DNA of 64,000 nucleotides from Ralstonia pickettii DTP0602 (lineage in GTDB: Bacteria; Pseudomonadota; Gammaproteobacteria; Burkholderiales; Burkholderiaceae). The notes under the pieces were generated by a model, which was not told where the DNA came from, searched no databases, and saw nothing but the letters and a program-made list of their open reading frames with translations. This document shows, in pieces, positions 1 to 64,000 of the stretch. A program made the translations under genes and the position numbers. Location of the stretch: the NCBI GenBank assembly GCA_000471925.1, contig CP006668.1:2825591-2889590 (forward strand), read 5' to 3'. Numbering within the stretch: position 1 is the first letter of the stretch; every line of letters begins with the position of its first letter.

Positions 1-269
1 GCCTGGTGCGCCAGCTTTCCGGCGAGACCGTGGACTGGGAGAAGGAGTTCGCGCAACCGCTCAAGGCCGGCGTGGACTGCTTCCGCGTCTTTGTCGAAGC
101 CTGGTACGAAGGCCGTTTCCAGAAGCTGATCTTCCACCCCAACGCCACCCCGGAAATCCGCGGCATGATCTCCGCGATCCTGGCCGGCTACGCATGGGAC
201 CGCAACAATCCCTTCGTCGCCGAGCCGCGCCGCCGGCTGGCGGTGTTGGAAGAGTTCTGCAAGGTCTGA
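1..269 (+). CDS. C-terminal part of an FAD-dependent oxidoreductase of the aryl-polyene cluster (cut by window edge)
   Basis: Only the last ~88 codons are present; the reading frame is open to the left edge, so the start lies outside the window. The tail (…AWDRNNPFVAEPRRRLAVLEEFCKV) resembles the end of the halogenase-like NAD(P)/FAD-dependent oxidoreductases that sit in aryl-polyene (APE) pigment clusters. That assignment leans on context: the next gene starts inside this stop codon (TGA 267-269, ATG 269-271), so they are translationally coupled, and the following genes are recognisable APE genes. No FAD-binding motif can be seen because the N-terminus is missing. Confidence 0.6.
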   Translation, partial: LVRQLSGETVDWEKEFAQPLKAGVDCFRVFVEAWYEGRFQKLIFHPNATPEIRGMISAILAGYAWDRNNPFVAEPRRRLAVLEEFCKV

Positions 270-853
270 TGCGCCGCCTTACCTTGTCCGCGCTGGTGTT
301 GGCCGCTGCCCTGGCAGCGGGCTGTGCCGCCCCGGGTGCCGCCCCCGAGCACGCCGCGCCGCAGCCCGGTGCCACGGCCTTGCTGCGCCTGCCGCCGGCA
401 TCGCTGCAGCGCGAACTGAAGCTGCAGCAGCACATCATCGTCGAGTTCCAGTTGCAGGGCCGCACCGAGCGCCGCGAGCTGATGGCGCTGCTGGAAGCCG
501 ATGCCGCGCACACGCGGCTCGCAGCCGTGGCCGGCGGGCAGGTGCTGGCGCGGCTGAGCTGGGACGGGACGAACCTGCAGGTCTCGCGCTCGCCATGGGC
601 GCCCGCGGAACTGCAGCCGGAGCGCATCCTGAGCGACCTGCAGTTGTCGCTGTGGCCGGCTGACGCGATCCGCGCCGCATTGCCCGCGGGATGGAGCTTC
701 GACGCAACACCCGCACTGCGCCAGTTGCGCCAGGGCACCGAAACCGTTGCCGAGATCCGTTTTCCGGATGCGGCCACCACGCTGTTCGTGCAGTACCGCG
801 ACGGCTACCGGCTGACGATCCGCAACCTTCCGGCGCAAGGCGGTGCGGCATGA
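269..853 (+). CDS. DUF3261-type outer-membrane lipoprotein of the aryl-polyene cluster
   Basis: About 194 residues. The N-terminus is a lipoprotein signal peptide: basic MRR, a hydrophobic Leu/Ala stretch, and the lipobox Ala-Ala-Gly-Cys near residue 18. The rest is consistent with the DUF3261 family, which recurs in APE clusters and probably helps carry or anchor the lipid-linked pigment at the outer membrane (known context, role inferred). I chose the ATG at 269, which overlaps the upstream stop, because the open frame further upstream has no signal peptide at its end. It also overlaps the next start (ATG 850 within TGA 851-853), so the operon is tightly coupled. Confidence 0.75.
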   Translation: MRRLTLSALVLAAALAAGCAAPGAAPEHAAPQPGATALLRLPPASLQRELKLQQHIIVEFQLQGRTERRELMALLEADAAHTRLAAVAGGQVLARLSWDGTNLQVSRSPWAPAELQPERILSDLQLSLWPADAIRAALPAGWSFDATPALRQLRQGTETVAEIRFPDAATTLFVQYRDGYRLTIRNLPAQGGAA

Positions 854-2037
854 CGGCGTTCCTGAACACCGTCGGCATCCGCTGTGCGCTCGGCCGCGGG
901 CAGGATGCCGTGCGCGAAGCCATGTGGCAGGCAGACGCCCCCTTGGCCGGTGAAGTCACCGACCGCTACAGCCCGGGCCGCCAGCTGCTGCTCGGCACGG
1001 TGAACGATCTTGCGGACGATGCTGCGCCGGCGCACACCGACCCGCGCCATCGCAGCCGCAACAACGCCATGCTGCTCGACGCACTGGCGCAGGTGCGCCC
1101 GGCGGTGGATGACGCGATCGCCCGTGTCGGTCCCGCGCGCGTGGCGGTGGTGATGGGCACCAGCACCTCCGGCATCCGCGAAGGCGAGTTGGCGGTGCAG
1201 GCGCTGGTGCGCGGCAATGCCTTCCCGCAGAGCTACCACTACGGCCAGCAGGAGCTGGGCTCGCCGGCGAGCTTCCTCGCAGGAGTGCTGGGAACGAAGG
1301 GGCCGGCCTACACCATTTCGACCGCATGCTCATCGAGCGCCAAGGCACTTGCCGCCGGCGCACGGCTGCTGCGCCATGGGCTGGCTGACGTGGTGCTTGC
1401 CGGCGGCGTCGATACGCTGTGTGCCTTTACCGTAGCCGGCTTTTCCGCGCTCGAATCGGTCAGCGCGGCGCGCTGCAATCCGCTGTCGGCCAACCGCAAC
1501 GGCATCAACCTTGGCGAAGGCGCGGCGCTGTTCCTGATGTCGCGCGAGCCGGGCCCGGTGCGCCTGCCCGGCTGGGGCGAGTCATCGGATGCGTTCCATG
1601 TCTCCGCACCGGACCCGCAGGGCAAGGGCGCGCGCCTGGCGATGCAGCAGGCGCTGGCGCGGGCGGGCATCGGCGCAGAGGCGATCGACTATGTGAACCT
1701 GCATGGCACCGCCACGCCGGCCAACGACGTGATGGAAGCACATGCTGTCGCCGACGTGCTCGGCCGCGAGGTGCCCGTGAGCTCCACCAAGCCGCTGACC
1801 GGCCACACGCTCGGTGCGGCCGGCGCAATCGAAGCCGCATTGATGTGGCTGACGCTGAACGGCAATCCGCATGGCAAGCTGCCGCCGCACTGGTGGGACG
1901 GCGCGGCCGATGCCGCGCTGCCAGTGCTGCACGTCGCCGGCCCGGGCAGCACGCTCGGGCGCGCACCGCGCTACGTGATGAGCCATTCGTTCGCTTTTGG
2001 CGGCAGCAACTGCGTGCTGGTGCTGGGGGAGGGATAA
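850..2037 (+). CDS. Beta-ketoacyl-ACP synthase of the aryl-polyene cluster (ApeO-like position)
   Basis: About 395 residues, FabB/FabF fold. The Cys-His-His triad is complete: nucleophile Cys160 in TACSSS, His285 in LHGTAT and His319 in GHTLGAAG, so this is a working condensing enzyme rather than a chain-length factor. The order KS-dehydratase-ketoreductase-KS matches the apeO-P-Q-R block of described APE clusters, which build a conjugated polyene on an aryl starter by iterative type II synthesis. The start overlaps the preceding stop by 4 bp. Which KS paralogue it is cannot be settled without alignment. Confidence 0.88.
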   Translation: MTAFLNTVGIRCALGRGQDAVREAMWQADAPLAGEVTDRYSPGRQLLLGTVNDLADDAAPAHTDPRHRSRNNAMLLDALAQVRPAVDDAIARVGPARVAVVMGTSTSGIREGELAVQALVRGNAFPQSYHYGQQELGSPASFLAGVLGTKGPAYTISTACSSSAKALAAGARLLRHGLADVVLAGGVDTLCAFTVAGFSALESVSAARCNPLSANRNGINLGEGAALFLMSREPGPVRLPGWGESSDAFHVSAPDPQGKGARLAMQQALARAGIGAEAIDYVNLHGTATPANDVMEAHAVADVLGREVPVSSTKPLTGHTLGAAGAIEAALMWLTLNGNPHGKLPPHWWDGAADAALPVLHVAGPGSTLGRAPRYVMSHSFAFGGSNCVLVLGEG

Positions 2038-2040
2038 ACC

Positions 2041-2505
2041 ATGCAAGATCTGCAAACCCTGCCGCCCATCGCCCAAGTGGTGCCCCACGGCGGCGCCATG
2101 CTGCTGCTCGACGCACTGGTGCAGGCCGACGACAACGGCTGCACCGCACGTGCGACGGTGCGGCCCGGGCAACTCTTCGTCGATCCCGCCGGCATGCCCG
2201 GCTGGGTCGGCATCGAATACATGGCGCAGGCCATCGCCGCGTGGGCCGGCGTGCGCGACCGGCGCGCGGGACGCCCGCCGGGCATCGGCTTCCTGCTGGG
2301 TTCGCGCCGCTATGAATGCGACGTGCCGGCCTTTCCCGTCGGCAGCGAACTCACGATCAGCGTGCAGGCGGAGCTGACCGGCGACAACGGCCTGGGCCAG
2401 TTCGCCTGCCGGCTGGCGCTCGATGGCCGCGAGGTCGCCCGCGCCAATGTCTCCGTCTTCCAGCCTGCGGATGCGCAGGCCTTTCTGCAAGGACAAGAGT
2501 TATGA
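2041..2505 (+). CDS. Hotdog-fold 3-hydroxyacyl-ACP dehydratase (ApeP-like)
   Basis: About 154 residues, the size of a FabA/FabZ-type subunit. A His in VVPHGG (residue 16) and a Glu in GIEYMAQA (residue 59) sit where the catalytic His and acidic residue of hotdog dehydratases are expected. It would remove water from the 3-hydroxyacyl intermediate in each polyene extension cycle. It lies between a ketosynthase and a ketoreductase, with its stop overlapping the next ATG (2502), as expected for the APE elongation module. The Glu in place of the FabZ-type arrangement fits the ApeP/ApeI branch by memory; not aligned. Confidence 0.83.
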   Translation: MQDLQTLPPIAQVVPHGGAMLLLDALVQADDNGCTARATVRPGQLFVDPAGMPGWVGIEYMAQAIAAWAGVRDRRAGRPPGIGFLLGSRRYECDVPAFPVGSELTISVQAELTGDNGLGQFACRLALDGREVARANVSVFQPADAQAFLQGQEL

Positions 2506-3233
2506 CCAATCCGACCGTGCTGGTCACGGGCTCGTCCCGCGGCATCGGACGCGCCATCGCCCTGCGGCTGGCCCGCGACGGCTATGACGTGGTGGTGCAT
2601 TGCCGCGCGCGCCGCGAAGAGGCCGAATCCGTCGCCGACGCGGTACGCGCCTGCGGCCGCAAGTCCCGTGTGCTGTCCTTCGACGTGGCCCGGCGCGAGG
2701 AAGCCGCCGCCGTGCTGCTGGCCGACATCGCCGCGCATGACTGCTACTACGGCGTGGTTTGCAACGCAGGCCTGGCGCGCGACGCGGCCTTCCCGGCGAT
2801 GAGCGGCGCCGAGTGGGACGAGGTGATCCACACCAACCTCGATGCCTTCTACAACGTGCTCAACCCGGTGGTGATGCCAATGGTGCAGCGGCGCCAGCCG
2901 GGCCGCATCGTCACGCTGTCGTCAGTGTCGGGGCTGGTGGGCAACCGCGGCCAGACCAACTACAGCGCGGCCAAGGCCGGCATCATCGGCGCCACCAAGG
3001 CGCTGGCGATCGAGCTCGCCAAGCGCGCGATCACCGTCAACTGCGTCGCGCCCGGGCTGATCGACACCGACATGGTCGAGCAGCACGTGCGCGACGAAGC
3101 GCTGCGCATGATCCCGGCGCGCCGCCTGGGCACGCCGGATGAGGTGGCCGCCACGGTGGCCTTCCTGATGTCGCCCGACGCGGGCTATATCACGCGCCAG
3201 GTGATCTCGGTCAATGGGGGCATGTTCGGATGA
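2502..3233 (+). CDS. 3-ketoacyl-ACP reductase, FabG family (ApeQ-like)
   Basis: About 243 residues, classic SDR. The N-terminal Rossmann motif GSSRGIG covers residues 10-16, the catalytic Ser is near 141 and the YxxxK motif is Tyr154/Lys158 (NYSAAKAG). The C-terminus ends in the usual VNGGMFG. It reduces the 3-keto group formed by the flanking ketosynthases, probably with NADPH. The start overlaps the dehydratase stop and the stop overlaps the next ketosynthase ATG, so the four elongation genes form one translationally coupled unit. Confidence 0.9.
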   Translation: MTNPTVLVTGSSRGIGRAIALRLARDGYDVVVHCRARREEAESVADAVRACGRKSRVLSFDVARREEAAAVLLADIAAHDCYYGVVCNAGLARDAAFPAMSGAEWDEVIHTNLDAFYNVLNPVVMPMVQRRQPGRIVTLSSVSGLVGNRGQTNYSAAKAGIIGATKALAIELAKRAITVNCVAPGLIDTDMVEQHVRDEALRMIPARRLGTPDEVAATVAFLMSPDAGYITRQVISVNGGMFG

Positions 3234-4459
3234 AGCGCGTCGTTGTCACCGGAACCGGCGCAGTCTGTGCGCTGGGCAATGACTGGGCCGCGGTGCGCAG
3301 CACCCTGGAATCCGGCCGCAGCGCGGTCGTGCGCATGCCGGACTGGGAAGGCATCAAGGGCCTGAACACGATGCTGGGCGCACCCGTGCCGCCGCTGGTG
3401 CTGCCGGCGCATTACACGCGCAAGCTGACGCGCTCGATGGGCAAGGTGGCGCTGATGTCGGTGCTGGCCAGCGAAGCCGCGTTGCAGGACGCCGGCCTCG
3501 TGGGCGACCCGCTGCTGGCCAGCGGCAAGCTCGGCATCGCCTATGGGTCGTCCACCGGCACCCCCGAGGCGGTCGCCGACTTCGGCCGCATGCGGAGCGA
3601 GCGCACTACCGAGGACATCAGCGCAACCACCTATATCCGCATGATGCCGCACACCACGGCCGTCAATATCGGCGTGTTCTTCGGCATCACCGGCCGCATC
3701 GTGACCACGTCGAGCGCCTGCACCTCAGGCAGCCAGGGCATCGGCTACGCCTACGAGGCGATCCGCTCCGGCCGCCAGGTGGCGATGCTCGCGGGCGGCG
3801 CCGAAGAACTCGACGCCACCGAGGCGGCGGTGTTCGATACGCTCTTTGCCACCAGCACCTGCAACGACACCCCGCAGGCCACCCCGCGCCCGTTCGACAG
3901 CGCGCGCGATGGCCTGGTGCTTGGAGAAGGCGCGGGCACGCTGGTGCTGGAGGAACTGGAGCACGCGCAGGCGCGCGGCGCGCGCATCCTGGCGGAGATC
4001 GTCGGCTTCGGCACCAACAGCGATGGCGCGCACGTGACCCAGCCCAAGGCCGAAACCATGGCCGTGGCGATGCGCCTGGCGCTGGAAGACGCGGGCCTCG
4101 AGCCCGGCCGCATCGGCTACGTCAACGCGCATGGCACCGCCACCGACCACGGCGACATCGCCGAATCGCACGCCACGCATGCGGTGTTCGGTCCTTCGAT
4201 GCCGGTCAGCTCGCTCAAGAGCTACATGGGCCATACGCTGGGCGCCTGCGGCGCGCTGGAAGCCTGGATGACCATCGAAATGATGCGCGACGGCTGGTTC
4301 GCGCCCACGCTGAACCTGAGCACGCCCGACCCGCGCTGCGCGCCCCTCGACTACATCATGGAAACGCCGCGCCAGCTGGACGTGGACTACGTGATGAGCA
4401 ACAACTTCGCTTTTGGCGGGATCAACACCTCGCTGGTGTTCCGCCGTTGGGAAGACTGA
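3230..4459 (+). CDS. Beta-ketoacyl-ACP synthase of the aryl-polyene cluster (ApeR-like)
   Basis: About 409 residues, FabF-like. The active-site triad is intact: Cys164 (SSACTSGSQ), His301 (AHGTAT) and His335 (MGHTLGACG). It is the second KS of the module and follows the ketoreductase with a 4-bp overlap, the place of ApeR in described clusters. In those systems ApeR is a KS that can act as a homodimer and influences early or late condensations (literature recollection). The 39-bp gap after it carries the Shine-Dalgarno of the next gene, which starts with TTG. Confidence 0.88.
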   Translation: MKRVVVTGTGAVCALGNDWAAVRSTLESGRSAVVRMPDWEGIKGLNTMLGAPVPPLVLPAHYTRKLTRSMGKVALMSVLASEAALQDAGLVGDPLLASGKLGIAYGSSTGTPEAVADFGRMRSERTTEDISATTYIRMMPHTTAVNIGVFFGITGRIVTTSSACTSGSQGIGYAYEAIRSGRQVAMLAGGAEELDATEAAVFDTLFATSTCNDTPQATPRPFDSARDGLVLGEGAGTLVLEELEHAQARGARILAEIVGFGTNSDGAHVTQPKAETMAVAMRLALEDAGLEPGRIGYVNAHGTATDHGDIAESHATHAVFGPSMPVSSLKSYMGHTLGACGALEAWMTIEMMRDGWFAPTLNLSTPDPRCAPLDYIMETPRQLDVDYVMSNNFAFGGINTSLVFRRWED

Positions 4460-4498
4460 AGTCCTTTCTAGATTGCCAACCAACAAAAAGGAAGATCT

Positions 4499-4948
4499 TT
4501 GAAATCCGCTCTCTCTGTCGTTGCCATCACCCTGTGCGCCAGCGCCTTGCTGTCGGCTCCCGCGCACGCACGCGACACCAAGTACATGATGCCGCTGCAG
4601 GAAGTGCTCGACATGCCCGAGGCCAAGGAAAAGCTCGACGATTCCTTCCGCTTCTACCTCTCCGGCCAGAAGACCCCCAAGGTGCTGCAGCGCATGGATT
4701 CGGGCGTCTCCAACCGCAAGACCAACGGCGTGGGCAAGAGCGATGAAGACGGCTGCCGCTGGGCCGCGCTGTCGGCGCTGATCGCGCTGCAGGACACGGC
4801 CAAGTCGCAGGGCGCCAATGCGGTGATCGACATCGTCAGCTACTACAAGAAGAACGAAGTCGCCAGCCCGACCGACTACGAATGCCACGCCGGCGCCGTG
4901 GTGGTGGGCGTTGCGCTCAAGGGCACCTACGCCAGGATCGCGCAGTAA
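4499..4948 (+). CDS. Small exported protein of the aryl-polyene cluster (often misnamed excinuclease-like)
   Basis: 149 residues starting at TTG 4499, with AAGGAAG six bases upstream deciding the start. A Sec signal peptide (KSALSVVAITLCASALLSAPAHA) ends near residue 24. The mature part contains a GANAVIDIVSYYKK segment and two conserved-looking Cys (CRWAALSAL, YECHAG) that could form a disulfide, and the fold hint is a YbjQ-like small domain. Homologues in APE clusters are commonly labelled 'excinuclease ATPase subunit', which nothing here supports. Its stop overlaps the next ATG (4948). Function unknown; periplasmic by prediction. Confidence 0.7.
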   Translation: MKSALSVVAITLCASALLSAPAHARDTKYMMPLQEVLDMPEAKEKLDDSFRFYLSGQKTPKVLQRMDSGVSNRKTNGVGKSDEDGCRWAALSALIALQDTAKSQGANAVIDIVSYYKKNEVASPTDYECHAGAVVVGVALKGTYARIAQ

Positions 4949-5637
4949 TGACCACCTGGCTGCGCCTTGGGGGCGTGACGGAACTTGCCGCGCAGGCGCC
5001 CGACGCGCAGTCATGGATGTCTGAAGGCGAACTGGCGCGCCTGGCCGCGATGCAGGCGGCGCGGCGGCGCGGCCAGTTCGTCGCCGGCCGCTGGCTGGCG
5101 CGTGCGCTGCTGGCCGAAGCGTTCGGCGGCGCGTGGCGGGACTGGATGCTGACGGGCGGCGCCGATGCCGCGCCGGTGGTATCCGGTGGCGTGCCCGCGA
5201 AGCTGTCGATTTCCCACAGCGGCGACCTGGTTGCCTGCGCAGTGAGCGTCGCTGCGCTCGGACTCGATCTCGAACCGTGCCGGTCGCGCAAGGGACTGGA
5301 TGCGCTGTATGACGCGATCACCACGGACGTCGAGCGTGCCGCGCTCGCCGACCACACCGCCGCTCCGGCGGATACCGTGCACCGGTTTGCGCATGCGTGG
5401 ACGCTGAAGGAGGCGGGACTCAAGCGCCACGGCGGTGGCTTGTTTGCCACCATGCTGGGCCATGGGCTCGGGATCGAGGCGGCGTCGGGCGCGCAGGACG
5501 CCAATGCCTGTACGTGGCTGCACGACAACCACGTGCTCGCACTCTGTTCTGACGACCTGCGTGCCATGACCGCGCCGGGAATGCCCGTTCCCCGCTACTG
5601 GCGGCTCGTGCCCTCCGGCACCGCGCCGCTGCAATGA
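4948..5637 (+). CDS. 4'-phosphopantetheinyl transferase superfamily protein
   Basis: About 229 residues from ATG 4948 (TAATG overlap with the upstream gene), Sfp/AcpT-like. The magnesium-binding GLDLE motif (near residue 108) and the second motif AWTLKEAGLK (near 152-161) are both present. It would load the phosphopantetheine arm from CoA onto the acyl carrier proteins of the aryl-polyene synthase, which are probably encoded upstream of the window. Clusters of this kind often carry their own transferase, so a cluster-specific role is likely. Confidence 0.85.
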   Translation: MTTWLRLGGVTELAAQAPDAQSWMSEGELARLAAMQAARRRGQFVAGRWLARALLAEAFGGAWRDWMLTGGADAAPVVSGGVPAKLSISHSGDLVACAVSVAALGLDLEPCRSRKGLDALYDAITTDVERAALADHTAAPADTVHRFAHAWTLKEAGLKRHGGGLFATMLGHGLGIEAASGAQDANACTWLHDNHVLALCSDDLRAMTAPGMPVPRYWRLVPSGTAPLQ

Positions 5638-5640
5638 TGA

Positions 5641-7200
5641 ATGCCTGAACCGATGTCTGAACACTTTGCGTTCGATGCCGCCAACACCGCCACGTCGGTG
5701 GTCTTTGACGGCACGCCCCTGACCATCGAAGCGGTGGCCGCACTGGCGCACCGCCGCGCTGGTGCCATGCTGTCCGATGCGCCGGCCTTCCGCGCCCGCA
5801 TCACGCGCGGCATGGCTTTCCTGGACCGGCTGCTGCAGGAGGACGGCCGCGTCTACGGCGTCACCACCGGCTACGGCGATTCGTGCGAGACCACGGTCCC
5901 GGTGGCACGCGCCTACGAGCTGCCGGTGCACCTGTACACCTTCCACGGCTGCGGGCTGGGCCGGCTGCTGGACGCCAACGAGATCCGCGCCGTGCTCGCC
6001 GCCCGGCTGGCCTCGCTATGCCAGGGCTATTCGGCGGTCAGCCCCGCGCTGCTGGAGCAGCTCGCCGCGTTTCTCGCCCATGACGTGCTTCCGTGCATTC
6101 CCGCCGAGGGATCGGTCGGCGCCAGCGGCGACCTGACGCCGCTGTCGTATGTCGCGGCGGCGCTGTGCGGCGAGCGCGAGGTGGTGTACCAGGGCCGGCG
6201 CCAGCCCGCCGCCGAAGCATTGGCCGCGATCGGCCGCGAGCCGCTGCGGCTGCGCCCCAAGGAAGCGCTGGCGATCATGAACGGCACCGCGGTGATGACC
6301 GGCCTGGCCTGCCTCGCGTGGCAGCGCGCCGCCAACCTGGCGAAGCTGGCCGCCACGCTGACGGCCGCCGCGGTGGCGGCGGTGGACGGCAACCCCTACC
6401 ACTACGACGCCACGCTGTTCGACGCCAAGCCGCACCCCGGCCAGAAGCGCGCCGCGCAGCGCATCCGCCACCTGCTGGGCGACTCGCGCGCGCCGCGGCA
6501 CGCCAACCGGCTGCAGGACCGCTACTCGCTGCGCTGCGCGCCGCACGTGATCGGCGTGCTGGAAGACGCGCTCGACTGGTCGCGGCGCTGGATCGAGACC
6601 GAACTGAACAGCGCCAACGACAACCCGCTGGTCGAACCCGACGAAGAGCGCCTGCTGCACGGCGGCCACTTCTACGGCGGGCATATCGCCTTCGCCATGG
6701 ACGCGCTCAAGACCGCGGTCGCCAGCGTCGCCGACCTGATGGACCGCCAGCTCGCCACGCTGGTCGATCCGCGCTACAACAACGGGCTGCCGGCCAACCT
6801 GTCTGGCGCCACCGGTGCCGACGCGCCGCTGAACCACGGCCTGAAAGCGGTGCAGATCGGTGCCTCGGCATGGACTGCCGAGGCACTCAAGCACACCATG
6901 CCGGCGACCGCGTTCTCGCGCTCGACCGAATGCCATAACCAGGACAAGGTCAGCATGGGCACCATCGCCAGTCGCGATTGCCTGCGCGTGCTGGAACTCA
7001 CAGAGCAGGTGGCGGCCGCGATGCTGGTCGCGGTGCGCCAGGGCATCGCGCTGCGCCTGCGCACTGGCTATACGCTGCCGCAACCGCTGCAGCCGCTGGC
7101 CGAGCGGCTGCAGGCGGAGATCCCGCTGATCGTGCAGGACCGCGCACTCGAACCCGAGCTGCGCCGCCTGCTGCAGGAAGTGCGAGAGGCGAAATGGTAA
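5641..7200 (+). CDS. MIO-type aromatic amino-acid ammonia-lyase (HAL/TAL/PAL family)
   Basis: 519 residues. The cofactor-forming Ala-Ser-Gly triad is at residues 161-163 (GASGDLTPLSY); VYGVTTGYGD supplies the catalytic Tyr loop, and the NDNP signature (SANDNPLVEP) is present. It deaminates an aromatic or histidyl amino acid to the acrylate, here probably making a hydroxycinnamate or cinnamate starter for the polyene. The selectivity pair is Phe101-His102 (LYTFHGCG); HAL usually has Ser-His, TAL His-Leu and PAL Phe-Leu, so the substrate is uncertain. The start could also be the ATG at 5653. It is not preceded by a hut operon, arguing against histidine catabolism. Confidence 0.85.
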   Translation: MPEPMSEHFAFDAANTATSVVFDGTPLTIEAVAALAHRRAGAMLSDAPAFRARITRGMAFLDRLLQEDGRVYGVTTGYGDSCETTVPVARAYELPVHLYTFHGCGLGRLLDANEIRAVLAARLASLCQGYSAVSPALLEQLAAFLAHDVLPCIPAEGSVGASGDLTPLSYVAAALCGEREVVYQGRRQPAAEALAAIGREPLRLRPKEALAIMNGTAVMTGLACLAWQRAANLAKLAATLTAAAVAAVDGNPYHYDATLFDAKPHPGQKRAAQRIRHLLGDSRAPRHANRLQDRYSLRCAPHVIGVLEDALDWSRRWIETELNSANDNPLVEPDEERLLHGGHFYGGHIAFAMDALKTAVASVADLMDRQLATLVDPRYNNGLPANLSGATGADAPLNHGLKAVQIGASAWTAEALKHTMPATAFSRSTECHNQDKVSMGTIASRDCLRVLELTEQVAAAMLVAVRQGIALRLRTGYTLPQPLQPLAERLQAEIPLIVQDRALEPELRRLLQEVREAKW

Positions 7201-7219
7201 GTACCAGGAGGACCGCAAT

Positions 7220-8431
7220 ATGAACGCAGTCAGTATCTTCTTCCTGCAGGCGATGCTGGTGGTCGCACTGCCCTACCTGCTGTGGCGCGGCGCCGGCCTG
7301 CAGTCGGTGTTCCCACTAGTCTGCGTGCAGGTGCTGGCCGGCATCCTGCTGGGCCCGTCGGTATTCGGGCAGCTCGCGCCGCAGGGCTGGACCGCGCTGT
7401 TCGGGCCCGACCACCTGCCGATGCTGTCCGGGCTGCAGTGGCTGGCGGTGACGCTGTTCTGCTTCCTGACCGGCCTGCACCTGCGCGAGGACAGCGTGCC
7501 CGCGCAATGGCGCGCGACCGTGCAGATCTCGCTGGGCAGCATCGCCGTGCCGTTCGCGCTCGGCGCCGCAGCCGGGTGGTGGATGATGGGAGCCGGCTGG
7601 CCGGTGGGCGGCGAACGCACCGATCCTTACTGGTTCGCCTGCGCCATGGGCATCTGCACTGCCGTCACGGCGCTGCCGGTGCTGGGCGCGGTGCTGCGCG
7701 AGATGCGCCTGACCGGCACGCCGCTGGGCCAGCTGGCGCTGCGCTGCGCGGCGGTCAACGATGCCTGGGTGTGGCTGTTCCTGACGGTGGTGCTGCTGCA
7801 GCACGGCGGCAATGACGGCGTCGCCACCGTGACCGCCCGTGCCGGGGCCTACCTGGCATTCATGTTCCTGGCGGTGCGCCCCGCGCTGGCCTGGCTGCTG
7901 CGCCGCCGGCCGCCCGAGACCGAGCTGCTGCTGGCGCTGGCACTGTTCCTGGTGCTGGCGTCGGCATTCCTGGGCGAGCTGGCCGGGCTGCACCACGTGA
8001 TGGGCGGCTTCGTGGCCGGGCTGGTGTGGCCCACGCGCGAAGCCCAGCGCGTGCGCCAGCAGCTCGAACCGGTGACGGTGGTGGTGTTGTTGCCCTTCTT
8101 CTTCCTCGCCGCCGGGCTGCGTACGGAGATCTCGCTGCACAATCCCATGGCGTTGCTGATCGCGGCGGTGTCGCTGGCCATCGCCATTGCCGGCAAGATG
8201 GCCGGCGTGGCGGTTCCTGCGCGGCGCTCGGGCATGGGCTGGTCCGATGCGCTGGCGCTGGGCGCACTGCTGCAGACCAAGGGGCTGGTCGAGGTGGTGG
8301 TGCTGACCGTGCTGCTGGACGCACGCATCATCAGCACGACGGCGTTTTCCGGTTTGCTGCTGATGGCGCTGGCCAGCACGCTGCTGGCGCGGCCGCTCAC
8401 GGTTCTAGTAGCGCGGGGACGCGTGCGTTGA
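7220..8431 (+). CDS. Cation:proton antiporter, Kef/NapA-like (CPA2)
   Basis: 403 residues with about 12 predicted membrane segments and no soluble RCK/TrkA domain. The start has a strong AGGAGG eight bases upstream, and only 19 bp separate it from the ammonia-lyase, so it probably belongs to the same operon. The sequence pattern (GILLGPSVFG, FLTGLHL, FFLAAGLRTEIS) is that of CPA2 monovalent cation/H+ antiporters. A link to aryl-polyene synthesis or to membrane stress is possible but only suggested by position; the gene may simply be the operon's last passenger. Confidence 0.8.
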   Translation: MNAVSIFFLQAMLVVALPYLLWRGAGLQSVFPLVCVQVLAGILLGPSVFGQLAPQGWTALFGPDHLPMLSGLQWLAVTLFCFLTGLHLREDSVPAQWRATVQISLGSIAVPFALGAAAGWWMMGAGWPVGGERTDPYWFACAMGICTAVTALPVLGAVLREMRLTGTPLGQLALRCAAVNDAWVWLFLTVVLLQHGGNDGVATVTARAGAYLAFMFLAVRPALAWLLRRRPPETELLLALALFLVLASAFLGELAGLHHVMGGFVAGLVWPTREAQRVRQQLEPVTVVVLLPFFFLAAGLRTEISLHNPMALLIAAVSLAIAIAGKMAGVAVPARRSGMGWSDALALGALLQTKGLVEVVVLTVLLDARIISTTAFSGLLLMALASTLLARPLTVLVARGRVR

Positions 8432-8584
8432 GCGCCCCAGCGCGCCTGCTCACGCCGGCGTGACCGGCAAGCGCGCGATCTCCGCCCCCAGGTAGACGAC
8501 TACACCCAACGGCCCGATCCGTCGGAGATGCTGCCGTTGCTGCAGCGGGCTGCGGCGACCGCCTGAGCGGCATGTGGGGCCGTG
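8432..8584. other. Short non-coding stretch with a possible gene tail
   Basis: No complete gene fits here. On the plus strand a short open segment ending in TGA near 8564 reads DDYTQRPDPSEMLPLLQRA, which looks protein-like and could be the last codons of a lost gene. Together with the LysR remnant next to it this marks a deletion scar after the APE operon. Confidence 0.35.
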
Positions 8585-8805
8585 TCATGGCTGCGCGGCC
8601 CCGGCATGGCCCGCATTGGCAAGGATTTCCTCGACGAAGGCCACGAACGCGCGCGCCTTCGAGGTGGCCAACCGGCCTGACGGAAACACTGCCCACAGGT
8701 CGACCGGCGGCAGCGTCCAGTCGGTCAGCACCGCGCGCACGCGCCCGAGAACGAGCCGGCCTCGACCGCGCTGACATAGGTTTCCATCGCGGCAAGGCGG
8801 TCCAT
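8585..8805 (-). pseudogene. Remnant of a LysR-family regulator with a large internal deletion
   Basis: On the minus strand ATG 8805 opens a typical LysR N-terminus (MDRLAAMETYVSAVEAGSFS), but after about 20 codons the frame runs into TGA. In another frame a typical LysR C-terminus follows at once (VRAVLTDWTLPPVDLWAVFP … RAFVAFVEEIL), ending at 8585. About 700 bp of the middle, including the rest of the helix-turn-helix and the effector domain, are missing. The gene is certainly non-functional. It lies between the antiporter and the GST gene, and its former target is unknown. Confidence 0.8.
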
Positions 8806-8829
8806 CGGCGAATCTCCGGGGGCCTGCGC

Positions 8830-9483
8830 TCAGTCCCGGTCCGGTGCGCCGGGCGGGAAGAACCCGCGGTACGGACGTGCGTCTTCCACTGCGCGCGCAA
8901 ACGACGGCCGCGCCAGCAGCCGGCTGCGGTAGGCGCGCAAGTTGGCGCAATCCGCGGGGATCGGATGCACCCAGTCGGCATAGAACAGCGAGGGCGCCGC
9001 CGCGCAGTCGGCCAGCGTGAAGTCACTGCCAGCGGCCCATTCACGGCCGGCCAGCGTTTGTTCCAGCCATGCGTAGGCTGTCTCGAGCTGTTTGCGCGCC
9101 TCGGCCACGCCAAAGGCATCGCGATGCTCCTCAGGGCGGATGAAATCGAACACGATGCGCTGCATCGGCGTCATCACGTACTGATCGAAGAAACGGTCGA
9201 GCAGGCGGACCTCGAGCGCCGCGTCGGCCGATTGAGGCAGCCAACGCACCGGGCCGGGGTGATGAATCTCCAGGTATTCGATGATGATGCTGGATTCGAG
9301 CACGATGCGGTCGTCATCGACCAGCACCGGCATGCGCTTGAGCGGCCACAGTTCGGCGTGCTCAACCATGTTCTGCTCATGGTCGGGCGACAGCATGCGG
9401 AACTCGAACGGGATCGCGTTCTCGTACAGCGCGATCAGGACTTTCTGGCAGTAGGAAGAGAACGGGTGGGCAAACAGTTGCAT
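8830..9483 (-). CDS. Glutathione S-transferase family protein
   Basis: 217 residues. The thioredoxin-like N-domain starts at MQLFAHPFSSYCQKVLIAL, with a Ser/Cys pair where the catalytic residue is expected; the cis-Pro region (KRMPVLVDDD) and the glutathione-contacting ESSIIIEYLE follow, then an all-helical C-domain with the usual FTLADCAAAP motif. Cytosolic conjugation or reduction of an unidentified electrophile is likely. It stands alone, 40 bp downstream of the iminopeptidase gene on the same strand, so the two may be co-transcribed. Confidence 0.87.
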   Translation of the reverse strand: MQLFAHPFSSYCQKVLIALYENAIPFEFRMLSPDHEQNMVEHAELWPLKRMPVLVDDDRIVLESSIIIEYLEIHHPGPVRWLPQSADAALEVRLLDRFFDQYVMTPMQRIVFDFIRPEEHRDAFGVAEARKQLETAYAWLEQTLAGREWAAGSDFTLADCAAAPSLFYADWVHPIPADCANLRAYRSRLLARPSFARAVEDARPYRGFFPPGAPDRD

Positions 9484-9523
9484 GCGTTGTCTCCTGGTTT
9501 TGTGGTTGTACGCGGCCAGTCGG

Positions 9524-10549
<1,026 letters not shown>

Positions 10550-11110
10550 TCAGACGCGCTCCAGGACGCGATGAGGAGGCGGCGGCAGCCTGACGGCGAT
10601 CACATCGCCAGCACGCACCACGCCACCCGCGATGACAATGCCCATGACGCCGGCCTTGCGAATCAGTGTGCCGTCGTCAGCCCGCCCTAGTACCTGTGCG
10701 AGCAAACCCGGCTGGAAGGCTTCGATCTGTGCGCAGGGATTGCGCAGGCCGGTCAGTTCGATGATGGCGCTTGCGCCCAGCTTTAGCTGCGTGCCAACTG
10801 GCAGCGCGTGCAGGTCGATGCCTTGCGTGGTGATGTTCTCGCCGAGATCGGCAGGCCCGACATCGAAGCCGGCACGTGCCAGTTCGGCGTGAAGCTCGGT
10901 GCCGATCAGGTGGACTTGGCGCAGGTTGGGCTGGGTCGGGTCGACGTGTACACGCGAGCGGTGCTTGACGGTCTGGCCGGCGTGGGCGTCGCCTTCTACG
11001 CCGAGGCCCGGCAGCAGCTGGATTTCGTCGCGCAGTTGCTTGGCGAAGTCATGCGTCGCGGAGCTGGCGACGGCGAGGATGGTGGCAGGGATGGTTAGAC
11101 CGGGCGACAT
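10550..11110 (-). CDS. MOSC-domain protein
   Basis: 186 residues covering little more than one MOSC (molybdenum cofactor sulfurase C-terminal) domain. The conserved Cys that can hold sulfur is in TGLRNPCAQIEAF, and the family features GDAHAG and DLGENITTQG are present. Stand-alone MOSC proteins are thought to bind Mo-cofactor or act in reducing N-hydroxylated compounds (family knowledge); the substrate here is unknown. It lies between pip and argG on the same strand, with a terminator between it and argG. Confidence 0.85.
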   Translation of the reverse strand: MSPGLTIPATILAVASSATHDFAKQLRDEIQLLPGLGVEGDAHAGQTVKHRSRVHVDPTQPNLRQVHLIGTELHAELARAGFDVGPADLGENITTQGIDLHALPVGTQLKLGASAIIELTGLRNPCAQIEAFQPGLLAQVLGRADDGTLIRKAGVMGIVIAGGVVRAGDVIAVRLPPPPHRVLERV

Positions 11111-11197
11111 GAATACAAGCCTTGCTCAGTGTTCCGTAACTCTACACAGCAACAAGCGAGGCCGTCCATCCACAGTCCGGGGCACAGAGCAGACTGC

Positions 11198-11225
11198 AAA
11201 AAAACCGGCACCCAAAGGTGCCGGT
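11198..11225 (-). terminator. Rho-independent terminator of argG
   Basis: A perfect 9-bp inverted repeat (ACCGGCACC at 11204-11212, GGTGCCGGT at 11217-11225) with a 4-base loop is preceded on the plus strand by a run of seven A. Read on the minus strand this is stem-loop then U-tract, 37 bp beyond the argG stop. Confidence 0.9.
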
Positions 11226-11262
11226 CCTCTTACTGCCAGCGTTGCGCCATTCAGCGCCCCGC

Positions 11263-12890
<1,628 letters not shown>

Positions 12891-14060
12891 ATGCTGCATC
12901 GCGCCCTGGCAGGGGTCCGTGTCCTGGACCTGTCGCGCATCCTGGCCGGTCCCTGGTGTACCCAGAACCTGGCCGACCTGGGCGCCGAGGTGACCAAGGT
13001 CGAGCACCCGCAGCGGGGCGACGATACCCGTGGCTGGGGTCCGCCCTACCTGGAGTCGCCCGGCACCGAGGACGATGCCCGCCTGTCCGGCTACTTCATC
13101 TGCTGCAACCGCGGCAAGCGCTCCGTCGCGATCGACTACGGCACGCCCGAGGGTGCGGCGCAGGTACGCGAGCTGGCGCGCGAGGCCGACGTGCTGGTTG
13201 AGAACTACAAGGTCGGCACGCTGCGCCGCTACGGGCTGGACTACGACACGCTCAAGGCGATCAATCCGCGCCTGGTCTATCTGTCGATCACCGGCTTCGG
13301 CCAGAGCGGGCCGATGGCGGACAAGCCTGGCTATGACTACGTGTTCCAGGGCATGGGCGGGTTGATGAGCTATACCGGCCAGCCCGACGGCACGCCTGGC
13401 GCCGGGCCGCTGCGCACCGGCGTGGCGGTGGTGGACCTGAGCACCGGCATGTATGCGACCTCGGCCGTACTGGCCGCGCTGTACCAGCGGCAGGCGACCG
13501 GCATGGGCACGCACCTCGATATCGCGCTGCTCGATGTGGCGGTGGCGATGAACGCCAACCAGGCCGCCAACTATCTGGTATCCGGCCAGAACCCGCAGCG
13601 CAGCGGCAACGCCCATCCCAACTGCGCACCTTATGAAGTGTTCCGCTGCGCAGACGGCCACCTGATCCTGGCGATCGGCAATGACGGCCAGTTCGCGCGC
13701 TTCTGCACGGTGGCTGGCCTGGCTGAACTGGCGCAGGACCCGCGCTATGCCACCAACTCTGCGCGCATCGAACACCTGCCGGCGCTGCGCGCGCTGCTGA
13801 CCGAGGTCTTCGCCACGCGCACCCGTGCCGCATGGACCGAGGCCTTCGATGCCAACGGCGTGCCCTGGGGGCCGATCCACACCATGGATGAGGTCTTCGC
13901 CCATCCGCAGGTGCAGCACCGCGGCCTGATGCAGGTGGCCGAGCACCCCGTAATGGGACGCGTGCCGATGGTGCGCAACCCGATGCTGGCGGGGCACGAC
14001 GGCCCGCTGCCACCGCTGCCACCGCCGCCGCTGCTCGGCGAGCACAGTCCGGCGAGCTGA
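12891..14060 (+). CDS. Family III CoA-transferase (CaiB/BaiF type)
   Basis: 389 residues from ATG 12891, chosen for AGCGGAG upstream; an in-frame TTG at 12867 would add eight unconvincing residues. The N-terminus LAGVRVLDLSRILAGPWCTQ and LADLGAEVTKVEHP are family hallmarks, and the Asp in VAVVDLSTGMYA sits where the covalent acyl intermediate forms. It moves CoA between carboxylic acids. With the Bug receptor and the enoyl-CoA hydratase downstream it makes a three-gene uptake-and-activation operon for an unidentified organic acid. Confidence 0.9.
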   Translation: MLHRALAGVRVLDLSRILAGPWCTQNLADLGAEVTKVEHPQRGDDTRGWGPPYLESPGTEDDARLSGYFICCNRGKRSVAIDYGTPEGAAQVRELAREADVLVENYKVGTLRRYGLDYDTLKAINPRLVYLSITGFGQSGPMADKPGYDYVFQGMGGLMSYTGQPDGTPGAGPLRTGVAVVDLSTGMYATSAVLAALYQRQATGMGTHLDIALLDVAVAMNANQAANYLVSGQNPQRSGNAHPNCAPYEVFRCADGHLILAIGNDGQFARFCTVAGLAELAQDPRYATNSARIEHLPALRALLTEVFATRTRAAWTEAFDANGVPWGPIHTMDEVFAHPQVQHRGLMQVAEHPVMGRVPMVRNPMLAGHDGPLPPLPPPPLLGEHSPAS

Positions 14061-14101
14061 CCAACACCACAAGACCGATAACCCTGACACGGAGACACCT
14101 G

Positions 14102-15061
14102 ATGAAGCCAACCCTGATCGCCATTGCCCTGCTCGGCATAGCGGGTACCGCGCATGCCGCCTACCCCGACCGGCCGATCAAGCTGATCGTTCCCTACGCC
14201 GCCGGCGGCACGACCGACATCATCGCGCGCATCGTCGGCACGCACCTGGGTCCGATGCTCGGGCAGCCGGTGGTGGTGGAGAACCGCCCCGGCGCCGGCG
14301 GCGCGGTTGGCAGCGCCTATGCGTCCAAGCAACCGGCCGACGGCTACACGCTGGTGATGGAGGTGGAGAGCTCGCACGCGGTCAATCCCAACGTCTACCT
14401 GAAGACCGCTTACGACCCGGTCAAAGACTTCGCGCCGATCAGCAACCTGGCCGACGTGCCCAACGTGCTGGTGGTCAACCCGTCGTTCCCGGCCACGGAC
14501 CTGCAGGCGTTCATCAAGCTGCTGAAGGCAAACCCGGGCAAGTACTCGTTCGGCTCGTCCGGCAACGGTGGGCTGAGCCATATGAACGGCGAACTGTTCA
14601 TGAACGGCACCGGCACGCGCATGCTGCACGTGCCGTACAAGGGCCTGGGCCCGGCGCTCAACGATGCGGTGGCGGGTCAGATCCAGGTGGTGTTCGACAA
14701 TATCCCCTCGTCATCCGCCCTGATCCAGGGTGGGCGCTTGAAGCCGCTGGCGGTTGCCGCGAAGCAGCGCCTGAAGGTGCTGCCCAATGTGCCGACCTAT
14801 GCCGAAGCCGGGTTGCCGGCGATGAACAACCCCTCATGGTTCGGCCTTGGCGCCCCGGCGGGCACGCCCGCACCGGTCCTCGACAAGCTCAACGAAGCCG
14901 TGCGCAAGGTGCTGGCCGAGCCGGAGGTGATCGCCGCCATCGAGAAGCAGGGCGCAATCCCGGCGCCAACCTCGCGCCAGGCCTTCTCGGACCTGGTGCG
15001 GGGCCAGAACGCGCACTGGAAGAAGGTGGTCGAGGACATCCATTTCACCAAGCTCCAGTAA
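14102..15061 (+). CDS. Tripartite tricarboxylate transporter substrate-binding protein (Bug/TctC)
   Basis: 319 residues with a signal peptide cut after AHA (residue ~19) and then YPDRPIKLIVPYAAGGTTD, the diagnostic start of mature Bug proteins, with ENRPGAGG further on. It binds a small carboxylate in the periplasm. As for most Bug genes of Burkholderiales there is no TctA/TctB partner beside it. It lies 41 bp after the CoA-transferase, so the ligand is probably the acid that enzyme activates. Confidence 0.93.
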   Translation: MKPTLIAIALLGIAGTAHAAYPDRPIKLIVPYAAGGTTDIIARIVGTHLGPMLGQPVVVENRPGAGGAVGSAYASKQPADGYTLVMEVESSHAVNPNVYLKTAYDPVKDFAPISNLADVPNVLVVNPSFPATDLQAFIKLLKANPGKYSFGSSGNGGLSHMNGELFMNGTGTRMLHVPYKGLGPALNDAVAGQIQVVFDNIPSSSALIQGGRLKPLAVAAKQRLKVLPNVPTYAEAGLPAMNNPSWFGLGAPAGTPAPVLDKLNEAVRKVLAEPEVIAAIEKQGAIPAPTSRQAFSDLVRGQNAHWKKVVEDIHFTKLQ

Positions 15062-15073
15062 GCAAGGACCAAT

Positions 15074-15850
15074 ATGAGCGAACAGCAAAACGAAGCGCAC
15101 GCCGGCGTCGAGATCGACGCGCGCGGCGTTGCCACCGTCACCATCCGCGAGGCGGGTTCCCTGAACATCCTGAGCACGCCGGTGATCGCCTCGCTGACGC
15201 GCGCCATCGAAACACTGGCCGCCAATGACGCCGTGCGCGTGCTGGTGCTGCGCGGCGCGGGCGAGAAGGGCTTTGTCGGCGGCGCCGATATCAAGGAGAT
15301 GGCGGCGCTGGACCGCGAGAGCGCGGAAGCCTTTATCAGCGGCCTGCGCCGCTTGTGCGACGCGGTGCGCCACTTGCCGGTGCCGGTGATCGCGCGCATG
15401 CCGGGCTGGTGCCTAGGCGGCGGGCTGGAGCTGGCGCTGGCGTGCGATATCCGCATCGCCGCCGACAACGCGCAGCTTGGCATGCCGGAAGTGAAGGTCG
15501 GCATCCCCTCGGTGATCCACGCCGCGCTGATGCCGCGCCTGATCGGCAATGCGCGCACGGCGTGGATGCTGCTGACCGGCGAGATTGCCGACGCCGCCGA
15601 AGCGTTGCAGTGGGGCCTGGTCAGCCGGGTGGTGCCGCTGGCAGAGCTGGACCTGGAAGTCGAGCGCGTGTCCGCGCTGCTGGCTGGCTTCGGCCCCGTC
15701 GCATTGCGCCAGCACAAGCGCCTGCTGCGCGAGTGGGAAGATGCACCGCTGGATGTGTCGATCAACAACAGCGTGGCCGAGTTCGGCAGCGCCTTCGACA
15801 CCGGCGAGCCGCAGCAGCACATGGCGACCTTCCTGAATCGCAAGCGCTGA
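15074..15850 (+). CDS. Enoyl-CoA hydratase/isomerase family protein
   Basis: 258 residues, crotonase fold. The oxyanion region is GGADIKEMA, and both catalytic-type glutamates are present (GGGLELALACD and LGMPEVKVGI). The neighbouring loop reads IPSVIHAAL instead of the mitochondrial GAGGTQRL, a subfamily difference seen in many bacterial paralogues. It probably hydrates the enoyl-CoA of the acid handled by the two upstream genes. Only 12 bp separate it from the Bug gene. Confidence 0.9.
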   Translation: MSEQQNEAHAGVEIDARGVATVTIREAGSLNILSTPVIASLTRAIETLAANDAVRVLVLRGAGEKGFVGGADIKEMAALDRESAEAFISGLRRLCDAVRHLPVPVIARMPGWCLGGGLELALACDIRIAADNAQLGMPEVKVGIPSVIHAALMPRLIGNARTAWMLLTGEIADAAEALQWGLVSRVVPLAELDLEVERVSALLAGFGPVALRQHKRLLREWEDAPLDVSINNSVAEFGSAFDTGEPQQHMATFLNRKR

Positions 15851-15857
15851 TGCGTTG

Positions 15858-16805
15858 TTACGGCGCCGTGCTGGCTACGGCGCCGCCTTCGCGCGTGGCG
15901 ACCACACGCGGATCGTTCAGCAGGAACTGCGCGAACGCCTCGGCAAACGCCGGCAGCTTGCCATCGGCGCGCACGATCAGGTTCAGTTCGCGCAACGCCC
16001 AAGGCTCGGCCAGCCGCACGCCGACCACGCGCGCCTCGCGCAGCGCCTGGGCCGCCACGCTGCGCGGCACCAGCGCCACCCCGACCCCGGCTTCCGCCAG
16101 CGACAGCACCGCATCGAAGCTGTGCGCGTGCAACCGCACGTTGGGACTTTTGCCCGCGCGCTGCGCCATGTCGCGCAGGAACAGGAAGTTGCTGCTGGTG
16201 CGGCTCATGCATACGAAATCAAACGCCAGCGCCGCGCCGAAGCGCACCTCCGGCTCGCGCGCGAGCGGGTGGTCGGCGGCCACCGCCAGGATCAGCTCGT
16301 CGCGCGCATAGCGCACCGAGCGCACGTTGGCGGTGTCGCCAGTGCTCTGGTAATCGCCGGCCAGGATGCCGACGTCGGCCTCGTGCGCCGCCACCGCCGT
16401 CAGGATCGACTGGCTGGCGCGTTCCTCCAGGTCGATGTTCACATCCGGGTTGGCCAGCAGGAAGCGGCTCACGCTCGGAATGATGAAGCCGTTGAGCGAG
16501 CTGCTGTTGGCCAGCAGCCGGATATTGCCCTTCAGCCCCGCCGAGAAGCGTCCGACTTCGCCATGCATGCGCTCGACGCCAAGCAGCAGTTCGCGCACGT
16601 GGACCAGCAGCGTCTCGCCGGCCGGCGTCATCTCCATGCCGCGCGCACTGCGCACGAACAGTGGCGTGCCCATCGCATGCTCGAGGTTCTTCAGCCGGTA
16701 GCTGGCGGCTGACGCGGTGATATGCGTGGCCAATGCGCCGCCGGAGAGACTTTGTGCGTCGGCAATCGCCTGGAACAGGCGCAGGTCGGTCAGTTCGTAA
16801 CGCAA
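15858..16805 (-). CDS. LysR-family transcriptional regulator
   Basis: 315 residues: N-terminal winged helix-turn-helix (LRLFQAIADAQSLSGGALATHITASAASYRLKNLE, here quoted in part: residues ~8-42) and a periplasmic-binding-protein-like effector domain. It is convergent with the CoA-transferase operon, ends 7 bp from the hydratase stop, and probably regulates that operon despite not being divergent from it. The HTH has TASAASYRLKNLE rather than the usual SQPAVSRQI, as in the Bug-linked LysR group. Confidence 0.88.
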   Translation of the reverse strand: MRYELTDLRLFQAIADAQSLSGGALATHITASAASYRLKNLEHAMGTPLFVRSARGMEMTPAGETLLVHVRELLLGVERMHGEVGRFSAGLKGNIRLLANSSSLNGFIIPSVSRFLLANPDVNIDLEERASQSILTAVAAHEADVGILAGDYQSTGDTANVRSVRYARDELILAVAADHPLAREPEVRFGAALAFDFVCMSRTSSNFLFLRDMAQRAGKSPNVRLHAHSFDAVLSLAEAGVGVALVPRSVAAQALREARVVGVRLAEPWALRELNLIVRADGKLPAFAEAFAQFLLNDPRVVATREGGAVASTAP

Positions 16806-17062
16806 GGCGGTCCCGGATGTCTAAAGGGGTCAGGCGGAAGCAGGTTCGCGGCCATTCTAGTGCAGCGCGCCGCGCACGGGCGCAGCAAAACCAGGCTTTC
16901 GGTTGATGTGGACACCGCCCACTTTCTTTGCTAAGGTATTGTGGACGGCGTACACAAAAGCGTGCGCCAGTCGCCGTCGCCTGGCGGCGCACGCGCCTTG
17001 CCGATATCCACGCTGCCTTCTTCATGGCTGTCTTCCGGGGCGGCCCACTTACAGGAGTTGTC

Positions 17063-17488
17063 ATGCAAGTCCAGCCCTATCTCTTCTTCGAAGGTCGTTG
17101 CGACGAAGCTGTCGAGTTCTACAAGAAGACCCTTGGCGCCAAGGTCAACATGCGTATGTCGTTCAAGGAGAACCCCGAGCCCCAAAAGGCCGACCCCGGC
17201 TGCCAGCCTCCGCCGGGAACGGAAGACAAGGTCATGCACATGGAGTTCCAGGTCGGCGACAGCGTGATCATGGCCTCCGACGGCCGCTGCTCGAACCAGC
17301 CGAACTTCCAGGGCTTCGGCCTGGCGATCAACTACCCTGACAAGGCCGCGGTCGAGAAGGCCTTCAACGGCCTGAAGGAAGGCGGCCAGGTGGTGATGCC
17401 GCTGGACAAGACCTTCTTTGCCGAGCAGTTCGGCATGGTCACAGACCGTTTCGGCATCATGTGGATGCTGCTGACCGCGCCAAAGTAA
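17063..17488 (+). CDS. VOC-family protein, PhnB-like (glyoxalase fold)
   Basis: 141 residues starting at ATG 17063 with CAGGAG six to ten bases ahead. It begins MQVQPYLFFEGRCDEAVEFY and ends with FGMVTDRFGIMWMLL, the pattern of the PhnB/3-demethylubiquinone-like branch of the vicinal-oxygen-chelate fold. Members bind a metal with His/Glu residues, but this branch is often of unknown activity. It is monocistronic. The 257-bp region upstream, shared with the LysR gene, has no other gene. Confidence 0.85.
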   Translation: MQVQPYLFFEGRCDEAVEFYKKTLGAKVNMRMSFKENPEPQKADPGCQPPPGTEDKVMHMEFQVGDSVIMASDGRCSNQPNFQGFGLAINYPDKAAVEKAFNGLKEGGQVVMPLDKTFFAEQFGMVTDRFGIMWMLLTAPK

Positions 17489-17572
17489 GCGGGATTTACG
17501 TGGGTTTCCCGGTGGGGACGCGCCCCGGGCTTACAATGCGCCGCCTGCCGGAGAAACCCAAGAGACCACGCC

Positions 17573-17776
17573 ATGGACGACCGCATCACCGAACTCGAAA
17601 TCAAGCTCGCCTTCCAGGAAGACCTGCTTGAAACCTTGAACGCCACCGTGGCCCGCCAGCAGCAGCAGATGGACCTGCTGCAGGAGCAGTTTCGCGCGCT
17701 GTACCAGCAGGTGCGCAGCGCCGCCACCACGGCCGCCGAGGCCGATCCCCAGCAGGAAATCCCGCCGCACTACTGA
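17573..17776 (+). CDS. slyX: SlyX-family coiled-coil protein
   Basis: 67 residues. MDDRITELEIKLAFQEDLLE followed by heptads of Leu and Gln-rich turns is the SlyX pattern, a single helix that forms a coiled coil, and the IPPHY tail is the usual SlyX ending. Function unknown despite the name. It starts 85 bp after the VOC gene. Confidence 0.9.
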   Translation: MDDRITELEIKLAFQEDLLETLNATVARQQQQMDLLQEQFRALYQQVRSAATTAAEADPQQEIPPHY

Positions 17777-17897
17777 TCGCCGCGGCCCGCTCCGGCACGG
17801 GCCCATTGGCCATGTGACGGAACGCCATCCTATGCGCGCGGTCTGACTGGCTGACTCCATCCCTTGACGCGCCTGCCAGGCGCGCACCATCCGCCAC

Positions 17898-18452
17898 ATG
17901 CGCCTGCACCCTCCCCTGTTCCTCGCCGCGGCCGCCATCGCCACCGCCACCTCCGCACTGGCCGGCTATAACGTCTGGACCGGCGAATACACGCTGAGCC
18001 GCCTGGAACTGCAGACCGCCATCGAGCAGCGCTTCCCGGCCACGCTGCGTTATGCCGAAGTGGTCAGCGTGCAGCTGAGCCATCCGCGCCTGGTGCTCGA
18101 TGAGGCCAACAACCGCGTGACCACCCAGCTCGACGCGCGCCTGACCAACGCCTTGCTGCCTTCGCCGCCGGTGAACGGCAAGCTCTCGCTGAACAGCGGC
18201 GTGCGCTATGACGCGGCCAAACGCGCGGTGCTGCTCGACAACCCGACCGTGCAGCAGGTGGAAGTGGCCGGCATGGCCCAGTATCGCGAGCAGCTCAATG
18301 CGATCGGTGCGGTGGTTGCGCAGCAGTTGCTGAAGGACTATCCGGTGTACACCTTCAAGCCCGAGGAATTGCGCTTCGGCGGCCAGGAGGTGGAGCCGGG
18401 CGCGATCACGGTGGGCAAGGACGAGGTGCGGGTGGAGGTGAAGCATCGGTAG
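17898..18452 (+). CDS. DUF1439 family exported protein
   Basis: 184 residues with a signal peptide (hydrophobic LFLAAAAIATATSALA) and then a GYNVWTGEYTLSRLEL start and an LQTAIEQRFP motif, characteristic of DUF1439. No lipobox Cys is present here, so the mature protein is probably periplasmic rather than a lipoprotein. Members have a BPI/tubular-lipid-binding-like fold in some predictions. Its own ATG is used; it is downstream of slyX with a 121-bp gap. Confidence 0.82.
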   Translation: MRLHPPLFLAAAAIATATSALAGYNVWTGEYTLSRLELQTAIEQRFPATLRYAEVVSVQLSHPRLVLDEANNRVTTQLDARLTNALLPSPPVNGKLSLNSGVRYDAAKRAVLLDNPTVQQVEVAGMAQYREQLNAIGAVVAQQLLKDYPVYTFKPEELRFGGQEVEPGAITVGKDEVRVEVKHR

Positions 18453-18501
18453 GCTACACCGGCGTGCGGCCAGCGTCCGTCCTCGCATGCTCACCCCGGC
18501 C

Positions 18502-19407
18502 TCAACCCCGCCCACCGCGGAACACCAGCGCGAGTCCCGCCAGCACCGCGAACATTCCCGCAATCGCCAGCGGCGCCATCCGGTTGCCCAGCAGCAGGTA
18601 ATCCAGCAACGCCGTGCCAGCGGGCACCAGGTAAAACAGGCTGGTCACGTTGACCAGGTTGCCCGCGCGGATCAGCCGATAGAACAGCAGCGTCGCGCCG
18701 ATCGAGATCCCAAGCGTCAGCCACAACAGCGGCAGCGCGAACGCCAGCGATGGTTCGAATGCAAAGGGCTGGAACGGCAGGCACAGCAGGCATGCCGCGA
18801 GGCTCGCGCCGTACTGCAGCGGCAGCACCTCGGCGGGCGCGCGCGTGATGCGCTTCTGCAGGATCGCGCCCACGGTCATGCTGGCGAGCGAGGCCAGCGC
18901 GCACAGCACGCCCGCCAGCGACAGCCGCGCCAGCAGCAGGCTCTCGGCCACCACCAGTGCCAGCCCTGCAAGCGCCAGCGCCAGTCCGGCCAGGCGTAGC
19001 GCGGAGAAGCGCCGCTCGGTCAGCAGCAGCGTCAGCATCGGCTGCGCGCCGAGCACGGTGGCCAGAACGCCGGGCGTCATGCCGTGGTCGAGGGCGAGGA
19101 AGTAGAAAACGGAATAGCCGCCGATCAGCAGCAACCCGGTCAGCGCCGCGTGCAGCCGTTCTCCGCGCGGCGGCAGCATCCGATGCCGCGCCAGGTCGAT
19201 GGCGCACAGCACGGCAAGCACCAGCGCAAAGCGCAGCGTCAGCAGGCCGAACGGCGTGGCGTGGTCGAGCGCCAGCCGGGCGGCAATGGCGCCGCTGCTC
19301 CACAGCAGCACGAACAGCGGCGTGGCCCAGACGGAGGCCTGGTTACGTGTGTCGGTCGCTGCGCCCAATTGCGCCGCGCAGTCTTTTTCGATCGTCATGG
19401 AGGTCAT
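18502..19407 (-). CDS. DMT-superfamily exporter (two EamA domains)
   Basis: 301 residues with ten predicted membrane segments arranged as two EamA repeats. The first ends in GVLATVLGAQPMLTLLL and the second repeat contains NLVNVTSLFYLVPAGTALL, both family hallmarks. Likely exporter of amino acids or metabolites in the inner membrane; substrate unknown. A second in-frame Met three residues in (MTIEKDC) could be the start. It converges on the DUF1439 gene. Confidence 0.88.
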   Translation of the reverse strand: MTSMTIEKDCAAQLGAATDTRNQASVWATPLFVLLWSSGAIAARLALDHATPFGLLTLRFALVLAVLCAIDLARHRMLPPRGERLHAALTGLLLIGGYSVFYFLALDHGMTPGVLATVLGAQPMLTLLLTERRFSALRLAGLALALAGLALVVAESLLLARLSLAGVLCALASLASMTVGAILQKRITRAPAEVLPLQYGASLAACLLCLPFQPFAFEPSLAFALPLLWLTLGISIGATLLFYRLIRAGNLVNVTSLFYLVPAGTALLDYLLLGNRMAPLAIAGMFAVLAGLALVFRGGRG

Positions 19408-19800
19408 CTGTCGTCAGCATGGCAGGCTCCGGCGCAGGCGTGCGCACGGGCGACGACAGGCGCGCACAGGCGTGCGGCTGCCGTGCGCGCAGGCACACGG
19501 TTGCGGAATTACCGGAGACGAGGGGGGCTGCGGTGCGTGCCCGTCAGCCGCGCAGCGGCGGCGGGGGCGGGTGCGCGCCGCCGGAGAACGGCGGCGGCGG
19601 TGCGACAGAAGCGAACGCAGGCTGGCGACGCGCGCACGGCAACGCGTCGCACGGGGGCGCGGCGTTGACGGGGCGTTGGCGGTCTGCGGTCATGGCGGGA
19701 TTCGGGAAAAGACTTCGAACAGAAGGTCTGGCGATGCTATGCCTGTGCGGCGGCCGCGTCAACGGCGTCTTTCGAAATCTGTGAGCGCTGCGGCCAGCAC
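19408..19800. other. Gene-free spacer
   Basis: About 390 bp of very GC-rich sequence with low-complexity GGC/GCG runs near 19555-19600. No convincing reading frame, terminator or repeat was found; it should contain the promoter of the EamA gene. Confidence 0.5.
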
Positions 19801-20670
19801 TCAGGCCGGCGCGCCTTGCTCCAGTTGCTTCACCAGCGCCTGCAGCGCCGGCGCACAACCCGCCTCGACCTTCAGCGCGAGCATCGCATCCGCGCGCGTG
19901 GTGCCGAGATTGAGTGCCGCCGCGGGCTTGCCCATCTGGCCAGCCCACACACAGAAGCGGTAGCCGGAATAGACCATCAGCGACGAGCCCACCACCAGCA
20001 TCGCGTCCGCGGCCTCCAGCGCCGCACGCGCGGCATCGACGCGTGCTCGCGGCACGGACTCGCCGAAGAAGACCACGTCTGGCTTGAGCACGCCGCCGCA
20101 GCGCCCGCACTCGGGCACGCGAAACTGCGCGAACAGCGGCGATTCGAAATGCACGTCGCCATCGGCGGCAGGCTCGGCGATCACGTCGCGCAGCGCGGCG
20201 TTCTGCGCAAGCAGCCAGTCCTGCAGGCCGGCGCGGTCATGGCGTGTGCCGCAGTCCAGGCAGATGGCGCTGGCCAGGCTGCCGTGCAGCTCGATCACGC
20301 CTTGGCTGCCGGCGCGCTGGTGCAGGCCGTCTACATTCTGCGTGACCAGTGCGGTCAGCCGCCCTTGCTCGCCGAGCCGCGACAACGCATGGTGCGCGTC
20401 ATTGGGCTGCGCTTGCCACGCCACCGGCCAGCCCAGCATGCTGCGCGCCCAGTAGCGCTGGCGTCCGGCGTGCGAGCCGAGGAAAACCTGCAGCGTGATC
20501 GGCGGCGAGCGCTGCCACTGGCCGCGCGCATCGCGGTAGCCGGGGATGCCGGAGTCGGTGCTGATGCCGGCGCCGGTCAGCACGAACAGGCGTGGATGGC
20601 GCTGCACGAAGTCGAGCAGCGCGGACTCGGCGGCTTCAGCGGCCCGGGGTGAATTCAGCGGCGCGTTCAA
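19801..20670 (-). CDS. Sir2-family NAD-dependent protein deacylase
   Basis: 289 residues from TTG 20670, which overlaps the TGA (20669-20667) of the upstream gene; the longer open frame upstream is not conserved-looking. Motifs are complete: GAGISTDSGIPGYRD, TQNVDGLHQRAGS, the catalytic His in IELHG, and a zinc knuckle of two Cys pairs (CLDCGT and CGRCGG), then KPDVVFFGE and VVGSSLMVYSGY. It removes acyl groups from lysines using NAD+. Class resembles the bacterial class II/SIRT4-like branch. Confidence 0.9.
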   Translation of the reverse strand: MNAPLNSPRAAEAAESALLDFVQRHPRLFVLTGAGISTDSGIPGYRDARGQWQRSPPITLQVFLGSHAGRQRYWARSMLGWPVAWQAQPNDAHHALSRLGEQGRLTALVTQNVDGLHQRAGSQGVIELHGSLASAICLDCGTRHDRAGLQDWLLAQNAALRDVIAEPAADGDVHFESPLFAQFRVPECGRCGGVLKPDVVFFGESVPRARVDAARAALEAADAMLVVGSSLMVYSGYRFCVWAGQMGKPAAALNLGTTRADAMLALKVEAGCAPALQALVKQLEQGAPA

Positions 20671-20939
20671 CTGGCCGGGTCCTCGGCATGGCGCGCCTCC
20701 CAGGCGCGCAGTTCCTCGCGGTAGCGGTCCAGCTCCTGGTAGTAGTAGTCGAAGATGCAGGGATCGCAGCCGGAGCCGCAGCATTCGTCATCGCCCGGGC
20801 GCTCTGGCGGCGCCGGGCGGGGGTCGTCGGGGGGCACTTGGGACACGTACGGCTCGCGAAAACAGGCAAATGGCGGATCAGCCACCAGTATATTCCCGTC
20901 GGCCACACCCCGCCTGCGCACCCCAGCCGTGCGCCGCAC
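20667..20939 (-). CDS. Oxidoreductase-like small Cys-rich protein (PF09791-type)
   Basis: Up to 90 residues. The core DDECCGSGCDPCIFDYYYQE followed by LDRYREELRAW is the signature of the 'oxidoreductase-like' N-terminal family, four Cys in CCxxxCxxC form. The start may be the GTG at 20906 rather than the ATG at 20939. Its stop codon overlaps the TTG of the Sir2 gene, so translation is coupled. Function unknown; metal or redox binding is plausible from the Cys pattern. Confidence 0.75.
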   Translation of the reverse strand: MRRTAGVRRRGVADGNILVADPPFACFREPYVSQVPPDDPRPAPPERPGDDECCGSGCDPCIFDYYYQELDRYREELRAWEARHAEDPAS

Positions 20940-20955
20940 GTGCGCGCCGCGCCGC

Positions 20956-21282
20956 TCAGTGGCTGAGCAGCACCTCGCCCACCGGGATCACCAGCGCCGT
21001 GCCGGCCAGGCAGGCGATGTCGTCATCGGCAAGCCAGCGCGACACCAGCCGCGCCAGCCTGGCGCCGATGCGGTCGAGTTCGGTGGCGTCGGCCAGGTAG
21101 ACGGCATCGATCACGCTCTGGTCGAACTGCAGCGCAGCGCTCATGCGGCAACGCCCGGGCGAGCCTTCCGGCTCGGCCTGCCAGCTGATGTACACCTGGC
21201 TGCCGCCACCGGGGCTGTATTCGGCCGACATCGGAAAGAGCCGGCAGGTATGCTCGCGGGTCCACTCGACAAGGGCAGTCAT
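20956..21282 (-). CDS. Conserved hypothetical protein (possibly DUF3022)
   Basis: 108 residues with no signal peptide or membrane segment. It has the look of a small soluble Burkholderiaceae family (possibly DUF3022, from memory), with a C-terminal half of VIDAVYLADATELDRIGARL and CLAGTALVIPVGE. It is on the same strand as, and 16 bp upstream of, the Cys-rich protein and Sir2 genes, so the three probably form one transcript. No function can be given. Confidence 0.6.
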   Translation of the reverse strand: MTALVEWTREHTCRLFPMSAEYSPGGGSQVYISWQAEPEGSPGRCRMSAALQFDQSVIDAVYLADATELDRIGARLARLVSRWLADDDIACLAGTALVIPVGEVLLSH

Positions 21283-21328
21283 GGCGATTCCCCCTCTGGC
21301 GGGTCAGCGTGCCCGCCGGTGCGCCGCG

Positions 21329-21595
21329 TCAGCGGCTCAGTACGTGGTAGAGCCAGTCGTGCGCGCGTGCCGGCACGCCCAGCGCGCCGGCATCGATGCG
21401 CCGGCCCTGCACGCGCAGTGCGCCGCCGTGCAGGGCATCCACTGCTGCCTGGGCATCCGGGAACCTCCCCATCACGCCATTGCCCAGCATCAGCATCCAG
21501 TCCTTCTCGCGTGGGATCAGCGTGAGCTGGCCCGCGGCGGTCTGGCAAAAGAAATAACCGTACACACACCCCCCAGTAACCTTGCCTGCGTCCAT
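21329..21595 (-). CDS. Hypothetical protein
   Basis: 88 residues from ATG 21595; an alternative in-frame ATG at 21616 would add seven. It contains a GRFPDAQAAVDALHGGALRV helix-turn stretch and ends YHVLSR. No known domain recognised. It sits 46 bp upstream of the preceding minus-strand gene and divergently from the patatin gene, with a 217-bp promoter region between. Confidence 0.5.
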   Translation of the reverse strand: MDAGKVTGGCVYGYFFCQTAAGQLTLIPREKDWMLMLGNGVMGRFPDAQAAVDALHGGALRVQGRRIDAGALGVPARAHDWLYHVLSR

Positions 21596-21812
21596 CTTAG
21601 TCGTTGCGCAGGCCATGCGCGGCGCACGGCTGGCGTGGGCGCGGCGATCTGCACGCTTCCGTGCGGGGTGATGAATTGTTTTTGCACGGTGTGCCGAACA
21701 CGGCCCCGAATGGGGCGTTTTGCCCGAAGATAGCCCAAGCCCCGACCCGGCCCCGGACAGGCAGGGAAACTGGCGTACACACCATTGCGCCGACAGCGGA
21801 CATGACAAAACC

Positions 21813-24107
21813 ATGAAGGCAGCCACCTCCCAATGGTTGCGCACCCTGCTGCTGCCCGCGGCCTTCACGCTGGCGGCCGGCGCAGCCGTGGCCGCGGACG
21901 TCCCATCTCCCGCCAAAGCGTCGGGCAGCGGCGCTGCCGACCCGTCCACTGCATTCGCCACGCCACTGGCCGCCGGGCGCACGCGTCCGCGCATCTGCCT
22001 GGTGCTCTCTGGCGGCGGCGCACGCGGCGCCGCCCATATCGGCGTCCTGAAGGTCCTCGAAGAACTGCGCATCCCGGTCGACTGCATCGCCGGCACCAGC
22101 ATGGGTTCGCTGGTGGGCGGCGCCTATGCCACCGGCATGTCGCCCGCCGAGATGGAGCGGCTGGTCGGCGGCCTGAGCACCGACAAGATCTTCAAGGAAC
22201 GCCCGCCGCGCCAGGACCTGACCGTGCGCCGCAAGCAGGATGACTTCACCAACCTGGTTACGCCGGAGATCGGCGTGCAGGCCAAGGGCCTGCTGCTGCC
22301 CAAGGGTGCGGTCTCCGGCGTGCAGCTGGAAACCGTGCTGCGCCAGCTCGCGCGCGCGCCAGGCTATCGCGACTTCGACAAGCTGCCGATTCCGTACCGG
22401 GCAGTGGCCACCGACCTCGTGGCGGGCACGCCGGTGGTGTTCAGCCAGGGCGAACTGGCCAACGTGATGCGCGCCAGCATGTCGGTGCCAGGCGCGGTGG
22501 CGCCGGCCGAGTACGAGGGCCGGCTGCTGGTCGACGGCGGGCTCACCGACAACCTCCCGGTCGGCGTGGCGCGCAGCATGGGCGCCGATATCGTGATCGC
22601 CGTGAACCTGGGCACGCCGCTGATGAAGCGCGAGGAACTGAACTCGATCATCGGCGTGACCGGCCAGATGCTCAATATCCTGACCGAGCAGAACGTGCGC
22701 GCGTCGCTGGCCTCGCTGCGCCCCACCGACGTGCTGATCGAGCCCGCGCTGGGCGAATTCTCCGCGACGGATTTCGACCACCTGCTCGCGCCCGTGCCCA
22801 TCGGCGAGGCCGCCGCGCGCAAGGTGGCCGACCGGCTGGCCCCACTGGCTCTGCCGCCGGCGCAGTACGCGCAGCTGCGCGCGGTGCAGCAGGCGGTGCT
22901 GCCACCCGACACCCGCCCGGTGGACGAGATCCGCATGGCGCCGCTGCATCGGGTCAACCCGGAGTACGCCACCGCGGTGATGGAGACCAAACCTGGCGAG
23001 CCGGTCGACCAGGCCACGCTCGACCAGGACATGCGCCGCCTGTTCGGCACCGGCGACTTCGAGCACGTCAACTACGGCATCCTGGAAGAGCCCGGCAAGC
23101 GCGTGCTGGTGGTCAATGCGGTGGAGAAATCGTACGGGCCCGACTACCTGCGCTTCGGGCTCGGGCTCAGCTCGGACTTCCGCGGCGATGCGTTCTTTAA
23201 CCTGGTGGGCAGCTACCGCCGCACCTGGCTGAACTCGCTGGGCGCGGAATGGCGCACCGACCTGCAGGCGGGCCAGACGTCGTCGCTGACCAGCGAGTTC
23301 TACCAGCCGCTGAACACGCGCCAGTACTTCTTTATCGCGCCGCGCATCGAGCTGGAGCGGCGCCCGGTCAATATCTTCCAGGGCAGCACGCGCATCGCCA
23401 CCTACGACCTGCGGCGCTTCGACGTGGCGCTGGACGTGGGCAGCCAGTTCACCAAGTATGGCGAGCTGCGCGTTGGCGTGCAGACCGGCACCCTGGACGC
23501 CACGCTGAGCACCGGGCCGGCGGTGCTATCTCCCGGGCCGGGCGATATCCGGCGCGGCGCCATCACCGGGCGGCTGTTCTTCGACCAGCTCGACAGCGTG
23601 GACTTCCCGCGTTTCGGCTATGCGGCCTCGGCCCGGGTGTATGCCTCGCAGCCGGGGCTGGGCGCCGACGACACTTACGTCAAGGCGCAAGCCGACGGCG
23701 TCTATGCGCACTCATGGGGCAACCATACGGTTTCGCTCGGCTTCAAGGTCGGCAGCAATATTGGCGGCAATCCGCTGCCGCGATATGACTTGTTCCAGTG
23801 GGGCGGCTTCCTGCAGCAGTCTGGGTACGCCACCGGGCAACTGCTGGGCGGCAACCTGCAGTTCGCGCGGCTGATGTACTACAACAAGCTGGCACAGCAG
23901 ACCCTGCTGCAAGGGGTCTATGCCGGCTTTTCACTGGAAGCCGGCCGCATGGGCGCTCCGCTGGTGCCGGGCAGCCCGACCGGGCTGCTCAAGTCCGGCT
24001 CGGTCTTCCTGGCACTGGACAGCCCGCTCGGACCGCTCTACCTCGCCTACGGCCGCGCCGCCGCGCGCACGTACAGTTTTTACCTGTACCTGGGCAAGCC
24101 GTACTGA
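21813..24107 (+). CDS. Patatin-like phospholipase with BamA-like barrel (PlpD-type, type Vd autotransporter)
   Basis: 764 residues. Signal peptide to about residue 29; patatin domain near 60-260 with the oxyanion GGGARGAAHIG, nucleophile in GTSMGSLVGG and catalytic Asp in DGGLTDN; a single POTRA-like region around 310-400; then a C-terminal 16-strand barrel ending in the aromatic …YLYLGKPY. This is the architecture of Pseudomonas PlpD, where the lipase is carried to the surface by its own barrel. Start at ATG 21813 is set by the signal peptide. A likely secreted or surface lipase. Confidence 0.92.
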   Translation: MKAATSQWLRTLLLPAAFTLAAGAAVAADVPSPAKASGSGAADPSTAFATPLAAGRTRPRICLVLSGGGARGAAHIGVLKVLEELRIPVDCIAGTSMGSLVGGAYATGMSPAEMERLVGGLSTDKIFKERPPRQDLTVRRKQDDFTNLVTPEIGVQAKGLLLPKGAVSGVQLETVLRQLARAPGYRDFDKLPIPYRAVATDLVAGTPVVFSQGELANVMRASMSVPGAVAPAEYEGRLLVDGGLTDNLPVGVARSMGADIVIAVNLGTPLMKREELNSIIGVTGQMLNILTEQNVRASLASLRPTDVLIEPALGEFSATDFDHLLAPVPIGEAAARKVADRLAPLALPPAQYAQLRAVQQAVLPPDTRPVDEIRMAPLHRVNPEYATAVMETKPGEPVDQATLDQDMRRLFGTGDFEHVNYGILEEPGKRVLVVNAVEKSYGPDYLRFGLGLSSDFRGDAFFNLVGSYRRTWLNSLGAEWRTDLQAGQTSSLTSEFYQPLNTRQYFFIAPRIELERRPVNIFQGSTRIATYDLRRFDVALDVGSQFTKYGELRVGVQTGTLDATLSTGPAVLSPGPGDIRRGAITGRLFFDQLDSVDFPRFGYAASARVYASQPGLGADDTYVKAQADGVYAHSWGNHTVSLGFKVGSNIGGNPLPRYDLFQWGGFLQQSGYATGQLLGGNLQFARLMYYNKLAQQTLLQGVYAGFSLEAGRMGAPLVPGSPTGLLKSGSVFLALDSPLGPLYLAYGRAAARTYSFYLYLGKPY

Positions 24108-24228
24108 AGCGGTGGCCGGCTGTCTGTGCGCCAGGCAACCCCCACCAAAGTTGTATGTAATGTCTTAATCCAAATGTCTATACTTTTCCTGTCACCAAGA
24201 CCCCCTCTTGAATGACGACCCTTCCCCG

Positions 24229-24257
24229 GTCGCCGCTTCCCAGCGGTGACTTTTTTT
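24229..24257 (+). terminator. Hairpin with T-tract after the patatin gene
   Basis: GTCGCCGCT and AGCGGTGAC (one G-T pair) form a 9-bp stem with loop TCCC, followed by seven T at 24251-24257. It lies 120 bp after the patatin stop. A TATACT hexamer at 24178-24183 just upstream could be a -10 element, in which case this hairpin sits inside the leader of the next operon and might act as an attenuator. Confidence 0.7.
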
Positions 24258-24380
24258 ATGGGCGTTCGCCCCGCATGCGGCGCATGGCTGCCCTTGGAAG
24301 ACGGGCCCTGCGCGCGACCCTACGACGCCTATAATCCCCGCCTCGGGCCGCGCTGGCGGCCGTTCCGGCTGACATCCCCC

Positions 24381-24815
24381 ATGCAAATCGATTTCACCCA
24401 TTTCACGCCCTGGCTGTCGCTGGCCGGCGGGCTGGTCATCGGACTGGCCGCGGCGCTGATGATCCTGGGCCTGGGCCGCATTGCCGGCATCAGCGGCATC
24501 GTCGGTGGGCTGCTGATGCTGCCGCACGGCGACACCCGCTGGCGCGTCGCCTTCGTGGCGGGGCTGCTGCTGGCACCGTGGCTGGCCAACGCGCTTGGCG
24601 CGATGCCGCAGGCGCATATCGATGCAAGCTGGGGCCAGGTGCTGGCGGCGGGCCTGCTGGTCGGCATTGGCACCCGCTACGCGGGCGGCTGCACCAGCGG
24701 GCACGGCGTGTGCGGCTTGTCGCGGGGTTCAGTGCGCTCACTGGTGGCCACGCTGACCTTCATGGCGGCCGGCTTCCTGACGGTGCTGGTGCAGCGCCAC
24801 CTGCTGGGTAGCTGA
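24381..24815 (+). CDS. YeeE/YedE (DUF395) sulfur-compound transporter, first half
   Basis: 144 residues from ATG 24381, four to five membrane segments. The Cys motif GTRYAGGCTSGHGVCGLSRGS is the signature of YeeE/YedE proteins, where the Cys residues relay thiosulfate. In this organism the transporter is split over two adjacent genes; the second starts 2 bp after this one. Likely role: thiosulfate or related sulfur uptake across the inner membrane. Confidence 0.88.
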   Translation: MQIDFTHFTPWLSLAGGLVIGLAAALMILGLGRIAGISGIVGGLLMLPHGDTRWRVAFVAGLLLAPWLANALGAMPQAHIDASWGQVLAAGLLVGIGTRYAGGCTSGHGVCGLSRGSVRSLVATLTFMAAGFLTVLVQRHLLGS

Positions 24816-24816
24816 C

Positions 24817-25245
24817 ATGGGCGCGCTCCTTCCGACGCTGTTTGCACTGCTGGCCGGCCTGGTGTTCGGCATCGGCCTGATCGTGTCCGGCATGGCCAAC
24901 CCGGCCAAGGTGCTGGGCTTCCTGGACCTGGCGGGCGCCTGGGACCCGTCGCTGGCCTTTGTGATGGCCGGCGCGGTGCTGGTCGGCGTGGTGGCGTTTG
25001 CGCTCGCGCGCCGGCGCGCTCGCTCCTGGCTGGGCCTGCCGATGCACTGGCCGACCGCCTCGGCGGTGACGCTGCGGCTGGTGCTGGGCAGTGCCGCTTT
25101 CGGCGTGGGCTGGGGGCTGGCCGGGTTTTGCCCGGGCCCGGCGCTGGTGGCGCTCGGGGCGGGCTATGCCAAGGCGTGGGGCTTTGTCGGGGCGATGTTG
25201 GGGGGCATGGCGCTCTACGAGATCGCCGAGCGCCAGCGCGGCTGA
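24817..25245 (+). CDS. YeeE/YedE-type transporter, second half (DUF6691)
   Basis: 142 residues, four membrane segments. It has the paired motif VSGMANPAKVLGFLDLAG and the pore-like GLAGFCPGPALVAL with one Cys. It is the partner of the preceding gene, separated by 1 bp, and the two together make the size of one full-length YeeE. Immediately downstream lies an IclR regulator. Confidence 0.88.
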   Translation: MGALLPTLFALLAGLVFGIGLIVSGMANPAKVLGFLDLAGAWDPSLAFVMAGAVLVGVVAFALARRRARSWLGLPMHWPTASAVTLRLVLGSAAFGVGWGLAGFCPGPALVALGAGYAKAWGFVGAMLGGMALYEIAERQRG

Positions 25246-25381
25246 GACACCGCAGCGGGGCGACGCGGGCAGCGGGCGGCGCACAAACCCAGTCGGGAAC
25301 GCATCCGGGGCTGGCCCCCGCCGCCAAGCCGGTTTAAGATTGCGCGATTATCGAACAACGACCCGAGACGCCACCCCGCCT

Positions 25382-26230
25382 ATGGAAGTCCTCCGCCCCA
25401 TCGGTCTTGGCCATGCCCAGGCCGACACCGTCCGCGTTGCCCGCCCCCAGGCCGACCTGCTGAGCAGCTTTGCCGGCGATCCCAACTTCATGCTGTCGCT
25501 GGCGCGGGGGCTGACCGTGCTGGAAGCCTTCTCGGAGCGCAAGCGCCCGCTGACGATCTCGCAGGTGGCGCAGCGCACGCAGCTCTCGCGCGCCTCGGTG
25601 CGGCGTTGCCTCTATACGCTGGAGCAGCTGGGCTACGTCAGCCAGCAGGACGGCCAGTTCGCGCTGCGCCCGCGCGTGCTGCACCTCGGGCATGCATATT
25701 TCTCGTCGACCTCGCTGGTCTCGCTGGCGCAGCCGATCCTGGACAACCTGAGCGCGCGCATCCATGAAACCTGCGCGCTGGCGATCCTGGACGGCACCGA
25801 CATCCTGTACCTGGTGCGCTCCGAAGTGCAGCGGGTCCTCAACTACTCACTCGGCATGGGCAGCCGCCTGCCCGCCTACTGCACCTCAAACGGCCGGCTG
25901 CTGCTGGCGCACCAGCCCGCCACGGTGCTGGACGGCTTCTTCGAGCATGCCGAACTGCGCCCGCGCACGCTGCAGACCAAGGTCTCGCGCCAGGAGCTGG
26001 AAGCGTGCTTCGAGCGCGCGCGCGAGGTGGACTACGTGATCGTCGACGAAGAGCTGGAGCCGGGCCTACGTGCGATGGCCGTGCCGGTGCGCTCGGCCTC
26101 GGGCATCGTGCTGGCAGGGCTGAGCGTGAGCGTGCGCGCCGCACGCGTGTCGGAGGCGGAGATGATTACGCGGCTGCTGCCGCCGATGCGCGAAGCCGCC
26201 GCGGCGATCGGCCGGATGGTCGGCTCCTGA
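25382..26230 (+). CDS. IclR-family transcriptional regulator (PcaR/PobR-like)
   Basis: 282 residues from ATG 25382. Winged HTH near 50-100 (ARGLTVLEAFSERKRPLTIS, RTQLSRASVRRCLYTLEQLG) and an IclR effector domain (HETCALAILDGTDILYLVRSE, VDYVIVDEELEPGLRAMAVP). This reads like the PcaR/PobR branch that controls protocatechuate or 4-hydroxybenzoate use, but no such genes are adjacent. The ~30-residue N-terminal extension is variable. It follows the YeeE pair by 136 bp with its own upstream region. Confidence 0.87.
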   Translation: MEVLRPIGLGHAQADTVRVARPQADLLSSFAGDPNFMLSLARGLTVLEAFSERKRPLTISQVAQRTQLSRASVRRCLYTLEQLGYVSQQDGQFALRPRVLHLGHAYFSSTSLVSLAQPILDNLSARIHETCALAILDGTDILYLVRSEVQRVLNYSLGMGSRLPAYCTSNGRLLLAHQPATVLDGFFEHAELRPRTLQTKVSRQELEACFERAREVDYVIVDEELEPGLRAMAVPVRSASGIVLAGLSVSVRAARVSEAEMITRLLPPMREAAAAIGRMVGS

Positions 26231-26306
26231 TCCCTTTCCTACCTTTCTTGCGATAGCGAGCTGCGTCGCGCGCGTCGGCCCGCGCGAGCGGGCCGCTCCC
26301 GCCGGC

Positions 26307-27098
26307 TCAGCCGCGGTGCGCGAGTTCCAGCGAGAACACCAGCCGCTGCAGGAAGTTCTCCATGCGCCCGTCCGGATTGACGAAGGCGCAGCCGAAATGG
26401 TGGATGGCGTTGTCGTCGTGGCCCACCAGCCAGTGGCCGACCACCTGCAGGTCCAGCTCGAGCTTGCCCAGTTCGCGGAAGTCCAGCCGGCACGTGCCGA
26501 CGGTGGTGCCCACCGGCAACTGCTCGTCCGTGACCGTCTTCGAACGCAGTCCCACACCTGACAGCGACAGATCGGCAATGTCCAGGCACAGCGCGGTGTT
26601 GTCCGCCTTGCGGATCTCGCAGCGGTAGCCCTTGGTCACCAGCGTGCGCGCACGGAAATGCCGCCGGCGCTGGAAGTGGTAGAGCTTCTCCGGGAAGCTG
26701 ACGACAAAGGCCGGCCCCTGCTCAAAGCGCGTGGCAGCCGGCTGGCCCACCACGAAGTTGACCGGCACGCCGCGCAGCAACCCCGAGAAAGCGTTCTCTT
26801 CCGAGGTCATCAGCGACTGCCGTTCGGCATCCGCATTGCACCAGTCGAAGACAAAGGTGCGATCGACCGGATCGACCTGCAGGATCGACGTGACGAACTG
26901 GTGCCCGGTGCGCGTGCGCACGCTCAGCATGCACTTCTGCCACGACAGGTCGCGCAGCACGGTGCCGATCTGCGAGTTGTGCGTCAGCCGGTAACGCTCA
27001 TCGGGCGGCGCAACGGCCTCAAGATCGGATTCGGCACCGGGTTCAGCGCCGGATCCGGCATTGGCATCGGAGGGCCCGGAGGCATCGTGCAGGGTCAT
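26307..27098 (-). CDS. YcgR-like flagellar brake protein with PilZ domain
   Basis: 263 residues: an N-terminal YcgR domain (residues ~35-140) and a C-terminal PilZ domain whose c-di-GMP motifs are visible, RRRHFRAR for RxxxR and DLSLSGVGL for DxSxxG. YcgR binds the second messenger and slows or biases the flagellar motor. The start is followed by an acidic, Gly/Ala-rich linker that may be disordered. No flagellar genes are nearby. Confidence 0.88.
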   Translation of the reverse strand: MTLHDASGPSDANAGSGAEPGAESDLEAVAPPDERYRLTHNSQIGTVLRDLSWQKCMLSVRTRTGHQFVTSILQVDPVDRTFVFDWCNADAERQSLMTSEENAFSGLLRGVPVNFVVGQPAATRFEQGPAFVVSFPEKLYHFQRRRHFRARTLVTKGYRCEIRKADNTALCLDIADLSLSGVGLRSKTVTDEQLPVGTTVGTCRLDFRELGKLELDLQVVGHWLVGHDDNAIHHFGCAFVNPDGRMENFLQRLVFSLELAHRG

Positions 27099-27286
27099 GG
27101 TTCAAGCAACGTCTGGAATGGCGGGAAGCCGCCGGGGCGGGAGCGCGGCAGCAAGGTCGGCCTGCCGTCCGCGCGCCGCATGTTAAGTGCGCGCCCCTGC
27201 GTCCGGCAAGGCTCATGGCGACACCTTCGGCAAATCTGTGGCAGAACTTGAGCACAGACTTACGGGGGGTAGCGCAGGCGCCGCTT

Positions 27287-28174
27287 TCAGGCGTGCGGCG
27301 GCGCTGGTGAAGGGGCACCAAGCGTTGCCTGCGCCTCTTCGCGCAGCCAGGCCAGCAGCACCAGCCGGCGCGTGTCGAGCTCGAACGGCGCTGGCGATAA
27401 TAAATGGTACGCCGATCCGTCGGCAACGAAGCCGAACGGCGCCGCCAGCCGGCCATCGGCAACCTCGTCGGCCGCCATCAGCTGCGAGGCCATGGCCCAG
27501 CCCAGTCCTGCAGCGGCGGCCTGCAGGCTCAGGTAGAAGTGCTCGTACCAGGCGTCGCCATCCAGCTGCAGCGAGGCCGCGGCATCCCCGCTGGCGCCCC
27601 GCCAGCGCTGCCACGCGTCGGGCCGCGTGCGCGTATGCAGCCGCACCGGCACGACCGGGGAACCGGATCCCGGCCGGCACACGGGCCCCACCCGTTCCTG
27701 CGCCACCTCGCGCGCATGCCAGCGCGTATCGAAAGCAAAGTCATCGCGCCGCAACGCCAGGTCCGCGCCGCTGCGCGCGAAGTCGATCGGCCCGCCGGCG
27801 GCCATCAGGTGCAGCGGGATATCCGGGTGGCGCGCGGCAAAGCGCGGCAGCCGCGGGATCAGCCAGCGCATGGCGACGGTCGGCTCGCACGACAACACCA
27901 GCGCGCGCCCCGGCGGCTGCGTGCGGATGCGCGCGGCGGCGCCGGCCAGCACCTCCATGGACTGCGTGGCGGCGGCAAACAGCGTGCGCCCGGCCTCGGT
28001 CAGGAAGACGCCGCGGTTGCGCCGCTCGAACAGCGCCACGCCCAGTGTCTCTTCCAGTTGCCGGATCTGCCGGCTGACCGCGCCATGGGTCAGGTGCAAC
28101 TCCTGCGCGGCGCGGACAAAGCTCTCGTGGCGCGCCGCGGCCTCGAAGAATCGGATCCAGCCCAGCCAGTGCAT
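27287..28174 (-). CDS. LysR-family regulator, GcvA-like
   Basis: 295 residues. HTH (ARHESFVRAAQELHLTHGAV, SRQIRQLEETLGVALFERRN) and effector domain with the GcvA-type WLIPRLPRFAARHPDI stretch. It is divergent from a LysE-type exporter with 132 bp between, the classical LysR/LysE arrangement, so it probably activates that exporter. The shared intergenic region carries one copy of the 16-bp dispersed motif. Confidence 0.9.
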   Translation of the reverse strand: MHWLGWIRFFEAAARHESFVRAAQELHLTHGAVSRQIRQLEETLGVALFERRNRGVFLTEAGRTLFAAATQSMEVLAGAAARIRTQPPGRALVLSCEPTVAMRWLIPRLPRFAARHPDIPLHLMAAGGPIDFARSGADLALRRDDFAFDTRWHAREVAQERVGPVCRPGSGSPVVPVRLHTRTRPDAWQRWRGASGDAAASLQLDGDAWYEHFYLSLQAAAAGLGWAMASQLMAADEVADGRLAAPFGFVADGSAYHLLSPAPFELDTRRLVLLAWLREEAQATLGAPSPAPPHA

Positions 28175-28236
28175 CGGTCAGTTTTTCTCACGAATTTGCG
28201 CGAGTATATATCGGTTGTGGTGGCGTGGATCGTTAC

Positions 28237-28252
28237 GCAGAATTGGGTACGC
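28237..28252 (+). repeat. Leftmost dispersed 16-bp motif copy (variant GCAGAATTGGGTACGC)
   Basis: Plus-orientation copy in the LysR/LysE divergent region, differing at two positions (AATTGGG for AAACGGG) from the array consensus. The same variant recurs at 42244-42259. About 34.5 kb from the array. Confidence 0.8.
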
Positions 28253-28306
28253 TTGGATCGGCCGATGTGCCGATCTGTAGATAACTGCAACTAAACCTGA
28301 CAGAAA

Positions 28307-28930
28307 ATGATCCCAATCGCTGAATTGCTGGCGGTCGCCGCCGTGACCGTGCTCGCCGTCGTCAGTCCCGGCCCGGACTTCGCCATGGTCACCCGCAACA
28401 GCTACCTGTACGGCCGGCGCGCGGGCCTGCTGAGCGCCCTGGGCATCGCACTCGGCGTACAAGTGCATGTGCTCTATACGATGTTCGGAGTGGCGGTGCT
28501 GATGGCGCACGCGCACAGCGTGCTGACGGCGGTGAAGGCGCTGGGCGCGGCGTACCTGGTGTGGATCGGCATCCAGACGCTGCGCAAGCGGCAGGCGCTG
28601 GCGGTGGACCTGCAGGGCGCGCGAGCGCTGCAGCCACTGGCCGCGCTGCGCATGGGCTTCCTGACCAATGCGCTGAACCCGAAAACCACGCTGTTCGTGG
28701 TCAGCACCTACACGCAGGTGGTCGATGCGCACACGCCAGTGCCGGTGCAGTTCGGCTATGGCGCCTTCATGTCGGTGGCCCACCTGGCCTGGTTCAGCCT
28801 GGTGGCGTGCGTGTTCACCGCGCCGGCGCTGCGCGCGGCGATGCTGCAGCGCCAGCGGCTGCTGGACCGCACCATCGGCTCGGCGCTCTGCGGGCTGGGG
28901 GTGGCGCTGGGGTTCAGCAACCTGGCGTAG
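28307..28930 (+). CDS. LysE/RhtB-family exporter
   Basis: 207 residues with six predicted membrane segments. Signature stretches VVSPGPDFAMVTRNSYLYGR and GFLTNALNPKTTLFVVS are the RhtB hallmark. It exports amino acids or their derivatives; the actual substrate is unknown. Its C-terminus overlaps the end of the convergent ligase-like gene by 17 bp. Confidence 0.92.
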   Translation: MIPIAELLAVAAVTVLAVVSPGPDFAMVTRNSYLYGRRAGLLSALGIALGVQVHVLYTMFGVAVLMAHAHSVLTAVKALGAAYLVWIGIQTLRKRQALAVDLQGARALQPLAALRMGFLTNALNPKTTLFVVSTYTQVVDAHTPVPVQFGYGAFMSVAHLAWFSLVACVFTAPALRAAMLQRQRLLDRTIGSALCGLGVALGFSNLA

Positions 28931-29483
28931 GGGCTGCCGGCATCAGCGGCCACGCTGCTTGCACCAGGTGCTGGGGGCCCTGCGGGCTGAGCCGGCTTTC
29001 GAACAGCACCACGCGCTGCACGGCCCACGGCTCGCTCGCCAGCACGCGCTGCGTATCGAGCCAGCCGCGCAGCACGCTTTCCGGCACCGATGGCCGGCAC
29101 CGGGCCAGCGTCAGGTGCGGATGGAAGCGCCTGCGCTCCGGCACGATGCCCGTGCCATCGGCCAGCGCTTGCCCGACCGATGCGTGGAGCGCGCGCAGTG
29201 CGTCCAGGCCTGGCCCGGGCGCGAGGCCGGCCCAGAGCACCGCACCCTGGCCGCTGCGAAAACGCCCGGTACCGAGTGCCTGCAGGGAGAACTCGGGCGC
29301 GCGAATCCGGTCGAGTGCGGCTTCGACAGGCCCGGCAAGCGTTTCGGACTCGCCCAGGAAGTGCAAGGTCAGGTGGACCTGCGCCGCCGGGACCGGCCGG
29401 ATGCCGCTGGCCGCCGGCAGGGTCGACAGCAGCCGTGCCGCCCGTGCGGGCGGGACTTCCACGGCGATGAACAGACGCGGCAT
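28914..29483 (-). CDS. thpR: RNA 2',3'-cyclic phosphodiesterase (2'-5' RNA ligase family)
   Basis: 189 residues. Two HxT motifs characterise the 2H phosphoesterase fold: HLTLHFLG near residue 37 and HPHLTLAR near 121. Members open 2',3'-cyclic phosphates in RNA and weakly ligate tRNA halves. It is followed on the same strand by nothing further (convergent with the LysE gene) and preceded at 28 bp by ogt, so it may be transcribed with the repair genes. Confidence 0.9.
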   Translation of the reverse strand: MPRLFIAVEVPPARAARLLSTLPAASGIRPVPAAQVHLTLHFLGESETLAGPVEAALDRIRAPEFSLQALGTGRFRSGQGAVLWAGLAPGPGLDALRALHASVGQALADGTGIVPERRRFHPHLTLARCRPSVPESVLRGWLDTQRVLASEPWAVQRVVLFESRLSPQGPQHLVQAAWPLMPAAPTPGC

Positions 29484-29511
29484 GGCGAGCGCTCGACGGA
29501 TGGCTGCGCGC

Positions 29512-30072
29512 TCAGTCCGGGACCAGCGCGAAGTCAGCCGGCACGAGCGCCGCCGCCGCGCGCATCACCGGCAGCTGCTGCGCGGCGCCGAGGCCTTCGC
29601 GTTGCAGCAAGGCGCGCTTGCGCTCAACGCCGCCGGCATAGCCGGTCAGCGCGCCGGCGCTGCCCAGCACGCGGTGGCAGGGCACGATCACCGACAGCGG
29701 ATTGCGCCCCACCGCGCCGCCGACGGCGCGCGCATGCGTCGGCGGCAGCCCCAGCATGCGCGCGAGTTCGCCATACGACGCAGTCGCGCCGCACGGGATC
29801 GCCTGCAGCGCTTGCCATACGCGTTGTTGGAAGGCGCTGCCGGTGATGCGTACCGGCACGGTAAAGCTGTCGCGGCGGCCGGCGAAGTACTCCGCCAGTT
29901 CAAGCGCCGCGCGGTCGAGCACTGCGGCTTCGGTGGGCGGCACCTCGCGGCTGTCGGCGATGCCCTTGGGATGGTATTTCTGCCCTGCAAAGTAGACACC
30001 GGTCAGGTATGTGCCTTCGGCGCGAAGCAATATGGTGCCCAGGGGGCTGTCGATATGGCGATAGCTGGTCAT
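29512..30072 (-). CDS. ogt: Methylated-DNA--protein-cysteine methyltransferase
   Basis: 186 residues. The acceptor Cys is in the invariant PCHRV motif (PLSVIVPCHRVLGS), the Arg finger region is RAVGGAVGRNP, and the start matches the Ogt N-domain. It repairs O6-methylguanine by suicide transfer. ATG 30072 overlaps the stop of the upstream ada-alkA gene by 4 bp, so the two are translationally coupled, a sensible pairing of base-excision and direct reversal. Confidence 0.95.
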   Translation of the reverse strand: MTSYRHIDSPLGTILLRAEGTYLTGVYFAGQKYHPKGIADSREVPPTEAAVLDRAALELAEYFAGRRDSFTVPVRITGSAFQQRVWQALQAIPCGATASYGELARMLGLPPTHARAVGGAVGRNPLSVIVPCHRVLGSAGALTGYAGGVERKRALLQREGLGAAQQLPVMRAAAALVPADFALVPD

Positions 30073-31568
30073 GGGATGGTCTCCGGTTCGGTCGCTGCGG
30101 CGTCTTCCGGCTGCGCGGCCGCGTTGTCCTTCAGCGCCTCATAGCGATGCCACAGGTGAATGGCCGCGTACGCGCGCCATGGCGCCCATTGCGCGGTGCG
30201 TTCGTGCATCGCGCGCACGGTGCTGACGCCCAGCACCTTGCGCAGCGCGTAGTCGGTGCCCGGGAACGCATCCGGCCAGCCCAGCGCGCGCATCGCGACA
30301 TACTGCGCGGTCCAGTCGCCGATGCCGTCGATGGCGCGCAGCGCGGCCACGGTCTGCTCCGGCGGCGCGTGGGCATCGAGCGCCAGCGTGCCGTCTGCCA
30401 CGCGCTGCGCCAGCGCCTGCAGCGTGCGCGCCTTGCCGGCCGGCACGCCGGCGTCGCGCAGCGTCTGCGGCGACAGCGCGGCAAGGGCCGCGGCCGTGGG
30501 AAATGCAAAGCGCAGTCCCGCCGGTGCGGTGTCCGGCAGCGCCTGCCCGGCGCGCGCGGCGAGCGCGCCCAGGATGCGCCGCGCGTGGACCACCGAGATC
30601 ACCTGCCCCACCACCGCGCGCACCGCGATCTCGAAACCGTCGACGCTGCCCGGCAGCCGCATGCCCGGCACCGCCTGCGCCAGCTCGCCCAGGTGGCGGT
30701 CGACCACATCGGGGCGGCAGCCCAGGTCGCACAGCCGGCGCACCTTGCCCAGCGCCTGCGGAATCACGCGCGCCAGCGACGCCGACAGCGTCACGCGCAG
30801 CACCAGCCGGCGCGTCACATGCTCGATGCGCACCCAGCCGACATGCGTGCTGCCGCCGGCCTCCACCTGCAGCGTGCGCGCGTAGGCGCCGTCACGGACC
30901 TGTTCGATGCCATCGACCGCACGCGTGGCCAGGAAGCCCAGCCATGCGTCCCACGCCAGTGGCGGCCGGTAGCCCAGCTCGAACACCAGCCGGTCGGCGA
31001 CGCCTTCGGCGGCGCGGCGGCGCAGTGCCACCGGGGTCAGCCCATAGCGCGTCTTCAGCACATCGTTGAAACGGCGCACGCTGCCGAAGCCCGCCGCCAG
31101 CGCCACCTCCGTCACCGGCAGCGCGGTATCGGCCAGCAGCCGCTTGGCCAGCAGCAGGCGCTGTGTCTGCGCGTACTCCAGCACCGACACGCCGAACTGC
31201 GCATCGAACAGGCGCCGCAGGTGACGCTCGGTGACGCCGATGCGCGCGGCCAGCGCGGCCACGCTGCCTTCGGCCATGAAGCCTTCGTCGATCAGCGTGG
31301 CCGCGGCCTGCGCCAGCCGGCCCGAGATATCCGCCAGCCCGTGCCCGGGCGCCAGCTCCGGACGGCAGCGCAGGCAGGGGCGGAAGCCGTGCTTCTCGGC
31401 CGCCGCGGCGCTTTCATAGAAGCTGCAGTTCTCGCGCTTGGGGGTACGTACGGCGCACACCGGCCGGCAGTACACGCCAGTTGACGACACGCCCACGAAG
31501 AAACGCCCGTCGAAGCGGCGGTCATGCGACGCCACGGCCTTGTAGCAGGTATCGGGATCGAGGTTCAT
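30069..31568 (-). CDS. Ada-AlkA fusion: methyl-phosphotriester-sensing regulator and 3-methyladenine glycosylase
   Basis: 499 residues in three parts. Residues ~1-75 form the Ada zinc domain with four Cys (GVYCRPVCAV … NCSF … CLRCRPE), ~85-180 an AraC-type HTH, and ~195-470 an AlkA glycosylase with HhH-GPD motif (IDGIGDWTAQYVAMRALGWP and FPGTDYAL with the catalytic Asp). The fusion senses alkylated phosphates, activates transcription and excises alkylated bases in one chain, and it leads the operon with ogt. Such fusions are known in Proteobacteria and Actinobacteria. Confidence 0.94.
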   Translation of the reverse strand: MNLDPDTCYKAVASHDRRFDGRFFVGVSSTGVYCRPVCAVRTPKRENCSFYESAAAAEKHGFRPCLRCRPELAPGHGLADISGRLAQAAATLIDEGFMAEGSVAALAARIGVTERHLRRLFDAQFGVSVLEYAQTQRLLLAKRLLADTALPVTEVALAAGFGSVRRFNDVLKTRYGLTPVALRRRAAEGVADRLVFELGYRPPLAWDAWLGFLATRAVDGIEQVRDGAYARTLQVEAGGSTHVGWVRIEHVTRRLVLRVTLSASLARVIPQALGKVRRLCDLGCRPDVVDRHLGELAQAVPGMRLPGSVDGFEIAVRAVVGQVISVVHARRILGALAARAGQALPDTAPAGLRFAFPTAAALAALSPQTLRDAGVPAGKARTLQALAQRVADGTLALDAHAPPEQTVAALRAIDGIGDWTAQYVAMRALGWPDAFPGTDYALRKVLGVSTVRAMHERTAQWAPWRAYAAIHLWHRYEALKDNAAAQPEDAAATEPETIP

Positions 31569-31755
31569 GATGGCATGCTACCGCTTCAGGCGCGCGCGTA
31601 CCCGCTGGATTCGGACATTTCCCTCTGGCATGCGGGCGTGGGCTGCGGCACAGTTGGAGGCATAGGCAGCGGCTAGAATTGCACTTCACGCCAATGCCCG
31701 CGCCGGCCCGCCGACTTCCCTTGCGGCCCCGGCCTACGGCTCTACCGGAGACGCC

Positions 31756-34614
<2,859 letters not shown>

Positions 34615-34668
34615 CATACATACGTTCGAAACAATATTCGGCTGCACTGGCGGGTGTCGCGAGCGTGG

Positions 34669-34702
34669 TAAGCGCAGTAAGCGCGATAAGCGCGCGATAA
34701 GC
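34669..34702 (+). repeat. Short tandem repeat of ~9-10 bp
   Basis: Around this position the unit (g/c)ataagcgc/gtaagcgc occurs four times in succession between the M16 stop and the LexA box. No function assigned; it may be a slippage product. Confidence 0.6.
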
Positions 34703-34787
34703 GCAAGGCCGACCGGGTGCGGCGCGAAACAATGTGCGATTGCTGGCGCCGCTGCGGCGCAAGGCCCTTGCCGCGACCCCGGGTTGA

Positions 34788-34803
34788 CTGTATATTCGTA
34801 CAG
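34788..34803 (+). promoter_or_regulatory. LexA (SOS) box
   Basis: CTGTATATTCGTACAG fits CTGT-N8-ACAG exactly, with an AT-rich centre and flanking A/T as in strong LexA operators. A TTGACT overlapping its left side (34784-34789) could be a -35. It stands 25 bp upstream of the ATG of the next gene, so that gene is expected to be induced by DNA damage. Confidence 0.8.
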
Positions 34804-34827
34804 TATAAGTCGATATAAGAGGTGTGG

Positions 34828-35205
34828 ATGTCAATCGTGCGAGCTGGCAGCAAGGCAGAAGCGCTCAGGCTTCTGTCCTCGGAAGACGTGCTGGCGCTTG
34901 AGCTGGACTACGAGACCGGATGGCAGGACGCCGTCGAACTCGGCAGGCTCGGAGAAAAGCGCGGTATCAAGGTGCAGTATCGCGGGCAAGAAAGCATTGC
35001 CGTCCGTTCCCGCGAAGCCCTGATCGAAGGGCTGGCCAAACCCAAGACCACGTTCCGTCAACGCAACCTGTATTGCCAGTTCGATCTCGGCACGCTGGCG
35101 GACCATGAACTGCTCGACCTCGAAGCCAAGGCTACGCGGCTCGGAGACTATATCCTCGCGGGCCACCTGCTGCGCGATGTCGATGGCGTGTGGCCGCCGC
35201 AATAG
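34828..35205 (+). CDS. Hypothetical protein, probably SOS-regulated
   Basis: 125 residues from ATG 34828, with AAGAGG five bases ahead; a GTG two codons upstream is less likely. No recognised domain. The N-half is helical and acidic (KAEALRLLSSEDVLALELDY), the middle has RGQESIAVRSREALIEGLAK, and the end is GHLLRDVDGVWPP. The gene stands alone behind a good LexA box, and a terminator-like hairpin lies downstream. A DNA-damage role is inferred only from that operator. Confidence 0.7.
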   Translation: MSIVRAGSKAEALRLLSSEDVLALELDYETGWQDAVELGRLGEKRGIKVQYRGQESIAVRSREALIEGLAKPKTTFRQRNLYCQFDLGTLADHELLDLEAKATRLGDYILAGHLLRDVDGVWPPQ

Positions 35206-35233
35206 GCGGCATTCGGACACGTCCGCCTTCCGC

Positions 35234-35262
35234 AAAAAGAAAAGCCGCCATGCAGGCGGCTT
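35234..35262 (-). terminator. Terminator between converging genes
   Basis: AAGCCGCC (35242-35249) and GGCGGCTT (35255-35262) form a perfect 8-bp stem with loop ATGCA. On the minus strand it is followed by a T-rich tract (complement of CAAAAAGAAAA), so it ends the minus-strand gene at 35336; it could also slow plus-strand transcription. Confidence 0.8.
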
Positions 35263-35335
35263 CGCTTCGTCATAACTGTAATTTTTTAGCTCGCGCTGAG
35301 CACCAGCACAGCGCGCATTGCCCCTGACGGCACGA

Positions 35336-35896
35336 TCAGTGCCACACCCGCGCGGCATTGGCCCAGCGCGCCGCACAGGACTGCGCCACCGCGGGCTCAA
35401 GCGTCTCGCTGCTCACATCCGCCGGCGGCGTGGCCGCGGCGTACTCCAGCGCGCTGCGCCACAGCACCGCCGACACCAGCGTCTTGCATTGGCGCCGCTC
35501 GCCATGCGCGAGTGCCAGCAGGCGCTCGTAGCCTTCCATCACGATCAACCGGTCACCGTGGCGCGGATGCAGTTCGAGCGTGTACAGGTGGTCGCACTCG
35601 CACTGCAGGCGCCCGCCGCTGACCGCGACCACGATGGCGCCGGGCAGCGCGATGCCGCTGGCCTGCACTTCGCCACGCAGGCGCGCCAGGTGCGCATGCG
35701 CGCGCGGATCACGTGCCGCCGCCAGCTCCGCCGGCATGGCGCTGAGCGTCATCAGCTCGGCGGGCGACACCGCCAGCGTGTACGCCTGCAGCGTCGGGCG
35801 ATAGGTCGCCACCACGGCGCGCAGCCGGTGCGGCGCGCCGCCGTCATGCCCTGCCAGCAGCGGGCCGGCCGGCTCGCGGATCTGCAAATCGTTCAT
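35336..35896 (-). CDS. Hypothetical protein
   Basis: 186 residues from ATG 35896. No domain recognised. The body contains GEVQASGIALPGAIVVAVSG and CECDHLYTLELHPRHGDRLI, giving a soluble alpha/beta impression, and no signal or membrane segment is present. It follows the acyl-CoA dehydrogenase gene by 32 bp on the same strand, so it may share its transcript, and it has a terminator downstream. Confidence 0.6.
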   Translation of the reverse strand: MNDLQIREPAGPLLAGHDGGAPHRLRAVVATYRPTLQAYTLAVSPAELMTLSAMPAELAAARDPRAHAHLARLRGEVQASGIALPGAIVVAVSGGRLQCECDHLYTLELHPRHGDRLIVMEGYERLLALAHGERRQCKTLVSAVLWRSALEYAAATPPADVSSETLEPAVAQSCAARWANAARVWH

Positions 35897-35928
35897 GTCG
35901 ACTCCTGCGGCACCGGGCCGTTGCATTC

Positions 35929-37086
35929 TCAGTCGCGCAGCAGTTGCTTGGCGATGATCACTTGCTGGATCTGCGTGGTGCCTTCGTACAGGCGCAGCAG
36001 GCGCACGTCGCGGTAGAAGCGTTCGGCCTTGTACTCGGCGATATAGCCGGCGCCGCCGTGGATCTGCACCGCGCGGTCGGCCACGCGGCCGACCATCTCC
36101 GTACAGAACATCTTGGTGCACGAGGCCAGCATGCTCACTTCCGGGTCGCTCTTGCCGGCGGGCTTGGCGTCATAGCGCTGGGCGCAGTCGCGCACCATCG
36201 ACAGGCCGGCATAGAGCTCGGCCTGGCTGTCGGCCAGCATCGCCTGGATCAGCTGGAAGTCGCCGATGGGCTTGCCGAACTGCTTGCGCTCCTTGGCATA
36301 CGCCACGGCGTCGGTGATCAGGCGATGGGCCATGCCGCAGGCCAGCGCGGAGATGTGCAGGCGGCCGCGGTCGAGCACCTTCATCGCGGTCTTGAAGCCC
36401 ACGCCCGGCACGCCGCCAATGATGTTGGCCGCCGGCACGCGCACATTCTCGAGCACCACGTCGCAGGTCTTGGTGCCGCGCTGGCCCATCTTCTTGTCCG
36501 GCTTGCCCAGCGAAATGCCCGGGGTGTCGGCCGGCACGATAAAGGCCGAGATGCCCGACGCGCCCGCGCCGCCGGTGCGCGCCATCAGCGTGAAGGCGCC
36601 GGCGCGCGGCGCGTTGGTGATAAAGCGCTTGGTGCCGTTGATGACGTAGTGGTCGCCGTCCAGCTCGGCCTTGGTCTGCAGCGAGGCCGCATCCGAGCCG
36701 GCATTGGGCTCGGTCAGCGCGAACGAGATGATCAGGTCGCCGCTGGCGATGCGCGGCAGGTAGTTCTGCTTCTGCTCTTCGGTGCCATCCATCAGGATGC
36801 CCTGCGAGCCGATGCCGACATTGGTGCCGAACACCGAGCGGAAGGCAAAGGCGGTATGGCCCAGGTCGTAGACCACATCGCATTCCTGTGCCATCGACAG
36901 GCCGATTCCGCCGTAGTTCTCGGGGATGGAGATGCCGAACAGTCCCATCTCCTTCATGTCCGCGACGATCTCGGCGGGCACGTCGTCGGTTTCTTCGAGC
37001 GTGTCCTCGGCGGGCTTCAGGCGTTCATCGATGAAGCGCTGCACCGAGGCGCGCAGCAGTGCAAAGGATTCTTGGTCAAGGGCCAT
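35929..37086 (-). CDS. Acyl-CoA dehydrogenase
   Basis: 385 residues from ATG 37086; six residues upstream in frame are less likely. Family marks: LPRIASGDLIISFALTEPNAGSD (quoted in part as SFALTEPNAGSDAASLQTKA), the FAD-binding ITNAPRAGAF, and the C-terminal IHGGAGYIAEYKAERFYRDV with the catalytic-Glu region near YEGTTQIQ. It oxidises an acyl-CoA to the enoyl-CoA and passes electrons to ETF. The substrate is not visible from sequence. Upstream lies a direct repeat of the box TTTGACAATCC. Confidence 0.93.
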   Translation of the reverse strand: MALDQESFALLRASVQRFIDERLKPAEDTLEETDDVPAEIVADMKEMGLFGISIPENYGGIGLSMAQECDVVYDLGHTAFAFRSVFGTNVGIGSQGILMDGTEEQKQNYLPRIASGDLIISFALTEPNAGSDAASLQTKAELDGDHYVINGTKRFITNAPRAGAFTLMARTGGAGASGISAFIVPADTPGISLGKPDKKMGQRGTKTCDVVLENVRVPAANIIGGVPGVGFKTAMKVLDRGRLHISALACGMAHRLITDAVAYAKERKQFGKPIGDFQLIQAMLADSQAELYAGLSMVRDCAQRYDAKPAGKSDPEVSMLASCTKMFCTEMVGRVADRAVQIHGGAGYIAEYKAERFYRDVRLLRLYEGTTQIQQVIIAKQLLRD

Positions 37087-37147
37087 GGTGATTCTCCGGG
37101 TCAAGCCAGTACGTCAGTCTGGCCGCCAATGGTACGCCTGCCCAGTG

Positions 37148-37200
37148 ATTTGACAATCCACGCAAGATTAGACAGAAGCGTCAATACAATTTGACAATCC
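37148..37200. promoter_or_regulatory. Direct repeat in the acyl-CoA dehydrogenase promoter region
   Basis: The 12-mer ATTTGACAATCC occurs twice, at 37148-37159 and 37189-37200, 41 bp apart (about four helical turns), in an AT-richer stretch between the dehydrogenase start and the OPT-transporter stop. The spacing suggests a pair of protein sites on the same face of the helix. Confidence 0.55.
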
Positions 37201-37207
37201 CGCCAAT

Positions 37208-39037
37208 TCAATCCCATGTGACCGATAGCAGGCCTGCAATGCCGATCGCTAGTGCCGCCAGCGCATCGCCAGCGATCAAACCACCGCCGACTAGCGACGT
37301 GGTGCTCATATCCGGCGGCAACCCGTGGCCGCGTCTTGCCGGTCTTGCCATCGCAGCGGCCACGCTTGCCACCACGCCGCCCGCGGCCATCCAGCCGGCT
37401 GCCGCCAGGTTGACGAAACCGCCGAACGAAGACGCATAAGGCGACGGCAGGATCACCGCATCGAGCAGGAAATCCGCCGCCCGCCCCCGGCGGCCGGACT
37501 GTGCAAAGCGCTGCCATGCCGGGCGGCCCAGGATAGCCTTGCGCAATACCGCGGTGACAAGCCCGATGGCCAGCCCGATCGCCACCGCAATATGCTGGTC
37601 GGTACGGGATTGCGCCAGCCCGTGCAGCACGCCCACGATCTTGTAGGTCATCGCCGAGGTCCAGCGCGCCGGCTGCTGGTCGGCCGGCAGGCTGGTCTGG
37701 TCCAGCGCCAGCACCGGGTACGCGTGCATGAACAGCCGCGCCATCGCCACCGCCACCAGCGCGCCCACGACAATGCCCGCCACCTGGTAGCCGAACTGCA
37801 CCATGCGGTCGCTGCCGAGCCGCCAGCCGGTGGAGCGGTCCTGCTGCATGTCGCTGGCCTCGGCGGTAGCCACCAGCAGTACCGTCGCCGCGATCAGGCC
37901 GACGTGCGGCGCGCGGAGCCCGGCGGCGGCCATCAGGATCACGGTCAGCACGAAGGCGGACGAGATCGGGTTCTGGTCGACCATGCCGACCGAGATCCCG
38001 TTGACCAGCGCGAATACCAGCACCAGCAGCACCGCCATCAACTGGAAGCCCAGTGGCTGCCCGAACCAGGCGACGCCCGCCGCCACCGTCGCCCCACCCC
38101 ACAGCAGCGCCCATGCCGCCACCCAGCCCATGTCCGGCCCGCGCCGCGCTGCCGGGCGCTGCCCGGCACGTCCCACCCGCGCCAGCCGCCATTGCCGGCT
38201 CGCCTGCGCCAGCAGCAGCGATACATCCAGCAGGGCCGCGCCCATGATCATGCCGAGCGCCACCAGAAAGGTAGCCTTGCGGTAAGGCTCGCCCGGCGCC
38301 AGCCAGCCGGCGGCGATGAACCAGGGCGTCATGGCCCAGCCCACCAGCCCGCCCACCAGCGCGGCAATGCCGATGCGCGCCCCCACGATCATGCCGGCGC
38401 CGAAGGTCGCCGCCGACAGGTCGAGCGCCGCCAGCCACGGCACGCGTCCGCCGCCAAGCCCGCTGAGCAGCCCCAGCGCCATGCCGCCCGCCAGCCGCGC
38501 CACCGAGCGCCGCAGCAGCACCGGATCGGTCAGCGCGCGCAGGATATTGGCCACCGCCAGGCCCGATGGAAAGGTCAGCTGCATCCGGTCCACCAGCAGC
38601 GGCGTGTACAGCATGCCCACGCCCACGCCGTACATGCCGATGCACAGCATGTACAGCACCAGCTGCCACAGCGGCGGCTGCGCCATGCCCAGCCACGCCA
38701 TCGCCTGCAGCACCACCGCCATGCCGCCCATGCCCGCCACCGACGCCGCCGCGGTCTGGATGTAGTTGGCGCCGTGGCGCCCGGGCGCGCCGTAGCCCGC
38801 CGTCACCACCGAGCCGAGGATGCCGGCCAGCACCTGTCCGCCCACGAAGAAACCGAGCGAGAAATTCATGTACGCCGCCGCCACGCCGCCCAGCGGCCCC
38901 AGCACCAGCATGCCGGCCGCGCCAAGCAGCGCGTGGTACTGCCAGCTGCCAGGACGGGGCAGCCAGGCAGCGCGGGGCGCGGCTTCGGTCGGAAGCGTGG
39001 GCATGGCGAAAGGCGTGTTGTGCTCCTTGCGAAGCAT
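37208..39037 (-). CDS. OPT-family oligopeptide transporter
   Basis: About 609 residues, hydrophobic throughout with some 14-16 membrane segments. I use ATG 39037 (MLRKEHNTPFAMPTL); ATG 39079 would add 14 residues. Conserved stretches are AAYMNFSLGFFVGGQ, LTFPSGLAVANILRAL and the C-terminal AGDALAALAIGIAGL. It imports small peptides or siderophore-like ligands by proton symport. It is divergent from a flavin monooxygenase, with a perfect palindrome in the shared promoter region, so the two may be co-regulated. Confidence 0.87.
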   Translation of the reverse strand: MLRKEHNTPFAMPTLPTEAAPRAAWLPRPGSWQYHALLGAAGMLVLGPLGGVAAAYMNFSLGFFVGGQVLAGILGSVVTAGYGAPGRHGANYIQTAAASVAGMGGMAVVLQAMAWLGMAQPPLWQLVLYMLCIGMYGVGVGMLYTPLLVDRMQLTFPSGLAVANILRALTDPVLLRRSVARLAGGMALGLLSGLGGGRVPWLAALDLSAATFGAGMIVGARIGIAALVGGLVGWAMTPWFIAAGWLAPGEPYRKATFLVALGMIMGAALLDVSLLLAQASRQWRLARVGRAGQRPAARRGPDMGWVAAWALLWGGATVAAGVAWFGQPLGFQLMAVLLVLVFALVNGISVGMVDQNPISSAFVLTVILMAAAGLRAPHVGLIAATVLLVATAEASDMQQDRSTGWRLGSDRMVQFGYQVAGIVVGALVAVAMARLFMHAYPVLALDQTSLPADQQPARWTSAMTYKIVGVLHGLAQSRTDQHIAVAIGLAIGLVTAVLRKAILGRPAWQRFAQSGRRGRAADFLLDAVILPSPYASSFGGFVNLAAAGWMAAGGVVASVAAAMARPARRGHGLPPDMSTTSLVGGGLIAGDALAALAIGIAGLLSVTWD

Positions 39038-39134
39038 AGGCGAAGCCCACCTCTTGCCGATGTGCGACTTGTATCGCATTGCGCCGCCCGCACGGCCGCA
39101 TCGGCCCCCGGGGCGGGGGTAAACACTAGTTTCG

Positions 39135-39167
39135 TGCGCAACTATTTGGCCGATATAGTTGCGCACA
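39135..39167. promoter_or_regulatory. Perfect inverted repeat, probable operator
   Basis: GTGCGCAACTAT (39135-39146) and ATAGTTGCGCAC (39156-39167) are perfect 12-bp arms around a 9-base spacer. The site sits between the OPT gene (minus) and the monooxygenase gene (plus), 34 bp from the latter's ATG. Its shape suits a MarR-family dimer, and a marR gene ends this operon. Confidence 0.75.
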
Positions 39168-39200
39168 CAACCACATTGCAGCGACCCACCGGATCCCGCC

Positions 39201-40883
39201 ATGCCAGACTCCAACGCCCCCCACGCGTCCGTGCCACCGGCACCGCCCCCAACGCCATCCCACCCCTGGCCCGGGCGCGTACCGGTGCTGATTGCCGGAG
39301 GCGGCCCGGTCGGCCTGACGCTCGCCGCGCTGCTGGCTCGTCAGGGCATCGCATCGCTGGTGGTGGAAGCCGACGAGGGCTACTGTGCCGGCAGCCGCGC
39401 CATCTGCATGTCGCGCCGTTCCCTGGAAATCCTCGGCTGGGTCGGCGCGGACCGGCGCACCGTCGATACCGGCCTGCCCTGGGTAGGCGGGCGCAGCTAC
39501 TACCGCGATACCGAGGTACTGCACTTCCGCATGCCGAGCGAGCCGGGCGAGCGCTTCGCGCCGATGGTCAATATCCAGCAGTACTACCTCGAGGCCTTCG
39601 CCCATGACGCCGCCTTGCGCGGGACCGCGCCGGCCGACGTGCGCTTCGGCGCGCGCGTGCAGGTGGTGCGCCAGCACGGCGATGGCGTGGTCGCGCAGAT
39701 CCACACCGGCGACGGCGTGGTAGAGGTCGACGCGCAATGGCTGGTGGCCTGCGACGGCGGCCGCAGCACCGTGCGCGAGCAACTCGGCCTGCGCATGGAA
39801 GGCACCCAGTACGAAGGCCGCTACGTCATCGTCGATATCGTGCAGAAGACCAGGCGCGAGGTGGAGCGGCTGGCCTGGTTCGATCCGCCCTCCAACCCCG
39901 GCTCGACCATCCTGATGCACCGCCAACCCGACGACGTCTGGCGCATCGACTACCAGATCCGCGACGACGAAGACCCGGACGAAGCAGTCAAACCCGAGAA
40001 CGTGCTGCCCCGCGTGCAGAGCCACCTCGACATGATCGGCGAGACCGAGCCCTGGCGCCCGCTGTGGATCTCGATCTACAACGCCAAGTGCCTCACGCTG
40101 CAGGACTACCGCCACGGCCGCGTACTGTTCGCCGGCGACGCCGCGCACCTGGTGCCGATCTTCGGCGTGCGCGGGCTCAATTCGGGGCTGGACGATGCCG
40201 GCAACCTGGCCTGGAAGCTGGCATGGGTGCTGCGTGGCCAGGCGCCTGACAGCCTGCTCGACTCCTATTCGACCGAACGCGTGCATGCCACGCGGCAGAA
40301 CATTGCCTACGGCGCCAAGAGCACAGAGTTCATGGCCCCGCCCGACTTTGCCTTCCGGCTGATGCGCGAGGCCACGCTGCGGCTGGCGCAGCAAGAGAGC
40401 GCGGTGCGTTCGCTGATCAACCCCCGGCAGTCGGCGCCGATCGCCTATGACGGTTCGCCGCTGAACGGGCCGTCCGGCTTCGGCGACGACTGTCCCGGTG
40501 CGGCGCCCGGCATGCCCGCGCCGGAGGCGCGTGTCGCGGGCGCAGACAGCATCGCCCACCTGACGCAATGCTTCGGCCAGGCGTTCACGCTGCTGTATTT
40601 CGGCGAGGGGCCGACGCTGCCCGAACCGCTGGCCGCGCTGGTGCAGGCGCATTCCGATACGCTGCAGGCGCGTGTGATCGTCTCAAGCATCGGCGAGCCC
40701 GGGGATGCCGTGCTGGCCGACATCGCCGGCCAGGCCTGCGCCCGCTACGGCGCGCAACCCGGCACGCTCTACGCGATCCGGCCCGACGGCTATGTGCTGG
40801 CGCGCTGGCGCGAACCCGCATGGGACGCCGTGCGCGCCGCCCTCGCCCCCCTGATGCAAACCGGAGCCCGCCATGCAAGCTGA
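39201..40883 (+). CDS. FAD-dependent aromatic monooxygenase (PheA/MhpA/TfdB family)
   Basis: 560 residues from ATG 39201. The N-terminal FAD site is VLIAGGGPVGLTLAALLARQ (about residues 29-48), the DG motif is CDGGRSTVREQLG, and the second FAD motif is LFAGDAAHLVPIFGVRGLNS near residues 308-327; a thioredoxin-like C-terminal domain follows. It hydroxylates an aromatic ring with NAD(P)H and O2. Substrate unknown. The following DUF2783 gene overlaps its last four codons. Confidence 0.9.
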   Translation: MPDSNAPHASVPPAPPPTPSHPWPGRVPVLIAGGGPVGLTLAALLARQGIASLVVEADEGYCAGSRAICMSRRSLEILGWVGADRRTVDTGLPWVGGRSYYRDTEVLHFRMPSEPGERFAPMVNIQQYYLEAFAHDAALRGTAPADVRFGARVQVVRQHGDGVVAQIHTGDGVVEVDAQWLVACDGGRSTVREQLGLRMEGTQYEGRYVIVDIVQKTRREVERLAWFDPPSNPGSTILMHRQPDDVWRIDYQIRDDEDPDEAVKPENVLPRVQSHLDMIGETEPWRPLWISIYNAKCLTLQDYRHGRVLFAGDAAHLVPIFGVRGLNSGLDDAGNLAWKLAWVLRGQAPDSLLDSYSTERVHATRQNIAYGAKSTEFMAPPDFAFRLMREATLRLAQQESAVRSLINPRQSAPIAYDGSPLNGPSGFGDDCPGAAPGMPAPEARVAGADSIAHLTQCFGQAFTLLYFGEGPTLPEPLAALVQAHSDTLQARVIVSSIGEPGDAVLADIAGQACARYGAQPGTLYAIRPDGYVLARWREPAWDAVRAALAPLMQTGARHAS

Positions 40884-41052
40884 AGACCTCGACCTCGCCT
40901 ACACCCGCCTGTGCGAAGCCATGGGCCGCACCGGCGAAGCGCGCACCCCGCTGCTGCTGGCGATGGTGTGCCTGGGCCTGATGAGCCGGCAGGAGGCGTT
41001 GGCGCCGGTGCTCGCGCTGATCGACGAGGCGGAGGCGCGCAGCAAGGCGTAG
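40873..41052 (+). CDS. Small DUF2783-like protein, overlapping the monooxygenase
   Basis: 59 residues, all helical by look (EDLDLAYTRLCEAMGRTGEA, LLLAMVCLGLMSRQEALAPV). ATG 40873 lies inside the last codons of the monooxygenase. I recall DUF2783 proteins next to flavin monooxygenases in Burkholderiales, so a partner or stabilising role is likely. The gene is well supported by overlap, length and its 35-bp spacing to marR. Confidence 0.7.
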   Translation: MQAEDLDLAYTRLCEAMGRTGEARTPLLLAMVCLGLMSRQEALAPVLALIDEAEARSKA

Positions 41053-41087
41053 GGCTCTACAATTCCGACGCCTGACACGACAACGCC

Positions 41088-41558
41088 ATGAAGCCACTGC
41101 CACGCCTCGACCAATTCCTGACCTACCGCCTGCACCAGGTCAACAAGCTCAGCGACAAGGACAGCGCCGCCGCCTATCTGGCGCAATGCGGCCTGTTGCT
41201 GAGCGAAGGCCGCTGCCTGGCGGCGATCGGCGCGTTTGCGCCGCTGTCGGTCAACGAGCTGGCGCACCGCGCCAACCTGACCAAGGGGCAGGCCAGCCGC
41301 TCGGCGCAGGCGCTGGTGGAGCGCGGGCTGGTCAGCAAGGAGACCAGCGAAGCCGACGGCCGCGGCGTGGTGCTGTCGCTGACCGCGCAGGGCAAGCCGC
41401 TGTACCGGCAGGCGATCGCGATGATCGCCAAACGCAATGAAGAGATCTTCGGCTGTCTGAGCGAAGCGGAACAGGCACTGCTGGGCAGCCTGCTCGACCG
41501 GCTGGTGGCGCACGCCGGCCGGCAGGAAGAGGAAGATACCGTTGACGGCGCCGCCTAG
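41088..41558 (+). CDS. MarR-family transcriptional regulator
   Basis: 156 residues, winged HTH: SVNELAHRANLTKGQASRSA and the wing VSKETSEADGRGVVLSL are typical. It ends the monooxygenase-DUF2783 operon, and the palindrome at 39135-39167 is its probable operator, giving autoregulation and release by an aromatic ligand (inference). Its stop overlaps the convergent YccF gene by 4 bp. Confidence 0.9.
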   Translation: MKPLPRLDQFLTYRLHQVNKLSDKDSAAAYLAQCGLLLSEGRCLAAIGAFAPLSVNELAHRANLTKGQASRSAQALVERGLVSKETSEADGRGVVLSLTAQGKPLYRQAIAMIAKRNEEIFGCLSEAEQALLGSLLDRLVAHAGRQEEEDTVDGAA

Positions 41559-42010
41559 CGGCGCAGGTTGTCCACCTGGGTGCGCGCGCCATCGCGGCGC
41601 GCGGCTTCGGCCACCTCGTTGCTGACCACGGTCTGGCCGATCGGCGCCAGCGCGATGCCGGCCAGCTTCAGATGCTGAATCGCGAACGGGATGCCGATGA
41701 TGGTGACGAAGTTGGCGATCGCCGACATCACGTGGCCGATCGCCAGCCACACGCCGGCAAACACGAACCACAGCACATTGCCCACCAGCCCCATCGCGCC
41801 GGTGCCGAGATCGTCCCGGCCGGTCAGCTCGCGCCGGCTGATGGCCTGCTTGCCGAACGGGAAGAAGGTGAAGGTGCCGATCACGAAGCAGGCCTTGCCC
41901 CAGGGAATGCCGATGATCGAGATAAAGCAGAGCAGCCCGGCCAGCCACCAGGCCAGGCCCATCACCACGCCGCCAAGGATGAACCAGAGGAAGTTGCCGA
42001 TTGCGCGCAT
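41555..42010 (-). CDS. yccF: YccF-domain inner-membrane protein
   Basis: 151 residues from ATG 42010. It has two repeats of the YccF motif (IGNFLWFILGGVVMGLAWWL … ISIIGIPWGKACF and VGNVLWFVFAGVWLAIGHVM … VTIIGIPFAIQ), four membrane segments and a short cytosolic C-terminus. Function unknown. The open frame upstream of ATG 42010 runs through a dispersed 16-bp motif and is not part of the gene. Confidence 0.9.
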   Translation of the reverse strand: MRAIGNFLWFILGGVVMGLAWWLAGLLCFISIIGIPWGKACFVIGTFTFFPFGKQAISRRELTGRDDLGTGAMGLVGNVLWFVFAGVWLAIGHVMSAIANFVTIIGIPFAIQHLKLAGIALAPIGQTVVSNEVAEAARRDGARTQVDNLRR

Positions 42011-42097
42011 GCCAGCCTTTCGGGAGTGAGGAAGGGAACACGCATGATACGCAATGGTGGTGCGGGGGCGGCTCCACACGGCGGTTGCGGAGCGAAA

Positions 42098-42113
42098 GCG
42101 TACCCGTTTCTGC
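42098..42113 (-). repeat. Dispersed 16-bp motif copy
   Basis: GCGTACCCGTTTCTGC on the plus strand, the exact reverse complement of GCAGAAACGGGTACGC. Followed by GTACC, giving the extended form GGTACGCAGAAACGGGTACG. Confidence 0.85.
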
Positions 42114-42243
42114 GTACCTTGCCGCGATCCCCGGAAGCGCGTTAAGCGGCCTTCAGGAACCGGCCCCATCGGCTATGGCGTCGGTGTAATCGCACTACGA
42201 ACCCCGTCGCACGCGCAGCCAGAAACATGCTGGCGAGAGCAAA

Positions 42244-42259
42244 GCGTACCCAATTCTGC
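42244..42259 (-). repeat. Dispersed 16-bp motif copy (variant)
   Basis: GCGTACCCAATTCTGC, complement GCAGAATTGGGTACGC, the same variant as at 28237. 146 bp from the copy at 42098. Confidence 0.8.
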
Positions 42260-42669
42260 GTGACTGGCACCGGCAGGAGGAAGGCCGTATTGCGCGCCTC
42301 GCACGCTATGAGGGCGGGGCATTTACTGAAGCCGCCGACCGCTGTTGCCTCCGGCAAGCCCGGCCCGGCTCTAACACGGGCATCGCGTCAACGCCTTCGG
42401 CTGCGCTGCGCGCGGCGCATCAGATTCCCGCCCGCGTAGGCCGATACGGTTCACCGACGTAGGTGACAAAACAGTTCAAGCACATAGGTAACTGGTTTCT
42501 ACCTTGGCTATCCGGGCCAAGGAGGGCGGAACCCAGCGGTTCAAACAACGACAACATGTCACCAGCAGCGAAGCCCGCCGAGCACCGACCAGATGCCAAC
42601 CCCAGGGCAGGACGTAGGGCACTTCCAGTGCAAACCGTAGCACCAGACGCACCAACAACGAACCAGCCC

Positions 42670-43998
42670 TCACCCCCCTTCAAACAAAACCCTGACCCTC
42701 AACCCCGGCCCCGCATCCTCCAGCGCCAGCCGCGCCCCGTGCGATTGCACGATCTCAGCCACGATAGCCAGCCCCAGCCCGCTGCCGCCCGTCGGCGCAT
42801 CTGCCAGCCGATAGAAACGATCAAACACACGCCCCCGTTCCCCGGCAGGAATACCCGGCCCGTTATCGCTGACCACCATTTCAACTGAGCGCCCGTCGGC
42901 ACTACGCCCCACCCGCACATCGATACGGCTGCCGGAAGGGATATAAGCCAACGCGTTATCGAGCAAGTTGGTCAGCAGGATCCGCAACGCATCCGCATCG
43001 CCACGCACGATCGCCGGCGATAGATCCTCGCCACCATCAATCCCAAGGTCGATATTGCGATCCAGCGCAGCCTGCGTCATCTCCCCGACCACGCCGGCGG
43101 CAAGCTCGCGCAGGTCCACCGGTTCTCGCGGCGTCGTGGCCGCGCCGGGTTCCTGCCGCGCCAGCGTCAGCAACTGCGTCACCAGGTGGGTCAGCCGTTC
43201 GAGCCCCTGGCGCAGCTTGCCGATGGCCTCGTCGCGCGCCGGGCCGTTGTCGGCGCGCTCGACCAGTTGCGCCTGCAGTTGTAGCGCGGCCAGCGGCGTG
43301 CGCAGCGCGTGCGCGGCGTCGGCAACAAAGGCGCGCTGCGTGTCGATGGCGTGCGACAGGCGTTCGAGCAGCTGGTTCAGCGCGGCGCTCAGCGGAGCGA
43401 TCTCGTCCGGCATCTGGCGCACCGTCAGCGGCGCCAGCGTGGTGGCGTCGCGCGAGCGCACTTCGGCGGCGATTTCGCGCAGCGGGCGCAGGCCGCGCCC
43501 CACCGCCATCCACACCAGCCAGCCCAGCAGTGGCAGCAGCAGAAAGAGCGGCGCCACGGTGCGCAGTGCCATGCGCGCGGCCAGCGTGCGGCGCGCGCTC
43601 ATCGGCTGCGCGATCTGCACCACCGCGGGCCCGAGCTGCACGCTGTAGAGGCGCCATTCGCCCTGCTCGTTAGTGACGTTGGTAAAACCAAGCTCGGCCC
43701 GCGGCGGCAGGGCCGCGTGCGAATGCGACAGGTACAGGCTGCGGCCCGACCCGTCCCAGATATGGATGACGACGTCCTCGTCGGCATGCGCCAGGTCGCC
43801 GGGTGCGCCGAGGAACGGCGGCGCGACGGGGTTGGCGAACTGGCTGGGCAGCGCCGCGGCCATCTGCTTCATCTGGTAGTCGAACAGCGCGTTGGCTTCC
43901 TGCCGTGCCTGCCCGTAGATCAGCGCGGTGGCGATGGCGATGCCCGCGAGCAGCCCGGCGGCCAGCCACCACAGCAGGGTTCGCTGGATGGAGCGCAT
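42670..43998 (-). CDS. Two-component sensor histidine kinase of the sugar operon (QseC/GltS-like)
   Basis: 442 residues: N-terminal membrane helix, periplasmic loop (residues ~30-150), second helix, HAMP, then DHp with AHALRTPLAALQLQAQLVER and an HATPase domain with NLLDNALAYI, DNGPGI and GSGLGLAIV. It overlaps the regulator gene by 1 bp. Because it ends a zwf-pgl-glk operon, it probably responds to glucose or a pathway intermediate, as the GltR/GltS pair in pseudomonads does (analogy). The C-terminus is short and normal. Confidence 0.92.
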   Translation of the reverse strand: MRSIQRTLLWWLAAGLLAGIAIATALIYGQARQEANALFDYQMKQMAAALPSQFANPVAPPFLGAPGDLAHADEDVVIHIWDGSGRSLYLSHSHAALPPRAELGFTNVTNEQGEWRLYSVQLGPAVVQIAQPMSARRTLAARMALRTVAPLFLLLPLLGWLVWMAVGRGLRPLREIAAEVRSRDATTLAPLTVRQMPDEIAPLSAALNQLLERLSHAIDTQRAFVADAAHALRTPLAALQLQAQLVERADNGPARDEAIGKLRQGLERLTHLVTQLLTLARQEPGAATTPREPVDLRELAAGVVGEMTQAALDRNIDLGIDGGEDLSPAIVRGDADALRILLTNLLDNALAYIPSGSRIDVRVGRSADGRSVEMVVSDNGPGIPAGERGRVFDRFYRLADAPTGGSGLGLAIVAEIVQSHGARLALEDAGPGLRVRVLFEGG

Positions 43999-44720
43999 CA
44001 GCGGCTGTCCCCTTCGCCCGCCGGCTTGTCCGCCGCTGTATCGCCGTCAAGGCGCGGCACCACATAGCCCACGCCCCGGATATTGCGGATCAGCGCGGCA
44101 CCGAACTTCTTGCGCAGCGCATGGATATAGACCTCGACGGTATTGCTGCCGACTTCATCGTCCCAGCCGTACAGGCGCTCCTGCAACTGCGGCACCGACC
44201 ACACCTTGCCTGGCCGCGCCATCAGCGCGGACAGCAGCGCGAACTCGCGCGCCGACAGCCGCACCGGTTCACCGCGGTGGGTGGCTTCGCGCGTGGCGGG
44301 GTTGAGCACGACATCGCCATAGACGATCAGCGGCTCGGCCCGGCCGGCCGCGCGGCGCGCCAGTGCGTGCATGCGCGCGGCCAGTTCCTGCAGGTCGAAG
44401 GGCTTGACCAGGTAGTCGTCGGCGCCTGCGTTCAGGCCCGCCACGCGGTCAGCCACGGCATCGCGCGCGGTCAGGATCAGCACCGGCGTGGGCACGCCGC
44501 GCGTGCGCAGCGTACGCAGGACGTCGAGGCCGGAGCGCCGCGGCAGGCCGAGGTCGAGCAGCACCAGGTCATAGCACGCTTCGCCGTCCTGCGCGGTGGT
44601 CGCCGCGGCCAGTCCCGCGTCGCCGTCGCGTACCCAGTCGACGGTAAAGCCTTCCTGGCGCAGCGCCACTCTGACGCTGTCGCCGATCATGGCGTCGTCT
44701 TCCACCAGCAATACGCGCAT
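43998..44720 (-). CDS. OmpR-family response regulator of the sugar operon
   Basis: 240 residues. The receiver domain has VEDDAMIGD, the phospho-acceptor Asp in LVLLDLGLP, LTARDA and VKPFD; a winged-helix C-domain follows (SAREFALLSALMARPGKVWS … YIHALRKKFG). Its ATG is 2 bp after the glk stop, so it is transcribed and probably translated with glk. Likely target: the zwf and edd promoters, which face each other across 47956-48121. Confidence 0.92.
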   Translation of the reverse strand: MRVLLVEDDAMIGDSVRVALRQEGFTVDWVRDGDAGLAAATTAQDGEACYDLVLLDLGLPRRSGLDVLRTLRTRGVPTPVLILTARDAVADRVAGLNAGADDYLVKPFDLQELAARMHALARRAAGRAEPLIVYGDVVLNPATREATHRGEPVRLSAREFALLSALMARPGKVWSVPQLQERLYGWDDEVGSNTVEVYIHALRKKFGAALIRNIRGVGYVVPRLDGDTAADKPAGEGDSR

Positions 44721-44722
44721 GG

Positions 44723-45736
44723 CTAGCTGTTCCCGGCGCTGAGCCGCTCGTCAAGCGCGCGCGAAAGGCCAGCCAGCGCCGGATGGCGTGCGGTAATGAC
44801 GTGGACCGACACGGCTTCCAGCCACCCGCGCATGCGCCCCTTGGCGACAAAGCGCTCGGCAAACGACGAGGCCTGCAGCGCCGGCACGAAGCGCGGCAGG
44901 ATGCCGCCGCCGAGGTAGACGCCACCACGTGCGCCCAGCACCAGCGCAATGTCGGCCGCGACCGAGCCGAGCAGCCCGAAGAACACGGCCATGGTGCGCT
45001 GGCACAGCGGGTCATTGCGCTCGAAAGCGCCGGCGGTGACCTGGTCCGGCTGCAGCGGAGCGAGCAAAAGCGTACCCGTTTCTGCGGCCAGTGCGGCATG
45101 GATTTGCGACAGTCCGCTGCCCGACAAAAGCCGCTCCGCCGACACGCGCCCGATGTTGCGATGGGCGGCGCGCCAGGCCACCCATTCATCGTCGGTGTCC
45201 GGCATCAGTTCGATATGCCCGCCCTCGCCCGCCAGCGGCACGGCCTGCCCGCCCGGCGCGGGCACCAGGCCCGACACGCCCAGCCCGGTGCCGGGCCCCA
45301 ACAAGGCCAGCGGTGCGGCGCGTACCGCCGTGCCGGGGCGCACCTGTTCCAGCCCGTCGGCGGGCAAGTGCGGCAAAGCGAGCGCCAGCGCGGTGAAGTC
45401 GTTGATCGCCACCAGCGTGTGCAGCCCGAGCGCGCGCCGCATGCCGTCGATCGAGAACGACCAGTTGTGGTTGGTCAGCCGCACCTGGTCCCCGGTCACC
45501 GGGTTGGCCAAGCCGATCGCCGCGTGGCGCGGCACCGCCTGGCCGGAGGCGGCGAGGCCGTCCAGGTACTGGCGCAGCGCCGCTTCGAGCGACGGGAAGT
45601 CGACCACCTTCAGCGCGGTGACGGGGCCGATCTGCATCGGTGCTGTTTCCAGCGCGAAGCGCACGTTGGTGCCGCCGATGTCGCCCAGCAGGCGCGGGAA
45701 GGCGGCGGAAGACGGTGTGGAAGCAGTCGCGGCCAT
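44723..45736 (-). CDS. glk: Glucokinase
   Basis: 337 residues from ATG 45736 (three codons after an alternative Met). ATP motif LLGDIGGTNVRFAL, ATP/sugar motif GPGTGLGVSGLV, and GEGGHIELMP as in the E. coli-type Glk. It phosphorylates glucose for the zwf branch. Between the RLLSGSGLSQIHAAL helix and the next conserved helix the sequence reads AETGTLL, which is exactly the translation of an embedded 16-bp motif copy (45069-45084). The corresponding E. coli segment is a variable loop, so the motif is probably tolerated. Confidence 0.95.
   Translation of the reverse strand: MAATASTPSSAAFPRLLGDIGGTNVRFALETAPMQIGPVTALKVVDFPSLEAALRQYLDGLAASGQAVPRHAAIGLANPVTGDQVRLTNHNWSFSIDGMRRALGLHTLVAINDFTALALALPHLPADGLEQVRPGTAVRAAPLALLGPGTGLGVSGLVPAPGGQAVPLAGEGGHIELMPDTDDEWVAWRAAHRNIGRVSAERLLSGSGLSQIHAALAAETGTLLLAPLQPDQVTAGAFERNDPLCQRTMAVFFGLLGSVAADIALVLGARGGVYLGGGILPRFVPALQASSFAERFVAKGRMRGWLEAVSVHVITARHPALAGLSRALDERLSAGNS
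45069..45084 (-). repeat. 16-bp motif copy inside the glk coding sequence
   Basis: GCGTACCCGTTTCTGC on the plus strand, perfect complement of GCAGAAACGGGTACGC. On the coding (minus) strand it is read in frame as Ala-Glu-Thr-Gly-Thr in a loop of glucokinase. It is the only copy in the window found inside a gene. Confidence 0.9.
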
Positions 45737-45764
45737 TGGCGTCACCTCGGATCAGTCGTTGGGA

Positions 45765-46445
45765 TCAGGCCTTGAACACATCAAACCCGTGCCGGTGCCG
45801 CGACACCACCAGGCTGACCGGCAACTCGGGCGTCGGACCCTGCAGCGCGCGTTCGAGCACCTCGGCCTTGGTGGCGCCGCTGACCGCCAGGAACGCGCGC
45901 TCGGCCGCCAGCAGCGCGGCCAGGTTCAGCGTGATGCGCGCGTGCGGCGCGGCCGCCGGATGGGTGATCACATAGCCCGGCGTGGGATCGCTCAACGCGC
46001 TCTCCAGTTCGGGCGCATCCGGGAACAGCGAGGCAGTGTGGCCGTCCTCGCCCATGCCCAGCACCACCACGTTGGGCTGGCGGAAGGCGCGGTTGGCACG
46101 CGCCACCGCCTGTTCAGGCTCGGCGGCGTCCTGCGCGTCGGCGATCAGCGGCAGGAAGGCGGCGCTGCCGGCAGCTTCGCGCAGCAGGTGCGCGCGCACC
46201 AGCGCGGCGTTGCTGTCGGGATGGTCCGGCGGCACCACGCGCTCGTCGACTAGCGTCACCGTCACAGCTTCCCAACGTACCGGCCGGTAGCGCAGGCGCT
46301 CGAACATCGCCACCGGCGAGCGCCCCCCCGAGACCGCCAGCACCGCCCAGCCGTTCACGCGGATGGCAAGTTCCAGCGCATTGCTGATCGAGATGGCCAG
46401 CGCCTCGGCCTGGTCCATTGGCGTGGGATGTTCAAACAGGCGCAT
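45765..46445 (-). CDS. pgl: 6-phosphogluconolactonase
   Basis: 226 residues, NagB/DevB type: VLAVSGGRSPVAMFERL, TVTLVDERVVPPDHPDSNAA and LGMGEDGHTASLFP are the family signatures. It opens 6-phosphogluconolactone made by Zwf. It lies 46 bp after zwf and 28 bp before glk. Confidence 0.95.
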   Translation of the reverse strand: MRLFEHPTPMDQAEALAISISNALELAIRVNGWAVLAVSGGRSPVAMFERLRYRPVRWEAVTVTLVDERVVPPDHPDSNAALVRAHLLREAAGSAAFLPLIADAQDAAEPEQAVARANRAFRQPNVVVLGMGEDGHTASLFPDAPELESALSDPTPGYVITHPAAAPHARITLNLAALLAAERAFLAVSGATKAEVLERALQGPTPELPVSLVVSRHRHGFDVFKA

Positions 46446-46491
46446 GATGGTTTCCTTTGCAATTCAGGCGGGCGCTGCGGCGTGGCATCGC

Positions 46492-47955
<1,464 letters not shown>

Positions 47956-48044
47956 GCTGAGCTCCTTGATTCATTGTTGCAGCCATTGAGACCGAAGGCC
48001 GAGTTGCGGCCAGTTTACGTGAGTCGCCCCGGCTTGGCGAGGCA

Positions 48045-48060
48045 GCGTACCCATTTCTGC
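48045..48060 (-). repeat. Dispersed motif copy in the zwf/edd promoter region
   Basis: GCGTACCCATTTCTGC, complement GCAGAAATGGGTACGC (one change from consensus). It sits in the 166-bp region between the divergent zwf and edd starts. Confidence 0.85.
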
Positions 48061-48121
48061 GTACTCCGTGCAGTGCGCGGCAAAGTGCGCTAGGCTGAAG
48101 GCTCCCCCGCAGGAGAACCCC

Positions 48122-50020
48122 ATGCCACGTCATCCAGTGCTCGAGCGGGTCACCGCCCGCATCGTCTCCCGCAGCGCCGCCTCGCGCCAGGCGTATCTCG
48201 ACCGCACCCGCGCCATGGCTGGGCAGAAGGTCGAACGCGCGCAACTCTCTTGTACCAACCTTGCCCATGCGGTGGCCGCGATGCCGGACACCGCCAAGAT
48301 CCGCCTGAAGGCCGACGAGCGGCCCAACCTGGCGATCGTCTCGGCCTATAACGACATGCTCTCGGCGCACCAGCCGCTGGCGGCCTACCCGCAATGGATC
48401 AAGGAAGCCGCGCTCGAAGCCGGCGGCACCGCGCAATTCGCGGGCGGCACGCCGGCGATGTGCGACGGCGTCACGCAGGGGCAGGACGGCATGGACCTGT
48501 CGCTGTTCTCGCGCGATGTGATCGCGCTGGCGGCGGCGGTGGCGTTGTCGCACCAGATGTTCGACGCCGCGCTGTACCTGGGCGTCTGCGACAAGATCGT
48601 GCCCGGGCTGGTGATGGGCGCGCTGTCGTTCGGCCACCTGCCGGCGGTGTTCGTGCCGGGCGGGCCGATGACCACCGGCATCAGCAACGACGAGAAGGCG
48701 CGCATCCGCCAGCTCTACGCGGAAGGCAAGATCGGCCGCCAGGAACTGCTCGAGGCCGAGACCCGCTCCTACCACGGCCCGGGCACCTGCACCTTCTACG
48801 GCACCGCCAATTCCAACCAGATGCTGATGGAAATGATGGGGCTGCACCTGCCGGGCACGGCCTTCGTCAACCCCAACACGCCGCTGCGCGAGGCGCTCAC
48901 GCGCGAGGCCGCGCGCCAGGCGCTGAAGCTGGTGCATGGCGGCGAGCGCTACACGCCGGTGGCTGACGTGCTGGATGAGCGCGCCTTCGTCAACGGCATT
49001 GTCGGGCTGCTGGCTACCGGTGGCTCGACCAACCACACGCTGCACCTGATCGCGATGGCGCGCGTGGCCGGCATCGTGCTGAGCTGGGATGACTTCGACG
49101 AGCTGTCCGCCGTGGTGCCATTGCTGGCGCGCGTGTACCCGAACGGCAAGGCCGACGTGAACCAGTTCCAGGCGGCCGGCGGGCTGCCGGTGGTGATCCG
49201 CGGGCTGCTGGCGCTGGGCCTGGTGCACGACGACGTGACCACCATCGTCGGCCGCGGGCTGCAGGACTACACGCGCGAGCCGGTGCTGCGCGACGGCACG
49301 CTCACGTGGATCGACGGCCCGGCGGCGCCGCTCGACGACAGCATCGTGAGCACGGCCGACCGGCCCTTTGCGCCGGACGGCGGCATCAAGGTGCTGGACG
49401 GCAAGCTGGGCCGCGCGGTGATCAAGACCTCGGCGGTCAAGGCCGAACACCAGGTGGTGCAGGCGCCGGCGATCGTATTCGAGCACCAGGACGACGTGCT
49501 GCACGCGTTCAAGCGCGGCGAGCTGGAGCGCGATTTCGTTGCGGTGCTGCCGTGGCAGGGCCCGGCCTCGTGCGGCATGCCGGAGCTGCACAAGCTCACC
49601 CCGACGCTGACCGTGCTGCAGGACCGCGGCTTTCACGTGGCGCTGGTGACCGACGGGCGCATGTCGGGCGCGTCGGGCAAGGTGCCGGCGGCGATCCACG
49701 TCTGCCCCGAAGCGTTGCGCGGCGGCGCCATCGGACGCGTGCGCACCGGCGACCTGGTGCGCGTGGACGCGCCCGCGGGCGTGCTCGAGGTGTTGGTGCC
49801 CGCCGACGAGTGGCAGGCACGCGAAGCGGCTCGTCCCGATCTCAGCGCCAACCGGCACGGTGTGGGGCGCGACCTGTTTGCGACCTTCCGCTGCAATGTC
49901 AGCACCGCGGAGAGCGGGGCCTGCACGCTTTTTTCGGATGAAGGGGGTGAAGGCCACGAGGGCGACCAAGCCCGGCATGGCCACGCTGGCGCGCGCGGCC
50001 GCGCCACGCACGCGGCCTGA
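48122..50020 (+). CDS. edd: 6-phosphogluconate dehydratase (Entner-Doudoroff)
   Basis: 632 residues from ATG 48122 with AGGAGA eight bases ahead. IlvD/Edd family: [20 protein letters not shown], the Cys-containing [11 protein letters not shown] and [24 protein letters not shown] and [11 protein letters not shown] support the 4Fe-4S dehydratase. It makes KDPG from 6-phosphogluconate. The eda aldolase is not in the window, so it must be elsewhere. Its last ~20 codons are unusually His/Gly/Ala-rich. Confidence 0.96.
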
Positions 50021-50030
50021 GCGCCTGCGT

Positions 50031-50966
50031 TCAACCCAGGTTGTGCGCCGGCTGCCGCTGGCCGCCGGCCGGCCGTGGCGCGGAGGGGGCGGGCGCCCCC
50101 TCGCTCACCTTCACCGCGCCGGGCACGGCCGACGCACCCGGCACGTGCAGTTCCTGGATCGGCACGGCGAGCTTGCAGCCGGCGCCTTCCAGCACTTGCT
50201 TGATGCGCTCGTAGAAGGCGAAGCGCACGTTCCAGTAATCGTCGTTCGAGGTCCAGTAGCGCACGTTCAGCGTAATGCCCTGCTGCGTGTAGTTGATCAC
50301 CATCGTCTCCGGCACGGGCTCCTCCAGCAGGCGCGGCTCACGCACCAGCATCTCGCGCAAGGCTTCCAGGCCGCGCGCTGCAGGTCGCTGTCGAAGGTCA
50401 CCGTGGCCTCGATATCGGCGCGGCGCGTGGCGTTCTCGCTGTAGTTGGTGATCGCGCTGCCCCACAGCTTGCCGTTGGGCACGCGCAGGCAGACGCCGTC
50501 GAAGGTGGTCAGCTCGCTCATGAAGAGGCCGGTCTCGCGCACGGTGCCGGCCACGCCCTGCGCATCGATGTACTGCCCCACGCGAAACGGCCGCAGCAGC
50601 ACCAGCATGATGCCCGCGGCAATGTTCTGCAGCGTGCCCTGCAGCGCCAGCCCGATGGCAAGGCCCGCGGCGCCCAGCATGGCGATGATGCTGGCGGTCT
50701 GCACGCAACTGCGACAGCACCAGCACGATGGTGAGCACGCGCACCATCCACTGCAGCGCATTGGCCAGCAGCGGGCGCATGGTTGCATCCACGTGGGTGC
50801 CGCTGAGGGCGCGCCGCATAGCCCCGGCCACGCGGCCTGACAGCCACCAACCGGCGATCAGGATCAAGATGGCCGCCAGGCAGTTCATGCCCTGGTTGAT
50901 GGCGAAGTGGACCAGGTAGGTCCAGCCGGCCTCCAGCTTGTCGGCGTCGATAAAGTTGAGGTCCAT
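50031..50966 (-). pseudogene. MscS-family mechanosensitive channel gene with two compensating frameshifts
   Basis: From ATG 50966 one frame gives the N-terminal membrane helices (MDLNFIDADKLEAGWTYLVH … VRVLTIVLVLSQL) and, further on, the C-terminal cytosolic part (VPETMVINYTQQGITLNVRY). The pore helix and middle beta-domain (ASIIAMLGAAGLAIGLALQG, LLRPFRVGQYIDAQGVAGTV) lie in another frame, 50297-50788. The shifts fall near 50704 and 50382, apparently a net loss of two and of one base, so the frame returns. Either a double mutation in a dead gene or two base-calling errors in GGG-rich stretches. Confidence 0.85.
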
Positions 50967-51031
50967 GGGCGCGGCTCCGTTTGTTGTCCAGGTTGTTGTC
51001 GGGATCTGGTGGCGCTGCCGCGGGTTTCGCG

Positions 51032-51047
51032 GCGTACCCGTTTCTGC
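51032..51047 (-). repeat. Dispersed 16-bp motif copy
   Basis: GCGTACCCGTTTCTGC, perfect complement of the consensus, 66 bp upstream of the MscS start. Confidence 0.85.
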
Positions 51048-51236
51048 GTGCCGCGACTGGAGTCGGTTCGCTCTCCTGCCGCTCAAGGATCGGCGTCTAA
51101 TTTGACAAATTGATGCACGTTGAATACACGATGTCAGACGATCACCGACAAAGCCGGGGTGCACACCACAGAGCAGGTGACAAGCAGAGCGGACATTGGT
51201 TTCCGGTGCCTGCGAGGCTGGCCCGCTTGCAGGACC

Positions 51237-51265
51237 CGCCATCCCTTATGGAATAAGGGATGGCG
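51237..51265. repeat. Perfect 13-bp inverted repeat
   Basis: CGCCATCCCTTAT and ATAAGGGATGGCG flank a 3-base loop GGA. There is no T-tract on either side, so it is not an ordinary terminator; it could be a processing signal, operator or mobile-element relic. It lies in the gene-free stretch between the MscS-type and MFS genes. Confidence 0.7.
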
Positions 51266-51485
51266 GCGGTCCGGGGAATAGCGCCGAAGTATTGGGAGGA
51301 AGCACTGGGTACGGTGCGCCCAGTCGCCCGTGATGGCGTGGGAGCGCGCTGCACGGGCTATATGGCGGGAGTGCGTGGGCATAGCGCGCTGGCCGCGTAG
51401 CCAGCCGGCGCCGGCGCCAACTTTCAGCGACGAAAGTTGGCGGACGGCCCCGGGCTACCGGCCCGGCGGCGCCTGGGGCTTGCAC

Positions 51486-51501
51486 GCAGAAACGGGTACG
51501 C
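51486..51501 (+). repeat. Dispersed 16-bp motif copy
   Basis: Perfect GCAGAAACGGGTACGC on the plus strand, 52 bp beyond the stop of the MFS gene. Confidence 0.85.
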
Positions 51502-51553
51502 TTGCCGCTCGCCGCGCCAAGTGGCAGCGGCTCAGGCAAGGTCATGGAGCCGC

Positions 51554-52801
51554 TCAGGTCGGATGGTCGTGCAGCTTGTCGCGCGAGGCCAGCGCCGGGA
51601 ACAGCCGCATCCACACCGCCACCACCAGCAGCGTGCCGACGCCGCCCAGGATCACCGCGCCCACCGGTCCCAGCAGCGCCGCGGTAACGCCGGACTCGAA
51701 CTCGCCCAGCTGGTTTGATGCGCCGATGAACACCGAATTGACGGCACCGACGCGCCCGCGCATGTCGTCCGGGGTATCGAGCTGGACCAGCGTGGAGCGC
51801 ACCACCACGCTGATCATGTCGGAGGCACCCAGCACCACCAGCGCCGCCATCGACAACGGCAGCCAGGTCGACACACCGAACACCACGGTGGCCACGCCAA
51901 ACAGCGCCACCGCGCCGAACATGATGCGTCCGGCACGCCGGTTCAGCGGGTTTCGCGCCAGCCACAGCGCCATTGCCAGCGCGCCGATTGCGGGTGAGGA
52001 GCGCAGCAGACCCAGGCCCCACGGACCGGTGTGCAGGATGTCACGCGCATAGATCGGCAGCAGCGCCGCGGCGCCGCCCAGCAACACCGCGAACAGGTCC
52101 AGCGAGATCGCGCCGAGCAGCACCGGCCGGCCGCGGATATAGGTAAAACCGGCAAAGACCGTGCGCACGCTGACCGGTGCGGTCAGGCGCTGCGCGGCCT
52201 GGCGCAGCCGGATACCGCTGACCAGCACGGCGGCGATGGTGAACAGCGTCGCGCTCAGCGCGTAGACCACGTCCGGCCCCGCCACATAGGCAAAGCCGCC
52301 AATGGCCGGGCCGATGATGATGGCGGTCTGTCCGGCCGAACTCGCCAGCGCCACCGCGCGCGGCAACTGGCGCGGCGTCACCACGCTGGGTAGCAGCGCC
52401 TGCAGCGTCGGGTTCTCGAACGCGCGCGTGGCGCCGATCAGCGCGACAAAGAGAAAGATATGGTGGCTGTCGATCCAGCCGGTCAGGCTCGCCACCGCCA
52501 TGCCCCCGGCCAGCAGCGCCTCGATCGACTGGCAGGTACGCACGATGCGGCGCCGGTCGAAGCGGTCGGCCACGTGGCCCGACATCAGGATCAGCACCAC
52601 CGAGGGCAGGAACTGCACCAGGCCAACCATGCCGAGCATCAGCGGGTCGCGCGTCAGGTCGTACATCTGCCAACCCACCGCCACGGTAAAGATCTGGTAG
52701 CCGATGGTGGTGCACAGGCGCGCGAACCAGTAGCGGCGAAAAACGGCGTCGCCGAAGACGCTGTCCGGCTCGGCGGCCGGGACGGTGGCAGGGGAAGACA
52801 T
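51554..52801 (-). CDS. MFS transporter, enterobactin-exporter (EntS)-like
   Basis: 415 residues with 12 predicted membrane segments. The motif-A-like loop is SGHVADRFDRRRIVR, and the second half contains RSTLVQLDTPDDMRGRVGAVNSVF, typical of the EntS/DHA3 branch. The substrate is unknown; EntS relatives export siderophores or drugs. No siderophore genes are adjacent. It is followed by a gene-free ~300 bp with a hairpin and a motif copy. Confidence 0.88.
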   Translation of the reverse strand: MSSPATVPAAEPDSVFGDAVFRRYWFARLCTTIGYQIFTVAVGWQMYDLTRDPLMLGMVGLVQFLPSVVLILMSGHVADRFDRRRIVRTCQSIEALLAGGMAVASLTGWIDSHHIFLFVALIGATRAFENPTLQALLPSVVTPRQLPRAVALASSAGQTAIIIGPAIGGFAYVAGPDVVYALSATLFTIAAVLVSGIRLRQAAQRLTAPVSVRTVFAGFTYIRGRPVLLGAISLDLFAVLLGGAAALLPIYARDILHTGPWGLGLLRSSPAIGALAMALWLARNPLNRRAGRIMFGAVALFGVATVVFGVSTWLPLSMAALVVLGASDMISVVVRSTLVQLDTPDDMRGRVGAVNSVFIGASNQLGEFESGVTAALLGPVGAVILGGVGTLLVVAVWMRLFPALASRDKLHDHPT

Positions 52802-53012
52802 GGATGCAGGAGGGAGGTGCGGGGAGATTGCTGTGCGTCACGATCCGCCGGGACGCCAGCCGGGCCGTCTGGGCCGTCTGGTGCGAGCGTGCGGTGCACA
52901 AAGGCAAGATTCTAAAGCGCCTGCTGAATTGCTGCATACAGATGCCGACAATCGCACACCTTGATTGGGCAAATATCGACCGCAGATGTCGGCATTACGC
53001 CTCTACCAGGCA

Positions 53013-53040
53013 AAAACGGCTCGCAATTGCGAGCCGTTTT
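53013..53040 (-). terminator. Terminator of prfC
   Basis: AAAACGGCTCGCAA and TTGCGAGCCGTTTT form a perfect 14-bp inverted repeat with no loop other than the central AATT. On the minus strand this gives a strong stem with a run of T, 23 bp after the prfC stop. It is symmetrical, so it should also work on the plus strand. Confidence 0.9.
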
Positions 53041-53062
53041 AAATTTCAGGCGCGATGCGCGA

Positions 53063-54664
<1,602 letters not shown>

Positions 54665-54864
54665 GGCAGCGGAGTTTGACTGGGAAATATTGGATGTGGC
54701 CCGGCGGGTGGCCGGAACCAGGTCCGGCAGCGCCGCGGGGCGGCGGTGGGCCGGGCCCTGCGGGCACGCGAGGGAATGAATGGGGCGCTATTTTACCGGT
54801 TCGCGCGCGGGCGCGGGCTGAATCGGCCGGCGAATCCATCCGATCCGGCGTCGTACCTATCCGA

Positions 54865-55836
54865 TCACTCCGCCAGCTTTTCCGCCGGCTTGCCGCGCAG
54901 GCTGCCGAACTGCAACGCGTACTGGCGCGTCAGCTCGGCGCCAAAGAAGAAGATCTGCGCCGAGTAATACACCCACAGCATCAGCGCCACCACCGAGCCC
55001 GCGGCCCCGTATGAAGAGGCCACGGCGCTGTTGCCCAGGTAGAGGCCGATCAGCCGCTTGCCCATTGCAAACAGCAACGCGGTGATGACCGCGCCCATGG
55101 TGACGTCGCGCCAGGCGATGCGTGCGTTGGGCAGCATCTTGAAAATCACCGCGAACAGCGTCGTCACCACGACAAAGGAAAAGGCGGTCGAGATCACGTC
55201 CGCGACCGGCGCAAACCACGACTGGGTCCACAGCTGGCCCCAGATGCGCTCGACCACGGCCAGCGCCGCATTGACGATCAGCGACACCAGCAGCATGAAG
55301 GCCAGCACCAGCACCACGCTGAACGACAGCACCCGTGCGCGCAGCAGTTGGCGCCAGCCGGCCGTCTTGGGCACCGGCACGTGCCAGATGTCGTCCAGGC
55401 TGCTCTTGAGCTCCACAAAGGCGCTGGTGGCGCCGACGATCAGGATGCCCATCGCGATCAGTGCGGCCACGCCGCTGCCACCGGCGCGGTGCGTGGCCGC
55501 CAGGATCTCCTGGATCGCCGCGGCGCCCTGCTCGCCCACCAGGCCCTGGATCTGCGCGAAGATCTCGCCGCGCGCCGCTTCTGCGCCGAAGAACAGGCCA
55601 GCGATGGAAATCACCAGCACCAGGATGGGCGCCAGCGAGAACAGCATGTAGAACGAGAGCGCCGCGCCCTTGCTGGCAGCGCGATGGTCGAACCATGAAC
55701 TGACGGCCGCGGTGAACACGCGCAGCGTGCGCGTGCCGGTATGGCGGTCCGGCAGCCAGGACGGGCGGTTGGGCCGGGGCTGCGGGGTCCCGCTGCCGGC
55801 GGAAGGAGAGGACGGGTGCTCGGTCTTGTCGGTCAC
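54865..55836 (-). CDS. YihY/virulence factor BrkB family membrane protein
   Basis: 323 residues with six predicted membrane segments. The motif KGAALSFYMLFSLAPILVLV, the loop DDIWHVP and GSVVALMLWVYYSAQIFFFG are the YihY/BrkB signature. Inner-membrane protein of unsettled function (formerly called ribonuclease BN by error). The N-terminus is Pro/Ser-rich and probably disordered. It is preceded by a 200-bp gap from prfC on the same strand. Confidence 0.9.
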   Translation of the reverse strand: MTDKTEHPSSPSAGSGTPQPRPNRPSWLPDRHTGTRTLRVFTAAVSSWFDHRAASKGAALSFYMLFSLAPILVLVISIAGLFFGAEAARGEIFAQIQGLVGEQGAAAIQEILAATHRAGGSGVAALIAMGILIVGATSAFVELKSSLDDIWHVPVPKTAGWRQLLRARVLSFSVVLVLAFMLLVSLIVNAALAVVERIWGQLWTQSWFAPVADVISTAFSFVVVTTLFAVIFKMLPNARIAWRDVTMGAVITALLFAMGKRLIGLYLGNSAVASSYGAAGSVVALMLWVYYSAQIFFFGAELTRQYALQFGSLRGKPAEKLAE

Positions 55837-56023
55837 GGCCTGTGTGTTTGCCCGCGCCGCATGCCGGGGGCGTCTGCCGCCGCGTGTCGGGGGCGTCTGC
55901 GTTCATGATACTGCGCATTGCGGGCTTTGCCCAAGCGGGCGCGCCGGGGGCGACCTGCTACAGTAAGATCAGGCACACCAGCCGGCGCATCCGTTGCCCG
56001 CGCGCCGGCGCATGGAGGCACAC

Positions 56024-56224
56024 GTGACCCCGATTCTCTCCGCCCGCCCGGTGGCCGCACTCCTGATCATCGGCGTGCTGGGCTGCGCCGGCTGCGAACG
56101 CAGCCAGCCGGGCCCCAAACCCATTTCCGGGACGGCGTCCGACCGCCCTGCCGCGGGCACACCCGCCGCGCCCGCCAACCCGAACTCGTCCAGCTTGCCC
56201 CCGGCATCGGGTCCGGCCCGCTGA
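56024..56224 (+). CDS. Small lipoprotein
   Basis: 66 residues from GTG 56024, set by a GGAGG five bases ahead; ATGs further upstream are poorly supported. Signal peptide AALLIIGVLGC with lipobox VLGC at about residue 21, then CERSQPGPKPISGTAS and a Pro/Ala/Ser-rich tail, so a small anchored protein is likely. No family recognised. A motif copy lies 15 bp beyond the stop. Confidence 0.55.
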   Translation: MTPILSARPVAALLIIGVLGCAGCERSQPGPKPISGTASDRPAAGTPAAPANPNSSSLPPASGPAR

Positions 56225-56238
56225 ACGCGTCAGCGCGG

Positions 56239-56254
56239 GCGTACCCGTTTCTGC
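56239..56254 (-). repeat. Dispersed 16-bp motif copy
   Basis: GCGTACCCGTTTCTGC, perfect complement of the consensus, just after the small lipoprotein gene. Confidence 0.85.
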
Positions 56255-56729
56255 GTGGCTCGCGGGCTGGCCCGCACGCGCCGATCCGGGCCCACTGAAG
56301 CCCGTGAGTTGAAGTAAAGCCTTGCCGTTGCCGACGCTGTAGCCGGGGCTTTTGCCCGCGCCCGTTGTCCACGCCGTTACGCAAGTGCAAGGCTGATGTA
56401 ACCCAGTTTCAAACGTGCAACGGGGTGCAATGTCGCCCCGGCGCGGATGCCGGGGCGCGCTATCCCGCACCCGGCGCGTGCCACGAGCAGCATGCGCTGC
56501 ACGGTTGTGGCCACCGCGCGCGGGGGCGCTTTCCGCACGCGTTACAGCGGCGAAACCGATTGGTCCGCCAGCAGGCGAGCGTCCCCCGCAGCAATTCGGC
56601 CACCTCCCGCAAAGCCGCGTGGCACAAGGCTTTGCGGCCATTGGCACACTTGTCGCTCAGTATCCGCAAGGGACGCTGTACGCGTCAGTGACCATCAACC
56701 AGACTTTGCACGCAGGAGACTACCCAGCC
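56255..56729. other. Gene-free stretch
   Basis: About 475 bp with no convincing gene, terminator or repeat beyond the motif copy at its left edge. Short open frames here lack ribosome sites and look compositional. Confidence 0.4.
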
Positions 56730-56972
56730 ATGCGTCATCCGCCATCACGCATGACGGCGCGCCGGCGCTCATACCGGCTAGCGGGCCCGCCACCATCGGT
56801 GACGGACCTGCTTTCGCCGCCGCTGCTGCTCTATCCGCGCATCCACGCGCCGCCGGCCACGCCCGCCGTGCCGTGCGCGGCGATCGGCGTCGGCAAGGGC
56901 ATCGGCACGGAGAAGGGCGCGGGGTTCGCACGCGCCGCCTGCCGGCGCCATGCGGGCAAGCGGCGCGCCTGA
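56730..56972 (+). CDS. Possible small protein
   Basis: 80 codons from ATG 56730 with CAGGAGAC 15 to 8 bases upstream. The product is basic and Pro/Arg-rich (MRHPPSRMTARRRSYRLAGP), has no known domain, and could be a chance frame in GC-rich DNA. Listed because of the ribosome site only. Confidence 0.25.
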   Translation: MRHPPSRMTARRRSYRLAGPPPSVTDLLSPPLLLYPRIHAPPATPAVPCAAIGVGKGIGTEKGAGFARAACRRHAGKRRA

Positions 56973-57159
56973 CGGCACCCGCGCAACCGCATGTTCGGGC
57001 GCCGCAGGGCGCGGGCGTGCGGCGGTGCGTCACTGCCTCAGGGCCTCAGTGCCCCGGCACCGCAAACAGGACCATTGCAGGCTCGCGAGCCAGCGTACCT
57101 GCACGGATTTGTGCTCCGTCCCCCGGCGGGCACTTTTTTTCCACAGGGAGGCGCAGTCC

Positions 57160-57537
57160 ATGAAAGCCGGAATCTTTGCCGCCGCGCTGGCCGTCTGCTC
57201 CGGCAGCGCCATGGCGGCGAGCTACGCCTGGTTCGATCGACCCGACGAAGCCAGTGCCAACAGCCATGCGGCGGTCAGCAACGATATCTATGTGCGCGGC
57301 TGGGGCTGGGCATGGGGCGAGTTGCTCATGCGCCCCGATGCCCCGACAACCGCGCCGGCGCCGCAGGACGGCCGCCAGGCACGCGACATCCTGGACCGGC
57401 GCGACGCGGTGCCGTGGCGCCAGCATGACGAAAACGAACCGCCGCGCCATCCGCGCGGCAAGATCAGCATGAACCTCGCTGCCGCGGATGCGGACGGCGG
57501 CGCCGGGGCCGGGCGACCCCACAAGACTGTGCGCTGA
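57160..57537 (+). CDS. Hypothetical exported protein
   Basis: 125 residues from ATG 57160, with AGGGAGG eight to fourteen bases upstream. Signal peptide (FAAALAVCSGSAMAA) to about residue 20, then SYAWFDRPDEASANSHAAVS and a Trp-rich YVRGWGWAWGELLM. The C-terminal half is hydrophilic and probably disordered. No family recognised. It stands alone before the enhancer-binding regulator. Confidence 0.6.
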   Translation: MKAGIFAAALAVCSGSAMAASYAWFDRPDEASANSHAAVSNDIYVRGWGWAWGELLMRPDAPTTAPAPQDGRQARDILDRRDAVPWRQHDENEPPRHPRGKISMNLAAADADGGAGAGRPHKTVR

Positions 57538-57660
57538 CAGGCTGTGCGCTGACGTGCCAGCGGGCACGGGGAAAGGTGGAACTGGCGAGCGGACGTCGTC
57601 CGTTCCCCTTTCCTCTGGCGCCTGAAGCTGGCGCGCCGCGTTTTACCGCCGCTGTTACCT

Positions 57661-59028
57661 CTATTCCCCTGCCGGGGCCTGGCTCTCCACGCGGATATTG
57701 TGCTTGTGCATGAGCCGGTACAGCGTCACGCGCGACACGTTAAGCTCGCGCGCGGCTGGCACCACGTGAAAGCCGTGGCTGGCCATCACGGTACGGATCG
57801 CCTCGCGCTCGGCCTCTTCGCGAATCGCGTCGAGGGTCTTGCGCGGCAGTTCCGTGCCGCCATGCAGCTGCAGGTCCTCGGCGGTGATCTTGCGGTTGTC
57901 GGTCATCACGATGGCGCGCCGCACACGGTTGATCAGCTCGCGCACGTTGCCCGGCCAGGCGTACTGCATCATTGCCTGCGTCGCGCACGCCGAGAAGCCG
58001 CGGATGCGCCGGTGCGCCTCGTGCCCGTGCTCGGTCAGCACTGCGTTGGCCAGCTGCAGGATGTCCTCGCCGCGCTCGCGCAGCGGCGGGATGCTCAGCG
58101 TCAGCACGCACAGCCGGTGGAACAGGTCGGAGCGGAAGCGCCCGTCGGTTTGCGCCACCACCAAATCCACGTGCGTGGCGGAGATAATGCGCAGGTTCAG
58201 CGGGATCGACTGGTGCCCACCCAGGCGCGTGATGGTGCCTTGCTGCAGGAAGCGCAGCAGCGCCACCTGGCTTTCCAGCGGCAGGTCGCCGATCTCGTCC
58301 AGGAACAGCGTGCCGCCCTGCGCCTGCTCGATCCAGCCGATCTTGCGCTGGTTCGCGCCGGTAAACGCGCCCTTCTCGTAGCCGAACAGCTCGGACTGCA
58401 CCAGGTGCGAGGGAATCGCGCCGCAGTTGATGGCAATGAACGGTCCCTTGCGCCGGCTCGACGCATCGTGGATCGCCTGCGCGGCCAGTTCCTTGCCCGT
58501 GCCGGACTCGCCGGAGATGAAGACCGGCGCCTCGTTGTGCGCTACCTTGGCCAGCGAGCGGAACATCGCCCGCATGATCGCGCATTCGCCGATCATCGTG
58601 CCGCGCGAGGCGGGCTCCTGCACGCGCGCGCCGTGCAGCGAAGCCATGCCGTGCGCGTGCTTGAGCGTGTAGAGCAGCTCCTCCACCGAAAACGGCACGC
58701 GCACGTAGTCGATGCAATAGTCGCGGATCAGCCGGCGCACGCGCTCCTCGGCGAGCATGGCATCGGTGGTGATGGCGACCCACGCGACATGCAGGTACTG
58801 CAGCGCCTGCTCGAGCTGCACGAGTTCGGCATCGCTGTAGTCGGACTGCAGGTCGATCACGCCGGCCATCGGCGGACTGGCGCGCACGACGCGTTCGAGG
58901 TCGCGGATCTGCTGCACGCGGCGGACTTCCCATCCCGCGCCGAAGCTGGACGGGTCAAAACCAAAATCTTCATGACGCGACACGACCACGATCTGTGCAG
59001 TGCGTGACGCCTTGCACAGTCGGTCCAT
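57661..59028 (-). CDS. Sigma-54-type enhancer-binding regulator, VpsR-like
   Basis: 455 residues from ATG 59028 (GGGAG upstream); a GTG at 59157 overlapping the upstream stop would add 43 low-complexity residues. The N-domain (~1-130) is a degenerate receiver-like module; the AAA+ core has GESGTGKELAAQAIH, the sigma-54-contacting GAFTGA (EKGAFTGANQRK) and GGTLFLDEIGDLPLESQVAL; a Fis-type HTH closes it (ARELNVSRVTLYRLMHKHNI). GAFTGA is intact, so sigma-54 activation is likely. Relatives include Vibrio VpsR and Burkholderia exopolysaccharide regulators that respond to c-di-GMP. Confidence 0.87.
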   Translation of the reverse strand: MDRLCKASRTAQIVVVSRHEDFGFDPSSFGAGWEVRRVQQIRDLERVVRASPPMAGVIDLQSDYSDAELVQLEQALQYLHVAWVAITTDAMLAEERVRRLIRDYCIDYVRVPFSVEELLYTLKHAHGMASLHGARVQEPASRGTMIGECAIMRAMFRSLAKVAHNEAPVFISGESGTGKELAAQAIHDASSRRKGPFIAINCGAIPSHLVQSELFGYEKGAFTGANQRKIGWIEQAQGGTLFLDEIGDLPLESQVALLRFLQQGTITRLGGHQSIPLNLRIISATHVDLVVAQTDGRFRSDLFHRLCVLTLSIPPLRERGEDILQLANAVLTEHGHEAHRRIRGFSACATQAMMQYAWPGNVRELINRVRRAIVMTDNRKITAEDLQLHGGTELPRKTLDAIREEAEREAIRTVMASHGFHVVPAARELNVSRVTLYRLMHKHNIRVESQAPAGE

Positions 59029-59153
59029 CACGATCTCCCGGACGTTAGGCTTGTTCTTGGTTCCGGCACCCGTGGGCACTGCCGCGGCCTGGGGCCGTGG
59101 CGGGCGGTGGGGCTGAACTGGCTGCGGGCCGGCGCCCGCGCGCGACGTCGGTA

Positions 59154-59618
59154 TCACGAGCTGGACAGACTGCGGGACTGCTCGTCAGGCGCGGCAAGGT
59201 AATCCGCGCCCCCCTGGAGTTGCTCGCGGATGCGCCGTCGCACCGCCTCCTTCTCGCGCATCAGCTCCAGGCTCGGCGCCTGGGGCGACTGGCCGGAATA
59301 CTGGTAATAGAGCGTCTTGTAGGTCAGCTGGCTCAGGATCCATTCCTGCAGCAGCACGCGCTGGCGCGCCATCTCGCCCTCGAGCAGGCGATGGCGGCGC
59401 AGCAGGTTCTGCACGGCCGCGCGCGCGGTATCGCTGAGTTCGCTGTCTTCGGCAAGCAGGGCCGCCACGTCGGCGGTAGCGCCGTCATGGGCCGCCTTGC
59501 TGAGGGGTGCTTCGCCTGCAGCTTCCCCCCGAGCAGCCCAGGCGCGATGATGAATGGATCGGTTGACGGACTCCCTGATGGGCCCGATGGCGGGTCGCCG
59601 GATCTCTCCTGCGGTCAT
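59154..59618 (-). CDS. Hypothetical protein upstream of the enhancer-binding regulator
   Basis: 154 residues, no recognised domain. The middle is strongly helical (VQNLLRRHRLLEGEMARQRV, LLQEWILSQLTYKTLYYQYS), so a coiled-coil or adaptor is possible. Its stop lies 125 bp ahead of the regulator's ATG (or overlaps its alternative GTG), so the two are likely in one operon. It is preceded by ~800 bp without genes. Confidence 0.6.
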   Translation of the reverse strand: MTAGEIRRPAIGPIRESVNRSIHHRAWAARGEAAGEAPLSKAAHDGATADVAALLAEDSELSDTARAAVQNLLRRHRLLEGEMARQRVLLQEWILSQLTYKTLYYQYSGQSPQAPSLELMREKEAVRRRIREQLQGGADYLAAPDEQSRSLSSS

Positions 59619-59918
59619 GATTATCCCCGTTGAACAACATCCCCCGGCACTACACGTCTGCGGTTACCACTTGTCAGTCTTGGAATATTTGTCCGCGTGG
59701 CGCGCGTGTTTCCCGCACGCTCCCGGTTGGTGGCTTGCCGTCTTCTTGTCTGACGGTCTGTTCCGGCGATGTCCCCGTACTGGCGGACGGCGCCGAAGGC
59801 TCTCGGTAATCTCCGGCATCCTGCCGCATGCACCGGAGTCAAGAAGGGGCGCCTTGCCGCGCCCCTCTTTGCCACGCCTATAGTTCAGTGCATTTGGGGC
59901 GGTTTGTCCAGCCCTGAG

Positions 59919-59955
59919 TGGGTGACTTACACCCAATCTCATACTTTGGTATGAG
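59919..59955. promoter_or_regulatory. Two adjacent perfect inverted repeats
   Basis: TGGGTG-ACTTA-CACCCA (59919-59935) and, two bases later, CTCATAC-TTTG-GTATGAG (59938-59955). Both are perfect. They have no T-tract, and their closeness suggests a tandem operator or an RNA structure rather than a terminator. Confidence 0.6.
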
Positions 59956-60037
59956 CCCGCCAGCACACCCCCGCAAGCCGATCCGCGCCGCCTCGCCACC
60001 GCACCATAGGACAGGTAAATGTCTGCTTACATGGTAC

Positions 60038-60053
60038 GCAGAAACGGGTACGC
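60038..60053 (+). repeat. Dispersed 16-bp motif copy
   Basis: Perfect GCAGAAACGGGTACGC, preceded by GGTAC as in the extended form. Confidence 0.9.
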
Positions 60054-60184
60054 TTTCGCACCCCGAACGGGTGATCGCGGCCGTCTCGCCGAGGAATTTC
60101 GGACGGTCGTGCGGAGCTTCCCGGGCGCTGCTTGCCGCAATCAGTGAGCGCGGCTGCGGCACGCTTGGGAAAGTCAAGCGGCAC

Positions 60185-60200
60185 GCAGAAACGGGTACGC
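60185..60200 (+). repeat. Dispersed 16-bp motif copy
   Basis: Perfect GCAGAAACGGGTACGC, 47 bp from the next copy at 60232. Confidence 0.9.
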
Positions 60201-60231
60201 ACCGCTTGCCGTGCGGGGGATGAGGGGGTAC

Positions 60232-60246
60232 GCAGAAACGGGTACG
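60232..60246 (+). repeat. Dispersed 15-bp motif copy
   Basis: GCAGAAACGGGTACG followed by G instead of C, preceded by GGTAC. Last singleton before the array at 62725. Confidence 0.9.
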
Positions 60247-60331
60247 GAATGAGGTTTCGGACAGCCCCCTGAAATACGCGGCCAGCACCAGCCATAGGTA
60301 CTGCATCGGGATGACGCCATCAAGACAATGG

Positions 60332-60358
60332 AAAAAGGGACGACTTTCGCCGTCCCTT
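60332..60358 (-). terminator. Terminator of the NCS2 permease gene
   Basis: AAGGGACG (60335-60342) and CGTCCCTT (60351-60358) form a perfect 8-bp stem, with five A at 60332-60336 giving the U-tract on the minus strand, 60 bp after the stop at 60418. Confidence 0.85.
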
Positions 60359-60417
60359 CTTTGTCCTGCACTACCTGCAATGTCCCGCCCTTTGTCTCAT
60401 CCGTACGTGCCCATGGC

Positions 60418-61788
60418 TCAGTGACCCGGCAGGTAATAGAACTTGAAGACAAAGACCGCCGCGATGATCCACACCATCACGGGCACGCCGCGCGCGCGCC
60501 CGGTCAGCAGCTTGAGCGCCGCGTAGCTGATAAAGCCGAACGCGACACCATTGGCGACCGAGTACGTGAACGGCATGCCGAGCGCGGTCATCACCGCGGG
60601 CACGACTTCGGTCACGTCGTTCCAGTCGATCTCGAGCAGCTCGCGCAGCATCAGACACGACACATAGAGCAGCGCCGGTGCGGTGGCATAGGCAGGCACG
60701 GTGCCCGCCAGCGGTGCGATGAACAGCGCCGCCAGGAACAGCACTGCCACGGTCACCGCGGTCAGGCCGGTACGGCCGCCCGCCTGCACGCCCGAGGCGC
60801 TTTCGATATACGCGGTGGTGGACGACGTGCCGAGGAACGAGCCCGCCATGATCGCCGTGCTGTCAGCCATCAGCGCCTTGTTCAGCCGGCCCATGCGCCC
60901 GGCCTTGAGCAGGCCCGCGCGGTTGGCCACGCCCATCAGCGTGCCGGTGGCGTCGAACAGCTCCACCAGGAAGAACACCAGCACCACGTTGATGATGCCG
61001 ATCGACAAGGCCGCGCTGATATCGAGCTTGAACAGCGTGGGGCTGAGCGACGGTGGCGCGGAGAATACGCCGTGGAATGTGTTGCCGGCAAAGACGAAGC
61101 TCAGCAGCGTGGTGAGCAGGATGCCGATCAGGATCGCGCCCTTCACGCGCAGGTGGTCCAGCGCCACGATCACGAAGAAGCCGACGATGGCAAGCACTGC
61201 CGGGGGCTGGTGCAGGTCGCCGATGGTCACCAGCGTGGCCGGGCTAGCGGTGACGATGCCGGCGTTCTTCAGCGCGACGATCGCCAGGAACAGGCCGATG
61301 CCCGCGGTGATCGCCACGCGGATCGAATGCGGGATGCCGTTGACGATCATCTCGCGCACGCGGAACAGCGTCACCAGCAGGAACAGGCAGCCGGAGATAA
61401 AGACCGCGCCGAGTGCGGCCTCCCACGCAAAGCCCATGCCCTTGACCACGGTGTAGGCGAAGTAGGCGTTCAGGCCCATGCCTGGCGCCAGCGCGATCGG
61501 GTAGTTGGCGTAGAAGCCCATGATCAGCGTGCCGATCGCCGCGGCCACGCAGGTGGCGACGAACACCGCGTCCTTGGGCATGCCAGCGTCGCCCAGGATC
61601 GACGGGTTGACGAAGATGATGTACGCCATCGTCAGGAACGTGGTGATGCCGGCGAGGATCTCGGTGCGGGCATTGGTCTGGTGCTCGCGCAGCTTAAACA
61701 CGCGCTCGATCAGCGAAGGCGCGGCGTGCGGCTGGGGCGGATTGGCGGAAGACGTGCCCGGCTTGGAAGCGGGTTCCGGGATCGACAT
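60418..61788 (-). CDS. NCS2-family purine permease (guanine/hypoxanthine, AzgA-like)
   Basis: 456 residues, 12-14 membrane segments. Signature stretches are ILAGITTFLTMAYIIFVNP, LAPGMGLNAYFAY (the substrate-binding motif) and GSFLGTSSTTAYIESASG. It resembles the AzgA/GhxP branch that takes up guanine, hypoxanthine or adenine by proton symport. It stands alone with its own terminator. No purine riboswitch was recognised in its upstream region. Confidence 0.93.
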   Translation of the reverse strand: MSIPEPASKPGTSSANPPQPHAAPSLIERVFKLREHQTNARTEILAGITTFLTMAYIIFVNPSILGDAGMPKDAVFVATCVAAAIGTLIMGFYANYPIALAPGMGLNAYFAYTVVKGMGFAWEAALGAVFISGCLFLLVTLFRVREMIVNGIPHSIRVAITAGIGLFLAIVALKNAGIVTASPATLVTIGDLHQPPAVLAIVGFFVIVALDHLRVKGAILIGILLTTLLSFVFAGNTFHGVFSAPPSLSPTLFKLDISAALSIGIINVVLVFFLVELFDATGTLMGVANRAGLLKAGRMGRLNKALMADSTAIMAGSFLGTSSTTAYIESASGVQAGGRTGLTAVTVAVLFLAALFIAPLAGTVPAYATAPALLYVSCLMLRELLEIDWNDVTEVVPAVMTALGMPFTYSVANGVAFGFISYAALKLLTGRARGVPVMVWIIAAVFVFKFYYLPGH

Positions 61789-62197
61789 GAATGGTCTCCT
61801 GATATCGTTATCGTGTCCGCGACGGCTGCTGCGCCTGCTGGTGATGGCATCATCGGCCCACTACGCGGCAAGCGTACTCTGGTCCACGCCAGCCCCGCTG
61901 CGCGCTGGCGCGGGCGAATAAGCGATATGCAAAAGGCGTGATGATCCCACAGCGGCCGCCGGTGCTGCCAGCGCCAGCCGGCTGCGCTCCCGCATGCGCC
62001 CTTGGGGCCGCCCCCAGCTTGACGCTGGCGGCAATCCCCCGTATAAACCCGGCTAGATTCAAGTGACGAGGCAACAGTTCATTCGTTAGCCACCGTCTGG
62101 TACTTCGGTTGTCCATGGTGTCCTTTCCTTGAGTTCCCCGTGTCGGATGACGTGTTCGTCATGCGATCTTTTATGTCCTTTTTCTGGAAAGCAAATC
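61789..62197. other. Leader and spacer between the permease and the cold-shock gene
   Basis: About 410 bp without genes. The last ~100 bp before the cold-shock start are T-rich (CTTTTATGTCCTTTTTCTGG) and probably form the long 5' leader usual for csp mRNAs. No riboswitch-like structure is evident. Confidence 0.45.
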
Positions 62198-62401
62198 ATG
62201 CAAACCGGTATCGTCAAGTGGTTCAACGACGCCAAGGGCTTCGGCTTCATCAAGCCGGACGCGGGTGGTGACGACCTCTTCGCCCATTTCTCGGAAATCC
62301 GCTCCGACGGCTTCAAGTCGCTGCAGGAAAACCAGCGCGTGCAGTTCGAAGTCAAGAATGGCCCGAAGGGCCTGCAGGCCGCGAACATCACCCCGCTGTA
62401 A
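62198..62401 (+). CDS. Cold-shock protein (CspA family)
   Basis: 67 residues, one cold-shock domain. RNP1 is KGFGFIKP and RNP2 is DLFAHFSEI, both present; it starts [18 protein letters not shown], the usual betaproteobacterial form. It binds single-stranded nucleic acid as an RNA chaperone. A strong terminator follows 44 bp after the stop. Whether it is cold-induced cannot be told from the sequence. Confidence 0.95.
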
Positions 62402-62444
62402 GCGTTGACCGCCGGCGCGCTCCGTGCGCGCCGCACAACGTGAG

Positions 62445-62471
62445 AACCCCGCCCCCGTGGCGGGGTTTTTT
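62445..62471 (+). terminator. Terminator of the cold-shock gene
   Basis: AACCCCGCC and GGCGGGGTT form a perfect 9-bp stem with loop CCCGT, followed by TTTTTT and further T. Confidence 0.95.
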
Positions 62472-62724
62472 GTTTTTAGCGCCCCGCGTTTTCGTACGGC
62501 AGTGGGCGCTGTCTGGCGGCGCTCGCCACTGTTCCCACCGGCACCTGTTCGTGCGTGCTTTCGGCTGGCCCTTCCAGAACTGCAGGTCTACAGCCGGTCA
62601 ACAGGCCCCGCATCGCGCGTGCCAATACACTGTTGCGAGACTGTCACGCCACGCCTGGCGGCCCGCCTGAATTGCCAAGGGACTTGAGTTCTCCAGACCC
62701 TCAGCATTAGACCCTCAGCCTGAC
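62472..62724. other. Gene-free spacer before the motif array
   Basis: About 250 bp with no gene or repeat recognised; the last gene on this side of the array is the cold-shock gene. Confidence 0.5.
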
Positions 62725-63669
62725 GCAGAAACGGGTACGCATTGTTGCAGCACCGGTGGCATGCCCTGGCCTTCTTGCTCGCAGAAACAGGTACGCCCGG
62801 GCCGCCATTGCCACTTTTGCGCAGAACTCCCACACGCAGAAACGGGTACGCCCAGCTGCCGCGCGACCGCCGCCACCACCTTCCAGTCCCGCAGAAACGG
62901 GTACGCGCCTCAAGCGCGTTGCAAATCCATCACCACCAAAGACGCGCCACGCCGTCTTGCCTGTGCCGACATATCCACACTTCGGCCGACGCAGAAACGG
63001 GTACGGTCGCTGCTGTACCGAGGCAGCCCCCCTTGCCAGTACAGATATCGAACGGCCTCGCAGAAACAGGTACGCCGGCAACGTCCGGAAGCTGGGCCGC
63101 GAGCCGCAGAAACGGGTACGGCCAACCGTGGCGGCATGCGGCGATCGTGGGTGGCTGTGGCGGTTATGCCGCTGGCACACGCAGAAACGGGTACGCGGCG
63201 CTATTTGGGCAAGCAGCTACGTATACGTCGAGTGTAAGTACTAGCTTTTATTATAAATCATGTGTATCATAGAAACTCGGGCCAACTCCCGGCTCTATTC
63301 GCCAAAGTGCGCACGCAGAAACGGGTACGGGTCGGTGCAACGAGCGCCCCTGCGGGCACGCAGAAACAGGTACGCTGGGCAGCCAACCCCGTGTTGTGGC
63401 GTTTTCGCAGAAATGGGTACGGCGCAGAAACGGGTACGCAGTTGTGGCGGGAGACGCTGATTCAGGACCCGCGCAGAAACGGGTACGCTTTCGGGGCACG
63501 GCACGCAGAAACAGGTACGCTTTACCGGCAGCGGCGCCGGCGGCAGACAGGACGACGAACCAGTTTCTGCGGGGATAACCAGGGTCCGGCGCAGATATCC
63601 ACCGGAATCGACCAGGGAATGGCAGGTAAACCGCGTATACCGGTCCGCCGCACGCAGAAACGGGTACGC
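62725..63669 (+). repeat. Array of 15 direct 16-bp motifs (GCAGAAACGGGTACGC family)
   Basis: Copies start at 62725, 62781, 62836, 62891, 62991, 63060, 63106, 63181, 63315, 63360, 63407, 63424, 63473, 63505 and 63654, all in plus orientation. Most are exact; 62781, 63060, 63360 and 63505 carry ACAGG, 63407 carries ATGGG. Early spacings are 56, 55 and 55 bp (five helical turns); later ones vary from 17 to 149 bp. A degenerate inverted copy lies at 63556-63570 and a partial one at 63591. There is no gene in the array; apparent frames (AETGT, QKRVR, RNGYA) are just the repeat translated. Confidence 0.95.
63221..63285. other. AT-rich patch within the array
   Basis: Around CTAGCTTTTATTATAAATCA this 65-bp stretch is far more AT-rich than the rest of the window and falls in the widest gap between neighbouring plus-strand copies in its half of the array (63181 to 63315). 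It could be an unwinding element or a rep-related promoter (TATAAAT). Confidence 0.5.
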
Positions 63670-63685
63670 TTTCACCCCTCGCCAT

Positions 63686-63720
63686 TGTGGACAAGCCTGT
63701 GGGACACCCAGGTTATCCCC
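63686..63720. promoter_or_regulatory. DnaA-box-like sequences beside the iterons
   Basis: TGTGGACAA (63686-63694) differs at one base from the complement of the DnaA box TTATCCACA. TTATCCCC (63713-63720) matches the first six bases of the box. They directly precede the 22-bp iterons, as in many plasmid-type origins. A third, weaker match is the GTGGACAAC at 63935. Confidence 0.65.
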
Positions 63721-63824
63721 GCAGAAACCAGTACGCGCCTGCCGCAGATATGGGTTCGGCCTGCCGCAGATACAGGTTCGCCCCTTCGCAGAATCGAGTA
63801 CGTTCGTCCGCAGATTCGGGTTCG
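63721..63824 (+). repeat. Five iterons at about 22-bp spacing
   Basis: Copies begin at 63721, 63744, 63766, 63788 and 63810, spaced 23, 22, 22 and 22 bp (two helical turns). They share GCAGAWWCRRGTWCG with the array motif but are more degenerate (GTTCG in three, GTACG in two). Such tandem iterons with two-turn spacing are the binding sites of Rep_3-type initiators in plasmid and chromid origins. Confidence 0.85.
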
Positions 63825-64000
63825 CGGGGGTTGTTTTTTCCCTTACGAATCAAGGCGCTGAACTTCACGTATACGGTTTACAAGTAGTTAACCCGTATCG
63901 GTATCGTTTACTGGTAGTGGATGGCTGGCGAACCGTGGACAACCCTGCCGGGTTGCCCACCGTCCGCCACCATGCGACCAGCCATTGGATCCTCCGGCTT
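63825..64000. other. Probable unwinding region and rep promoter region of the origin
   Basis: Directly after the iterons come TTGTTTTTTCCCTTA and an AT-richer stretch with an imperfect direct repeat (ATACGGTTTACAAGTAG at 63871 and GTATCGTTTACTGGTAG at 63901, 30 bp apart). An inverted repeat follows, GTGGACAACCC / GGGTTGCCCAC (63935-63945 and 63950-63960, one mismatch, loop TGCC). This fits a DNA unwinding element plus an autoregulatory operator. The rep or par gene itself would lie beyond the window. Confidence 0.6.

Follow-up and report, generated by a model that had tools for sequence, protein, structure and literature searches.

Locus and genes of the chromosome 2 origin

The window, that is the whole 64,000-nucleotide stretch of DNA analysed, was found to be the final 64 kb of contig C2 (2,889,590 b) of genome G000, which has three contigs and 8.13 Mb, and the plasmid records matching it were all of Cupriavidus (4/4). 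With C2 taken as circular, the right edge of the window was followed by the presence of repA (ATG at C2:103), a cold-shock-like frame recognised by eye, parA (2003-2662) and parB (to 3681). The genes across the join were matched by RepA_C, ParA and ParB models, and the join is supported by the homologous loci, in which the array and repA are contiguous. A rep gene and parAB had been expected beyond the right edge in the preliminary description and both were found there, the initiator gene lying directly across the join; the initiator, foreseen as Rep_3/RepA-like, was matched by RepA_C (PF04796), whereas no Rep_3 model was matched in the Pfam scan. The expected GC-skew inversion was also found, with a sign change at the origin in 5/5 regions; the overall skew was negative to the left of repA and positive to the right with a small amplitude (0.005-0.025), and the intergenic-only skew on the left side was negative in 4/5 regions and positive in G014. 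The locus is the replication origin of chromosome 2 (the secondary chromosome) of a Cupriavidus, and a gene for a two-winged-helix Rep initiator adjoins it, as in an iteron-type origin.

The predicted model of RepA was found to resemble RctB and RepE in a fold comparison; a sequence search of solved structures with RepA listed no initiator at E <= 1, and the single-sequence fold was uninformative (pLDDT 33). The palindrome CTTTCAGCGCTGAAAG was found in two exact copies in L005, at C2:1977-1992 just before parA and at C2:2825-2840 inside parB, and two copies (exact or with one mismatch) were present near repA in each of five genomes; it was found in the Ralstonia-type G125 too and is likely the parS of chromosome 2. 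Cold-shock-protein-like frames were read on both flanks of the array-repA unit (window 62198-62401 and L005 ~1420-1620), and a DUF3701 phage-integrase-type gene (L005:3948-5666) adjoins parB on the opposite strand. The window also contained glk-pgl-zwf and the divergent edd (Entner-Doudoroff genes) at 44723-50020, ~14-19 kb from ori2.

Array, phased block and small elements

The region before repA was found to contain a 16-bp iteron in 15 copies, all on the plus strand and with start-to-start spacing of 17-149 bp, followed by the presence of five degenerate copies phased at 23/22/22/22 bp (Table 1). Sites at <=1 mismatch numbered 0 in 20 mononucleotide shuffles of window 60001-64000. The fifteen almost perfect copies with wide, irregular spacing over ~1 kb, the five iterons spaced by about 22 bp and the inverted repeat on one side, all named in the preliminary description, were thus recovered as described (14 exact copies and one with a single mismatch; inverted repeat conserved in the 11 loci aligned). 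The feature had been bounded at 62725..63960; the array and the block do lie there, but the motif continues outside, with nine more copies at <=1 mismatch from 42099 to 60231.

Table 1. Motif copies and small elements of the window (distances in kb are from repA)
Feature	Position	Strand	Remark
Strong-class array, 15 near-perfect 16-bp iterons	62724..63668	+	14 exact CGCAGAAACRGGTACG; 63406 with one mismatch
Strong array starts	62724, 62780, 62835, 62890, 62990, 63059, 63105, 63180	+	exact CGCAGAAACRGGTACG
Strong array starts, continued	63314, 63359, 63406 (1 mismatch), 63423, 63472, 63504, 63653	+	
Weak-class phased block, five degenerate iterons	63720..63824 (63720, 63743, 63765, 63787, 63809)	+	presumed initiation iterons
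Inverted iteron, two mismatches	63556..63571	-	
DnaA-box-like GTTATCCCC abutting phased iteron 1	63712..63720	+	TTATCC/TTGTCC in 11/11 loci aligned (of 51)
DnaA box, one mismatch (TTGTCCACA)	63686..63694	-	
DnaA box, one mismatch (ATATCCACA)	62971..62979	+	
Conserved CGTATACGGTTTACAAGTAGTTAACC element beside phased block	63868..63893	+	alignment of 11 loci
Inverted repeat CAACCCTGCCGGGTTG	63940..63955	.	kept with small changes in 11 loci aligned
Halo site, exact	60231..60246	+	-3.9 kb
Halo site, exact	60184..60199	+	-3.9 kb
Halo site, exact	60037..60052	+	-4.1 kb; group copy in 38/39 testable named loci
Halo site, exact	56240..56255	-	-7.9 kb; matched by a copy near -7.2 kb in 32/38 testable named loci
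Halo site, exact	51485..51500	+	-12.6 kb
Halo site, exact	51033..51048	-	-13.1 kb
Halo site, one mismatch	48046..48061	-	-16.1 kb; between divergent zwf and edd
Halo site, exact	45071..45086	-	-19.0 kb; inside glk (glucokinase) coding sequence
Halo site, exact	42099..42114	-	-22.0 kb
Possible halo site, two mismatches	42245..42260	-	
Possible far halo site, two mismatches	28236..28251	+	

The DnaA-box-like sequences noted earlier were present, but all were weak; the DnaA box TTATCCACA was matched with one mismatch only twice in the origin (62971 + and 63686 -), and a DnaA-box-like stretch, TTATCCCC, touches iteron 1. The AT-richer DNA claimed beside the iterons was likewise found in part: the AT fraction was 0.48-0.50 at 63801-63950 vs 0.31-0.45 for most 100-bp stretches nearby. 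This rise is moderate, however, and the most AT-rich 100 bp (0.58, 63201-63300) lie inside the array and not beside the phased block. Across 51 loci, the 120 bp following the phased block showed an AT fraction of 0.50 (0.47-0.54). The 3′ side of the phased block was found to contain a conserved CGTATACGGTTTAC..GTAGT.AA stretch followed by the inverted repeat in the 11 loci aligned, and the CGTATACGGTTTACAAGTAGTTAACC element is a candidate for the unwinding or start element. The motif itself is not a DnaA box, as on direct reading it neither contains nor resembles the box, and it is not parS, as it is not palindromic and the candidate parS is a distinct sequence at parA/parB. The motif contained no GATC and the origin region (1510 bp) contained 2 GATC vs 5.3 expected, so that a Vibrio-like, Dam-dependent binding of the iterons is not evident; methylation elsewhere may still play a part, given the dam homolog reported in the CH34 description (PMC2864759).

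Two motif classes across homologous loci

A total of 55 loci were found with RepA, and 51 were used (40 of Cupriavidus and relatives and 11 of the Ralstonia type), L118-L121 being left out at 36-39% identity or as partial. The longest phased chain was found to have five members with 23/22/22/22 spacing in 51/51 loci. Across these loci the phased iterons matched CGCAGAAAYRGGTACG at a mean of 13.8/16 positions, and the remaining copies of the 1.7-kb stretch upstream of repA (mean 16 per locus) at 15.6/16. The distinction drawn in the preliminary description between precise, widely spaced and degenerate, phased copies is therefore real, since five phased degenerate iterons stand beside near-consensus copies in every locus; the weak set, five-membered in 51/51 loci, is thus maintained in its weak, phased state and is not in decay. 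The Ralstonia-type origins (L103-L112 and L117) were found to keep the five phased iterons, with the strong array partly inverted.

An inverted copy of the motif was found ~60 bp before the repA start in 40/40 non-Ralstonia-type loci (<=2 mismatches). Because the adjoining leader is itself conserved, this copy carries less weight as evidence than the sites of the halo.

Dispersed copies around the origin

The strong motif was found to be dispersed around the chromosome 2 origin as a halo. A search of G000 at <=2 mismatches found exact copies to the left and to the right of the origin on C2, and one on C3. At <=1 mismatch, 28-41 copies were found in 23/24 same-genus genomes (its own included); the exception, a 54%-complete genome, contained 4. 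The reversed pattern gave 0-3 copies per genome in the same set, and of 16 genomes from other families, 13 lacked the motif and 3 had a single copy. In five regions, the real motif was found 78 times beyond the array, vs a mean of 0.075 sites for 40 shuffled versions of it.

Exact CGCAGAAAYRGGTACG was counted in nine genomes with 2-4 contigs. Beyond the array, chromosome 2 contained 159 copies (13-22 per genome), of which 143 fell between -30 and +130 kb relative to repA; an even spread would place 8.9 there. Only 16 of the 175 dispersed exact copies were off chromosome 2 (0-4 per genome). Array and dispersed copies together gave 22-35 16-bp sites per chromosome 2. The halo was dense leftward to about -25 kb and sparse rightward to about +120 kb. 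Recurrent steps of ~3 kb (-15.8, -18.8, -21.8 and -24.4 kb) were present in G014 and G053 and could point to a spatial role.

Conservation and gene placement of the dispersed sites

A copy near -7.2 kb was found in 32/38 testable loci and a copy near -3.6 kb in 38/39; in the six loci that lack the former in the searched span, L067 has a copy at -9.4 kb. At the -7.2 and -3.6 kb positions (32 and 37 non-redundant loci), the 16-bp core was found to contain 1.95 and 1.92 bits per column, respectively, values inflated by the choice of the sites by motif match (<=2 mismatches), vs 0.23-0.34 in the 60-bp flanks; the 10 bp bordering the core contained 0.28-0.55 bits. This analysis covered 40 loci, with the 11 Ralstonia-type loci excluded and one locus included that is titled Ralstonia sp. 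25mfcol4.1 and has a Cupriavidus-like layout. Sixteen nearly invariant base pairs between divergent flanks argue for selection and against debris.

In six regions (five Cupriavidus and one Ralstonia), 78/91 dispersed sites were wholly intergenic and 13/91 were not, 15.7% of the sequence being intergenic; these counts came from a retrained gene caller, an earlier caller having given 59/78 in five regions, and both are crude. Convergent gaps were enriched, with 22/78 intergenic sites vs 9.3% of intergenic length, and divergent gaps contained 23/78 vs 39%. As the genomes are related by descent and not independent, the binomial probabilities calculated for the sites are too small. The site inside glk was found to recur in the same gene context in 4/5 Cupriavidus regions (G000, G014, G044 and CH34) by the earlier caller, which took some antisense frames as genes.

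Other genera and relatives

Five Ralstonia-type genomes were found to contain 21-27 exact copies each. In G083 (23/23) and G125 (22/22), all copies were on the repA contig; these two genomes (3 and 2 contigs) were taken as Ralstonia from the shared layout. In G056, sites at <=1 mismatch were present at about -3 kb (three) to the left of repA and at +3.5, +4.0, +5.2, +8.2, +14.8, +20.0, +20.2, +21.0, +22.1 and +24.0 kb to the right, followed by two exact copies farther out. The dense side of the Ralstonia halo is thus opposite to that of Cupriavidus, and the neighbouring genes were mostly different; only ten G000 frames from -64 to +119 kb, some of them antisense frames of the earlier caller, had a match in the 60-kb Ralstonia region, and these include repA, parA and parB. 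One neighbouring frame was common, at -3.7 to -2.2 kb in G000 and -2.7 to -1.5 kb in Ralstonia. A site cluster was found just beyond this frame, at ~-3.6 kb in Cupriavidus and -3 kb in Ralstonia, with one copy in G063, and by this position the cluster may be ancestral. Apart from it, the two halos share nearness to the origin and not a gene neighbourhood.

The array was also found in G063, of a third genus, where the repA contig had only two further copies and a different contig had one, so that the array need not be accompanied by a large halo. Only 6/25 genera of the family sample contained a PF04796 initiator, and TrfA (PF07042), a candidate chromid initiator for other Burkholderiaceae, was found in 1/6 genomes. 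G040, placed in the same genus, was found to have no close RepA ortholog, array or halo; as a natural knock-out it is not clean, its zwf and edd homologs lying apart at 72-78% identity.

Comparison with known systems

The closest known system is CHR2 of C. metallidurans CH34, for which at least 12 array copies upstream of repA, of the consensus CGCAGAA(A/T)(C/T)(A/G)GGTACG(C/T), were described and proposed as RepA sites, along with DnaA boxes with one mismatch and a GC-skew switch at repA-parA-parB (PMC2864759). The array had been called unusual in the preliminary description; it is present, but it was published for CH34 in 2010 and the unusual part is the halo, as the text available of that paper describes elements near repA only and mentions neither dispersed copies nor two classes (PMC2864759). 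What is new is the strong motif scattered and conserved over ~150 kb around the origin, outside the known array. No description of the conserved two-class structure with an origin-centred halo in two genera was found in the open-access literature, supplements aside, in which the motif letters also had no match.

The ori2/RctB system of V. cholerae is alike in its iteron chromid, similar predicted initiator fold, a site in the initiator promoter and, presumably, inhibitory or titrating sites, and 8 regions of Chr1 and 6 of Chr2 were reported as bound in RctB ChIP-seq (PMC3937223, PMC6090056, PMC11711613). Extra-origin RctB sites ~40 kb from ori2 were reported to lower the copy number of the chromosome-2 type, presumably via titration (PMC3937223). 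Vibrio ori2 uses a 12-mer and a 39-mer, whereas one motif without GATC was found here in two grades, with 13-22 copies scattered to either side of the origin, recurrent across genera, and, in nine genomes, no conserved main-chromosome copy. In E. coli, datA and the DnaA boxes are likewise initiator sites that are dense near oriC and proposed to titrate (PMC12371093, PMC3937223), but the initiator is DnaA and not RepA, the copies here are nearly confined to one replicon, and DnaA is also switched between active and inactive forms (PMC12371093, PMC3937223). The c2 and c3 origins of B. cenocepacia contain repA and clustered 19-21-bp iterons; other iteron-like repeats across the genome, along with a second cluster on c2 at a distance of 140 kb, are noted in the legend of S1 Table, the only place in the text available of that paper where dispersed copies are mentioned (PMC4948915).

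Proposed mechanism and alternatives

The Cupriavidus chromosome 2 origin is proposed, with a probability of about 0.6, to use two grades of one RepA iteron, the strong sites for titration and the weak phased set for initiation. The five weak, helically phased iterons and the conserved AT-richer element would form the initiation complex, and the strong iterons would act as a sink, with 15 in the array of this window and, in each genome, a further 13-22 dispersed on chromosome 2, about 90% of which lie between -30 and +130 kb. Free RepA would occupy the strong sites first; the weak set would be filled last, and the origin opened, only when there is more RepA per origin than the sink can take up. 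On firing, the array would be duplicated immediately and most of the halo in the next few minutes (120 kb in 2-4 min and half the chromosome in 24-48 min at an assumed 500-1000 nt/s), free RepA would drop and early re-firing would be blocked. Repression of repA probably acts through the one inverted strong site of its leader. Such an arrangement of many strong sites, few weak cooperative ones and a sink doubling within minutes would be what an initiator-titration scheme needs. Since the array alone already doubles at initiation, titration by itself leaves the 150-kb spread of the extra sites unexplained.

It has long been asked whether replication can be timed by titration alone. In modelling of E. 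coli, titration alone was reported to break down at high growth rates, and only near-origin sites would prevent premature re-firing, an arrangement held not to fit E. coli (PMC9640692); chromosome 2 appears to have this placement. It is tentatively suggested that chromosome 2 of Cupriavidus and Ralstonia is a titration clock, in which the cross-genus halo would set the amount of initiator per origin and limit firing to once per cycle, with neither an initiator switch nor Dam/SeqA-type sequestration, and in which selection would maintain the total near-origin sink and not most single sites, leaving the dense side and the gene neighbourhood free to change between genera. If true, the few RctB titration sites of Vibrio would have a counterpart in a second lineage. 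As most dispersed sites are near the origin and intergenic, many could be edited without touching proteins and the titration model is directly testable in laboratory strains.

The dispersal of the sites, not pooled in the array, could also reflect folding of the origin domain, in which RepA would bridge the halo to the array by distant handcuffing and fold a 150-kb domain that silences the origin or aids segregation, titration being secondary. The ~3-kb steps on the Cupriavidus left arm and the intergenic, convergent-gap placement are consistent with it, and bridging structures of RctB on 29/39-mer sites were reported in V. cholerae (PMC11711613). However, single unphased sites would presumably be weak anchors, and spacing and dense side differ between genera, so that folding is considered unlikely as the main role.

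Sites of other origin-domain factors show an origin-biased scatter, and the halo resembles them; a different DNA-binding protein (for nucleoid occlusion, SMC loading or membrane anchoring) might thus read the halo, with RepA reading the origin only. This is improbable as the array, the leader site and the halo were found to contain the same 16-bp core, from which the palindrome proposed as parS differs. Use of the sites as transcriptional operators, by which RepA or another factor would regulate near-origin genes, is somewhat more improbable still: some of the intergenic sites do lie between divergent genes, such as zwf/edd in the window, but promoters were not enriched, convergent gaps were, and few neighbouring genes are common to Cupriavidus G000 and Ralstonia G056. 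Neutral debris, in the form of iteron copies that remain from earlier rearrangements around the origin, would place sites nearest the origin, as observed, but is disfavoured as very improbable, since debris would decay, whereas the core was far more conserved than its flanks and site presence was high at both recurrent positions, despite the motif-picked core value.

Copies of the motif outside the origin region

No exact copy was found on G000 C1, where the closest matches had 2 mismatches, and four copies were found on contigs taken by length as main chromosomes in 3/9 genomes, with flanks that are not shared. No conserved main-chromosome locus that might serve as a crtS-like site was found among the off-chromosome-2 copies of the nine genomes; a crtS need not itself resemble iterons. 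The flanks of 20 off-origin places were compared (the 16 off-chromosome-2 copies, one 2-mismatch place of G000 C1 and three of the four places of G040). L124, L128, L132, L139 and L140 were found to align mutually across the site, within one large island gene that is methyltransferase-like by eye, and the site translates as a QKRVR peptide in L128 and L132; the motif in this gene is probably incidental. The other off-origin places were prophage-like or mobile, as judged by eye from translations. The places at C3:393952 (L134) and 345014 (L135) of G000 were found to share flanks mutually and with C3 of G007 (L131), and L135 also shares them with places of G046.
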